Assembly (NCBI GenBank): GCA_951799445.1
Contig: OX637289.1
Span: 23,312,245-23,376,244 of the forward strand
From: Pseudisothecium myosuroides
Taxonomy: Eukaryota > Streptophyta > Bryopsida > Hypnales > Lembophyllaceae
Reading direction: 5' to 3'
Length of the DNA: 64,000 nucleotides
Both the position numbers and the translations under genes were made by a program. Numbering within the stretch: the stretch's first letter is position 1; each line of letters starts with the position of its first letter. Of this stretch, positions 1-64,000 are shown piece after piece. The notes beneath the pieces are model-generated. The model was not told the DNA's origin and did not search any database. It worked only from the letters and a program-made list of their open reading frames with translations.

Positions 1-32
1 TAAGGTTTTATAACATATGAAATTTAAAATGT

Positions 33-1520
33 GGGTCATTGCAAGAAAGACCGTTCAAAAAGCGTAGTGTTTTCCACAGTACTCATTTTTTCTTTCGGAA
101 GGGCTTTATAATTTGAAAAATCAATTTTAAAAATATGTAAAAAATATGTTTAAAGTATACACCTTTAAGAAGAAGGTACCCTAGGAAGGAAAAGCATAGA
201 CAAATTCTCTAAGTAGAAGAACTAGAAAAGTGCAAAATCTCAAGAAAATGAATACTTGCAATGTAATTCCACATTTTCATTTGTAAAAAATAGAAAAAGA
301 AATTGAAAAAAAAACTAATTTTTTTAAATTTAGGAATAGTTCATAATGATGAGATTTCACCAAAATATTGATCTTAGAACCATCTTCATTGTTTAGAAAT
401 TGCACGCAATGGGAGTGATGTTTGCACTTGTGAAGAAGACACAAAATAATATATTTTTAGATTTCCTTTGGTAGGAATATGCTTTTCTACTATGCAAATA
501 GACAATGAAAATTTTAGCTCTAGATCATTAAGTTTGGGGACTCCTAACGTAGTAAATCCCCCTAAACTTTACATTGTGACAAATTAACAAAAATGATTTT
601 TGAATATAGGGAGATAGGGTGAATGCAAGAAAGACCAACCGGAAACGTAGCGTTTTCCATGGTACTCATTTTTTTTCCGGAAGTACTGTATAATTAGAAA
701 AAATAAATTTAAAAATAAAAAAAATATGTTTAATGTATACACCTTTAAGAAGAAGAACCCTCGGAAGGAAAAGTATAGAAAAATTCTCTAAGTAGGAGAA
801 CTAGAAAAGTGCAAAATCTCATGAAAATAGGTACTTTCACATTTTAATTTGTAAAGAATAGGAATTTTTTTTGAAGAAACAAAAAATTGGCCATTTGGGA
901 ATACTTTATGGAAAAGAGATTTCATCAAAAAAATGATCTTGAAGTCATTTTGAATGTTTAGAATTGAGCATGCAAGGGAACCCTGTTAGCACGCATGTGG
1001 AGGACATAAAATAAAATATTTTAAAATTTCCTTTGGTAGAAACATGACTTTCTACTATGTAAATAGACCACAAAAATTTCAGCTCTAGATCATTAAGTTT
1101 GGGTACTTCCTAGTACTAGAAACCCCTAAACTGCAAAGTGTGACAAATTAGCTAAATTGAAATTTAAATATAAAATGATTTTTGAATTTAAAAAAAAAAA
1201 TAAGGGATCTAAACACTATCAAGTTAGTCATCTTCAAAAAAAAATTCAAGTACATTGGCTTCAACCTCCAAAAGTTATAGACGATGTTAACTCCATCACT
1301 TGAAGTGTGACGCCAAATAGGACCGGTTTTTCTTGCATTCACCCTATAAAATGATTTTTTTTAATTTCTAAAAAATAAATGATCTGATTACCATCAAGTT
1401 AGGTATCTCCAATAAAAATTTCATGTTCATTGGACTTTTGCTTCAAAAGTTATAGCGGATGACAAGAGAGACACTCACTCTGTGACTAGTAAATAGGACC
1501 GGTCTTTCTTACAATGACCC
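33..1520. mobile_element. MITE of the GGGT(C/G)A(T/A)TGCAAGAAA family, interrupted by a second copy
   Basis: Ends GGGTCATTGCAAGAAAGACC at 33 and its complement ending at 1520, flanked by ATGT on both sides. A related element (617-1344) sits inside it. Without that, the host element is about 758 bp. No coding capacity. Confidence 0.75.
617..1344. mobile_element. Nested Tourist-like MITE, 728 bp
   Basis: Ends GGGTGAATGCAAGAAAGACC and its complement, flanked by TA on both sides. It lies within a related element at 33-1520, so it inserted later. Confidence 0.8.
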
Positions 1521-2249
1521 ATGTTTAAACAGATAAAATCTACATATTACTAATAATTTTAACTCCTAAAATCTAAAAAGGGTCTAGATTAAAAATTCTA
1601 AAATGTACAAATCAATGAGATTGAAATTCAAATCTACATAGAACTGAGATTTGAGATTGCAAAATCTACAAATTCTATTGATTATGTACACAAAAATCTA
1701 CAATAAAGTTAGATTTTATAGACATAAATTTACATTCTAGAATACTAAATTTCATAAATTGAGTTGATTTGGTGGTGGAGAACCTTTGTAAATAACACTG
1801 AAGAATGCACAAATTCTCCCTTGATAAAATTATTAAATTCCCTGTCTCACATTTCCTTGTGAGAACTACATTCCCTATGTTTTGAAAAAACAGTAGAATT
1901 TTGTCATCGGAGGAGGGAATTTTCAGTTAATGCCCACAGGGAATTCAAAAAATGTTTCTTGTATACAAGTGTTAAGGATTAAAAATCTTATAATCAAGTA
2001 AGGCATTGTGCCCCTCTAAAATTTCTTTACTTCAAAGTTCAAATGCTAATATCTTCCAATCTATGCAGTCAAACTTAACAAAACTTTTTCCTCATGTTCT
2101 TATATAAGTTGACTCTAAGATCCTACAATTCATTCATACTCAAATTTTTATTTTTTTAATTTTTAGACTAAATGCAGTAGAATTATAGAAATGACAATTA
2201 TAAGTGCTTTTTGATGGAAAAAAGGCCTTATTACTTACTTTAGGGGTTA
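1521..2249. other. AT-rich, no gene seen
   Basis: A run rich in AAATCTACA/TAGATTT words (1,530-1,760), then unremarkable AT-rich sequence. No element ends or coding frames recognised. Confidence 0.4.
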
Positions 2250-3018
2250 GGGGGAATGCAAGAAACACTTGTACTATTTGTTGCATTTTTTCACACCCTA
2301 GGTTTTGATTTTTCTTTTGGCCATAACTTTTGTGTTTTAGCTCCAAATGACTCAAAATTTACAGGGAAGCTACTCATAACCATTATACACTTTGCCTAAT
2401 TTTATGGTAATTTTCAAAAATAATAAATATTTTTAAACAACCCCGATAATTTCTCACAATGAGTGATTTAGGGGTTTTTTGCACTTTTTTTAACCCAAAA
2501 AAACGAATTTTGAGCTGAAATTTGGAGAGAATGGTTTTTTAGTAGACTTATAGCTATTGTTTAAATGATTTTTAAAAATACTTATTTTTATGTGGTGTAC
2601 AAGTCCACAAAGAGAGCTCCTTTTTGCATTTTTTTCCAAAGGTCAAAAGTGGTATTTTCTTCACTAGAATTTTGGACATAGAATTCACCCTAAAACTAGT
2701 GAAGAAAATACCACTTTTGACATTTTAATTTGTAAAAAGTAAGATTTTCTTTTTAAGAAAAATCTGAAAAATTCGTTTTTTGGGTTTAAAAAAGTGCAAA
2801 ACCCCCCTAAATCACCCATTGTGAGAAATTATCGAGGCTGTTTAAAAATAGTAAATTGTTTTTCAAAATTACCATAAAATTAGGCAAGGTGTATAATGGT
2901 TATTAGTAGCTTCCCTATAAATTTTGAGTCATTTAGAGCTAAAACACAAAAGTTATGGCAAAAAAAAATCAAAAACTAGGGTGAGACAAAACGCTTTAAG
3001 TGTTTCTTGCATTCACCC
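2250..3018. mobile_element. Foldback MITE with long inverted arms
   Basis: Ends GGGGGAATGCAAGAAACACTT and the complement of GGGTGAATGCAAGAAACACTT. The two arms (about 2,250-2,510 and 2,765-3,018) are complementary over some 250 bases with few mismatches. TTA lies on the left (2,247-2,249) and TTA one base beyond the right end (3,020-3,022), consistent with a 3-bp target duplication of PIF/Harbinger (Tourist) type. A transcript would fold into a long hairpin. Confidence 0.8.
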
Positions 3019-3049
3019 GTTAAGGTTTCCAACTTCATACAGTTTTTTA

Positions 3050-3201
3050 CAGGGAGACCGGGAGGGCGATACCCCCTGGGGTATTTTTTTCTAGGTTGTA
3101 ACTATATCCCCCCGAAACTTTCTGTTTTCAGAAAGTTTTGGGGGGTATAGTTACAACCTATAAAAAATACCCCAGGGGTTATCAACCTCTCGGTCTCCCT
3201 G
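3050..3201. mobile_element. 152-bp hairpin MITE, CAGGGAGACCG ends
   Basis: Nearly perfect palindrome: CAGGGAGACCG...GATACCCC...CTATATCCCCCCGAAACTTT, then its complement. Block B lacks it at the matching place (near 17,487), so it inserted after the duplication or was lost there. Confidence 0.85.
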
Positions 3202-3876
3202 TGTTTATATCTTTACTCCCCCTCTACCACGACAAAGACTATCTAGGACATTGAAACATTGAAGCAACGTTTGATTCTTGAACGGGTTTTTTTGTGAGAC
3301 ATTGCCCCGGACATTGCTCAAGGGAATGATTGTGGCTTTACAAACATTGTATATCCTTGCAAATCCTAGTAGTGAAAGAGACAAAATTTTGAACTGAGTT
3401 TTGCTTTTTGCAATTTGGAAATGACAGTTTTGGAGTGGTGTTTGATAAAACACGGTCATAGAAGTTTGGGAATCATAAAATCTAAACAATAAAAATAATT
3501 CAGAAGTTTACAATATAAATGGTGTGCAATCCATGCACTAATCATTTAATTTGATGATAAACATTCAACCAAAATTCTGATTTTTTGCATGGGTGAGTGG
3601 GTGACTTCATTTGAGCACGCTGTGTAAGCGATCGTTTGACCAATTAAATAGCCATCCATCAACAATTGAAAGTGAAATTTAGCCAACCACTCCACTTTCA
3701 ATCACAGAAAATCGAAACAAAGAGTCACTTGAATGAGTTTTTATCACACAAAAGGGAATCGCAGTAGGACTCACCTTCACTGATGCATTTCGAATGTTTT
3801 CAGCCCCAAGACTCACCGGGGGCTCTACGGCAAAGCTAGAACTAGTGCCCGAATCAGCGGGAAGTCGAAGATTAAT

Positions 3877-4440
3877 CTCGGGGGGGTCACTTAGAGTGTC
3901 CATTAGAAAACACGTGCGAACAAAACTTTGGACCCCATATATTATATCCTAAAATTTAAATAAAATGAAATAAAAAAAATATGACTAGATTTTCCTACTT
4001 CAAAAGTTTATGTTTTGAATTATTGATATTTTTATTTGTTAATGATAATTAGTTACAAATTTTTGAAGTAATTAGATACACTGTACAACTGAAAAATAAC
4101 TTTCACACCCCTATATTATATCCTAAAAAATTGTCTAGAAAATGAACAAAAAATTCCTAAAAATAGCTCTCTATTGAAAGTTCATTTTGAGTTGAGTATT
4201 GATGCAATGGTCATCTAAATGTGATCTCTATAAATATTTGAGTTGAAAAACATGCCGTTTTAGGCCATTTTCAACCTCTTGTACAAATCATTTCAACTAT
4301 TATTTTAGTTTGAAATTTTGGCAATAGAAACCTATAGTCATTATTAAGCAACCCTCAAAATTTTAAGTTGAAATTATAGTTCATTAGAAACCACTTGTTC
4401 GCACGTGGTTTGTAGTAAAATACTAGGTGCCCCCCCCGAG
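3877..4440. mobile_element. 564-bp element with 8-bp target duplication (hAT-like)
   Basis: Flanked by exact AGATTAAT at 3,869-3,876 and 4,441-4,448. Ends are CTCGGGGGGGTCAC and the complement CTCGGGGGGGGCAC, with a subterminal inverted ACGTGCGAACA. Absent from block B (near 19,222). The 8-bp duplication fits hAT elements; the G-run ends are unusual for that superfamily. Non-coding. Confidence 0.8.
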
Positions 4441-5508
4441 AGATTAATTCAGCATATAATTATATTGATGCCTCGAACAACGCCACAGTTATCATTTAAA
4501 ATGCTTGCGTATTTGCCCAGACAAATTACCGATGAAGCTCGAAGGTATCCAATATGCACATATATTATATGTGCCTCATGCATAATTACGTGCCAGTGAA
4601 ATTAAGAAACAAACATTCAGTTTTTGATCAGATATTATACTCGATTGGATTTCGAGTATAGCTAGAAATTTGCTTGTCTCGGCGCGCTGTAAGTCGATTG
4701 AGTTGTTAGTTCGTATGTTAGTAGTGCTTGAGTGTCTGAAAAACCTGAATGTGAAATTCTTCTGGTAAGACCTTGAATTGGGACATGGGGTTCAATGTGC
4801 CAGAGTGTCACGAACTGAACATTTGGCAACATGCATGAGCCATAACTTACTTAGCATTCGAAGAAATGAAGCAAAGCGTGCACGTGCCTTTCGATCCGAT
4901 CGAAATGTATATAGCGGAAAGTACATATATTGTATATGTCAGTTTATGGCCACGATCTTAACGTTCATCAACATCAAATTGAATTTTGACATAGTCACTA
5001 ACGTAATATATACCATATATAGTAGCGTCGCTGGGTGATTCTATGTATGTGGACTGAAAGAGAGTCACTCTGAATGATCCGTGCAAGATGAATCCTGTGG
5101 TCCTGCAGCTAACTAGACATGACATGATTGGGCATTTCTACCTTGATCAGGAGGAGTGCAATTCAAACTAAGGGTAAAACTCCATGACAGCAGCCAGGTC
5201 ATATGGATAGATAGATAATGTCCCAAGCCCAAAGGATCAAGCAAGAAGATTAAAAAATGAACAGCTACGCCACATGGATAGATACGTAGATAATATCCCA
5301 AGCCCAAAGAATAGAGCAAGAAGATTTGAAAATGAGACATGTCGTCCAGAACTCACATCAGGAACAACAATGTAGGTGGCAATGCAGGTGGGTGGCTGCT
5401 CCCCGTGACCCACAGTGGCAGCCCATGCCAATCGCATGCACAAATGCAATGAATCAAGGTCACTATCATGGAGACAGCCCTGCACAAGGGGATTACTTTT
5501 TAGCTAGA

Positions 5509-6207
5509 TCACGATGCAATTCTATCGCCTGCAGCAAGTAAACTAGGTCCCGGAGCTGAGCTAGCTGCTAACAGATCGTTCTCAAAGTCGTTGTCAATTC
5601 TGAAGCAGCCAAAGCGAGCCAGGGTTGGCCCGGAATCATCAGTGATCTATTATCCATCAAGCGCCTGGATGCAGCACGCAGCACTCTTGGTGACCTCATC
5701 TCCAGAGAATCCAGCCGAATTCACGAGGCTACCGATCATAACTTGGAAATCCCCTTCCCAATGCTCCAACACTGTTGCTAATAGCATTCCGTACGCATAC
5801 AACGGACATGTACTGTGCAATACGTTAAGAATTTCCTCATGAAATCAACAAAATGTTCGTAATCACCACTGAGAGTTTCATTCGCAGTTCCCAACAATCA
5901 ACAAAAAAAGATCAAAATCTCCCGTAGATTTCACCGAACTGAGAACCTGTGGACAAAGGGTGAGGAAGATGCATGCATGTACGCATCCATAGCCATTGCT
6001 ACTGACTACTGACTACTTCACTTTCAAAAGGCTGAACAAGAAATGACTTACAGTAAGTTCATCACCTGACGGTAAAATATAGTCGACATTAGCTACTTCT
6101 CTGCTACAATGGTAATAATTTATATCAATCACTTGCTCAGGTTCATAATTATCAATCACTTGCTCGATCTGCATTGTTATCCTAGACACATCAGTCCAAT
6201 CCGCCAT
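5509..6207 (-). pseudogene. Two-exon gene remnant, unknown family (block A copy)
   Basis: Exon 1 (6207-6052) runs from an ATG (MADWTDVSRITMQIEQVI) to the donor ACT/GTAAGT, exactly 52 codons. Exon 2 (5946-5509) starts after TTTGTCCACAG and is exactly 146 codons, ending at a TGA shared with block B. The same frame holds LFLLIVGNCE, FHEEILNVLH, LLATVLEHWEGDFQVMIGS, NSAGFSGDEVTKSAACCIQA and AAGDRIAS. It is broken by three TGA codons early in exon 2 and TAA-TAG in the middle. The three early stop positions are also stops in block B, so inactivation probably predates the duplication. Restored, it would be a ~197-residue soluble protein. I do not recognise the family. Confidence 0.55.
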
Positions 6208-7100
6208 TGCAAAACTAGAACTCCTGATCGAAAAAGCTTCCACAATTTAGAAAATGGCAAAGCTCGTTTCAAATTCTCAACAAGAATCCTCTAAACAATG
6301 TAGCAGATTCAACATGATGACTTCTAACAATGTTAGTTTCTAGCAACTGTAAGTAGATAGAATCAGAACCCTACTGCTAAACCAAATATGACCACAAAGG
6401 AAATAGTTACAGTGATTTCTTGTAGAATAATATTAATTTCTATATGTGATTGAATAATTGATTTTTCTCGTCACTTGAACTGAGGATTGAATAAGCATTT
6501 TTCAAATACAGATCTCTCAACTGAGGTTTAAAACCTTACTAATGCAATACAAGCAACATATTTTTCCATGTGAACTTGTGATGAATAACGATTTCTCTCA
6601 TGTAGTTGTCTGAACTTAGGTATCAACACCTAAATGCTCGCAAGTAAGGGGTTGAGCATGGTTTCTATGATTGAGTCAAAAAGCTTGAGTTGGATCTTGT
6701 CAGTAGTCAAAAGGAGATTTCAAATTCTCTTGAGATGCTTTTTTTGGACACTTGAATGAATAAACTATGAATTTTCAAAGTGCTGAAAATTGGTTTATCA
6801 AAAACCAACTTTGGGCTCTCATGAATGGAAGCTGTATATTTTCAGCAAGAATCTAGATGGGATGGTTCCGTTGCAAAGTTGTTACAATTAGGTACAATTA
6901 CGTTATAGCGCTTGTAGGGAGACAAGTACATGTGATGATTTTGTCAACGGAGTTGCTTGTAAAGTAAGCTTATAGGCATTACGGATTGACAATCTATAGA
7001 TTCAATGCCACTCTAAAAAATAAGATTCAAGTTATAGATTTGAAAGTTGAAACTAATGCCGAGATTTTTACATGAGATTGGCATAAGGGATTAATTTTAA

Positions 7101-8030
7101 ACCCTAAAGTCCAATGGCCTTTTTTACATCAAAAACCACTTAAAACTGCCATTTCTATTGCAAAGAGCAGAAAAATTCAATTTAATTTTTTTTCCCCATA
7201 TCTAACCATAGGATCTTATACTAGACTATTATAAAATGCGTAGAAGAAATTTAAGAAACTTTAACTGCGTAGATTGCAAGATATTTGCAATTAAAGTGAA
7301 GAAAACAAATTTTTTGCACCTTCCTCAACCAGATTTTTTGGCTTTAAATCTCATTCACTTGAAACTTTTGCATTGTCTACTGATTTTGATTTTCTTATTT
7401 TTTATGTTGAAAAATTGAGTTGAGAATTTACAAGAAAAAATTCAAAAAACAAAAACACAATTAATTTTCACTCATTAAAGAATTGTTAAGTAGAAGTAGG
7501 ATCAAAATTGAAGGAGAAACTAAACCATTAATAGCTCTAAGATGGAATTGAAACACAAGAATCCCATCAAATAAGATTGTTCTAGCAAAAAAACTTAACC
7601 TTGTCTAACATTTTTTTTGAAAAATTGAAAATTGCATTAAAAAATGAGTTATGTAAGTTAATTTTTCAAGAAGATCCTTAGATTGCCCAATAAATAAGAT
7701 TGTCCATTACTTTCCCATCACTAGTCCAAGTAGAATGAATCAAAGCTTCAAATGTAGACAAATATATAATTTCTGAGAAAAAAATTAAAAATTAGAAAAA
7801 AATTATATTTTTTGGGATCTTTTTGGAGGTGCCCCTCCAATTGCTTTTTAGACTTAGGGTGGCATAACTTTTTCTCCCAAGCACAAGTTGAAATTAAATT
7901 ATATTGCTAAAAAGTTAATCTGATTTCCTATCTCCAAAAAAAGTTTCAAAAAATCAAGTCAAAAATTGAGATCACACACGCCTGTCCAAAGTTCAAAGAG
8001 TCCTTTGCAAGAACTTTGGGAATTTAGGGA
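7101..8030. mobile_element. 930-bp TTAA-flanked (piggyBac-like) MITE
   Basis: Flanked by TTAA at 7,097-7,100 and 8,031-8,034. Ends ACCCTAAAGTCC and the complement TCCCTAAATTCCC. Block B carries a single uninterrupted TTAA at the same place (about 22,988), joining the same flanks. TTAA duplication with CCCT-type ends is the hallmark of piggyBac elements. Non-coding, so it needs a transposase elsewhere. Confidence 0.85.
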
Positions 8031-9500
8031 TTAAATGCTAAACATGATTACTAGAAATTATCTATATTTTCTAATTCGACAAATTTATAAAAATTCAAAT
8101 TTCTATTTTTTACACCTGGATTTTGCTATAATTGGTTGGAGAGTGCTAGCATGTGAGTATAGAATCTGTAAGCCAATGAACCTAGGAGTCTATATTATAG
8201 ATACTTGCTATGGTTATAGGTGTCTAGATGTTATAGACACTTTCCATATTATAGTGTGCCTATCGAATAGGTATATTTGTTACAAACACCTTCAAATGGT
8301 TGTAAGTATATATCAACAATTACGTTCAAAGCTTGTTGACTCACATCCCTGCACATCCCTGCGCTCACTAGCGATTGCTAGCATTGTTGTAATCAATTAA
8401 ATTACAAATTATGGCACAATTGCAAAGATTTATTCTACAAGTCATTAAACGTTATCTAGTTTCTTTAGTGTAATACGGAGTTGCAAGGGTGAGACTTAAG
8501 TATGTATGCATTCATAAAATATACTATGGATTAAAAACTTGAATGAGATTTCTAAAAATATTCTTTCAAGATTAGCATGAATATAAAAATGAACTATTAT
8601 CAATAGGAAACATCATGTTCTTACACATTCATGCTTAGGTCTCAAACCTCAATATTGGCACTTGGCAGGGCCCACCGCAAATACAAGAACATCGGGTTTT
8701 TTTTCAAAATGCATGCCTAAGACACCATGGTAGCGGACTCATCTATTCCTTAAGCGTGCCTAGATTTCAAAGACTTTTTTTTGTTTTTTATCTATTGGAC
8801 AAGATAGCAATGGCAAGGCATGGTCAGAGTACTGCGGTTGGGCAATCAAGCTTGCAATAAGGACCTAGTTGTAGAATTAGAAATGCCCTTGTAGACACGA
8901 AGCAAGTGGATGTTGCAATAGAGCAGCAAAAATTGTCAAAACTGCCATTTATTTGGTGACTTTTTGACGTTGTGGTTGATATATAGTTGATATCTATACA
9001 TATTTCATTGGATTTTTTATTGTGCAAATGTTATATGTTCTTAAAATTAGATTAAAAACTAGTGTTTTTAACAAATTGTACAGTGCGCACTAGATTTTGT
9101 TGAATCTTTACCCAAAAAGCGTAGACTTCTTAAATTCCATATTTTTCAAACAACGGTGCTAGTATGTGAGCCCAAGAATGCGAGCTTGTGAGCATTGAGC
9201 CTACAATATGGGTACCTATAATATATATACTACACACTATAGAAGGTGTATGTATCATAAACACCTATAATATGGGTATTTGTAACGTATATACCCTATA
9301 ATCATAGACGGTTTCTATAATATATACACCTATAACATAGGTGTGTAGTATTCTAGGCTCATGGGCTCACACTCCTATGTTCACATAATAGCAACCCTCA
9401 TTTTTTTTTAAACCATTCCATTACTGTAATCTATGCCTTAAATTAGTTTTTTTTTAATTTATTTGTTTGCTATATTTGTTTGTTAATTTGATACGATGAG
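8031..9500. repeat. AT-rich region with arrays of TATAGGTGT and its complement
   Basis: No gene seen. At about 8,160-8,300 and again at 9,190-9,345 the 9-mer TATAGGTGT, its complement ACACCTATA and one-base variants recur many times in both orientations. The second cluster is bracketed by GTGCTAGTATGTGAGCCC and a roughly complementary GGGCTCACACTCCTAT, so it probably forms a hairpin-prone MITE. Confidence 0.5.
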
Positions 9501-9502
9501 GT

Positions 9503-10430
9503 TCAACCTCTAAAGTTCCTTAACTATGTTTTCATCAAAAATGTTCCAAAACTGCCATTTCTAGTATAAGTACCAAATTATAGAAAAAAAAACATTTTCG
9601 GCCATATGTAACCTAAGATCTTATAGTATGCTAGTTTTAAAAGATGTGGAAAAAATTTCAGAATTTTCCACCGTGCGGATTGGAAGACATTAGCGTTTGA
9701 ATTGACATAAATCCTTTCTTTGTCCCTATGAAAAACAGGGCAGTTGCACTTCACAAGGTCACATTTATATGAAAAAATGTCCAAAATGGTGGTGCTTCTT
9801 TGAATTATTTTTCCTAAGCAAGTTGGCTACAGGCTTAAATTTTTCAAATCATTTGGAATTGTACAACACATAGGAAAAAAATAGCAAGTAGAAAGAAGTA
9901 GAGAATGATTCAAAATACACAATTGTTAAAAATTTAATCAAGGAATGGATAAATATCAATTCCAATGCTTGTAATGTTTTTATAAACAATCTACATCCTA
10001 TGATTTTATGCTTTTTGAAAAACATTGAAAATTTGAGTGAAATAAAAGACTTTAAAGTTTATTTTAGAGTAGAGAATACATAATTGTCTGCAAACTAGAA
10101 CTCCTCAAAACTTTTGACTCATTGATTGAAACGGAATGATTCAAAGCTTTCCACATATATAAATCTAGAAAGCCAATTTCAAATTCTTGTTTTTGAAAAA
10201 AGTGATTTTTTTTTATCTGCCCAGACTACTTGAGTTGAGAAACAAACAACATATTACGCCATAACTTTTGACTCATATTTTCAAATGTCATGAAATTTAG
10301 TACATATGAAAGATATTCCTCGTCCTCATCTTCTGTTAAAATTTCAACCTAAAATATGCAAATTTCTAATCACAGGTACCTACCCAAAATTGCTATGTTG
10401 CTAAAAATAATAAACTGGTCCTTTAAATAC
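9503..10430. mobile_element. Decayed relative of the TTAA element family
   Basis: Begins ACCTCTAAAGTTCC and ends near TGGTCCTTTAAATACGGG. Internal phrases such as CTGCCATTTCTAGT and GGTACTTATACT-type segments match 44,256-45,205, and more distantly 7,101-8,030 and 37,990-38,350. Flanking TTAA is not preserved, so boundaries are approximate. Confidence 0.5.
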
Positions 10431-11228
10431 GGGTTTAGGAACCTTGAGTCCCCCGGGCGCATTCTTGTTAAAGCTCTCCATGAGGAAGGGTAAGGTAGGA
10501 GCACCCATAAGCATGACCGTCCCCATGGGCGTGACCTATTTAAGTACCCATATCCGTGGTTCAAGGTCCCATGACTAGCAGCAAGGGAAAAGTGTTGGTA
10601 ATGGGTGCGGTGTGCAACGGTTCAGGGTGTCAGATGATTTGGAGATAGGGTCATTGATCGACGGATCTTAGTACTGCAATGCCATCAATGAAAAAAATGG
10701 GGAGGTGAATGGAAGGCGGTTTTAATTAATTTGCATGGCGGCCATGGGTCTCTGCCTAGCATTTACACAGTCAACATGTACTGATCAGAGGTGGAATGGA
10801 GGCAGATATGGGTTTCATCCTGTCAATCTAACGTGCCGTTCTTGCCATTATTTGCATGCCGAAGTGGCGACTGAGAATTCACAAGTATCGACAGAAGCAT
10901 CCAAAAGTGGCGACTGGGTAATTACACCAAGCAGTTTTGCATGACAATGTGAGCGGTCTAGGAGATGAAAAGCATCGGTTCAAGGTTCAAAATATGAGCG
11001 GCTCCTTAATTACATGCATGCATTTAAGCTTCACCATCTGAGCGGCTACATGGCAATTGTGTCGTCAAATGCAGTTTCGAAAATTCCGTCTGCATGGGAG
11101 GGCAATTGACTTGTGTCGACAAAAGTTAACTTAAACTGTGTTTGGGAGGGTAGTTCGCTGCAATTGGAAGAAGGTAGTCTCTGCTACACAATTTACAGAA
11201 CTTGCGTAGTAAAGAATGAGAAGTAGCG
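10430..11228. other. GC-richer gene-free sequence before the transposase
   Basis: Base composition changes here from the AT-rich repeats. The phrases AGTGGCGACTG and GAGCGGCT recur two or three times each. No open frame of coding character, no transposon termini found. Confidence 0.35.
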
Positions 11229-11660
11229 ATGTCTACAGCGATGGATCAATCCAAGCGTTACTTCGATAATTCTGAGAACGACATTGTGCCAGAGACGTGG
11301 GCAACCGAACTGCAGTATGGACCTGCCAGAAGTGCGGCTTGGTCTCCGTATCCACAGCACTACAACAGTCAAGAAATTAACATCCACGACGTGCATCATC
11401 AAATCGGTAGACCTGTGCCCACGCTGCCGAGATCTGCAGGCTTCCACGACTGGCGGGGAACTGGGCAAAGCGGGCTGTGGAGTCCGGATGGCAGGCGCAG
11501 CAGTCTGCTGGCGATGCAAGCGGGGAGTTGCAGAACCGGCTCCGACTCGAGCGACGCTGCAGGCGCAGGGAGGAGCAGTGGAGCGCTCCGGAGGTCTTCA
11601 GCACCGCCGGCGATGCAGATGGCCGCGGCCCCCGAAGCTACGCCCCCTCCAACCAGTTAG
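11229..11660 (+). CDS. Weak ORF upstream of the transposase
   Basis: An ATG-initiated frame of 143 codons in GC-rich DNA just upstream of the transposase exon. It begins MSTAMDQSKRYFDNSEND and ends in an Ala/Ser/Pro-rich tail. Overlapping frames are open for similar lengths because the local GC content removes stop codons, so openness is weak evidence. It might contribute a first exon to the pogo-like element, or be unrelated. No domain recognised. Confidence 0.2.
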   Translation: MSTAMDQSKRYFDNSENDIVPETWATELQYGPARSAAWSPYPQHYNSQEINIHDVHHQIGRPVPTLPRSAGFHDWRGTGQSGLWSPDGRRSSLLAMQAGSCRTGSDSSDAAGAGRSSGALRRSSAPPAMQMAAAPEATPPPTS

Positions 11661-11715
11661 ATCCGTGGCCTGAAGAGGAGGAGCACGGGTGTGTGGTCTG
11701 ACTCTACACTTGCAG

Positions 11716-13069
11716 CTGCGGTGGGTGCCCAATCGCGACTGCTGCGAGAAACTTCGGGATCCCACAGTCGTCCCTCAGAGACCATATTCACGGGAGGGTA
11801 ACAAAACGGAAAAAGGGGTGTGAAGGTGTCTTCACCAAGGAAGAAGAATCAGCTCTTGTGAAGTGGATGTTGGAGATGCAAGATCATGCACACCCAATTT
11901 CTATTCTAGAGCTGAGGAGGAAAGTGGCAGAAATTACGCAAGAACGGTGGACACCCTTCAAGGATGGCATCCCCGGTCGAGGATGGTTGAGATGGTTTAG
12001 AAACCGCCATCCAGAGCTCACCTTGAGGTCTCCACAAGGCCTGGAGGAAGGACGTGCAAGGGGTTTGAATCCCAGCAGTGTTGCATCTTTGTATGACAAC
12101 CTGCAAAAAGCATATGACCATAATGGCTACTTGCCCTCTCACATCTGGAATGCTGATAAATTTGGAGCCCAAGTAGGGAGGAGTGGAGGAGGGACTCTTG
12201 TTTTTGCAAGACGTGGGAGTAGATCTGTGCACACAACAATACCAAACAGCAAGGAGCACCTCACAGTCCTCTCATGTGTGAATGCAGCAGGCCATCACAT
12301 CCCAAACTTCTATATTTTTAAAGGTAAACGAAAAGTGAAGAATTACATTGTCAACTGTGAACCCAAGGCTTGCATGGCAATGCAGCCAAACAGTTGGATG
12401 ACGGCTTTTCTTTTTTCTGCATGGATCACTCATTTCATTACTATTGTGCAAGAGAGGTATGGAATCTCAGAGGAGAATAGACACCTGCTAGTTCTAGATG
12501 GTCATGGTTCACATGTGACGTTGGAGGTGGTGCAGAAGGCCAAATCTGCTGGCCTGGACATCATCACGCTCCCTAGCCACACAAGCCACAGATTACAGCC
12601 ACTTGATGTTAGCATTTTTAAGCCTTTCAAAGTTGCATTCAGAAGTTTCAGAGATAGGTGGAGCATTCAAAACAAGGGGAGAGGGGCAAGGAAGGAAGAA
12701 CTGGCAGAATGGGTGTCCATGGCATTGAGCAAGGCACTCACAGCATCAAAGATCACCAAGGGATTCTCAGCCACCGGGATCTGGCCCCTTCGGCCAACAA
12801 CGATGGATCTTCATATGGCTCCAAGTGAATGTTATGTTGATGTCTGTGCAGAGGATGAAGCGGACGAAGAGGAGGAGGATGCATCGCCAAGCAGCCCACA
12901 GCCGCAGGAAGACTGCGTTCCCAAAACGCAAGGAGTGGCGCTATCGTGTAGAGAGAGTTTACTTCGGGAAATCGCAGGGATTCTGGTTGCAACCAGAAAC
13001 GGCTTAAGGACAAGAAGGATGAGGGCAAGTGAGCTCGTCACTCGCAAAAGCATCCAACTATCAAAATGA
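11716..13069 (+). CDS. Pogo/CENP-B-type DDE transposase, 5' end missing
   Basis: The frame opens after an in-frame TGA at 11699, and the first in-frame ATG is only at 11864. A pipsqueak-type helix-turn-helix (IATAARNFGIPQSSLRDHI, about 11,731-11,787) precedes that ATG, so it must be reached by splicing; CTTGCAG at 11715 is a good acceptor. A CENP-B-like DNA-binding region follows (GWLRWFRNRHPEL). The catalytic domain has Asp in NADKFG, in LLVLDGHGSH and in LQPLDVSIFKPFK (residues 100, 214 and 250 counted from the GTG at 11858), matching the DDD triad of pogo-like Tc1/mariner transposases. The usual NxDExG context is altered to NADKFG. The C terminus is acidic (EDEADEEEED) and then basic. The frame is uninterrupted for over 400 codons, so this element is relatively young. 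I found no terminal inverted repeats. Confidence 0.8.
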
Positions 13070-13184
13070 AATACGAATGATGAAGGCAAGTGATCTTGTC
13101 ACCCGCAAATTCACCAAACTAACTAGAGATGGTTTATGAGCCAAAGAAATCGCTTAGGATCTTTTATACTATCTTCACTCTTCA

Positions 13185-13250
13185 ATCTTTGATCTTCAGT
13201 CTTCAGTCTTCGATCTTCAATCTTCAATCTTCAGTCTTCAATCTTCACCT
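13185..13250 (+). repeat. Short tandem repeat of TCTTCA(A/G)T
   Basis: About nine imperfect copies of an 8-10-bp CT-rich unit (for example CTTCAATCTTCAGT) lie just downstream of the transposase ORF. They open a minisatellite-rich interval that continues to about 13,850. Confidence 0.75.
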
Positions 13251-13650
13251 CGTTGGCCTATCTTGTGGTGGCTCTATAAGGGCCAGGGTAAGGGTAGGTG
13301 ATAAGAAACAAGGCCTCGGACGGGTAAAACGGGACGACCAAACCACGAGCTGGCCGTCCGAAAGAATGGCTCCTAAACTTCAAACCCACGGTGACCAGCA
13401 ATTGTGCCTTACCAATGGGAACGACATAAAAGTGACCATGTGGGTGATCAATCCCACTTCGTCATCAACAAACACAAAACGGGGCTAATCCTGAGTTATC
13501 GCATAGCCCGCAACAGGATTACGATGCAAAAATGAAAACAACAAGCCTCCAAAATCGGCTAGGAATAACAATAAAAGAACAACGAGCCTCCAAATCCGGC
13601 TAGGAATAACAAAACAACGGACCACAAGCCACAACACACAAAAAATCTTC

Positions 13651-13845
13651 AAATCTTCAACTCCAAACTTCAAATCTTCACTTCAAACTCCAAATCTTCA
13701 CTTCAAACTCCAAATCTTCACTTCAAACTCCAAATCTTCACTTCAAACTCCAAATCTTCACTTCAAACTCCAAATCTTCACTTCAAACTTCAAATCTTCA
13801 CTTCAAACTCCAAAACTTCACTCCAAACTCCAAAACCGCAACTCC
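13651..13845 (+). repeat. 20-bp minisatellite
   Basis: Tandem units of caaatcttcacttcaaactc, about seven perfect or nearly perfect copies from 13,671 to 13,810 with degenerate units on both sides. The unit contains the same CTTCA core as the short repeat at 13,185, so both may derive from one CTTCAA-rich ancestor. Confidence 0.9.
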
Positions 13846-13850
13846 AATTT

Positions 13851-14565
13851 CGAAGTCGAACTTTGAACTAACGCCACTGTCTCTCTACAACTCCAAATGA
13901 TACAAATGATAGCTTTCTGAAAATCTAACACAATTTTCTACAATTCCTCCAAGTTTCAACTCATTTCAATACTTTGTCCAATATCTATGGCCGTTCAAAG
14001 TTTCGGCCTCTAAATGTAAGGGCAGCAGACCCTCCTTCACTCCCACACTCACCACTCATTCATAAATGCTTCAAACAAAACAAGTGATAGCTACTTAGAA
14101 AGCTAACAAAATCTTCCACAAACTCTCCAAAATTCAATACAAACTAAAGACCTGTCCGTCTACTATGGTCGGTCGAAGTCTCAGCCCCTCTTAATAGGAG
14201 GCAGCAGACTTACCTCCACTCAAACAAGCACAAATCTCAAGTCACAACTTCAAATAGAGCAACAGAGGACAATTTGGAAAGCTAACAATATGATAAACAA
14301 CTCTTCCAATTTTCATTATCAAACTCCAAAAACTCAACACACAATGACCCTCCAAACATTCGGGTCCTTCCTAAACTCACAACGGGGAAGAAGAATATCA
14401 AATGAGATGAAGCTTTCAAGTGAATCTTTCTCTATATAGTCGAAAAGCAAAGGCGTCACCTTGAAGCCATCTCAAATGACATCATCCCTATATAATATTA
14501 CAAATATTTAAATCTATCTAAATCATATGTATATACATTTTCTACATAATGTCTGCATTTGCAAC
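13851..14565. other. AT-rich sequence without a gene
   Basis: No open frame with coding character. The words CTCCAAA and AACTCCA recur as faint echoes of the adjacent minisatellite, together with repeated phrases such as GAAAGCTAACAA and GGCAGCAGAC (about 14,030 and 14,205), suggesting a decayed larger tandem unit. Confidence 0.4.
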
Positions 14566-15009
14566 ACGACAGCGCCGCAATATGTTGTCAAGTCAGATTC
14601 GGCGTCGGGGCTCTCTGCCGGCGATAGCAGCACCGACAGTGATGGAGAAGGAGAAGGCAGCGCTTCCCATCGGAATCTCTTCCCCTTGCCTGCAATACAA
14701 ACGAGCAGGCGCAGAGCAACACAAGATGGGGAGCCTCTCATCGATTACTCAAAATCAATCCTAATGATGTCGGCCGATTACATTGAGGCCATGACAGCAA
14801 AAGCTGCAAGAAAAGAAGCAGTAGCGAAGGAGCGAGAGGAGCGGAAGATTCAGGCTGAGCAGAGGAAGGCTGAACGAGAACAACAGAAGGCACGGAAGGA
14901 AGCAGACAAGATCATGCGTCGAATTCAAGCTGAGCAAAAGAAAGCGGATCGAGAGTGGGAGCGGGCTAGGAAAGTCGCAAAGCGAACGTGGAAAAACGCG
15001 GAGCCGTAG
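14566..15009 (+). pseudogene. Orphan coiled-coil tail like the C terminus of pogo-type transposases
   Basis: An open frame preceded by a possible acceptor (ACACGACAG, ending about 14,573). It encodes an acidic Ser-rich stretch (STDSDGEGEGS), then PLIDYSKSILMMSADYIEAM, then a long charged helix rich in Arg, Lys, Glu and Gln (AKEREERKIQAEQRKAER) to a TAG at 15007. From family knowledge, plant pogo/jerky-type transposases end in a short YS.SI...YI.... motif followed by such a coiled coil. The transposase ORF 1.5 kb upstream lacks this tail. It may be a 3' exon of that element displaced by inserted minisatellites, or the end of a second element. Not decidable here. Confidence 0.4.
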
Positions 15010-15144
15010 GTCAGACAACGCCGGAACACTAGCGGGCTGGGCAGAAGTCAAATTGCGAGCGGGCTTTTGGAAAGTGTGGCCCCCGCCCGAGCTCCAACGG
15101 CGCCAGCAACGGCTCTTCCCTGACTTGCGGTTGCTGGCAGGTCT

Positions 15145-15258
15145 GACAGGCCCGGCGTTGGGTCCGCGACTTTTGATGTTGGGGTCGAGGCCCGTGATGC
15201 TGGGGTCGAGGCTCGTAGTGTTGGGGTCGCGGTTGGCGATGCTCGGGTCGCGCCTATC
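15145..15258. repeat. 21-bp GC-rich tandem repeat
   Basis: Four to five copies of a 21-bp unit with core TTGGGGTCGAGG(C/T). Read on the minus strand it gives heptads of the type RDPSIAN/LDPNIKS; on the plus strand MLGSRLV. The unit length being a multiple of three keeps frames open on both strands, so openness here is not evidence of a gene. Confidence 0.75.
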
Positions 15259-15419
15259 GGAAGTCAGGTGTAACGACAACGGAAGCAAAGAATATGACAA
15301 TCGAATGTAAGGTCTGCCCGCGCTACATGCGAGTTCAGACGTTTTGGCAGAAGCCTCACTCACAACGCAAGAACCCCCTTTTGTAGCAGGCTGCGTGTCA
15401 CCAACCACGTCAATGCAGT

Positions 15420-15772
15420 ACCCTAAGCGTGGTACTTAGTCATGTTCTCTGACGGCCATAAGTGCCGCATGTTACTTTTTTGGTAGCTATTCCAGATAGT
15501 ATTGGCAGCGCATGAGCTTAGCAATGAGTTCAGCAGTCATCTATTTTAGCGTCTGCTACACACTACTTCACATTTTTCGTGATTTTGGACTTTGAAAAAT
15601 CCGCAGCAACACATGCTTGTGATTGAAACTCTGGAATCCATGTTGATAATTTTCCTTTCTTTTTCTTTACTTGACAATATTTTTTTCAAGCTCAGTCCAT
15701 TGCTTTTCATGCTCCCAATTGCTTATAAACGTGCTTATAGGTGCTCCTACCTTATACAAGTTTTGTTTTGTG
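15420..15772. other. Intervening sequence, no gene seen
   Basis: Transition from the GC-richer island back to AT-rich repeats. No recognisable frame or element end. Confidence 0.3.
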
Positions 15773-15773
15773 G

Positions 15774-16509
15774 GGTCATTGCAAGAAAGACCTGTCCTAT
15801 TTACTAGTCACAATGAGAGTGACTCTCCTTTCATCTGCTATAACTTTTGAAGCAAAAGTCCAATGAATATGAAATTTTTATTAGAATTGTCTAAACTTAT
15901 TGGTAATCAGATCCCTTAATTTTTAGAAATTAAAAAAAAATCATTTTTTATTTCAAAATCACTTTTGTTAATTTGTCACACTAGAAGATTTAGGGGTTTT
16001 TACTACGTTCTAAGGAGTCTCCAAATTTAATGATCTAGAGCTGAAATTTTCATAGCTTATTTGCATAGTGGGAAAGCATATTCCTACCAAAAGAAATCTA
16101 AAAATATATTATTTTGTGTCCTCCACATGAGTGCAAATAGCACTCCTATTGCGTGCAATTTCTGAACAGTGAAGATGGTTCTAAGATCAATCTTTTGGTA
16201 AAATCTCATCATTATGAATTCTTTCCAAATGGACAAGTTTTAGTTTCTCTAAAAAAAATTCCTATTTTTTGCAAATTAAAATGTGAAATTACAATGCAAA
16301 TACTTATTTTCTTGAGATTTTGCACTTTTCTAGTTCTCCTACTTAGAGAAATTTTCCATGCTTTTCCTTCCTAGCGTACCTTCTTCTTAAAGATGTATAC
16401 ATAAAACATATTTTTTATATATTTTTTCTAATTATAAAGCCCTTCCAAAAGAAAAAATGAGTATTGTGAAAAACGCTACAAAAAATGGAAGGTCTTTCTT
16501 GCAATGACC
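15774..16509. mobile_element. MITE of the GGTCATTGCAAGAAAGACC family, 736 bp
   Basis: Ends GGTCATTGCAAGAAAGACC and its complement. The interior matches the element at 33-1520 in the opposite orientation (for example TTTAGGGGTTTTTACTA near 15,990). Target duplication not clear. Confidence 0.75.
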
Positions 16510-17320
16510 ACATGGTGTTTGGACCTACGGTGTGAAAGTTATAGAGTTTTGAATTGTTTTTTAATTTAAAAATAGAATCAAACTATCTTTTATTTAAAAA
16601 ATACATAACTTTCACATCGCATGTCCAAATGCCACAAAACAAAGGCCTTGCACTCCTTCATGCATAAAACTTTCTATTCATATTAAGGATTCAACCTTTG
16701 ACACTGCAACAAAGCCCTTGCACTCCTTTGTGCATAATAAAAGATATTGAATTTCAAAGTTTTAAAAAATTAAAAAATTAGAATATTATATATATTTTCA
16801 TTTTGGCTGTTGCAACTACATAGGGTACACTAATCCATCCGTATACATAAATTAGATTGTTTGTTTGTTTTATTTGTTAAGGTGAGATTTCCTAGACCAT
16901 GCTTCTTTTGGTCTTGTTCTTGCTACCGTTGGAATGTTTTTGGCAAGGAGGGGTGCACGGGCTTTGTTATAAGGCATTTAGACCTATGGTGGGAAAGTTA
17001 TGGATTTTTGAGCCATTATTGGTTTAAAAAAATAAAAAACAACTTTGATTTTGACTATGGCAATGGTACAAGGTACACCAGTATAGTACCTTAAGTTAAG
17101 CTATTGTTTTGTTTGTTTGTTTGTTTGTTTTGTTTCTTATGGTGAGATCTATGGAACCCTATGTCCTCCAATCTCATTTGTGGTACCATTAGAAAGCCCT
17201 TTGCAAGGAAGGATGCACGGGCTTTGTTTTGTGGCAGGGGTGCTATTTTGTGAGCTTTGGAGCGTGAGCCCAAGAGCTCGAGAGCCTATGAGCCTTCAAT
17301 TTTTGGCATAATTTTTTGTG
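16510..17320. repeat. Dispersed repeat with (CAAA)n and CTTTCACACCGTAGG phrases
   Basis: Contains the phrases GGGCTTTGTT, GTGAAAGTTAT and GGTGAGATCT next to a (TTTG)n run, in the complement of the orientation seen at 23,075-23,410, 38,560-39,110, 45,960-47,220 and 59,460-59,715. No coding capacity. Family unknown. Confidence 0.6.
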
Positions 17321-18290
17321 ATTTTCAGGATGTAGACCTATGATCGTGGTTTAAAAATTGAAGATCATTACAGCTAGTGAACTTAAAAAAATATGTTAGT
17401 TGGCTTGAAATAGGGTTGAGACATTCCAAATGTTTTCCAAACACCTTATCTATAGTTCAAACTTCATACAATTTTTATATCTTCTCTCCCCCTCTACCAT
17501 GACTAAGACTATAGGACAATGCTTTCGAACGTGAGAACAACATTGAGACCATTGAAGCAACGTTTGATTCTTGAATAGTTTTTTCTATGAGAGGTTGGTG
17601 AAGGGAGTGATTGTGGCTTCACAAACATTGTTTACCCTTGCAAATCCTAGCCTAGTGGAAGAAACAAATGTTTGAAAGTTTTGCTCTTTGCAATTTTAGA
17701 AATGAGAGTTTTGGAGTGGTGTTTGATAAAACATGGTTATAGAACTTTTGGGATCATAAAATCTAAACAATTAAAATAATTCAGAAGTTTACAGTATAAA
17801 TGGTGTGCAATCCTTGTAGTTAGTAGTCATTTAATTTGATGATAAACATTCAACCAAAGTTCTGATTTTTTGAATGGATGACTCCATTCATTTTAAGCGA
17901 TTGTTTGACCAATGGAATAGCAATCCATCAACAATTGAAAGTGAAATTTAGCCAACCACTCCACTTTCAATCACAAAAAATGGAAACAAATAATCACTTG
18001 AATGAGTTTTTATCAAACAAAAGGGGACCGCAATAGGTCTCACCTTCACATGCATTTCAAATGTTTTCAGCCCTCAAGACTCACCGGGGGCTCCATGGCA
18101 AAGCTAAAACCACTACTAGAATTAGGTACCCTTTGCATCATCCAGGACGTTGCTCAATACTCTAGAGAAGCAAACTTATGGGGACCTTCAAATGTTGTTT
18201 TAAGCCTGACTAGAAACGTTGTTCAGGTGAAGCAACGTTTTGGTACATGCATTTAGCAACGTTTGTTGTGTGTTTGGGAACAGCTGAACC

Positions 18291-18665
18291 ATTAGAAAAA
18301 AAACCAACCCTCCGGAGGGCTGCTCCGGAGTGACATGCCAAGCTATTAAAATGCTTGGCCTATCACTCCAGAAGTGTCCCTCGGTGACAGACAACTTGGT
18401 TGACTGCTTGCCGAAATGGTCAAAAATTGCAATTTATTTATTTATTTTTAATTTATTTTTAAATAATTTTTTTAAGAGATAAAAAAAATAAAAAAATAAA
18501 AAAAATGAAATTTACTCGTGAATATCGGTTCCTGCGCCACTGTCGCTGCAGTTTCTATTGCGTGGAAATAGGGAAAAAACTAATTTTTTTGCAAAAAAAA
18601 AGTAAATTTCAGGGTCCCTCGGAGGACTATGGAGCAGCCCTCCGGAGGCCCCAGATTTTTTCTAA
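18291..18665. mobile_element. Nested MITE with CCCTCCGGAGGG-containing inverted ends
   Basis: Ends ATTAGAAAAAA and TTTTTTCTAAT, each followed inward by CCCTCCGGAGGGCTGCTCC-like sequence in opposite orientation, making arms of about 45 bp. The GC-rich arms contrast with an AT-rich centre. Confidence 0.65.
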
Positions 18666-18774
18666 TGCTTGAGTTCCCATGTAGTTTTACTTGTTCTCTT
18701 CATTTAGAACATTTGTTCCCAATAATTCATTTAATGTGTGGAAGGTAGGTATTTAATATTCTAGACCAATGAAA

Positions 18775-18905
18775 CATCAATATTTATGTTCAATATTTAT
18801 ATTGTACAAAATATATATTATAAAAATATTATAATATATAATGTTTATACTATATAAAACATATAGTATAAAATATTGTACAATACACATTACGCAATAT
18901 TGTAG
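18775..18905. repeat. AT-rich palindromic segment
   Basis: Repeated complementary TATTGTACAA and TATATTATA phrases, including TATTGTACAAAATATATATT and its partial complement at 18,870-18,895. Likely cruciform-prone; inside the CACTA-ended element. Confidence 0.5.
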
Positions 18906-20099
18906 ACTCTTCTTGTGTAAATGAAATATGTATTGTGAAATCACATACAAGAGACAAGTCTATTATACTTCATGGGAGTCTCACTAAGGACAATGCTTAT
19001 GGGATAAAGTCCTAGATGGTGAACTCCATTGGGAACAAAGTACTTTGGAGTTCTCTCATTAAATGTTGCTTAGGTGTTGCTTAAAACATTGCCTCTTGCA
19101 AATCTTGCCAGACGTTGCTCAAACGTTGCTTTATTCCTGGCAGCACTACAGACGTTGCTACCACACGTTGCAAACCCCCCCTTATTCTAGTAGTGTTAAC
19201 TAGTGCCGGAATCAGCTGGAAGTCAAAGTTGATCGATTCAGCATATAATTATATTGATGCCTCGAACAATGCCACAATTATCATTGAAAATGCGGCTTGC
19301 GTATTCGCTCACACAAATTACCCAAAAGTATCCAATATGCACAATATATGTGCCTCATGCATAATTATGTACCAGTGAAATTAAGAAATACTCGATTGGA
19401 TTTCGAGTATAGAAATTTGCTTGTCTCGGCTATACGTCGATCGAGTTGTTAGTACGTTAGTGTCATGGACTGAACATTTGGCAACATGCTTGAGCCATAA
19501 CTTACTTAGCATTTGAAGAAATGAAACAGGTGTTGGCTATGTGTTTCAATTGATCCAGTCTGGGAATTTGATTAAACAACGATCATTCTAGCTGTCCAAG
19601 GCATGTTAGGTAGTAGACCAAAGCATGTCTTTCGATCCGATCGAAATGTATATAGCGGAAAATACATACTAAAATATTGTATATGCAAGTTTATATCACT
19701 CGATGTTTATGCGTATTTGGACTAAAAAAAGTGTCACTCTGAATGATCCGTGCAAGACGAATCATGTGGTCCTGCGGCTAGTTAGACATGACGTGATTGG
19801 GCATTTCTACTTTGATCAGGAGGAGTGCAATTCTAACCAAGGGTGAAACTCCATGACAGGAGCCACGCCACATGGATAGATAGATAATATCCCAAGTCCA
19901 AAGAATCGAGCAATAAGATTCTAAAGTGAGACAGGTCGTCCAAAACTCACCAGGAACAACAATGTAGGTGACAATGCAGGTGGGTAGCTACTCCCCTTGA
20001 CCCACACTAGCAGCTCAAGCCAATCGCATGCACAAATGCAATGAATCAAGGTCACTATCATAGTAGCAGTGGATGTGGATGCGCCTTCCTCACTCTTTC

Positions 20100-20830
20100 A
20101 TCACAAGTTCTCTCAGTCAGGTGAAATCTACGGGAGATCGATTTTGATCTTTTATTGTTTGGTTGTTGGGAACTATATATGAAACTCTCAGCGGTGATTA
20201 TGAACATTTTATTAATTCCATGAGAAAATTCTTAACGTACTGTACATGTTCGTTGTTTGCATACATACTGCTATTAGCAACACTGTTGGAGCATTGGGAA
20301 GGTGATTTCCAAGTTATGATAGCCTCGTGAATTCGGCTGGATTCTCTGGAGATGAGGTCACCAAGAGTGCTGCATGCTGCGTCCAGGCGCTTGATGGATC
20401 ATGGATCACTGATGATTCCGGGCCAGCCCTGGCTCGCTTTGGCTGCTTCAGAATTGACAACGACTTTGAGAACGATCTGTTAGCAGCTAGCTCAGCTCCG
20501 GGACCTAGTTTAATTGCTGCAGGCGATAGAATTGCATTGTGATCTAGCTAAAAAGCAATCCCCTTGGGCGGGACTAGACTGTCTTCACTTCACTTTCAAA
20601 AGGCTCGGAATAAGAAATGACTTACAGTAAGTTCATCACTTGACGGTAAAGCATAGTCGACATTAGCTACTTCTCTGCTACAATGGTAATAATTTATATC
20701 AATCACTTGCTCAGGTTCATATCAGTCACTTGCTTGATCTGCATTATTATCCCAGGTACATCCAATCTGCCATTGCGAAACTAGAACTCCTGAAATAGCT
20801 TCCACAATTCAGAAATTGGCAAAGCTCTTT
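20100..20830. pseudogene. Same gene remnant in block B, split by an inversion
   Basis: The exon 1 homologue lies on the minus strand (about 20,630-20,790) and keeps the donor ACT/GTAAGT, but is frameshifted soon after MADW. The exon 2 homologue lies on the plus strand (about 20,110-20,541), read-through of which gives GDEVTKSAACCVQALDG and AAGDRIAL before the TGA. Compared with block A, exon 2 has lost 4 bases in the GATCGGTAGCC region. The two exons therefore point toward each other and cannot be spliced together. Confidence 0.6.
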
Positions 20831-20920
20831 TAAAATCTCAAACAAGAATCCTCTAAACATTGCAGTAGATTCGACGTGATGACTTCTAACAACGGTAACT
20901 CCTAGCAACCATGTGTAGAT

Positions 20921-20974
20921 CAGGGTTTTTCTTTTGCACTGTAGCAGTAAAGGTGCCAGAAAAAAAAAAAACTG
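20921..20974 (+). mobile_element. 54-bp A-rich insertion with 8-bp target duplication
   Basis: Flanked by exact GTGTAGAT at 20,913-20,920 and 20,975-20,982. Includes a run of twelve A near its 3' end. Block A lacks it (near 6,348). The A-run and direct repeats suggest a very short retroposed fragment. Confidence 0.6.
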
Positions 20975-21246
20975 GTGTAGATAGGATCAAAACCCTACAA
21001 CTAAATCATATATGACCACAAACTTAAGAGAATAATTACAATGATTTCTTGTTGAATTATTTTTATATGTAATTGAATAATTGATTTTTCTCATTATTTG
21101 AACTTAAGATTGAATAAGCATTTTTCAAATACAGATATCTCAACTAAGGTTTAAAACCTAATGCAATACCGGGATGCAATACAAACAACATATTTTTCTA
21201 TGTGAGCTTGTGATGAACAACAGTTTCTCTGATGCAATTGTCTGAA

Positions 21247-22299
21247 GGGTGATTGCACGAAACACCTGTACTATTTGTTGCGTTTTGCAATAGTACTCAT
21301 GATTTTTGCTAGAATACTTTAAAATTAGAATTTTTTTTTAAAAAATATTTAAAAATATGGCCAATGTATGCACCTTTAAGATGAAGCTAACCACCAAAGG
21401 AAATTTGTATAAAAAATCTCTAAGTAGGAAAACTAAAAAAGTGACAAATCGCAAGAAAATAGACACTTCAATGTTTTAATTAATGAAAAATAGTAAAAAA
21501 CTTAAATAAAAAGAAGTAAAAATTGGCCATTTGTAGCAACTCTATGGAGATGGTCATTCACCAGAAAATCCACCAAAATAATTTTTTACATGTTTCAAAA
21601 TGCAAGTAGAAAGCAGGAGGTTCACTTTGTGGACTTCTAGACGACATATAATTAACTAAATTTTCAAAAATATTTCAAGTGGTAGCTAAAAATATACTAC
21701 AAGACCATCTTTTCCAAATTTTAGCTCCAAATTCGTTTTTTGGGGTATTAAATAATACTAAAAAACCCCAACTAATTGGCAAGTGTAATATAAAATTGGG
21801 GGCTATTATTAAATAATAAAAAAAGTTCAAAAACTTCCAAAAAATTAGACAAGGTGCATAATAGTCATAAGTACCTTGTCTATAAATTTTGAGTCATTTG
21901 GAATATGGCCAATTTCATTAAAATGGCGGTATTCCGTTAATTTGGCACTTTTAGCAGTTCAGACTGCACAATCTGAACTATTTTTTCTGTACCAGAATCT
22001 ATACCTATATTAGATTTTTGAAATCTACAACTGTTCTAGATATCTGAAATATATATCAATCCTAGATTTTTTAGATTGCATGGTCTGATATCTACGTCCA
22101 TCTTAGATTTTGAAATCTAAAACCAATCTGGATGTTAGTAATGTATACTTGTCCTAGATATCAGGATGTGAAAATGGCACATGGAATACCGCCATTTTAA
22201 TGAAATTCGCCATGAATCTAAAAAAAAGTTATAGCCAAAAAACTAAACTGCACGCAACATGTGACTAAAAATAGTACAAGTGTTTCATGCAATCACTCT
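21247..22299. mobile_element. Tourist-like MITE in block B, with a second MITE inside
   Basis: Ends GGGTGATTGCACGAAACACC and the complement of a close variant. Empty site in block A near 6,620 (GTCTGAACTTAGG). The extra length over its relatives is due to the nested 309-bp element 21,905-22,213. Confidence 0.8.
21905..22213. mobile_element. 309-bp nested MITE, ATGGCCAATTTCAT ends
   Basis: Inverted ends ATGGCCAATTTCATTAAAAT and complement, flanked by GAAT at 21,901-21,904 and 22,214-22,217. Relatives of the host element (for example 40,592-41,328) lack it at the same internal position. Interior repeats AGATTTTTGAAATCTA-like palindromes. Confidence 0.8.
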
Positions 22300-22691
22300 A
22301 AACTTAGGTAACAACAGCTAAATGCTTCCTAGTAAGGGATTGAGAATGATTTCTACAATTGAACTGAAAAGCTTGAGTTGGAAAAGAGATTCCAAAATTC
22401 TCTGAGCAACGGTAGTCAAAACAAGATTCCAAATTCTCTTAGCATGCTTTTTTTGGACCTTGAATGAATAAACTATCAATTTTCAAAGTGTTGAAGATAG
22501 GTATATCTAAAGTCAACCTTGGGCTCTCATGAATGGAGGCTACACATTTTAGGCAAGAATCTAGATGGGAGACTTTTGCAAATTGATCACAATTAGGTTG
22601 AATCACCTTATTGCCCTTACAAGGAGACAAGTATGGGTGATGATTTTGTCAACGGTATTGCTTGTAAAGTATAAGCATCACTGATTGACAA

Positions 22692-22886
22692 CACAAGAAA
22701 CTCATATCACGTTCTTGGTGATGATTCCCGGCGAGTCTCATTTTTCCCTGTGTATGTGTAGTTGCGACATGTGTCCAAAATTACTCTCCTTAGTAAAGTT
22801 TTTACAGGTGTCAAATTTCCAAGTTCAGTGGGAAAAATGAGACTCACCGGGAATCAACACCGGGAACGCGATATGAGTTTCCTGTG
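22692..22886. mobile_element. 195-bp MITE with 3-bp CAA duplication
   Basis: Ends CACAAGAAACTCATATC and the complement of GATATGAGTTTCCTGTG, with inner inverted GAGTCTCATTTTTCCC. CAA flanks both sides, and block A shows the empty site (GATTGACAATC, near 6,986). Confidence 0.8.
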
Positions 22887-23030
22887 CAATCTTTAGATCC
22901 AATGCCATTCAAACAATATGATCCAAGTTATAGATTTGAAACTAACACCAAGATTTTTACACAAGATTGGTAGTAGAGATTACTTTTAAATGCTAAACAT
23001 GATTTTTAGAAAATATCTATATAAATTCCA

Positions 23031-23559
23031 AAAGTAAAAGATAATTTAATTCAATCTTTTATTAAAAAATAATTCAAAAATCCATAACTTTTACACTGTA
23101 GGTCCAAATGCCATGAAAAAAAAACTTGTATCCCCTCCCCACAAAGATCTTGCTAATGGTACTACCAAGAATGCAACTAAGTGACATACGGTCCAAAAGA
23201 TCTATAATTTAAGTTAATTTAAGATCCAAAAATTACTCAAAAATCACTCAAAAATCCATAACTTTCACACCATAGGTTGGAACGGCAAAAAACAAAGCCC
23301 ATGGCACCCCTCCTCAAAGAAAACTTTCCGACAAAATCAAGAATGTGATTGGGGGACTCACGGTCCCGGAAGGGATCTCACCACAACAAACAAACAAAAC
23401 AAACAACCTAACTTAGTATATGTATGGATATTTTTAGGAAAATAAGATTTGATAGGACCCCAAAAATAAAAATGTTCTACACAACATTTTACCCAAACAT
23501 TTTTTAAAACGAAAAATCCCCCCCCCCAATTTCGTTATAATTATTTTCTGCCAAACCAC
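23031..23559. repeat. Copy of the CTTTCACACCGTAGG / (CAAA)n dispersed repeat
   Basis: Two partial copies of the ATAACTTTCACACC phrase, a GGATCTCACCAC phrase and an AACAAACAAAC run, in the opposite orientation to 16,510-17,320. No gene. Confidence 0.55.
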
Positions 23560-24480
23560 CGGTACATGCCTTCTTCCACTCTAACTTAGGTGTGAATGCA
23601 CCCCTGCTTGGCTCTCCCGTTGAATTCCTGCTTAAGTTATTAGGGTTGCTGTCTGGCTTCCTGCTCCTGCTGCAGCGTCCACGGTGCCGCTCCTTGTCCG
23701 CGTCGCCCTCTCACTTGCTGTGAGTCTTTTCATTCTGCTACCCATTCTCTTTTCGCTAAATTTTCTGGTTTTTCTATTGTCGACAACTGTTTTTTTCTAC
23801 CTGCACTCTAGCGGTAATGGCGAATTCTTGGAACGAGGGAGAGGGTTTAAGAGGCTCATCATTTCCAGGAGTTTATCTCACCGTGGTGGAGGTGGCGACG
23901 CAGAGATTCGGTTGAATGTCATGTCTTTACGTAATTAGGTTAAATGGAGTCTTTTGGTGTTGGTTGTTTTGGATAGGATCCCGAGTCAAAAGGATAGTAA
24001 GAATTAGAGCGATGAACGACTCTGTGCGACATGATTTTGGTAGTATGTAGTCTGTAGTCTGGGGCTTACATGTTTGTGTCGTGATGGTTGCAATTTTGGG
24101 GACGGATTTCAGAATCATGAGACTTTGAGCAAGGAAAACATTGCTGCTGTTACTAAACCCTAAACCTCAATCGCAGACGCTTGTAGCGTTATATCGTAGG
24201 TAAGCTTCTTTTGAGCCACAATGTCACCGTTGTAAGAGATGCTCTGTCGGGAATGGTGACAGTGTTGTGATTTTTGGAGGAATTACGCGGTAATTTTGGA
24301 CGACGGTCTTTTGTCTGAAATTCTAGTATCTACCGTAAACCCTAAACTCCAATTCTGAAGCCCGTGCGATGAAAGCAGAAAGGTTGCTTTGAGGGTAGTA
24401 TCCGTAAGATTTTTTTATCGGTGAGGTTTGAGAGAGCACTCCAGACAAGTAGTAATGACTGTGGATGCGCAGGAGGCAGG
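23560..24480 (+). promoter_or_regulatory. Leader/promoter region of the J-like gene
   Basis: This stretch lies between AT-rich repeats and the first coding exon of the J-like gene. It is less AT-rich and contains no recognisable transposon ends. The CT-rich segment around 23,600-23,800 would suit a transcription start and 5' leader. Several GT-AG pairs could form a leader intron, but I cannot place one. No TATA box could be assigned with confidence. Confidence 0.3.
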
Positions 24481-26193
24481 ATGCTGGCATTAAGAAACCG
24501 AGCTTCAGGCCTAGTGCTCCGGGCGTCCGAGGTATGTGTTAGAGATAGATTTCGAATTGCGTGCATTTATAGTGTCACCACGAATATATTTCAGACACTC
24601 TTCAAAGTTGCATGACAAGACATAGTTTTGGTCGTACTGTACACAGCTGTGCAATGGAGGAAGGGTAATGTCTACTAAGCGTCTTGGGCCCGATGAGTGG
24701 TGGGCTGTTGATGGTGAAATTTTACGGCTTAGGCCAGAATTTGGGAAGGGGTACACGCTTGTGAACATGGAGGAGCCAGATCCGAGACCTAAGCCTTTGA
24801 ATTACAAAAGGATTTTTGGTGTTCGCATGACTCGTATGCAGAATATCCGTATAAAGGACAATGTAAGTTCGTTTGTTTCAAGCGCTTGAATCAACCTTCT
24901 GAGTGAGTTTGTAGACATTATTCTTACTTCAGCATAGAATTGTTCAGCTTCTTCAAGTCATTGCTAAGAAACTAGAGGCAATTGTAGGAACTTGGTGCAA
25001 CGGTGGAGCCAACAGATCTTCATTTCACTCTTGTGATTGGGACCACTGTATACTGGTTTTCGTGTTGTGAAGAGAGTTTGATTCGGCAATAAGTTTTTAT
25101 CGTGGTTGTGAATTGCCTTTATAAAGACTCAAGAAGGATATTGGGAGGCTTACATGGAGCGCTTCAATCGCGTAAGAGAAGATTGGGAGAAACTTTATTG
25201 GGACGGAGCTCCGAGAGCTCCCGATCAGGACCCCGTAGCGAAGAGACCGTTAGACCACTATCAAATTTTGGGACTTAGAAAGTACGTTGTCTATAGTCCA
25301 ACTCATTTTTTTGGATGAGATTCGGGCAGAAAATACGATTTTGAAAATATTCGTCGGTGATTTAGTTGAATGGAATGCATCTCGTTCGATATGAGGCCTT
25401 CATATCCGTACTATACGGAGATCAATATATTTCTGAATTCTATCTCAAACTTCTAGTTGTTCGCCCTAAATGCCTCCTGATGCACAGCTGACAATTTTTT
25501 TTTCTGTATGTGCAGGAGGCACCAACCCTATTCTCCCCTTGAACTTAAGGTATAGAAGTAGGACCCAACCAAATCTCTTTACTATTCTTGTCTTTGAATA
25601 GAGATTGAAATTGTGATTGGTATTTGCCTGAGATTTTGTGTTCCCAAGTCTAACTTATCTTATATGTCTACGTCCACAGGCGGCATTCCGTGATAAAGCT
25701 ATGTTGTTTCACCCTGAAAATAATAGAGAAAAGGATCCGAAGAGGAGAGGTATTTTGTTCATCACTTTTTTGGTTTGGTTTCCAGTTGATGGAGTTATCA
25801 GGAAGACTGTTTCACCTGTGCACCTTGATCTTAGTACCGGTGTCACAAGTGCTAGATAATCAAGTAACTTTGTTTGTAAGGTGCTAACTCCTCGGTGAAG
25901 GGCCGTAGAGTGGTAGTTGCAATAGATAGAAGACTTGGATAGATTAGATCAGTGACGAAGAAAATACTTGCACTCAATGCAATTTCTCTGGAGCCATATG
26001 AAGCTGTTTATCAGGACTCAACCAGCGATGGGCGCTTTTTGGATGGTGGAATCGTGGTGCTAGACTAATTGATATCATTGCTTTTAAGTCTTCTGATTTT
26101 TGCGCTTGTTTTCTTTCCTCAGCTGCAAATATGGCAAAGTTCAGACAAGTTTGGGAGTCATACAAGAATTTGCAGAACAGGCGAAGCTGGTGA
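24481..26193 (+). CDS. J-domain-like protein with HPE motif, probably mitochondrial
   Basis: Six exons: 24481-24531, 24647-24862, 25127-25281, 25516-25549, 25680-25749 and 26123-26193. All donors are GT, acceptors AG, and the joined CDS is 597 nt (198 residues). Exon 1 encodes MLALRNRASGLVLRAS, Arg-rich without acids, like a mitochondrial presequence. Residues about 25-80 contain WWAVDGEI and EEPDPRPKPLN. A J-like domain spans about 132-193: DHYQILGL (helix I), YSPLELKAAFRDKAM (helix II), FHPENN (loop), then AKFRQVWESYKNL (helix III). Canonical J proteins carry HPD to stimulate Hsp70 ATPase; here residues 163-165 are HPE, so it may not be a normal Hsp70 co-chaperone. The sequence resembles plant DnaJ-domain proteins with a PYT..EIK.AFR.KAMEFHPD core, as I recall them. 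The last exon could instead end at 26189, with splicing onward, because GTGAGA overlaps the TGA; I prefer the stop. Only one copy is seen in the window. Confidence 0.72.
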
Positions 26194-27799
26194 GATGCAG
26201 TCTTTATTGGATGGACACTATCCTTTACACACAGAGCAATTTGAGCAGTTCATGATATCTAAGGAGCTCCGTTCAACATCAAACAAGGAAGATCTTTTGC
26301 TCCCCAATCCAAGATCGAAAATAGAGGTGACTTGGTTCTTATACAGGTTCTTGCGTCTTTCGGGAAAGGGAGCATCGAATACTTTTGGAAAACGTAAAGT
26401 ACGGATTTTACCTACGTTTCAGTGCGTTTCAGTGCATTTCAGTAACCCGTCTCTGATGTTAACATTCTCTCCAATCAAATGAGGTTGAAATCTTCCATGG
26501 TGATTGGAGGTGGCTATTGATACTCAACTATTTACTGTAAGGAAGTGAGTCACTGCTTGCTTCTTCGATGCATGTGGTGATTGAAGTAGGGGATAGTAGT
26601 TGTCACTTTAAGCATTTTTACTTGTGCAGTAGTGTGATTTTTGGGAGATGTATAGAGATGAGGAGTGATCTCTGGGTATAAAGCCAAATCTGTTGAGACC
26701 AATTCTTTCACTATGTAGGAATTTCTTATGCAATTTTAAAGTGAATGATTGTAGACCACTATAAGCGACTCACAGTAGAAGACCCTATCTTCATTGTAAG
26801 GTTAGAGGCCACAACTGTTAGCCATCATGCTTACTCCACTTGCTAATGAGTTTAACCTTTTGTTCTAGTTGCTATTGATAAATATGGTTATTATTGAAGA
26901 TGGGATAAATGCATAACGGATTTAGAATCTTCTACCACGACTCTTGGAGGCAACGTTTGTGTTCAATGCGACGAGAAGCGATGATAAGTACAGGGACGAG
27001 TATGTATGTCAATACATATTGTGAACCACAGGGCGCAAATTGTCTTTTGAAATTCCCTGAATACTGACCTCAGCAATGTTCTCGAATGAGCAATGGAAGC
27101 CAAAGTGGGTACCAAAGTGGTACACAATATAGATGTCGACAGCGGCAACATCCTCGTCACCTGAGGCTTACCCAGACCTCACATGAGACCAGCTCCGCCT
27201 GGAATGGAATTGTATGAATTTTCCATCTGTGCCAATGACTGCGGAATGAACCGACTCTAGATCATGATTAGGCTGCACAAGATGTTCCCAACCCTAATTG
27301 GAATTCTAGAGTCTCTCTAACCTGCGCTTCATTTTGTCCACTGAAGGTTTTTCATGTTCACCATACCATAATTATTTTCTGCACATCATCACATATCGAC
27401 TGTAGTATACTCACCACTCCTTCAAAAGCATATCATACTCATTCATTTTTCAAGGATTCCAGGAAGTCGGAGGTCTCGTCACTAGTGACAATTAATAAAC
27501 AACACCCTCATCACCAAGCCAATATTCCAAGCAACGCCCGCATTCAACATGATCCATTCAGAGAACACGAACTCTCAGTCAACATTGAACTCACTTCAGT
27601 ATTGATATATTGTACATAAGCATGTACTCGAACATACAAAACAAACAGAATAACCAAGACTTACGATGTGCACACAATCTCAGCCGGTTAAAATATACTA
27701 CTCCCACTGTATGCATGCTACTTTCACTCCAAAAACATACTTCGATAACGACACAATTAACTTCTCATTGATGCAGATTCCACATAGCTGCGAATCTGC
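26194..27799. other. Downstream of the J-like gene, no gene assigned
   Basis: The first 300 bases stay moderately coding-like (HYPLHTEQFEQFMISKELRS in one frame at about 26,217-26,276), perhaps an unresolved extra exon or 3' UTR. Beyond 26,500 no frame, repeat or transposon end is recognisable. Confidence 0.35.
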
Positions 27800-27896
27800 T
27801 TTCACCGACAGCGCGCACAAACAGTCGGTGAAGACACCCGGAAGTCCCGTCGGTACCGAGCACCAACAGTCGGTAGTCTAGTGATCGATAAGTCTT

Positions 27897-30800
27897 TCAG
27901 TAAATGGCGTGCGCCAGAATGGTCTTGAGAAGGGAGTTGCTGTAGGTGTTCACGGCGTCTTTAATGGTGACGTCCAAAGACGCCACCTGCTCAGTGGCCG
28001 GGGCCTGCTGCGTCGGGATGAGGTTGATCAGGTTGAACGCGAACGTGTCCACGACGATTTCCAGTTGCACGAGCGTCAGTCGAATGGGCTCAAAGAACGG
28101 GATCAACGTCAACAAGCCGTGCTTCCCGATCACCGTGTTCAGCAACGCCTGGTGGACCTGATTAATTTCACCACACCAAAAGCATCGAAATTTCCCGAGT
28201 CACACTTCCGTCAAAGCTGTAATTGCCTCAAATGCAAGCTAGAACATGCATTCACAATGAGATTATGTATCCTTGTTACGGTAATATCTGAAGTTTACCA
28301 GATTATTTTTGCAATAGGAGCAAGGGAGTGGCACAATTATTCCCTTGGGGGACACTGTAAACCGGGAATGGAATAATAATGACCAATTCGGGAACCAGAG
28401 ATACATCACAACTCGCAAGGGAGTTTTAAGAGTTTAGTTCCATCATGGTAGTGAAACGGAGTAAACCACTTATTAATGAACGGTTCAATTGAGACATTGG
28501 CAAACTCCGTTTTCATTTCTTCCATGTTTAACTCTTAAATCTCTATTGTGTATATTTCCCTGAGTGACTAATTTTATTGAAGGGGTATGTAAAGAAACCA
28601 GTTCAAGAGGCAGTTGTGGAAAATCTATCGATCCCCACGCGAGAACTGACCTGCACGAACGTCGTGAGAGTCTTCACCACCAGCTTGGCGTCGTCGTCAT
28701 TGAGCGGGCTCGGGTTGGACCCGGGCGCCAGCGCCGCGCTCGCTTGGATCACGTTTTGGATGATCTCAGCGAAGCCCACGGCGATTTTGCCGCCCTGCTT
28801 GGGCGCATTGAAGTTGTTGATCTTTTCGGTTTCCTTGCGCAGGTTGTCTGAGAGCTCCGTGACCTTCTTAATGGCGTCATTGATCACATCCACCAGCTTC
28901 TTATCAGTCCGGGGCAAACGCGCGGCCAGCTGCAGGGAGTTGCTGTAGGTGTTCACGGCGTCTGTAATGGTGACGTCCAAAGACGCCACCTGCTCAGTGG
29001 CCGGGGCCTGCTGCGTCGGGATGAGGTTGATCAGGTTGAACGCGAACGTGTCCACGACGATTTCCAGTTGCACGAGCGTCAGTCGAATGGGCTCAAAGAA
29101 CGGGATCAACGTCAACAAGCCGTGCTTCCCGATCACCGTGTTCAGCAACGCCTGGTGGACCTGATTAATTTCACCATACCAAAAGCATCGAAATTTCCCG
29201 AGTCACACTTTCGTCACTTGAAGCCATAATTGCCTCAAATGCAAGTTAGAACATGCATTCACAATGAGATTATGTATCCTTGTTACGGAAATATCTGAAG
29301 TTTATCAGATGATTTTGCAATAGGAGCAAAGGAAACAGGGGGAACAGGGGGAAAGGGCAAACAAGGAGAATCAGCTAGTGGCACAAATATTCCCTTGGGG
29401 GGATAAGTGCTGTAAACCGGGAATGGAATATTAGTGGTCAATTCAGGAACCAGAGACACATCACAACTCGCAAGGGAGTTTTAAGAGTTTAATTAGTTCC
29501 ATCATGGTAGTGAAACGGAGTAAACCACTTATTAATGAACGGTTCAATTGAGACATTGGCAAACTCCGTTTTCACATCTCCATGTTTAACTCTTAAATCT
29601 CTCTTGTGTATAATCTCCCCCAGTGTGTAATTTTATTGGAGGGACATGTAAAAACAGGGCATGTAAAGAAACCAGTTCAAGAGGCAGTTGTGGAAAATCT
29701 ATCGATCCCCACGCGAGAACTGACCTGCACGAACGTCGTGAGAGTCTTCACCACCAGCTTGGCGTCGTCGTCACTGAGCGGGCTCGGGTTGGACCCGGGC
29801 GCCAGCGCCGCGCTCGCTTGGATCACGTTTTGGATGATCTCAGCGAAGCCCACGGCGATTTTGCCGCCCTGCTTGGGCGCATTGAAGTTGTTGATCTTTT
29901 CGGTTTCCTTGCGCAGGTTGTCTGAGAGCTCCGTGACCTTCTTAATGGCGTCATTGATCACATCCACCAGCTTCTTATCAGTCCGGGGCAAACGCGCGGC
30001 CGGCTGCAGGGAGTTGCTGTAGGTGTTCACGGCGTCTTTAATGGTGACGTCCAAAGACGCCACCTGCTCAGTGGCCGGGGCCTGCTGCGTCGGGATGAGG
30101 TTGATCAGGTTGAACGCGAACGTGTCCACGACGATTTCCAGTTGCACGAGCGTCAGTCGAATGGGCTCAAAGAACGGGACCAACGCCAACAAGCCGTGCT
30201 TCCCGATCACCGTGTTCAGCAACGCCTGGTGGACCTGATTAAACGGAGTAAACAACTTATTAATGAACGGTTCAATTGAGACATTGGCAAACTCCGTTTT
30301 CATATCCTCCATGTTATACTCTTAAATCTCTATTGTGTATATTTCCCTGAGTGTGTAATTTTATTGGAGGGGCATGTAAAGAAAACCAGTTCAAGAGGCA
30401 GTTGTGGAAAATCTATCGATCCCCACGCGAGTACTGACCTGCACAAACGTCGTGAGAGTCTTCACCACCAGCTTGGCGTCGTCGTCACTGAGCGGGCTCG
30501 GGTTGGACCCGGGCGCCAGCGCCGCGCTCGCTTGGATCACGTTTTGGATGATCTCAGCGAAGCCCACGGCGATTTTGCCGCCCTGCTGGGCCGCATTGAA
30601 GTTGTTGATCTTTTCGGTTTCCTTGCGCAGGTTGTCTGAGAGCTCCGTGACCTTCTTAATGGCGTCATTGATCACATCCACCAGCTTCTTATCAGTCCGG
30701 GGCAAACGCGCGGCCAGCTGCAGGGAGTTGCTGTAGGTGTTCACGGCGTCTTTAATGGTGACGTCCAAAGACGCCACCTGCTCAGTGGCCGGGGCCTGCT

Positions 30801-32972
30801 GCGTCGGGATGAGGTTGATCAGGTTGAACGCGAACGTGTCCACGACGATTTCCAGTTGCACGAGCGTCAGTCGAATGGGCTCAAAGAACGGGACCAACGC
30901 CAACAAGCCGTGCTTCCCGATCACCGTGTTCAGCAACGCCTGGTGGACCTGATTAATTTCACCACACCAAAAGCATCGACCTTTCCCGTCACACTTCCGT
31001 CATTTGAAGCCATAATTGCCTCGAATGCAAGCTAGAACATGCATTCACAATGAGAATATGTATCCTTGTTACGGAAATATCTGAAGTTTACCAGATGATT
31101 TTGCAATAGGAGCAAGGGAAACAGGGGGAACAGGGGGAAAGGGCAAACAAGGAGAATCAGCAAGTGGCACAAATATTCCCTTGGGGGGACAAGTGCTGTA
31201 AACCGGGAATGGAATATTAGTGGTCAATTCAGGAACCAGAGATACATCACAACTCGCAAGGGAGTTTTAAGAGTTTAGTTCCATCATGGTAGTGAAACGG
31301 AGTAAACCACTTATTAATGAACGGTTCAATTGAGACATTGGCAAACTCCGTTTTCACATCTCCATGTTATACTTTTAAATCTCTCTTGTGTATAATCTCC
31401 CTGAGAGTGTAATTTATTGAAGGGGTATGTAAAGAAACCAGTTCAAGAGGCAGTTGTGGAAAATCTATCGATCCCCACGCGAGAACTGACCTGCACGAAC
31501 GTCGTGAGAGTCTTCACCACCAGCTTGGCGTCGTCGTCACTGAGCGGGCTCGGGTTGGACCCGGGCGCCAGCGCCGCGCTCGCTTGGATCACGTTTTGGA
31601 TGATCTCAGCGAAGCCCGCGGCGATTTTGCCGCCCTGCTGGGCCGCATTGAAGTTGTTGATCTTTTCGGTTTCCTTGCGCAGGTTGTCTGAGAGCTCCGT
31701 GACCTTCTTAATGGCGTCATTGATCACATCCACCAGCTTCTTATCAGTCCGGGGCAAACTCGCAGCCAGCTGCAGGGAGTTGCTATACGTCGTCTGCGCG
31801 TCTTTCAAAGTGACTGACAATGCACTGAATGGTGCAATTTGTTGCGGAACAATCCAGCCCAAACGCAACCCAAAATGTAAATAATAAATTACAAGGGGTT
31901 GGTGAAGATAAAGCTCTTACAGTACATCCTGTTCAAAAATAACTTACCTGAAATTTTATAAACCAAGCCCAACTTAAATAATCGACGACGACGGACTATC
32001 ACTAAAGTTCACGCACTTTCGACGCAGTTATCGCTTTTGTATTGTAGTTAGCTAACCTTTAAGAACAGGGAGCCTTGGTACGGTTATGGGAGAAAAATGG
32101 CAAGTTGTAGTCTTGAATCAAGACCGCCTCAGAGTGTACTTTGAAGCTCATCGCAAGGATCACATCGAAAGGATCACATCGAGGTCCAAATTATGAGTTA
32201 CTACACGACCTCTCCCTTCCTAGCCCGACCTCAACCCAAAGATCGAAAACTTGACATATTTGTTTGGATGGTGTCAGGGACTGGTCAACTTGGCATTTTG
32301 TGGTTTTCTCTGCAATCAGAATAAGTGGGAAAAATTGTCTAACATTAATATTTTTTGGTTTCCCGCTTCTTGTCTAACATTACATTTAAGCAGAACTATG
32401 AAATTTCTCATCTTAACAGCCAACCAGTACCTGAATTGGTCAGCGCCGGCGGGCTTTTGGGTGGGGATGAGGTCGATGAGGTAGAACGCGAACGTGTCGA
32501 TGACGATCTCCAGGTTGACGAGCGACACGCGAATGGGTTCAAAGAAGGGGATCAGCGTGGTGAGCCCGTGCTTCCCAATCACCACGTTGAGGAGCGCCTG
32601 GTGGACCTTCACGAACGTCGTCAGGCTCTGCACTACCAGCTTGGCGTCGGCGTCGGGCAGCGGCTCCGGGTCGTAGCCGTAGGAGGTTCCAGCCAGACGG
32701 GCGGTGTACTCCGTGATCTTCACGATGATGGTGCCAAAGCCGGCGCCGATCTTCACCCCTTGCGTGGGGGCGTTGAAGATCGTGATCTTCTCCGTTTCAA
32801 TGCGCAGGTTGTTGGACAGCTCCGTGATCTCCTTGAACGCCTTCTGGATGCGCTCCACGGGCTTCGGCTCATCGTCCGAGGCGGTTAGACCGTAGACCCG
32901 GGCTTGAACCGCACTTTGGAAGAGCGCCAGGGACACCAGCAGCAGGCACACGGCCCTGGATATCGACGCCAT
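27897..32972 (-). CDS. Secreted five-domain HsbA-like repeat protein, six exons
   Basis: Exons on the minus strand are 32972-32431, 31824-31491, 30948-30439, 30234-29725, 29160-28651 and 28157-27897. All junctions are GT-AG, the phases match (2, then 0 throughout), and the joined length is 2,667 nt, giving 888 residues. The ATG at 32972 is followed by a signal peptide ending near VQA/RVYG, so secretion is expected. The mature part holds five tandem domains. Each has an A half (from an ITELS/VTELS helix to LTTFV) and a B half (VHQALLN to IPTQ), with a linker containing TYSNSLQ between domains. Domain 1 lies whole in exon 1; domains 2-5 are split A/B by an intron. The mature protein has no Cys or Trp. 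The helical pattern with a D-D-A-K-L-V-V segment, a K-H-G-L step and a C-terminal DTFAF helix resembles the fungal HsbA family (PF12296), which binds hydrophobic surfaces; that homology is inferred. Exons are GC-rich and introns AT-rich. The copy number of the internal exons could be misassembled. Confidence is high for the exon chain and moderate for function. Confidence 0.8.
28651..30948 (-). repeat. Tandem array of three near-identical 510-bp coding exons
   Basis: Exons 3 (30439-30948), 4 (29725-30234) and 5 (28651-29160) are each exactly 510 bp, phase 0-0, and differ by only a few codons. Exons 3 and 4 share ALVPFF where exons 5 and 6 have TLIPFF. Exons 4 and 5 have APKQGGK where exons 2 and 3 have AAQQGGK. 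Three of the introns between units share sequence (542, 564 and 493 bp). The one between exons 3 and 4 is only 204 bp and looks like a deletion derivative. Because the units are phase-symmetric, adding or losing one adds or removes 170 residues without a frameshift. Confidence 0.85.
32055..32250 (+). pseudogene. Coding-like fragment i, inside intron 1 of the HsbA-like gene
   Basis: On the plus strand, opposite to the host gene, a frame reads GSLGTVMGEKWQVVVLNQDR and FEAHRKDHIE before a small local duplication of GGATCACATCGA shifts it. The block D copy (51,131-51,313) lacks that duplication and continues with VQIMSYYTTSPFLARPQPK. The combined frame looks like a genuine exon starting after TTTAAG. 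Family not recognised. Likely a broken exon of an older gene in the duplicated block. Confidence 0.4.
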
Positions 32973-34160
32973 GGCGGAAACAGTTCCGGAAACTGCAATC
33001 CCACGCACACAGTCCGATCAACTAGAATCAAATATCAAATGTTGTCAGACTCAAGTATCCATGAAAATGTGGGAACCAGATAATCGAACTAATTTGAACA
33101 CATGCATCAACTTATAGCCTCTCACACTCAGACTAGGCTCGATCACCCCTGTAGTTGACAATTATTCTATTACATTACTGCACCTATTTAACACAGGGCG
33201 GGTTATGTCAAATAATCGCAATAAATTAGAAGATCCCTCCTAACCTCTTATACAGGGGATTTACAACTTTTCCTTGATCGAGCAAAGGGAGAAAGTGAAA
33301 CCGCTAGCTAGGGATTTGCTTGTATTCCTCTGTCTTACCGTTTCCCTATGCATAACTCCCTTGTGAAATAGCTGCCATTAGTATGGACCATAGAATAAAA
33401 ACGCTACATTAATTGAAAATTGCTCACGATGTTCAAGCAAGACTTAACACAGTGCTTTTAATGACTGTTGCAACGATCAGAAATGTGACATCCATGGCTG
33501 TGGCCTGGTTGAATGGACAAAATAGCACCTAACGTCCTAAACATCCACATCATTGAGAGGAAGCATGCATGCATGGTGCAACTAGAACATGGGACCATTC
33601 TGAGATTCCAACGATTGAAACAAAGTCAGAGCTTAGAACTGTGGCAACCCGGAGGGAGCTAGTTGATCCCCTGTACCTCTGCAAAGTGACAGGAAAGAAC
33701 TGCTGCGGTTAGAGGCAACTCCGACCGGTGTGGCGAACAGACGGCGAGTGACGAACTAGAAAGTGAACTGGATTCTGGACAGCGAAGTCTTGGATTTTAT
33801 AGCAAACGTCAATGGATGGTTTTCCTTTGCGGTACGGGCTCATTCATGCCCACGATCTCCAAGCCCTGGATTCCTTCTCATCCAACGATCCCGGTTCAGT
33901 CCTTGCCCTTCTCGCTTACGACAGAGACTGACCATGCAGTATGTGAGAGCTCAGTTAATTTTCGTTGTGTAAGCTCGATCATCCCTGCCCTATTTGCATG
34001 TCAGAGTTCAGGATAAAATGAACCGGCCTGGCAGAATGTCAAACGCCGGCATCTGCCCTTCCGCCTTAGCTAGTAGCTCCCATGAGATCCTCGTTGAAGG
34101 TCTACATTAACACGAACCCTGGATAATTAATTGTCATGCTTGAGCACCTAGCTAGCTGGC
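32972..34160 (-). promoter_or_regulatory. Upstream region of the HsbA-like gene
   Basis: Single-copy DNA (absent from block D) directly upstream of the start codon at 32972. A GGGATTGCAG at about 33,000-32,991 on the minus strand could be the acceptor of a leader intron. No other gene or transposon is visible. I could not assign a TATA box. Confidence 0.35.
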
Positions 34161-34468
34161 CTAGACGGATAGGGGAGACTGACCGAACCGGTATTCTAAG
34201 TTATCCATAGGAATTTAATTGTGGTCTGCAGGACAGTCACTGTCTAGTTTTAATTGTGAGGAGGTGATTGATCGGTTTTCAGTTCAAAACAGAACCTAGC
34301 TAGCTAGCCTAGACGAAATGGTGTTAGCTAGTAAATAATTACTACCCCAACTGCGGGGGTATCGTGTTGAGAAACTGGGTTAATTTTGCGGGGAATGCAG
34401 TAAGTTGCTGATGCGTAGTGCAAAAGGTGCTTGCCCCTGTTTCGTGTTTCGTACAGATAGCAGATAGC

Positions 34469-34560
34469 AGGCCTTGGAAATTTCGAAGACCAATCACAAC
34501 CTGATTCGTGCACTAAACAGGCCTTGGAATTTTTCAAACCCAATCACAACCTGTGCATGC
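34469..34560 (+). repeat. Tandem repeat, two units of about 45-56 bp
   Basis: Units begin CAGGCCTTGGAAATTTC and run through CCAATCACAACCTG. Block D has three units (52,062-52,190), so this is a variable-number repeat. Confidence 0.7.
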
Positions 34561-34672
34561 CTGTCGTGCAAGCACCTGCGATGTACGCTCCCTCACCCGC
34601 AGAAGACAACTTCGGGTTTTGCTACTGATCGAGTCTCCCATGAGATGCACGTGATAGGGCATCCCATGTGAA
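34520..34672 (+). pseudogene. Coding-like fragment ii, block C copy
   Basis: Equivalent of 52,104-52,316. The frame PVVQAPAMYAPSPAED is followed by a frameshift relative to block D, so the two copies differ in coding status. Confidence 0.35.
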
Positions 34673-35675
34673 GCATGCTGCCTTTGTGAATTGAAGACAC
34701 GCTGGCCCCTTGTTGTCGATCTAGCTCTTGAAACGTACTCAAGAGCTAGTGATCTGTGGCCTGTAAAGACGATATGATCGTACCGCGTACTCGGATTTGG
34801 CGCGCCCCTTGCTGCAATGATCGACATTTACGTGGCATTCTTATTTCCCTTCATTTCCAAACTTTAATTATTATTATTTTTTTTTTTTTGGTGGGAAACG
34901 GTGACAACTTTAATTACTTTGAATATACAGTATGTCCTAGATTAGACTCGTATTAATCTGAAACTCTTGTTCCTCAAGACTATTGTAAGCTCAAGCTAAA
35001 CCCGGGTTCAAAATCTTCAAGCTTGGAATGAAGGAGGCTTTACAATGTCCAATATTGTTCTCAAGGTTAGTTACGAGTTACGAGTTACGATTTCATTTGG
35101 GTTTCAGAACATTGGTTCTGATTGAAGTTTGATGAATATGTGATTTTAACGTCAATTTTTGGGTGGTTGAAATTAAACCCCCTACGATAGTCTGCTCTAA
35201 AAACGCCCATGTCAAAAAGCGATCATGACACAGGGTTACATTTTGCTTTCTTCTATGTACCAATAGTGTACATTTCAGTAGATGGTCGCTATTATTGACC
35301 ACTGCGTTTCAACTTCAAAGATTCGTAACTAATTCCACAAAGGTCTAGAAAAATATGAAACGACTTGGATTAGATGCCAATTCCATTTTTCTTCCTGCGA
35401 AAATTTACTGAAATTTTTTTGAATTTTTTTTCAAGGAGTTTAGCTTTCCCCAAAATCCAATCAGCTCTTAAAATATCGCTGAAGTTCACGCACTTTCGAC
35501 AGACTATTTTACTTAGCTACTAGGCAGATATCATGTGGGTTTTGGGAACAAAGAGTCCATATTGTACAGTACAGATTACTGTCTCTGTCGAGCCAGGTCT
35601 CTGTGTGAGGGTCCATGAAGAACTTGTCATGTGTACTCAGTAAAAGGACGACCAATAAATTTCCTTAAATTTCCT

Positions 35676-35834
35676 TAGAAATGCTAACCATCGTGGTGAC
35701 CCTTCAGGAAGCACTGAAAACTCTGCAGCTTACTGTAAACTTACCAAAGGGCAGAAATTTCCAACTTATGACAACGTACGAGTCAGTTTCCAGCCTATAT
35801 TTAATTGTTCAGAATATTTTGGACTTTAGCCGAC
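35676..35834 (+). pseudogene. Coding-like fragment iii, block C copy
   Basis: After a good acceptor (TTTCCTTAG at about 35,678) a frame reads NANHRGDPSGSTENSAAYC, TKGQKFPTYDNVRVSFQ and FNCSEYFGL-stop. Composition is that of an extracellular or surface domain with two cysteines. The block D copy at about 53,238-53,372 keeps most of this frame. Family not recognised. Confidence 0.4.
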
Positions 35835-36010
35835 TGAGTTCGAACATTGAAACCAGGCCGATTCGGATTCCACGTTTGCAGCGAGCCGCGCGCGTATCAA
35901 TGGATCCAGCACCTGCAATCATTAATTTTCTGCCATAGACTTTACTCAGATACTTCAGCTACTGTACGTAGATTTCTCAGTTGATTCTTTTAATTTACTC
36001 AGCTAGTCAG

Positions 36011-36559
36011 CTGGGAAGGGAAGTTCCATTAAGTTCACGATTTTTAGTTAAAATTGCAATGGTTTACGAACGTAATGTAACCCTGAGTGCCCTTGTTATC
36101 GCAGAAAGAGCGGCTTTTGCATCTCGGAAACTTGCCAATGTGATTGAAATTGCCTTGAATGATGACCTCCAGGAAGTTGGTATGCCCTGGAGCTGATATT
36201 ATCCTTTCACTTGATAGCACTATAGCAGTGAACCTGGACTCGTTTCCGGACTAAATGCATTTCGCAAACTCCAAGTCCCTACTGATGAAAACCATGTGGC
36301 CAGCACTGCTGGATGTATTACGAAGTTATCAACGTCCAGCAGTTCTAACTTACTTACATATGTCCAAACTCCAAAGAATGAGTACATTTTTTACACAGAC
36401 AACGAAAACAGGATAAGCCTCACGTACACCTGCAGTTCTGCACTCGACTGCACTGGCAGTCCAGCACCCGGCCTGTACGTACCCGAAGACTGCATTCGTC
36501 ATTCGATTAGTAGACTGTCTCTTTTGACCAGTCCCGATATCTGGTGCAGTAGGCTCTGA
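36011..36559 (+). pseudogene. Coding-like fragment iv, block C copy
   Basis: Following TACTCAG/CTAGTCAG, a frame reads LGREVPLSSRFLVKIAMVYE, IAERAAFASRKLANVIEIAL, NDDLQEVGMP. Small insertions at about 36,187 and 36,228 shift it, after which EPGLVSGLNAFRKLQVPTDE, KNEYIFYTDNENRISLTYTC and DCTGSPAPGLYVPEDCI run to a TGA at 36,557. The length of coherent frame argues for a former exon of about 180 codons. Family not recognised. Confidence 0.45.
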
Positions 36560-36657
36560 GTGTCAGGATTTGGCATAATTTTCTGGATATACCTCAAGAT
36601 ATCCTGAAGGCAGTCAGTGGGGGCCGTTTCACACGGCACTGGATATATACTGCTTAA

Positions 36658-37294
36658 CCCCTAAATGCCCAAGGCACCCAAATCTGGTGTTTGCAAAACT
36701 TTGAAGTTAAATAAAACCTAACCAAGTTGCTATTTTTAGTAGTTTATATTTTTAGAAAGTTCTTCTTGAAGTCTAATTTTAGCACCAAAAATCCGATCTT
36801 GAAAATAAATGATAGTGATTTTTCTATTCAAGTTTATGTACAAGGGTACCCATCGCAATCTTGACTTCCTGTAGTGTTGAGAGCTCTTGGAAATGAGCCT
36901 CAAATACACTAGATCTTGGAGAAAAAATCACATTCAAAATTCATTTAAAAAAATTGTGGAGTAGATTTTAAGAAGCCATAAATTGATCGGGGTTATACAA
37001 GTTAGGCCCTTTAACCTCATATTTTTTTGATCACCAACTTTTTAGATTTGACTCATGTAAAGAAGATTGAAAGATTTTTGCAGTTTTAGCTCCCTCATGG
37101 TCAAACATTATAATCTTTCACTCCATAAGTGATATTGTTGTGTTTTCTTTTCCTATGAGATCTCTAACATGTCTAGTTTGAATTTGTACGGTTACAATTC
37201 CAAAAAAATTGATACAACTTATCAAAATGTTGGCATTTTGTTCAAATTAGAGCAAAATCCAGGAAGCCCAAAACAGGCCTTGGGCATTTAGGGG
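36658..37294. mobile_element. 637-bp TTAA-flanked (piggyBac-like) MITE
   Basis: TTAA at 36,654-36,657 and 37,295-37,298. Ends CCCCTAAATGCCCAAGG and complement. Block D reads GCTGAAGAG at the matching point (about 55,093), a one-base variant of the expected GCTTAAGAG empty site. Confidence 0.85.
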
Positions 37295-37299
37295 TTAAG

Positions 37300-40200
37300 A
37301 GTATCTCCACCTGAGCAGAAAAACTTCATCACAACACAAGGCAATCCACTTGTTTATTAAGGTACGTATCCCAAAACCGCCACTAATTGCTACTCTGCCT
37401 AATTACTACTATTAGACTATTTAAATTCTTACATATATTCTTATTGGCAAGGGAAAGGAGGTTCCAACGCACCAAAGAACACGACATTTGGATACTATAT
37501 GCAAAAGTTATGAAGGAACAAGATTTGGTTCTAAAAACGTTTCTTTCACAGAGGTACATAATTGATTTTGGAGATGTACACACACTGAAGATGGTGCTTT
37601 AAGGTCAATGGCGCATTTGGGATGCCTACCTTAGAGCATCTCAATACCAAATGAATGAGGCCAAAGTGGACAAAAAGTGTTCAGGGCCCTCCAAATACTC
37701 TCCAAGCCGAGCTCCAAGCACTCCGCATCTTACTGTGTCACATCATATTTAATTAAGACACTAGCATCAAATTTAATTAAGTTAGTTTGCTTATTTCTCA
37801 TATCCCTTTTGCATAATTGGTCAATTCAATATTTAAGGAGCACATTTGGTGAACAAGGATGGAAAACTTGAAGTTGGAGAGCTTGCCAAATATAGATTTG
37901 ATGGAAGAAGATGGAAGACTTGGAGTAGCAATGCTCATAGAATGTTGATCACTAGTTTGTCCCATCTGTGCAATTGGCAATATTAATCCTTTACCCCTAA
38001 AGTCCCGAGGTCTTTTTTCCATCAAAAACAACTCAAAACTACCATTTCTAGTGCAAAGAGCAAAAAACTTATAAAAATAATTTTTTTTTTTGCATATCTA
38101 ACCTTAGGATCTTGTACTAGACTAGTGTAAGAATGTGTGGAAGAAATTTCTAAAACTTTGTCCGCATAGATTGCAAGATATTTTGGCATGGAAAGTGAAG
38201 AAAATATGTTTTTTTGCACCTTATTCAACTAATTTTTTTGCTTTGAACCTTCTTAACTTTAGATTTTTGCTCTATTGATTTTGAATGTCTAATTTTTTAT
38301 GTTGAAGAATTGAGTTGAGAATCTAGGAAAAAAAATTAAAAAAAATACACACTTAATTTTCACTCATTAAAAAACTATTAAGTAGAAGTAAATTCAAGAT
38401 CCAAGCATTTCACTATACTTTGTAATCCATATATACACGCATTGAAATTTTTTATTTGAGGGGGCTATTTAGCTATTATTTCACAATAGATTAATGTGTC
38501 CTTTACCGTTGCCACAACCCAAATAAGAGTAAAAAGAATTTTCTAATTTTTTAATTTATTATAAAACTTTGAAATTCAATCACTTTCATATTGTAGTATG
38601 AGAGGTTGTGTTGTTAGTATGAATATAAAATTGTATACACCAGAAGTGCAAGGGCTTTGTTTTGTGGCATTTGAACATGCAATGTGAATGGTTATGGTTT
38701 TTCCAAAATAAAAGATTATTATTATTTTTTTTTTAAATCCATAACTTTCACACCATATAAGTCCATAGCTCCAAATGCCATGAATGTGGCATGAATAGAA
38801 AGCTCTATGTACAGAAGAGTACAAGGGCTTTGTTTCCTAACGTTTGGATATGCGATATGAAAGTTAGAGATTTTTCAAGATAAAAAATAATTTAATTCAA
38901 TTTTTTAATTCATAAAAACTTTGAAATTCAATAACTTTCACATCGTAGGTCTAAACACCTCGAAACAAAGTCCATGGACCCCTTGAGTCTTTGCAAAGAG
39001 ATTTCCAACTGTAGTAAGAACACCAAAGGATGCCTCACGGTTTCTTAGATCTCAACTTACCAAACAAACAAAACAAAACAAACAATCTAATTTAAGGTAT
39101 AGAAGGTATAGAGTAGTATGCCCTATGCCATCACCATCATACTACTAAAATCATAAGCCCCTCTGTAATATCACAAATGCTATCATTAATACTAGGGGCT
39201 CATGCTCATTATGCTACGCATTCATTGTATCACATATTGGTAAAATTTTGATATATTTGAATAGAATGTATGATAATGATTTCAATAAGTCTTTAAAATA
39301 ATTAATTTTAATATTTTGTAAAAATATTTTCAATCATGCATACATAAAAATAATATTTTCACACAATGTTATATTACAAAAATAGAGTAGTAGTATTTTC
39401 AATTCACCAAGTTTTTGGGTTGCCATTGTTTGTAACAATTGAGTCAACTTTTGAATGCATTACAATAAATGTGTATCTTTTATAGTATTCACCATTGCAT
39501 ATATTTCATTCATCATTCAATAAATTTCTATTGTATGTTTCAATATATGCTTACTTATAAACAAAATTATACAAAAATTTTAGTAATTTTATTTGAAGAT
39601 TTATTGAAATTTTTGTTCTGCATTTTATCTAATATATAAAAGTATTAATAAAATTCTAATGATGAATGCGTAGCATAGCAAGCGCCAACCGCTAGTAGTA
39701 TAATAAAATAAAAGTAAAATTAATTTTTTAATTTTTTAATTCATTAAAACTTTGAAATTCAATAACCTTTACACTATAGTGTGAGAGGTTGCATCGTTGG
39801 TACAAATAAAAAGATTTATGCAAAAAGGAGCACAAGGGCTTTGTTTTGTGGTGTTTGGATATGCAATGTGAAAGTTATGGATTTTTCAAAATATAGTGTA
39901 TTAGTGTGGTACATGCAGTTACTACCTCTTTTGAGGTGATAGTATTAAACCATGTCAAAAACAATAAATGATTACAAGAAGGGTACAGGAGTTAATTTTT
40001 CATTGGTTATAAAAAATTTACACAAATTTTCAAAGGAATAAACTACCCATTTTTCCATTAAATGTAATACTTCTACATTCAATCCTAAACCCTAATCTCT
40101 TCAACAACCTCATCTTCAATTTCAATGTCTTGTTCCCCTTCTTTGTCCCCTTCTGCCTCTTTCTTACAACATTTGAAAATAATATTTATACAACTATCAT

Positions 40201-40590
40201 AAATTTTAGCATTCAGATTTTAAACACATTATAATACAAAATCTCTATTTCATTCTGTTTTTGCGATTATGATTTGAGTATCTATGTAAACAAGCAATTT
40301 TTTTTCCACAAAACTTGTGCCATTTGAATTTGCCATTGTAACAAAATATGAGGTGCAATGAACCTACAAAGACTCTTATAAGAAATGTTTGTATACAAAT
40401 CTTCATTCAATCTTTTTAAACAAACAATATCTTTCTAATAAAACTTGAAAATTAGGACATAAGTGTAAATAAGCTACAAGTTAAAAAAAACAAATGCTTT
40501 TGGGAGGTTGAAACAAAGAACGGGAGTTGACAACTGACCACAAAAAATGTGCCTCTATTGTGCCCTAGTTCCTGCTTCAATATCAAACAT
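37300..40590. repeat. AT-rich repeats, no gene seen
   Basis: 37,355-37,640 is an insertion with imperfect ends AGGTACGTATCCCAAA and complement, absent from block D. 37,990-38,350 is a truncated copy of the TTAA-element interior. 38,560-39,110 and 39,720-39,900 carry the CTTTCACACC dispersed repeat. The remainder is low-complexity AT sequence. Confidence 0.5.
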
Positions 40591-41572
40591 ACGGGTGAAT
40601 GCAAGATTGAAACACCTGCCGGTTTTGTTGCGTTTTACAATACTCATGCCTTTTTTTTGGAGTACTTTAAAATTAGAAAAATAATTTTTAAAAAATAAAA
40701 AAATATGGCTAATGTATACACCTTTAAGATGAAGGTAACCACCAAAGGAAATGCATAGGAAAATTTTCTAAGTAGGAGAACTAGAAAAGTGCCAAATCTC
40801 AAGAAAATGGATACTTTGATGCTTTAATTAATTAAAAATAGGAAAAAAACGTAAATGCATAAAATAAAAATTGGCCATTTGTAACAACCCTATAAAGATG
40901 GTCATTCACCCCAAAAAATTCCAAAATAATATTTTAAATGTTACAAAATGCAAGCAAAAAGAAGTGCACTTTGTGGACTTCCACACCACATACAATTAAT
41001 TATTTTTAGAATTCCTTTGAACAATAGCTATAAGTCTATTAGAAGACCATTTCCTCCAATTTCAGCTCAAAATTTGTTTTTTTTAATACTAAATACTACT
41101 AAAACCCTCCAAATTCGGCAAGTGTGACATAAAATTAGGGGCTATTTTGGGATAGTAAAATATTTTTGAAAATTACAAAAAAAATTAGTCAAGGTGTATA
41201 ATAGTCATGAGTACCTTATTTACAAACCTTGAGTCATTTGGAACCAAAACGCAAAAGTTATGGCCAAAAAACAAATCAACATGCAAGGTGTGACGCAAAA
41301 TAGTACAGGTGTTTCTTGCATTCACCCCTATTTAGGTTGCGGAAAGCATCATGGATATCCGCAAGGGGACGGTGCGCCTGGACTTCGGTTGTGAAGATGG
41401 AGGTATCCAAGTCGCAATGTAAATAAAGGGAGGGGTCTTCACCTTCAGCTACTAAACCAATGTTGCAAAGAAGGGATTGACCAGTCCACTTTGTAGGAAC
41501 ATTACGCAGGTAGGTTTGGAGAATGTGACAAACACGGAAATATTGCGACTTGTGAGGGTTTCCATAGGACAT
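40545..41572 (-). pseudogene. Reading frame interrupted by a MITE
   Basis: From an ATG at 41572 the frame reads MSYGNPHKSQYFRVCHILQT, NVPTKWTGQSLLCNIGLVAE, DPSLYLHCDLDTSIFTTEV and PLADIHDAFRNLN, then enters the MITE 40,592-41,328. Removing the MITE and one TA joins DAFRNLN to MFDIEAGTRAQ-stop without a shift. The even composition and absence of stops over some 80 codons support a former gene or a transposon-encoded protein. No family recognised. Confidence 0.45.
40592..41328. mobile_element. Tourist-like MITE inserted in an open reading frame
   Basis: Ends CGGGTGAATGCAAG and complement, flanked by TA at 40,590-40,591 and 41,329-41,330. On the minus strand the reading frame at 41,572-41,330 runs directly into it. 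Confidence 0.85.
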
Positions 41573-41880
41573 TTAAAAGTTAGTCATTTGATTTCCTCTT
41601 GAAACCATGGGCTCTCCTTTTTATTTAAGGAAGAATCCAAGTGCGCAAGATGTTCTGAGACTTTCTTTCTATGTTGTACCTTGACTTCAAGAATTTTGGA
41701 GGAGAAAGCCTTTCACATCAATCCCTGCAATAGCTCTTGGAGCAAGCAGAAATTACACATCATTCCTAGATACATTGATTGAATCCAAATCATGTTCTCT
41801 GGTGTGCTTCGATGACAAAGATTTCTACACCTTATCGCGAATACATCTCACTCTTGTAGGTAATCCAACGTTTCGGACTA

Positions 41881-42004
41881 GGTAATTGCAAAGCAAGCCA
41901 AGTTATCAAAAATAATTGTAGGTTAGGACCTACCGAGCCGTAGGCGGCGAGGTTGGTACTAACCTGCAATTATTTTTGATGACTTGGCCTACTTTGTAAT
42001 TACC
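41881..42004. mobile_element. 124-bp hairpin MITE
   Basis: GGTAATTGCAAAGCAAGCCA...AATTGTAGGTTA is matched by the complementary TAACCTGCAATTATTTTTGA...TAATTACC. The loop is GC-rich (GAGCCGTAGGCGG). Confidence 0.75.
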
Positions 42005-43590
42005 GGACATAATGTGAATGTAGGAGAGTTGAGTCGTTTGACTTCTTTGATTGCCTAACCAATCAAAACATGCCACACAGGCAAAAGTCTTCTACAATTA
42101 GATTATGTTAAGTGAATCCGCGCTCACTAAGTTAATACTAATTGGTAGTAGCAAAGATTTCTCTAAGATTTCTCTCACTCCCAAACCAATGAAATTTCTA
42201 CTTGGTACCGACCCTGTTGAAATTTGCACAAGATCCGCAGTGAGCGTTATCAATCTTAATCTGCCTCTCTTTAACCAATTGAAACAAGCCATGACGGCAA
42301 AACTCTCCTGCATTGACATTATGTACTTAATAAACAAAGTCCTTACGTGAATCAAACTTCGACTTCAGTCTGAATTGGACGTCAGAAAATCTCCCTCCCT
42401 GTATCAAATAGGTGTTCAATGATGCGGGTGAGGAAGAATATCTGACGGCAAAACCTCTACGTTTTCAAAATGGTGTCGGTAGTTGGAGTTATTTGAATGT
42501 ATATATGCGGATTTGTAAAGGAATCGAGTTTGAACAAAATTTGGGAACAGGATTCCTGTGTGAGTGTGTATCAATGTTTTGAAACGTTTCGCGATCATTG
42601 CTTTAGCATATGTTTGTGTAGTTCAAAGATGCAGAGTTCTCCGTTGCGGAGGTGAGGTGATTCACTCGTTGTTTATTCATTTATGGTTTCTTTGGATTTG
42701 GTTCAATTCCAGCCTTCCGCGACAACCAGCATGGGAGGTGATTGGTCGGTTTCAGGAGCTTCACCCTTTGACAATTTGATGTGCAAGCAAAGGATGTCGA
42801 TGGTGTCTCGGTAGCGGTGAGCTTTGAAATTGGAGGAAAAGTATTGTGCAAGAAGTATTTTGACTGTAGGATCTCTTGGGTCAAAGTTTGCTTCTTCTGG
42901 AGTAAGATTTAGGGTTTGGTAACAAGAACTAGTCAGCTTTATGAAGTTGATGTGTGCATGGAAGCTCTTGTCAAGGAATAATGCAAGGAATCAATTTTGT
43001 TTGGAATATATTTGCAATTCAATTCTCGGTCATGTTTCCTCTGAACTTTTGCACTTAACCCTATGTTTTCTCTGTTTTCTTTAGACTTTATGATCTCAAA
43101 CATCTGGATCCACTAGCACTGCTTCATCTGGGGTTTCACTTGAGTCTGAAGCTGGTAAGTCACATTTACCGAGCTTTCACATTTATTTATATTTTCATAG
43201 GTTTGTCTACTTTTGCTTGGTTTTCTCAGGGGATCTACTTCGTTGAACTTCTTTTTGTCGACTTCTGGGTCCTGTACGTATAGTTATTTCATCCTTGATG
43301 CTACTCTCAATACTGAGGCCTGGATTCGCGATGGGATGAAAGAGCAGTGGCTTGCAACATGGTATTCAAGTTTTCATGTCGGACAATCTTTTTAGTTAAC
43401 AGGTGTTCCATTGCTATCACAGTTGTGTGGTAACATACTAGAGATGCGACCAATGGACCACCTCTCTTTGGACCTCCCTAGTTTCAATGACCAACTGCAG
43501 TCCTACATTACTAGCACATCAAAAAAAGGAGGTTGGAGTTCCAACTCTATCCAACAAACTAATGCTTGAATTTGCAAATCACATGAGATC
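42005..43590. other. Lower-copy sequence, possible gene relic
   Basis: Less repetitive than its surroundings. Around 43,084-43,165 an acceptor-like TTCTTTAG, about 80 bases of open frame and a GTAAGT donor occur in order, but no longer gene model can be built. No transposon ends seen. Confidence 0.3.
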
Positions 43591-43594
43591 TTAA

Positions 43595-44191
43595 CCTCTA
43601 AATGCCCAAGGCCTTTCTTGAGCTTCTTGGAATTTGCTCTAAATTGAACAAAAAGCCAACATTTTGATAAGTTGTATCAATTTTTTTAACATATAATAAG
43701 CATACAAATTCAAACTAGACATGTTAGAGATCACAAGGGAAAAAAATACAATATCACTTATGGATTGAAAGATTATAATGTTTGAAAGTGATTTGAAGTC
43801 TTTCAACCTTCTTTTCACACATTAGAAACATGAGGTTAAAGGGCATCACATGCATAAATCCCATCAATTTACAGCTTTTCAAAATCTACTCTACAATTTT
43901 TTTAAATGAATTTCTAATATGATTTTTTTTCTAAGATCAAGTGTATTTGAGGCTCATATCCAAGAGCCCCTAATACTAAAAATTTAAGGTTTGCAATGGA
44001 CACCCTTTTACAAAATCTTTGAATAAAAAAAACATAATCATTCATTTTCAAAGTCATATTTTTGATGCTAAATCTAGGCTTCAAAAAAAAATTTCAAAAA
44101 TATAAAGTACTAAAAATAATAGCTTGGTAAGGTTTTATTTAACTTCAAAGTATTATCAACACCAAAATTGGATGCCTTGGGCATTTAGAGG
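43595..44191. mobile_element. 597-bp TTAA-flanked (piggyBac-like) MITE
   Basis: TTAA at 43,591-43,594 and 44,192-44,195. Ends CCTCTAAATGCCCAAGG and complement. Interior similar to 36,658-37,294 in reverse orientation. Confidence 0.85.
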
Positions 44192-44255
44192 TTAAGTAGG
44201 GCATCCTTATTTCACTTGAAAAGTAGAAAGAAAATAATTCTCAAACCAAATTTAA

Positions 44256-45205
44256 TAACCTTTAAAGTTCCTTTACTATGTTCTTGTCAAAAACACTCCA
44301 AAATTGTCATTTCTAGTATAAGTACCAAATTTTAGAAAAAAAAACATTTTTGGACATCTATAACCATATGATCTTGTTCTACGCTGGTTTAAAAAGATGT
44401 GGAAAAAATTCCAAAAATTTCCACCGTCTGGATTGCAAGATATTAGCATTTGAATTGACAAAAATCTTTTGGGGGTCCTACAAAAAATAGGGCAATTGCA
44501 CTTCACAAGGTCAAATTTATATGAAAAAATTTCCAAAATGGTGGTGCTTCATTGAATTTATTTTTCAAGTCTATTTGGCTACATGCTTGAAAAGTTTCAA
44601 ATCATTTGGAATTGTACAACATATAGAAAACAAATAGTAAGTAGAAAGTAGAGAGTTTCTAGTAGAGAATGAATCAAAATACTAAATTATTAAAAATTTA
44701 GTTAGGAAATTGAAAAATGCCAATCTAAACGGTTGTAATGTTGTAATAAACAATCTACATCCTATAATTTAATTTTTTTCCAAAAAATATTGAAAATTGA
44801 GTTAAATAAAATACTTCAAATTTATTTTAGCGTAGAGAATCCATAACTACCCGCAAACTGAAACTCCTCATAACTTTCATTTCATTGATCAAAATGGAAT
44901 GATTCAAAGCTTTCTATGTATATATAAATCTTCAAAATCATTTTCAAATTTTTGTTTTTGATAAAAGTGACTTTTTTTTGTCTACCTAGATTGCCCGGCC
45001 AAGAAAAAAACTGCATATCATACAATAACTTTTTAACCATGTAGTCAAAAGTTATAAAAATTGTTGGGCCTTAAAAAAAACCTTGTGCCAATGTTGTGCA
45101 AAAATTTCAAAGAATAAAAATAAAAATTTCGTTCATAATGAACTATCCAAAATTGCTATGTTGCCAAAAAAACGGAGCTTGGCCAGTCCTTTAGGGGATA
45201 AAACT
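44256..45205. mobile_element. Decayed relative of the TTAA element family
   Basis: Starts near AACCTTTAAAGTTCC and ends near AGTCCTTTAGGGGATAAA. Collinear with 9,503-10,430. Boundaries approximate. Confidence 0.5.
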
Positions 45206-45441
45206 CATCATTCCATGTTCAACCAACACTACAAGTAAGCAAGTTCAATTTGCCTTTTCTGTCAATTTAAGCTTTACATGTATAACATTACTTTAGTAAT
45301 GTTTTAATCATATAATAAAGACTATTATTAACCTACTGTACAAGATGTAATTCTCTCAATCCTTGCACAGGTCCTTGTATCAAACTCCAACCAATTAGAG
45401 GAAGAAGTTAAAGAATATCAACCCACTAGAAGGAACCCATA

Positions 45442-45608
45442 TCTAAATTGACGGATTTTGTTAGATATCCAATGTAATAATTTGTGTTTTTATGTCAACA
45501 ATTACATCCAATGTAACATGAAGATGTTACATTGGACGTTGGACGTAATTGTTGACATAAAAACACGGGTTGTTACATTGGATGCCTAACAAAATCCGTC
45601 AATTTAGA
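45442..45608. mobile_element. 167-bp near-perfect palindrome MITE
   Basis: TCTAAATTGACGGATTTTGT ... ACAAAATCCGTCAATTTAGA with complementary arms throughout, including TTTTTATGTCAACAATTAC and its complement. A transcript would fold into one long hairpin. Confidence 0.85.
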
Positions 45609-48600
45609 CATGAGAAAATGCAAAAAAACACGTGTTCTTCCTAGGTACCTTACCCAAAAAGATTTACACATTAAGTTTAAATCACATGTATTTTCCAAGT
45701 AGACTACATCTTTTAACATTATAGTTGTGTTTGTTGTTTTAGAAATAAATACTATTAAATCTTGATAAAACAATTTCTATTTTATAGACATCTCCTATTT
45801 CAATGCTAATGCTACTAACAAGGCATATATCTACATAGTCATTTTCAATGTTTTAGAGATAAAGACTATTAATAAAAAAAAACTTTATAATAGAGCCAAC
45901 TTTCTTCAATATATAATTTTGTAGGTGATTCTCTAGGGCCCACATATCTTGTTAATTTAGAAAATCAATAATTATTACACCGTAGATTTAAACACCATGA
46001 AAATTGGCGCAAATAGAAAGTTGTATGCATGAAGGAATGCAAGGGCTTTGATGAAGTGCGAGAGGTTGCATTCTTGACACGAATAGAAAGCTTTACACAC
46101 AAAAGAGTGTAAGAGATTTGTTTTGTGGCATTTGGACATGCAGTGTGAAAGTTATAGTTATTCCAAAATAAAAAATAATTTAATTTAATTTTTAAATTAA
46201 AAAAAAATCCATAACTTTCACATTGTAGGTTCAAACGTCATGAAAATAGTACAAATAGGAAGTTTTATGCATGAAAGAGTGCAAAGGCTTTGTTTTATGA
46301 CATTTGAATATGCGTTGTAAAAGTTATGTTTTTTTCAAAATAATTGATAAATTGATTCAATATTTGAATTCATAAAAACTTTAAAATTCAATAACTTTCA
46401 CACCGTAGGTCCAAACGCCACAAAACAAAGTCCGTGCATCCCTCATTGCTTAGAACTTTCCAGTTCAACAATACAAGGAATGCAACTGGACACTTCACGG
46501 TTTCTTTAATCAAACAAAACAAACAACCTAACTCGAAGTATAGACTAGTATGCCTTGCAGCCCTGTACCATTGCTATAGTAAAAAAAATAAAAGTAAAAA
46601 TATTTTTTTAATTTTTTAATTCATTAAAACTTTAAAATTCAATAACTTTCACACCCTAGGTCCAAATGCCACAAAACAAAGTCCTTGCACCCCTCCTTGC
46701 CAAGGGTCGCCAGACGCCTCACTGTTTGTTACATCTCAATATATCAAACAAAACAAACAACCTAACTTAAAGTAAAGACTAGTGTGCCCTTGTGCTGTAG
46801 CCTTAGTCAAAATAAAAGCAAAGGAAATTTTTAATTTTTTAATTCAAAAACAATTTTTTTATACAAAAAAAGTGCAAATGTTGCTTCTTGATGCGAATAA
46901 AAAATTCTATGCACAAAGGAATGCAAGGGCCTTGCGGCCGTTTTGCAGCGTTTGGACACGTGATGCAAAATTTAAGTTTTTTCTAAAATAAAAGGTAATT
47001 TTATTCAATTTTTCAATCCATATAAAACTTTGAAATTCAATAACTTCTACACCAAAGGTCCAAACACCATAAAACAAAGTCCATGCACCCCTCCTTGCCA
47101 AGAGCTTTCTAGCCGTACCAAGAGCGCCACCAAACAACTTGTTACATCCCAACATATCAAACAAAATAAAACAAATAAACAAAATATAGTACCTAAATAT
47201 AATAAAAAAATCCAAGCTAATTTAATTTATAGATTTGCCTCTATTTTTTTTCTACTTCTACTTTTTACCCATTTTCCTACATCCTATGGTAGTTAAAACT
47301 GAAATTTGAGGCATTTAACCCCTAAACGTCTGGATTCATTATTCATCTCCAAAATTGACGATTTGAGAAAAAACATTATAAACTACAATTTGGAAGAATA
47401 TTTTGGAATTGGTATACAAATGAAAGTTGTAGATTTTGATTTTTAAATTCTATCCGTACGGTTAGATCTACTAATGCTATCACCAATCTTTTTCTATAAA
47501 TTTTGAAAAGAAAATTTCAGAATTCCTTCTAAATTTAATTACAAGTAAAATATTATCATTTTTTGAGTAAAACTTGTTGGAATGGATTTGAAATAAGGTT
47601 CTCTTTATATGGTGATTTTTTGAAATTTTTGTGACCTTTACATCTTTGACTTCATTTTTGCACATCTAGTTTTGAACTAAAGTCAATGCAAATTGACCAC
47701 TTGACATACTTCCACATTTGTAATTTTAGAAATGTATATATTCTAGTAACACCAAATCCAACCAATGGATAGGACAACAACTTGATAAAGTATCACCAAA
47801 AATGAGGATGACTTTCATCCAAGCAGGAATGAGACAAAAACAAGGATTTGAATCTGTTCATCGTCCAGAAAATGGACGTCGGAGCGCTCTGGGGTTAAAC
47901 ATATTAGGCTATTGTAATTCAAAAATTTATATGATTGTGATTTTAGAGTTGATATACACTCTAACTATTGTTAAATACAACCTATACAAATAGCACATAT
48001 ACAAACATCATATATCAAACAATTCATACAAATGAATCATACATATACAATAGGAGAAAAAAACATGAAAATTGAAAATCCGACAAATTGTATTATATTG
48101 ACTAAGCCTGACTTATACAACTTGTCCTTGAAAACTGCTCACCACAAATGTGAGTTGAAGCAAACAAACAGATAACAACCCAAAATGAGACATTGTTAAT
48201 GAATTTGTTATTTGCAAATGGAAAATGGAAGATCCTCATGTAGGTTCTTTCCCTCCCTTTTAGACTATCCCTTGTGTAGATTTACAAATTAAAGTAACCA
48301 TAGTGAAGTACCCAAGATTCAAGATTGAAAGGAAAATAAAAACGTTAAATCGTTAATAGTTCTAAAATGGAATTGAAACACACTAATATAAATGGTGAGA
48401 TTCACTACAAGAAAATAGTGTCTGAATTGACACGTCCAATTTGACTAACTGTATTCAAATTGACAAAAAAATGTCCGAATTGACATTGTTCTCTTGTAGT
48501 GATATTGTTCTAGTAAGAGATCTTACCCTCATAAATTTTTTTTTTTTAAATTGTGAAAATTGAGCTTAGAAATGAATCCTATAAGTTATTTTTTCAAAAA

Positions 48601-49232
48601 TATGCTTTGATTGCCCCCAAAGAAGATTGTCCATAACTTTCACATAACAAATCAAATTGGAATGAATAAAAGCTTTCCACTTATATAAAATTATAATCTA
48701 TGAGAAACCAAAAAAATTAATTTTTTAATTTAAGGATTTGTAGACTGAGTTTTTTTTTGTCCACTGAACTAAAATTTGGGTTTTTTGTGCCATAACTTTT
48801 GCCTTTGAGCATCAATTGAATAAAAAAAATTATTTTCCAAAAGCTAATCAGTGTGTTTTTCTATCTTTACTAAAAATTTCAGAAAATTATGACAAATAAT
48901 TACATGAGCTTGCCCCAAATTGATTTTGTCCCCTAAGGTGACAATGGGACTTTAACCCTTAAAGGATGGACTAGTGACTATAGAAATCATCCCTTCAGAT
49001 ATCAAGGGAATCATTGGCTTAAAAAAAATGGAAAAGCACTCATTGGAAGTCAAACTACTATAGAAAACCTCTTTTCACAACAAAATTTTGAGGATAAATA
49101 GTTGCACTTCTGTCCTACTCTGTCATACATCAGATACCAAACGTCAGCCACGATGTTTATGGGTTAAGGATTAAATGTCCAAGGAGCCTAAATATATTGT
49201 AGTTATGGCATGGGAATTTTTTTTGTGTATTT
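45609..49232. repeat. AT-rich repeats, no gene seen
   Basis: 45,960-47,220 contains four or more tandem or inverted copies of the ATAACTTTCACACCGTAGG / AACAAACAAAACAAAC dispersed repeat. 47,316-47,896 is bounded by CCCCTAAACGTC and CTCTGGGG next to TTAA and may be another TTAA element. 48,200-48,960 resembles the interior of 7,101-8,030. Confidence 0.5.
48413..48501. mobile_element. 89-bp miniature CACTA element
   Basis: Ends CACTACAAGAAAA and its near-complement TTCTCTTGTAGTG, the canonical CACTA terminus. It interrupts a segment matching the interior of the TTAA element at 7,101-8,030 (7,585: AATAAGATTGTTCTAG), giving an empty-site comparison. Confidence 0.8.
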
Positions 49233-49966
49233 GGGGTGAATGCAAGAAATACATGTACTATTTTGTATCACACCTTGCGTTCTGATTTGTTTTTTGGTTA
49301 TAACTTTTGCGTTCTGGCTCCAAATGATTCAAGATTTATATGCAAGGTACTCATGATTATTATACACCTTATCTAATTTTTTGGTAATTTTCAAAATAGT
49401 TTACTGTCCAAAAATAGCCCCCAATTTTAAGTCACACTTGCCAATTTGGAGGTTTCTAGTACTATTTAGTACCCCCAAAAACAAATTTTGAGCTGAAATT
49501 TGGAGGGCATGGTCTTCTAGTAGACTTGTAGCTATTGTCTAAAGGAATTCTAAAAATAATTAATTGTATGTGGTGTGGAAGTCAACAAAGTACACTTCTT
49601 TTTGCTTGCATTTTGAAACATATAAAATATTATTTTGGAGATTTTTTGGGTGAATGACCATTTCCATACAGTTGTTACAAATGTCCAATTTTTATTTTAT
49701 GTATTTACTTTTTTTTCCTATTTTTAACTAATTTATATACCAAAATATCCATTTTCTTGAAATTTGGCACTTTTCAGGTTTTCTAACTTAATGAATTTTT
49801 CTATGCATTTCCTTTGGTGGTTACCTTCATCTTAAAGGTATATATATGCTAACCATATATTTTTTTTTTTAATAAATTATTTTTCTAATTTTATAGTATT
49901 CTAGAAAAAAGATCATTAATACTGTAAAAACGCAACAAAATTAGCAGGTGTTTCTTGCACTCACCC
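49233..49966. mobile_element. Tourist-like MITE, 734 bp, TTT duplication
   Basis: Ends GGGGTGAATGCAAGAAA and the complement of GGGTGAGTGCAAGAAAC, flanked by TTT on both sides. The related sequence at about 56,570-56,640 continues through this point without the element. Confidence 0.8.
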
Positions 49967-50619
49967 TTTGATATGAAAGATGCATAAAATCCATAAATTG
50001 ATATATACACAATACCAAAAAGGTTGTACATTGTTGACACTTTTTTTGACATCTTTTTTTTCAACAACTTCCTTAACATTGAAGTGTCCAAAAATGAGAC
50101 ATTATGAAATTCAAAACAATTCAATAATCTCTTCAATTCCGAAGCATTAATTTTTTTCCAATGCTTGTTTTAGTAATGAAGAGTCAATTGGAAAAAAATG
50201 AGATTTTTTTCCTAAACTTTTGGAAAAAAAAAAGTGATTTAAATTTTTTTTTAAATATATAAATAACAATCGTCAAAAAGAGTGTGAATAAAAGTGTCCA
50301 AAAACATGGTATACACTTTTTATAAACTATAGAAGTAATTGAGTAATTCTACAAACGTCCTGTTAGTACAAAACAACTTGATTTCTTCCCTCCGAAAACG
50401 AGAAGGATTCAAATCCCAAACACTTCGATTTAAAGCAGCTCCTAGAGCCCTCCGGAAAAATAATTTTTAATTTGTTGGGCCATTGTCGTTTGTTTGTTTT
50501 GTCACACATATTGCCATTGTTTTCGATACTATTTCCTTTGACTCTTATGAATCCTTTCCACACTCTTTTGACAAGCACTCTTTCACTTCTGACACACTTT
50601 GTACATTCATTCACCTACC
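49967..50619. repeat. Duplicate of 56,630-57,110
   Basis: Shares phrases such as GAAAGATGCAT, AATTGATATATACA and AGTGTCCAAAAATGAGACAT with 56,630-57,110. No gene. CT-rich from 50,470 up to the start of block D. Confidence 0.5.
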
Positions 50620-50700
50620 TGCGCCCAGTCGATACCAACAGCCGAAAGCCCCGTCGATACCGAGCACCAACAGTCCGTAGTCTAGTGATCGATAAGGCTT

Positions 50701-50965
50701 TCAGTATATGGCGTGCGCCAGAGCGGTCTTGAGAATGGGCTCGCTGTAAGTGTTCAAGGCGTCTTTAATGGTGACGTCCAGAGACGCAACCTGCTCAGTG
50801 GCCGCGGGCTGCTGCGTGGGGATGAGGTTGATCAGGTTGAATGCGATCGAACGCGTCCACGACGATCTCCAGTTGCACGAGCGCCAGTCGAATGGGCTCA
50901 AAGAACGGGATCAACGTCAACAAGCCGTGCTTCCCGATCACCGTGTTCAGCAACGCCTGGTGGAC
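50701..50965 (-). pseudogene. Remnant of the last exon of the HsbA-like gene
   Basis: Homologous to exon 6 (27897-28157) but 265 bp instead of 261, because of a 4-base insertion in the DTFAF-coding region (about 50,845) that shifts the frame. The intron acceptor is destroyed (AATCAG became AATCAT), and exons 1-5 are absent from this block. The C-terminal part after the shift still reads AFNLINLIPTQQPAATEQVA and ends in the same LAHAIY-stop. Non-functional as it stands. Confidence 0.85.
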
Positions 50966-51130
50966 ATGATTAAATTCTTACAGTACGTACATCCTGTTCA
51001 AAAATAACTTACTTCAAATTTTATAAAGCAAGCCAAACTTTAATAATCGACGACGACGAACTATCACTAAAGTTCAAGCACTTTCGACGTAGTTATCGCT
51101 TTTTTATTGTACATAGTTAGCTAACCTTCA

Positions 51131-51313
51131 AGAACAGGGAGCCTTGGTACGGTTATGGTAGAAAAATGCCAAGTTATAGTCCTTAATCAAGACCGCAAAG
51201 TTGTAGTCTTTGAAGCTCATCGCAAGGATCACATCGAGGTCCAAATTATGAGTTACTACACAACCTCTCCCTTCCTAGCCCGACCTCAACCAAAGATCGA
51301 AAACTTGACATAT
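51131..51313 (+). pseudogene. Coding-like fragment i, block D copy
   Basis: Reads MVEKCQVIVLNQDRKVVVFE, then AHRKDHIEVQIMSYYTTSPF, for about 50 coding-like codons before it degenerates into AT-rich sequence. Better preserved than the block C copy at 32,055-32,250. Unknown family. Confidence 0.4.
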
Positions 51314-51603
51314 TTGTTTTGGATGGTGTCATGGACGTACTGGTCAACTTGGCATTTTGTGGTTTTCTCTGCAATCAGAATAAGTGGGATAAATTGTCTA
51401 ATATTAATATTTTTTGGTTTCCCAGCTTGCTTCGCTTCTTGTCTAACATTAAATTTAAGCAAAACTAGTGAGACTGACCAAACCGGTGTTCTAAGTTATC
51501 CATGGGAATTCAATTGTGGTCTGCAGGATAGTCACTGTCTAGTTTTAATTGCGAGGAGGTGATTTATCGATTTTCATTTCAAAACAGAAGCTAGCTAGCG
51601 TAG

Positions 51604-51908
51604 GTTAAATATGCTAAATATGGCACCCTGGACTTCAGCACGAGCAAGGTTATGCAGGCAGCTTGGCTGTCTACTATTCATTCGGGCATGGCCATTAGCA
51701 AAGACATTAGGACTAGAATTAAAAACAGAGAGAAAAGAGATAGTACTAGTGCGCAGTTCGGGAGCCTTTGGTCTCCTGTCTTCTGTCACCCCGGTCTTCA
51801 GGTCTGGAATTTCAATCTTCCGAACGCTTTGATGTAATGTAATTCAATTTGCTTGTGTGGTCATTTAGGGGGGCTTCGAGCCCCCGGCCAGTCGCTTGCG
51901 GCTTTCAC
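51604..51908 (+). mobile_element. 305-bp insertion with 11-bp target duplication
   Basis: Flanked by exact AGCTAGCGTAG at 51,593-51,603 and 51,909-51,919. Block C has the empty site near 34,300. One frame reads AQFGSLWSPVFCHPGLQVWN to a stop, and a GGGGGCTTCGAGCCCCC hairpin follows. It looks like a 5'-truncated retroposon or small transposon; class uncertain. Confidence 0.7.
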
Positions 51909-52061
51909 AGCTAGCGTAGATGAAAAGATGTTAGCTAGTACTCCGTAATTAATTACTACCCCAGCTGCGGGGTATCGTGTTGAGAAACTGGGTTGATTTT
52001 GTGGGGAATGCACTTGGTGATGCGCAGTGCAAAAGGTGCCCCTGTTTCGTACGTACAGATA

Positions 52062-52190
52062 GCAGGCCATGGAAATTTTCGAAGACCAACCACAAACTGA
52101 TTCGTGCACTTAACAGGCCTTGGAATTTTTCAAGACCAATCACAAACTGATTCGTGCACTAAACAGGCCTTGGAAATTTTCAACACCAAT
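52062..52190 (+). repeat. Tandem repeat, three units of about 56 bp
   Basis: Three units beginning CAGGCC(A/T)TGGAA and containing CTGATTCGTGCACT. Orthologous position in block C (34,469-34,560) has two. Confidence 0.7.
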
Positions 52191-52316
52191 CCCAACCCGT
52201 GCATGCCTGCCGTGCAAGCAGCTGCGATGTACGCTCCCTCACCCGCAGAAGATACTTCGGGTTTAGCTACTGATCGAGACTCCTATGAGATGCACTTGAT
52301 AGGGCCTCCCATGTGA
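52104..52316 (+). pseudogene. Coding-like fragment ii, block D copy
   Basis: Open frame ending QALEIFNTNP, AVQAAAMYAPSPAEDTSGLA, DRDSYEMHLIGPPM-stop. The block C equivalent (about 34,520-34,672) has a single-base shift after AMYAPSPAED. It begins inside a local tandem repeat. Probably the 3' exon of a dead gene; family unknown. Confidence 0.35.
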
Positions 52317-53237
52317 AGCATGTTGCCTTTGTGAATTGACCCCATTTTGTCGATCTACTGTAGCTCAAGTGCTCAACGTACTTAGATCACATCGTCTTTA
52401 CTTTGGCCTGTAAAGAAGATATGATTGTACCGCGTACTTGGATATGGCCCCTTGCTGCAATGATCGACATGTGGCATTCTTATTTCTCTTCATTTCCAAA
52501 CTTTAATTACTTTGAACATGTCGTAGATTACAGTAGAATCGTATTAATCTGAAACTGTAGTTCCACAAGACTATTGTAAGCTCAAGCGAACCCGGGTTCA
52601 GAACTTCAAGCTTGGAATGAAGGAGGCTTTACAATGTCCATTATTATTCTCAAGGTTAATTATGAGTTACAATTTCATTTGGGTTTCAGAACATTGGTTC
52701 TGAACTAACTTCGATGAATATCTGTTTTTAACGTCAATTTTTGGGTGGTTGTTCAAAATTAAACCCACTCAGGTAGTCTGCTCTAAAAGCGCCCATGCTC
52801 TAAAAGTGATCATGACGCACGGGTACATTTTGCTTTCTTCAATGTACTAACAATGTATATTTCAGGAGATGGTCGCTACTATTGAGCACTGCATTTCAAC
52901 TTCAAAAATTTGAAACTAATTCCACTAAGGTCCTAAAAATATGAAACGACTTGTGTTCAATGCCAATTCCATTTTTCTTCCTACAAAAATTTACTGAATT
53001 TTTTTTTCAAGGAGTTTATTTAGCTTCTCCCCGAATGCAATCAGCTCTTAAATGGTCGCTTTATGAGCAGACTACATTACTTAGCTACTGGGCAGATATC
53101 ATGAGTGTTTTGGAACAAAGAGCCCATATTGTACAGAAGATTACTGTCTCTGTCGAGGTCTCTGTGTGGGGGTCCATGAAGAACTTACTTGTCATATGTA
53201 CTCAGTAAAAGGACATTCAATAAATTCCTTACTAGAA

Positions 53238-53372
53238 ATGCTAACCATTGTAACCCTTCAGGAAGCACTGAAAACTTTGCACCTTACTGTACCCAAGGGC
53301 AGAAATTTCCAACTTATGACAACGGACGAGTCAGTTTCCAGACTATAATTAATTGCTCAGAATATTTTAGAC
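53238..53372 (+). pseudogene. Coding-like fragment iii, block D copy
   Basis: Second copy of fragment iii, reading GSTENFAPYCTQGQKFPTYD and NGRVSFQTIINCSEYF. Diverged from the block C copy at several residues without loss of the local frame. Confidence 0.35.
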
Positions 53373-53419
53373 TTTTGCCGATTGAGCTCGAAGTTTCAAA
53401 CATTGAAACCAGGCCAATT

Positions 53420-53884
53420 TGGACAACTGACCGCCTGCTGCAATGAATCTGGGATGGCCTTATTGACTACGGGTGTTTGGAGTGGGTCAATGTATGTAGT
53501 AAGAAAGTGCGTTCGCCCGAGACTTGACTCAGCTTGAGAGACTTACATGTTGATCAAGAGGCGCTGCCACTTCGATTTCTTCGCGACTATGGAGGCAGGA
53601 CAGCCCGATGGGCACCCACAGGTCCGAGCCATGCCAGGGGTTCGCTTATCAACCGCCTTGATCTTCCTCGACGTGGCAGAGAAGGAGCGTGGTCTTTTGC
53701 CGGCCGTGAGAGGCCTCACAAGCTCTCACCGAGCTGGGTCCCCGGGTCTTTTTCTCTTTTTGTGCTGTTGTCGTTTTGTTGAAGTCTGTCTGTGGTCTTG
53801 CGGTGTGTCCCCCAGGCCAACTGTGGCTGGGGTGTTGTATTATTTTTCTTTGCAATGAAATTCCGTTTGATTTGTTTAAAAAAA
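53420..53884 (+). mobile_element. 5'-truncated LINE-like insertion with poly-A
   Basis: Flanked by AAACCAGGCCAATT at 53,406-53,419 and 53,885-53,898 (14 bp), ending in an A-run. Block C has the uninterrupted site near 35,852. GC-rich with open frames on the plus strand and a T-rich 3' tail, as in the 3' ends of LINE elements. Could also be a retroposed cellular transcript. Confidence 0.75.
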
Positions 53885-54021
53885 AAACCAGGCCAATTCG
53901 GATGTCACGTTTGCAGAGAGACGCGTATCAATGGGTCCAACACCTGCAATCATGCCATAGGCTTTAGTTAGATGCTTCAGCTAGATTTCTCAGTTGATTC
54001 TTTTAATTTACTCAGCTAGTC

Positions 54022-54561
54022 AGCTGGGAAGCGCGAAGGGAAGTTCCATTAAGTTCACAATTTTTAGTTAAAATTGCAATGGTTTACGAACGTAAATGTA
54101 TGCCTGAGTGCCCTTGTTATCAAAGAAAGAGCGGCTTGTGCATCTCGGAAACTTGCCAATGTGATTGAAATTGCCTTGAATGGTGACCTCCAGTAAGTTG
54201 ATATGCCAGCTGATATTATCCTTTCACTTGGTAGCAATGAACCTGGACTCGTTTCCGGACTAAATGCATTTCGCAAACTCCAAGTAAGTCCCTACTGATG
54301 AAAACAATGTGGCCAGACTGCTCGACGTATTACGAAGTTATCAACGTCCAGCAGTTCTAACTTACTTACATATGTCCAAACTCCAAAGAATAAGTACATT
54401 TTTTACACAGACAACGAAAACAGGATAAGCCTCACGTACATCTGCACTCGACTGCACTGGCAGTCCAGCAGCCGGCCTGTACTTACCCGAAGACTGCATT
54501 CGTCATTCGATTCGTAGACTGTCTCTTTTGACCTGTCCGGATATCTGGTGCAGTGGGCTCT
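54022..54561 (+). pseudogene. Coding-like fragment iv, block D copy
   Basis: Second copy of fragment iv. It lacks the small insertions seen in block C near 36,187 and 36,228 but has its own damage: a TAA after GDLQ, an extra TAAG after FRKLQ that creates a GTAAGT-like site, and single-base losses upstream. Both copies are therefore broken, in different places. Confidence 0.45.
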
Positions 54562-54610
54562 GAGTGTCAGGATTTGGCATAATTTTCTGGATATACCTCA
54601 CTATATCCTA

Positions 54611-55048
54611 AGAGCATCTCCACTGGGGCACGCCATACTGCCACCCCAAATGACTTGGCACGCACCGGGGATATGTAGCATCCCAACAGTTGTAGATGGT
54701 GTCATTTTCCAACATAGGCCACTTGAAAAATCTCCCTCAACAATTCAAGTTGCAATGTTTCCCACATTTGACTTGCACCACGTTATTTAGAGAATGGTGA
54801 TTGCAAGAAACACTTATCCTATGGACATAAAGTGGGCCTAGCTTAGAGATGGGAGTGGGCCTAGGTATAAGCGCACCCACCCACCCTCCAAATAAAGTTG
54901 GAGCAAGATTCTGGTACTAGCTCCCTCCACTGCACCTTAATCAGCACGATGTGGAGGTTTGTTGGTGGGGGAGCGGTAACTCCCCGACCCCTTCCTAGCA
55001 CCTCACGCACACCACCTATTGTCTGGCGCAAAGGGGTGGAGATGCTTT
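54611..55048. mobile_element. MITE with GAGCATCTCCAC ends
   Basis: Ends AGAGCATCTCCACTGGGGC and the near-complement of AAAGCATCTCCACCCCTTTG. Absent from block C (near 36,604). The GAGCATCTCCA terminus is common among plant MITEs. Confidence 0.7.
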
Positions 55049-55329
55049 GAAGAAGGCAGTTGGGGGCCATTTTACATGGCTCTAAATATTGCTGAAGAGT
55101 ACCTCCACCTGAGTAGCAAAACTTCATCACACTATGATGGTCCACTTGTTTAGAGCACTTCAACACCAAATGAATGAGGCCAAAGTGGATGAGAAGTTTT
55201 CATGGCCCTCTAAACATTCTCCAAGCACACCATCTTATTGTTTTAAGAGTAGACACATGTATCATATTTAAGTTTAGTTTGCTTATTTCTCATACTCCTT
55301 TTGCATAATGTGGTCAATTCAGTATTTAT

Positions 55330-56915
55330 AGAGCAAATTTGATGAATAAAGATTGGCACATAATTAATCCACTTGTTTAGAGCACCTCAACACAAATGAA
55401 GGTGAATGCAAGAAAATCTTGGTCGTGTTTTTGGCTTTCAGCCTATTAGTACTTTTTATATTACAAGTCACCTTCTTAACTATTAGGGGCATGGAATATG
55501 AAATCTGAACGGTTGATTGGATTTTTAATCTACTATTTTGACGACATGCAATGTTCATCATTGGATGACAAGAATGGATGGAAATACTTAATTTGCCATA
55601 AAAACAATTTACATTGGTAGATTAGAAGCACTACAAGCCCCTACTAGTACTATTGAGTATTTTTTGTGTATCCTAAAGTACTATTTTGAGCCACAAGGTA
55701 CAATTTATGCTAGAAAATGAGACTTCTACATTTTAATTTTCTTAAATTAGAAAAGGAACTTAAAAAATTTATTTTAAAAGTGGCCATTGTTGCCAACTAA
55801 GAGCAAAGTAGGAAGATTAAAGCTAGAACTAAATTTTTTTTTTTAATTCAACATAAATTCAATTTGAATATAGCACACTTTAGGGCAATGCAAAACACAC
55901 TTGGAACATGTTTTTGGAAATAATTCTCTTGTAAAGGTGTATTTCTATTAGAAGATCTAACTTACCAAATCTAATGATGTAACTCTTCAAAAAAGATACT
56001 TGATAATACTAATAACCACCAAAATTGTATGTGTGATAGATAGTTAGGATTCAATCTCACCTATTAAATTAATTTTGAAAAAATTGAAAAAATTTCAATA
56101 CATTTTATATTGCTATAGGAAGTTTTTTTTTTAATTTCATGTTCATTCAATCATTTTTGCAATACTTATGGCACAAAACTACTTCCGCCCTAAAGTGTGA
56201 CAGAAAATAGGACAAGTGTTTTTTGCAATTACCAATGAATTCAAAGTGGACGAGAAGTGTTTGTGGCCCCTCCAAATATTTTCTAGCACTCCATATTTTG
56301 GTGTCAAAAATAGGTCTACATAGGCACCATATTTAAGTTTAGTTTGCTTATTTTTCATATCTATTTTGCATAATTAGTCAATTTAATATTCATAGAGCAC
56401 ATCTAGTGAATTACTATAGAAGTCAGACTTGGTTAAAGTTGGAGAGCTTGCCAAATATAGATTTAAAGTTAATATGGCATGTTAAGTATGGAAGTATTGG
56501 AGTGGCAATGCTCTTAGAGTGCGGATCACTTGTTTACTAGCCCCATTTGTGCAATTGGCTATATTAATGCTTGAATGTCTAAGGAGCCAAAATATATTGT
56601 AGTTATGGCATGGTAATTTTTTTGTGAATATGAAAGATGCATGAATTGATATATACATACTACCAAAAATGTACATTGTTTTGACACTTTTTTTTTACAT
56701 CTTTTTCTTAACATCTTTCTTGACATTGAAGTGTCCAAAAATGAGACATCATAAAATTCAAAACAGTTCAATAATCTTTTCAACTCCAAATGTCAATTTT
56801 TTTTTCACTTCTTGCTTTGGTAATGAAAAGTCAATTAAAAAAAAATGAGATTTCTTTTCTGAAATTTGGAGTAAAAAAGTGTCAACAAAAAATAAAAATA
56901 AAAAAGTTTAATAAA

Positions 56916-56995
<80 letters not shown>

Positions 56996-57300
56996 ATTGT
57001 AAAAAAATATCAATAAAAGTGTCCAAAAACATGGTTTACATGGTATAGAAACATGGTTTAGAAAGTTTAGAAGCAATTCTACAAAGATCCTTTTATTATA
57101 AAACAACTTGAGTTTTCCTTCATTAGAGAAAACTTCAACCCTTATGAAGGTTGTTTGACTGTACAAAATGTACAATAGGATAAAATATCAACCAAATTTG
57201 ACTCACAGAGAATCTTGCCAGTGAAAGTCAACTTTTGTACCCCTCAAATTTTTGATTAAAATATTATTATTATTATTTAATTATTTTAAAAATATATATA
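55330..57300. repeat. AT-rich repeats, no gene seen
   Basis: 55,399-56,231 has ends GGTGAATGCAAGAAA and complement of GGTAATTGCAAAAAA, so it is probably another Tourist-like MITE. 56,240-56,520 repeats the AAGTGGACGAGAAGTGTT segment of 55,180 and 37,665. 56,570-57,110 duplicates 49,175-50,340 apart from the MITE there. Confidence 0.5.
56918..56991. repeat. (TA)n microsatellite, about 37 units
   Basis: Uninterrupted alternating TA over some 70 bp; length is likely variable and hard to assemble. Confidence 0.95.
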
Positions 57301-58584
57301 AGGTAGACGCCACCATACACTACATTGAACCAGGAACAACGTCGATAATGATGGGAACTTTTTTGGATGAATTTCTTCCATCTACGGATGAATTTATGTA
57401 ACTATAGATGATATTTTGGATGGGAGTTGAATCAGTAATTTAATACTGCAGATGCAGATCGAACTAAATAATTCTTTAAATCAAACGGATGAAACGTTTG
57501 ATGAAACCCCAATTTTGTGAAAGTGTAAACCATTTTTAACATCAGAGGTTGCGGACAGAGACGCATGCGGTCTTCAATCAAGGAAAGTGGTGCTATGAAG
57601 CTGTGAACAGGAGTTTGCACATCAATTCAGAGGAGCTTCCTTAATGCACAAACAAGGTATTTAATGTTGCCATGACTTTCAAATTTCCACAACTCAACTT
57701 CAACATTCTTAACCTTAAACCCTAAACCTCTGCATGGATCTTTGTACACTACCAAGGAGGTCCCACGTTACATGAAATCGTCTACACCTGCCACACGCCA
57801 TCACAAAGCTCCCATAAGGAACCAACACCAATAATGAAAGCTTCATTCAAACAACATAGAGGAGCGACAGACTCATGAAAGAACATGTCAATCGCAAATC
57901 CACATACATGACAGTATGACAATATAACAATCGACAATAACCAGTTTGATATGAAGAACAACAAGGTAGGAGGTTCAGAAATGGAGCATCTAAGGGCTGG
58001 TCCGCCTTTTTCATAGAGAAATTGATGAGGAATCTAACCCAAGTGGTTTTGTATTTTTCCAAGCATTTTTGAGTTACTTATGAATTTTCAAACGAGTTGG
58101 GTTGTAGGTCCCTATTTGTGACCCTAGGTCTTTCATAATTGATTCACTTGCAATTCTAAATAAAAATGGGGAAAGCAAAGAGAATGATTGGCTCTTGCAA
58201 TTAATAAGTCTTTTTCCCTTGATTCATTCAATGACTATACTAGGCAATTTCAAAAGCAACTCATGTCCATTTCACAGCCATTTATAGGGTCCATTCTTAA
58301 TGCCCGCTCTGTTTTACAGCCTCCTACCTTAACAGGTTTCCTTGCCTTGCCTAGCCTATTGACATGCGATCCCTCATGTGGAAGCTTCTTGAGATTAGAT
58401 TGGTTAATTGGCCACTTCCATGCCAGGTTTTAACTGATTATGTTCTTCGCACTGATAATGATCATTGAACTGAATGATCAAGTTACTAAGTTATATTATT
58501 ATTGACAGGTTGAAGCATTTGTGGTCAGCCTCTGAAAACACAAAAAGGTCAGCCTGAGAGGAACTTGCTGTATACACTTAAAGT
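57300..58584. other. Less repetitive sequence, no gene assigned
   Basis: No transposon ends and no frame I can support. The compound TTAAACCCTAAACC phrase at 57,712 is short and not a telomeric array. May be the 3' flank of the small gene at 58,585-59,175. Confidence 0.3.
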
Positions 58585-59175
58585 TTATGAGAACTTGTTC
58601 ACATTTTTATTGAATTTGTACCTGAAGCTCTTTTTGAGGATTGTGTGCAATTGTGTTGGAATTTGCAATACAGTAAATGAGCTTCCTTTGAAAGACGAAC
58701 CAGCAAAGAAGCCACTCCGTTCTGGCTAAGTAAAGCTCCACACATACGACAGCAGAATCATCAGATACTTCGACAAAATACTACGACAAAAAGAACCAAT
58801 TTAAAAATTGCAATCTGATACAATACCTCAGCTCCAGCGATTTGAAGTGGGTCTGTAGCTACGGGGTCCTCAGACTTGGATATAACAGGAGGTGGGTGCT
58901 TCGCCTTCTTGCAGATCGCTGTCATCTCTGCATCTGCCCTGCGAAGTGGTAGAATCACGTTCTCAACAAGGAAACAACCGAAAACAACCGAAAACAACCG
59001 AGACAATAACACTTCAAATACGCTTATTTTCAGTCCCAACCCTAAATTAGACCGAAATATCATGCTGGTACAAGAACTCACCAGCAACAGGATCATCGCC
59101 ATACTGACTTGCTGGTTTGCACCTCCATTTTGATTCAGGGACAACACTATGGGATAACCTCGTCGAGTCGCCCAT
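58585..59175 (-). CDS. Small three-exon protein of unknown function (113 aa)
   Basis: Exons are 59175-59082, 58933-58827 and 58725-58585. Donors GTGAGT and GTATTG, acceptors GGGCAG and CTTAG, and phases 1 and 0 all match, giving 342 nt with a TAA stop. The protein starts MGDSTRLSHSVVPESKW, continues with YGDDPVADAEMTAI and KAKHPPPVISKSEDPVATDP, and in exon 3 has PERSGFFAGSSFK followed by a basic tail. It has no signal peptide, membrane segment or recognised domain. Hydrophilic composition and a Pro-rich middle suggest a small soluble or intrinsically disordered protein. I do not recognise the family. The open junctions and plausible codon sequence argue that it is real, but exon 3 is the least certain part. 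Confidence 0.5.
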
Positions 59176-59459
59176 GAGTATTAAGCCTACACAACATCTC
59201 GCATGAACCCCGGCTCCACGTTAGTACACAACAGCAAAACGAAAAACTCAAGCAGTAGCAACAGCACGCCCGAGAACGATCAAACAATCCTCCAGTAAGA
59301 AAATTGCGCTAAGCAGAGCGTCGCCAGATCTAACCAACGATACAATCCATGCACTACCTGAAGCCCCCGCTTGGAAAACCTTCAAGCGCGCTTGTTCCTT
59401 CTGATCCTAGAGTAACACCATGAAAGAGTTTAGTTTGCCTTAGTTCTCATTCCCTCGTA

Positions 59460-59715
59460 TAGAACTAGTGTGCCCTATGTCATTGCCACAGCCAAAATAA
59501 AAGTAAAAGTAATTTTTCTAATTTTTTAATGCATAAAAAACTTTGAAATTTAGTATCTTTTCTTCCGTGAGTTGGAATGCTATAGAATAAAGCCCGTGCA
59601 CCCCCTCCTTGCTAAGGGCTTTCCGAAGATACCAAGAACATGACCGGGGGACGCACTGTCCAGGAGATCTCACCATAACAAACAAAACAAAACAAAACAA
59701 ACTAACTAACTTAAG
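59460..59715. repeat. Copy of the CTTTCACACC-type / (CAAAA)n dispersed repeat
   Basis: Contains AACTTTGAAATT, GCACCCCCTCCTTG, GGAGATCTCACCATAACAAA and a CAAAA run, in the order seen at 23,075-23,410. Confidence 0.6.
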
Positions 59716-59718
59716 TGG

Positions 59719-59752
59719 GTGGATGGATGGATGGATGGATGGATGGATGGAT
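59719..59752. repeat. (GGAT)n microsatellite
   Basis: About eight tandem GGAT units directly after the dispersed repeat. Confidence 0.9.
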
Positions 59753-59755
59753 AAT

Positions 59756-62700
59756 CTAATATAGTTGGAATTCACATTTCACAATGAAGGTGGATATGCC
59801 TATTTTAACTCCTAAAAAAAGTCCCATCATCCCCTGAAATGACAAATGGATTTTGGACAAGCTTCTATGGTCTCAATATTTGTCCTTGTTGTATAAATTT
59901 CTTTGAGAAGATAGAAAAACACATCAGCTTTATGGGAATATAATTTTAATTTCAATTGGTGCTTGGGAGAAAAAGTTGTGTCACAATAAGACCAAATTTT
60001 AGTTTGCTGGGCAAAAAAAAAATCCACAAAAACTTTAAACTTTAAATTTTAAAATTTTGTTTCTCATTGATTGTATTTTTATCTACATCAAAAGCTTTGA
60101 TTCATTCTATTTGGATTAGTGATGTAAAAGTTATTGACAATCTTGTTTTTGTGGCAATTAGAGTATTTTCTTGGAAAAATAACTTATAGGATTTATTTCC
60201 AAAATTCGATTTTCACAATTTTTCATAAAGAATAGTTTTACAAGGTTAAAATCTCTTTCTAGAACAATCTCACCTTTGAAATTAGTGTGTTTCAATTTCG
60301 TTTTAGAGCTATTAACAACTTATTTTTTCCTTCAATCTTGAACTTACTTCTACTTAACAATTTTTGTAATGGATGAAAATTAAATGTGTGTTTTAAATGT
60401 TTTTCCTAGACTCTCAATTCAATTATTTAAATATAATTTAGAAATTCAAAATAAGTAGTGCAAAAATTTTAAACTAAAAAGATTTAAAGTCAAAAAAGCT
60501 AGTCAAGCAAGGTGCAAAAAAACTTGTTTTCTTCATTTTAAATGCAATTATCTTGCAATCTACATGAATTGACCAAATGTAGGGTGTTCGTTGCGATTTT
60601 GAGGCTTCCACTTCTGTGTGATCCTTTGTTTGCACTCTCTTCTCTATGCCAAATGTACCCACTCTTGCAAATTGCGCTTGCACTTTTGATTGATCCACCT
60701 TGGATTTTGAGATTCTTACAATAGTTTAGTGTAAGATTCTACAATTGGCAATTTTGAGTGTGGAAAAAAAGGCTATAGGACTATAGTGGTTACATTTACC
60801 GTAGTCTAACCTGGCCATTGTCTTTGCAATGACAAAAAAATATTTTTTTCATCTAAAGTGGTTTGTCCATATTTATATAGATTAAGAATGGTTTCAATTT
60901 TGTAATCATGTAATTGTTTTACAAATCTTCATATATTCACAGTGAACAAAATATCATGCATTTTCAAATTTAAAAGGATCATAGAAGTAAAAATGGTTTA
61001 ATTATTAAAATTTTGTTTAATATGCATTACAAAAAACATGAACCCTGTACAAGGTCATTTGAATTTTGGCCATAGTACAATTATAAGGGAAATATATAAA
61101 TAAATAAGTATAATTTTTTTTGAAAAAAATAAAAATAAAAATTGAAACCACTTGTTTGAAGTGGCACTACCAGTGATCACATGGGCTCAAAAAAAATTAA
61201 TTTTTTTTCCTATTATTGCATTGTTGCATACAGTCAAATGGCCTTCTATTGGCTTCAAATTTTTTCTAATGCATGTATAGAAGTGGGCTCTCTGTAACGT
61301 ATTTTAATTGTATTGTTAACAATTCAAGGTAGTGGTTCATTTATTTGCTTTTGATGACTGGCTAAATTCATTTCAATATATATATATATAGAATGTCACC
61401 AAGCTACAACAACCTATACTACTTTAGTACTTAAGGTCTCATAAATTCTTTCTTTCTAATTACCAATATATTCTTTGTCAATCTAATTGTGAGCAAATTC
61501 TACTTATATTTGGTTTATATTATTGTTGTGAATTATACTAAACTTGAACTTAGCCCATGACTTTGTGGTATGCCCTTGGAACCAAGTACAATCATGGACC
61601 GTGTGCAATAAACAATCACTACAATGTTCAAACCAATATCATCAGCAGAAATGGAGCTTGCCAAAGATTGTGCATTACAAGAGATTGCACTTGGAGCTAT
61701 TCTAGCTCAGGAATGTCATGCCTTCCAAGTATCTAATAGGTAGACTGTGAAAGATGCTAGAACTTGAGCCTACCTTGTTAGCAAATCAAAGTGAAAGAAG
61801 AAAAAGAGTAGTGAGTGTGACAAAGAGGGAGGTTCAACATTGTCAAATACGTGGAGTAGACAAATTTTGATACTTGGATGCAATTGCATAGATAGGAGGC
61901 CAAAGATCATTACTAAACCAATTTGAGCCCTTCTCTACCTCAAAACATACTCCCGAGGGGATCACTGTAGAGTTTTAGAAAATTACTTGAGTTAAAAGAT
62001 AGGGTTCATTTAATTCAAAGGAGGAAAAATTTATATTATATAAAGAGCTATTATAGGATCCATAAAATGCTACATATCTTATTATACATAAATTAGCTAT
62101 GTAAAAACACCATGTAGTAGGAATTTTTACTAGTAAATTACCCTCGATAGATGGAGGCTGTGCAAATTTTTCATAGTACAGTGAGTATAGATTTGGATAG
62201 ATAATGGATACAATAAAAGGAATTTATGATGAAGAACAGTTGACTAAATTTTTTCCATAGTACCAATAGTGCATATATATAAAAAAAAATTAAGTATAAC
62301 TATAAGACATTGACCACAAATGACAAATTATTACATTGCACAAATAAGGATGTTTACCTTAGTGGGTTTAATGAACTAAAAACTATACAACATAAGGATA
62401 GAATTTATAGTCCATTTAACTTCAATCTTTGAAGCCATATGCATTAAATACACTCATATTGAATAGGATGTTTATGGGATATTTTTAGTGGGGATTTTGA
62501 AGTATTAAATGATAAACTTGTTATTAATTCCTAAAGAGCCGAGGGTATTTTGGAAGAGGAAAAGTTCCAAACTAACAATTTTTCATGCATTGTCCAAATA
62601 AAATGTTATATATTTTAGAATTTCAACCATATAAAATTATATTAAACAAATAAGGATGTCTAGTATAAATTTCAGCCCATTTGACTACGGGGATTGAAAG

Positions 62701-63519
62701 ATTATAACGTTTGAAGTGGAAAAAAAACTTTTTTCATTCCTACAAAATAGGGGTAGTAGACTTTGAGCCCTCTTAGAGTAAAATTTTTTGTCTACACAAA
62801 ATGAAAATTTTGACCATTCATAAGTATATGATGTTAGGTTCACTCACATAAAAATTTAAAAGTAAATATAGAATCTAGCTTACGCCAAATCAACCTGCAA
62901 TGAAAAGAGGTTAAATGCATTGGCAAGAAACTAGTCATTTTTTGATGATTTTTTTTGCAATGAGGAATTTTTTTTTATCTAAAATCTAAATGGTAAAAAA
63001 TTAGAGAAAAAACATTTGGAATATGTGGGAAAAATTTCAAGAACTTCAACTTCACAGATTCTAAGATAATATACTTGAAGTTAGAAGAAAATGTTTTTTC
63101 TTGAAGTCACCTCAACATAGCAAACACAAGAGCAAACATACATTAGATGTTTTGGGGGGCATTGGAGGGTCGTTTCATTCTTGTTCCCCTAGCTGAAATG
63201 AACAGTGCCACAATCAGAATTTAAAAATATTAATATTAATATTAATAAAATAATAATAATAATTAAAAAAAACTTTAAAAACTTTAAATTTTAAAAAATA
63301 AAAATAAAAATATTTGACGTGGCAGCTGCTATGTCATATTAGACTGCTACTGCAGCAGAGTTCCCATAGTTCGGGAACTCCGGGGAACTCACGGCCTTTG
63401 TTTAGTAGGTGAATCTCATCTAACTATTTAACTCTTCTTAGAATGTGATTTGAGAATTCAATTTTTTAGGACAATTATAAGCTATATTTTATTAGTTATA
63501 TATATGCCAAATTTCAAAA
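59756..63519. other. AT-rich gene-free sequence
   Basis: 59,800-60,560 resembles the interior of the TTAA element 7,101-8,030 in reverse. At about 61,679-61,735 a short frame reads EIALGAILAQE, like the RNase H segment of Ty3/gypsy polyproteins, but no other retrotransposon domain is recognisable. The rest is low-complexity AT sequence. Confidence 0.4.
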
Positions 63520-63523
63520 TTAA

Positions 63524-64000
63524 CCCCTAAATCCCCAAAGCCCCCTCGCAAGACATTTGGGAATTCGGGCAAGCCTGTGTGACCTGAAATTTTGACTTGA
63601 TTTTTTTAAACTTTTTTTAAGATAGGGAATCAAATTAGCTTTCCAAAAATATAATTTTTTTTCAATTGATGCCCAAGAGCAAAAGTTTTGCCATCCGAAG
63701 TCTTAAAAGCAATTCGCCGAGCAAAACAAAACAAAAACAAAAAAATGAATTTTTTAATAATCAATTTTTTCCTAAAAGATTATGTTTTTATCTACGTCTA
63801 AAGTGATGATTCGTTCTATTTGGACTAAAAATGAGAAAGTTATGGACAATCTTGTTTCCCAGGCAATCTAAGTGTCTTCTTCAAAAACTAACTAATAAAA
63901 TTCATTTTTGAATGCAAATTTCAAAAAAATTCAAATTTTTTTTTGGTAGGGTCAAGTTTGTTTGCAAGAACAATTCCACTGTTGGAATTATGGTATTTCA
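63524..64000. mobile_element. Partial TTAA-flanked element, cut by the window end
   Basis: TTAA at 63,520-63,523 followed by CCCCTAAATCCCC. Continues with phrases matching the right end of 7,101-8,030 in reverse orientation (TTTGGGAATT, TTTTGACTTGATTTTTT). The other end lies outside the window. Confidence 0.7.

Follow-up and report, generated by a model that had tools for sequence, protein, structure and literature searches.

The window, i.e. the whole stretch of 64,000 nucleotides analysed here, carries a six-exon gene on its minus strand (32972-27897). A script that re-derived all exon borders confirmed the gene model of the sequence-only reading: all introns have GT-AG borders, the exons start in phases 0/2/0/0/0/0, and their joining yields one open frame of 2667 nt (888 codons plus stop). 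Exon 1 (32431-32972, 542 bp) encodes a putative signal peptide (residues ~1-24) and almost the entire domain 1, has no mid-domain intron and ends within the split codon 181. The following intron 1 (31825-32430, 606 bp) sits in the linker joining domain 1 to domain 2, and is unlike introns 2-5 (44-46% identity). Exon 2 (31491-31824, 334 bp) contributes the linker and the first half of domain 2, and is separated from exon 3 by intron 2 (30949-31490, 542 bp), which is near-identical to introns 4 and 5. Exon 3 (30439-30948), encoding the second half of domain 2 and the first half of domain 3, forms together with exon 4 (29725-30234) and exon 5 (28651-29160) a series of three 510-bp exons of phase 0-0. 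These are separated by intron 3 (30235-30438, 204 bp), which is of the same family as introns 2, 4 and 5 but ~340 bp shorter than intron 2, and by intron 4 (29161-29724, 564 bp). Finally, intron 5 (28158-28650, 493 bp) leads to exon 6 (27897-28157, 261 bp), which encodes the second half of domain 5, a brief C-terminal tail and the stop codon.

The exons have a GC content of 57-61%, compared to 37% for the window, with 85% at third positions. Long plus-strand antisense ORFs facing the exons are probably a by-product of this high third-position GC (0.85). As 94-99% of the product's length can be aligned with the Marchantia multidomain proteins P0034-P0037, with 52-56% identity, chance can be excluded as the source of the gene model. 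A further relative, P0002, which is known from contig sequence alone, is an uninterrupted 267-aa ORF on a 1240-bp contig. Exons 1, 2 and 6 joined in silico align with it over 261 residues (84% identity), and this alignment crosses both junctions and is gap-free at the joins. P0002 would be a two-domain form; since near-identical repeats might also collapse to two domains when assembled from short reads, it was not counted as proof of repeat variation.

A domain profile revealed five full-length tandem domains in the product (residues 33-197, 210-367, 380-537, 550-707 and 720-877), the number expected from the initial reading. The exon junctions correspond to residues 180.7, 292, 462, 632 and 802. 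The proposed position of the exon boundary in the middle of the domain holds for the last four junctions, which fall in the middle of domains 2-5, but not for the first, which lies close to where domain 1 ends. Domains 2-5 are mutually 96-99% alike, and domain 1 shares 63-65% identity with them. Beyond residue 25 there is neither Cys nor Trp, as had been stated for the mature protein, nor any N-glycosylation motif. The N-terminus makes secretion plausible, with the signal peptide remaining putative; its pattern MAS..SRAV.LL is common to the window protein and the Ceratodon proteins P0017 and P0018.

Pairwise comparison showed that exons 3, 4 and 5 share 98.6-99.2% identity, which bears out the near-identity of the three internal exons. 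Introns 2-5 are also 92-95% identical to each other, and the repeats are spaced at 714-1074 bp. The duplicated unit is therefore an exon plus an intron, not an exon alone. Tandem duplication of one phase-symmetric exon, as originally described, thus stands for the tandem arrangement and the phase symmetry, but its unit has to be extended to include the intron. The units still differ in DNA, by the short intron 3 and by private substitutions. Synonymous differences among exons 3, 4 and 5 amount to 0-1 per ~124 sites, compared to 4.5-5.4% in the flanking introns (three pairs, not independent of each other, with Fisher p of 0.003, 0.034 and 0.074). That the exons are more alike than the introns is suggestive of exon-centred gene conversion. 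Recent unequal exchange and gene conversion would by themselves, without selection, make the units near-identical together with their introns; the earlier suggestion of selection for repeat number stays conjectural.

A decayed second copy was found about 18 kb away from the main locus by translated and DNA comparison. It retains a remnant of the last exon at 50704-50977 (minus strand), split over two frames, which was the only gene piece outside the main locus in a translated search of the window. Adjacent to it are intron-1-like DNA at 50968-51467 (minus strand), with 87% identity to 31907-32398, and a copy of the upstream flank 34175-36605 at 51470-54609, in three blocks of 78-92% identity. 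Because the upstream flank is duplicated alongside, the second copy is, judging from these alignments, the decayed product of a segmental duplication. The sequence-only reading had noticed neither this copy nor the fungal family and the bryophyte kinship described below.

Against Pfam, the full protein scored above the cut-off of PF17615 (C166) with 209.6 bits in five stretches, and exon 1 alone reached 55.3 bits against a cut-off of 36.7. It also exceeded the cut-off of PF12296 (HsbA) with 73 vs 33.5 bits in four stretches; as exon 1 and exon 3, searched singly, gave no HsbA row at E 0.001, this match is reached only through summing over the repeats. Among the best 25 of 33 families, DUF848, DUF6389, COG2_N, 56B_RHH and Calpain_inhib were above their cut-offs too (23-41 bits). 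They were rejected as weak matches raised by the near-identical repeats, and none came from exon 1 or exon 3 alone at E 0.001.

Sequence searches against the PDB yielded no chain for a 24-sequence profile at E up to 1, and four weak rows for one domain (best E 0.046), none from the C166/HsbA/Mp1p-like family. The predicted structure has the helical-bundle fold of the Mp1p-type fatty-acid-binding domain, and six of the eight top titles among the solved folds nearest to the model are fatty-acid-bound domains, a resemblance to be read with some caution for a helical bundle. In the AF2 model of the three-domain Ceratodon protein P0041 (mean pLDDT 68.8, pTM 0.36), whose domain arrangement is unreliable, the single domains are predicted to match Mp1p of Talaromyces marneffei and Afmp4p of Aspergillus fumigatus; its top-ranked match, a designed repeat protein at 25 Å rmsd, was disregarded. 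For Mp1p and Afmp4p, both fatty-acid-binding wall or surface proteins, the identity is 13-18%. Compared to the five domains of the window protein, Mp1p has two; it also carries an ST-rich region and a GPI anchor, according to PMC4999278. Family and predicted fold together narrow the earlier suggestion of a surface or adhesive protein to a predicted activity in lipid or hydrophobic-surface binding.

A search with exon 1 gave 33 matches among 249 candidates, comprising three from Ceratodon, two from Marchantia, three from fungi (Morchella, Sphaerosporella and Trametes) and 25 without organism label. The full-length query gave 15 matches among 7997 scored candidates (nine Marchantia polymorpha, two M. 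paleacea, one Ceratodon and three without organism label), and the profile query 104 among 7999. These two queries scored the candidates with the most shared words, and the spread of organisms holds among the matches listed. All organism-labelled rows of the profile query are either fungi, including many Basidiomycota and several Ascomycota, or the bryophytes Marchantia and Ceratodon; none of the 104 matches listed bears the label of a vascular plant, hornwort, alga or animal. The labelled fungal members listed are mostly 170-200 aa, i.e. one domain long, in contrast to the five-domain window protein. Similarly, the Morchella ‘UVI-1 protein’ (P0010) and Ceratodon P0017/P0018, which share 54-61% identity with exon 1, possess a single domain.

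Domain numbers were surveyed in 121 proteins (120 matches and the window product), yielding 158 full-length domains. Similar to the window protein, Mp4g06550 (P0036) and Mp4g06545 (P0037) have five full-length domains, compared to seven in MPTK2_4g90130P (P0034). Two models both labelled MARPO_0112s0050 have six and four; Mp4g09460 and MARPO_0120s0049 have four each; MPTK2_4g07930, M. paleacea P0045/P0047, Ceratodon P0041 and the unlabelled P0042, P0044 and P0046 have three each, and P0043, P0049, P0050 and P0051 have fewer or partial domains. The labels MPTK1 and MPTK2 presumably denote the strains Tak-1 and Tak-2. The first domain of the seven-domain MPTK2_4g90130P is 98.8-99.4% identical to that of both five-domain Marchantia proteins; the three may be alleles or paralogues. 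The whole-domain gain or loss in frame that had been proposed is thus supported by the phase-symmetric units, by related bryophyte multidomain models with 3-7 domains and by near-identical Marchantia genes with five vs seven.

The M. polymorpha proteins Mp4g06545, Mp4g06550 and MARPO_0112s0050 and Ceratodon purpureus KC19_10G027400 resemble the window protein in a signal-peptide-like N-terminus. Like it, the M. polymorpha multidomain proteins and KC19_10G027400 are also tandem arrays, with 3-7 domains from this family that are near-identical to each other in any one protein. However, compared as proteins, exon structure aside, the multidomain proteins of the two genera share only 48-59% identity with the window protein, and the first domain of the four Marchantia representatives analysed is much more divergent, with 42-45% identity to the others vs 63-65% in the window protein. 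Bryophyte members of the family are already known as Marchantia and Ceratodon database entries, under the name ‘hypothetical’. Among the papers listed by our literature search, which covered mostly freely accessible articles, no title or abstract reports this family in plants; PMC4827209 matched solely by way of its reference list, and the available text of a 2025 review on plant HGT contains no word starting with ‘hydrophob’ (PMC12448838).

Two trees were calculated: a quick tree of 90 of the 158 domains, without the near-duplicates from Marchantia and without numerous fungal and unlabelled rows, and a careful tree of 38 rows, from which all unlabelled rows, five long-branched fungi and near-identical domains were also left out. 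In the careful tree, with 14 Basidiomycota rows chosen as outgroup, the 22 bryophyte and window rows together with Morchella and Sphaerosporella are split from the Basidiomycota at 100/99; the corresponding group of the quick tree has a support of 92. The kinship of the window and bryophyte proteins to fungal proteins is therefore firm. Within this group of the careful tree, Morchella pairs with the Ceratodon single-domain proteins at 98/88. A tree with enforced bryophyte monophyly is worse by 7.67 log units, yet the AU test does not reject it (p-AU 0.253), nor does it reject a tree that holds the two Pezizales together (p 0.43). Since a single bryophyte clade is not rejected, the nesting among bryophyte and Pezizales rows is weak. 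The family would most likely have come into bryophytes from a Pezizomycetes-like fungus, with donor and direction being inferred. Clusters of the quick tree comprise the three Ceratodon domains (plus one unlabelled row) and window domains 2-5, and P0035 and P0037 each have a group of their own for their later domains. Such per-protein clusters would be as expected from separate amplification or concerted evolution. Departures are M. paleacea P0045, whose domains fall with those of P0035, P0047 with unresolved domains, and the unlabelled P0042, whose three domains form no per-protein group.

We propose, at a probability of about 0.6, that the locus is a nuclear bryophyte gene for a secreted, multivalent binder of lipids or hydrophobic surfaces, of fungal descent, whose domain number shifts by unequal exchange. 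The protein would be a tandem of five helical bundles, all of the C166/HsbA/Mp1p-like kind known from fungi, and each bundle probably keeps a fatty acid or other lipid in an inter-helix pocket, or puts hydrophobic faces onto waxy surfaces. With one lipid or hydrophobic contact per domain, five linked domains would make a multivalent, high-capacity binder that might act in the cell wall, in the cuticle or toward microbes. Unequal exchange between near-identical exon-plus-intron units would move the domain number up or down; because the introns are mid-domain and of phase 0, any swap of entire units would leave the frame intact and rebuild complete domains. The locus would thereby represent a clean, phase-neutral route for whole-domain gain and loss, caught shortly after duplication, in a family seemingly borrowed from fungi. 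More tentatively, bryophytes might have borrowed a fungal lipid-binding wall domain and made from it, repeatedly and independently, length-variable tandem proteins, with units homogenised by concerted evolution and a domain number variable within species, as the plant equivalent of the repeat-variable surface proteins found in fungi. Marchantia, whose near-identical genes have five vs seven domains, is a genetically tractable system for testing directly what the fungal-type lipid-binding fold does in plants and how fast the repeat number changes.

The same protein might instead be structural, a scaffold of wall or cuticle or a hydrophobic coat whose repeat number sets length and stickiness, without a meaningful lipid pocket. 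Near-identical tandem domains devoid of Cys, Trp and N-glycosylation motifs would suit such a role, and HsbA of Aspergillus oryzae is described, in the available text of PMC6859710, as bringing lytic enzymes to hydrophobic solids. However, the fatty-acid-bound domains that prevail among the folds nearest to the model argue for a pocket, and we consider a purely structural role rather unlikely. A role in defence or symbiosis, in which the lipid binder acquired from fungi would serve the plant in the uptake or masking of fungal lipids or signals, or in attachment to fungal hyphae, appears quite improbable. It would agree with a family that is otherwise fungal among the organism-labelled matches listed, and with Marchantia lectins and terpene synthases of fungal derivation that are induced by, or tied to resistance against, fungi, according to the available text of PMC12890914; yet the word ‘hydrophobic’ is absent from the main text of that paper.

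The descent could also be read differently, with Morchella having acquired a bryophyte gene, or with an old family descending vertically and being widely lost. The pairing of Morchella with the Ceratodon single-domain proteins fits this reading, whereas the many Basidiomycota and several Ascomycota, with no vascular plant, hornwort, alga or animal among the matches listed, argue against it, as do the weak nesting and the unrejected single bryophyte clade; we regard such an origin as clearly unlikely. A fungal genome as source of the window appears unlikely, given introns of 204-606 bp, the N-terminal resemblance to Ceratodon P0017/P0018 and the intron-split J-domain gene of the flank. A bryophyte origin is suggested by the nearest labelled relatives, this N-terminal pattern and the J-domain gene, which in itself points to a eukaryote of any group. 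An array created artificially by the assembly, or a pseudogene at this locus, is highly improbable. Near-identical units do assemble poorly, and a decayed copy lies nearby, but the units differ from each other in DNA, none of the six exons has a disrupted frame or splice border, and the decayed copy is very unlike the main locus. The binder of fungal descent remains our preferred reading.

Around the gene, ten neighbouring ORFs gave no Pfam row, and tRNA and Rfam searches gave no match. Two neighbouring-gene peptides were compared with the PDB, one giving a single row at E 0.063 and the other none. A J-domain gene split by introns lies at ~25.1-26.2 kb of the window, with its hand-joined exons scoring 36.9 bits against DnaJ.

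In the careful domain tree of 38 bryophyte, window and fungal rows, the single-domain Ceratodon proteins are the neighbours of the fungal protein P0010, a single-domain "UVI-1 protein" of Morchella, with branch figures of 98/88. This placement would imply either a donor lineage close by or else a plant-to-fungus transfer. The Marchantia locus MARPO_0112s0050 has two models of a multidomain relative, P0035 and P0039, which are near-identical apart from the number of domains (6 versus 4, respectively); whole-domain exons might be skipped, or the models might simply differ in their construction. Two further relatives, P0046 and P0049, are named "glycopeptide antibiotics resistance protein" in the source database, which looks like a wrong name for this C166/HsbA-type family.

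Elsewhere in the window, a frame of 455 codons from stop to stop (11702-13069, forward strand) matches DDE_1 at 82.6 bits and HTH_Tnp_Tc5 at 33.8 bits in the Pfam domain search, and is a Tc5/pogo-like transposase whose open frame is long. A tandem array of a 20-bp unit occupies 13650-13834, with 9.2 copies and 95% matches. In addition, a several-kilobase repeat is present twice, at 5045-6992 and 19713-22691, with 77-89% identity by block, in which the block 5476-5977/20575-20076 is inverted relative to its neighbours. A multi-exon gene on the forward strand (25112-26190, perhaps from 24626), with exons joined by hand, encodes a J-domain-like protein that matches the DnaJ profile at 36.9 bits and has its usual histidine-proline motif in the form HPEN.
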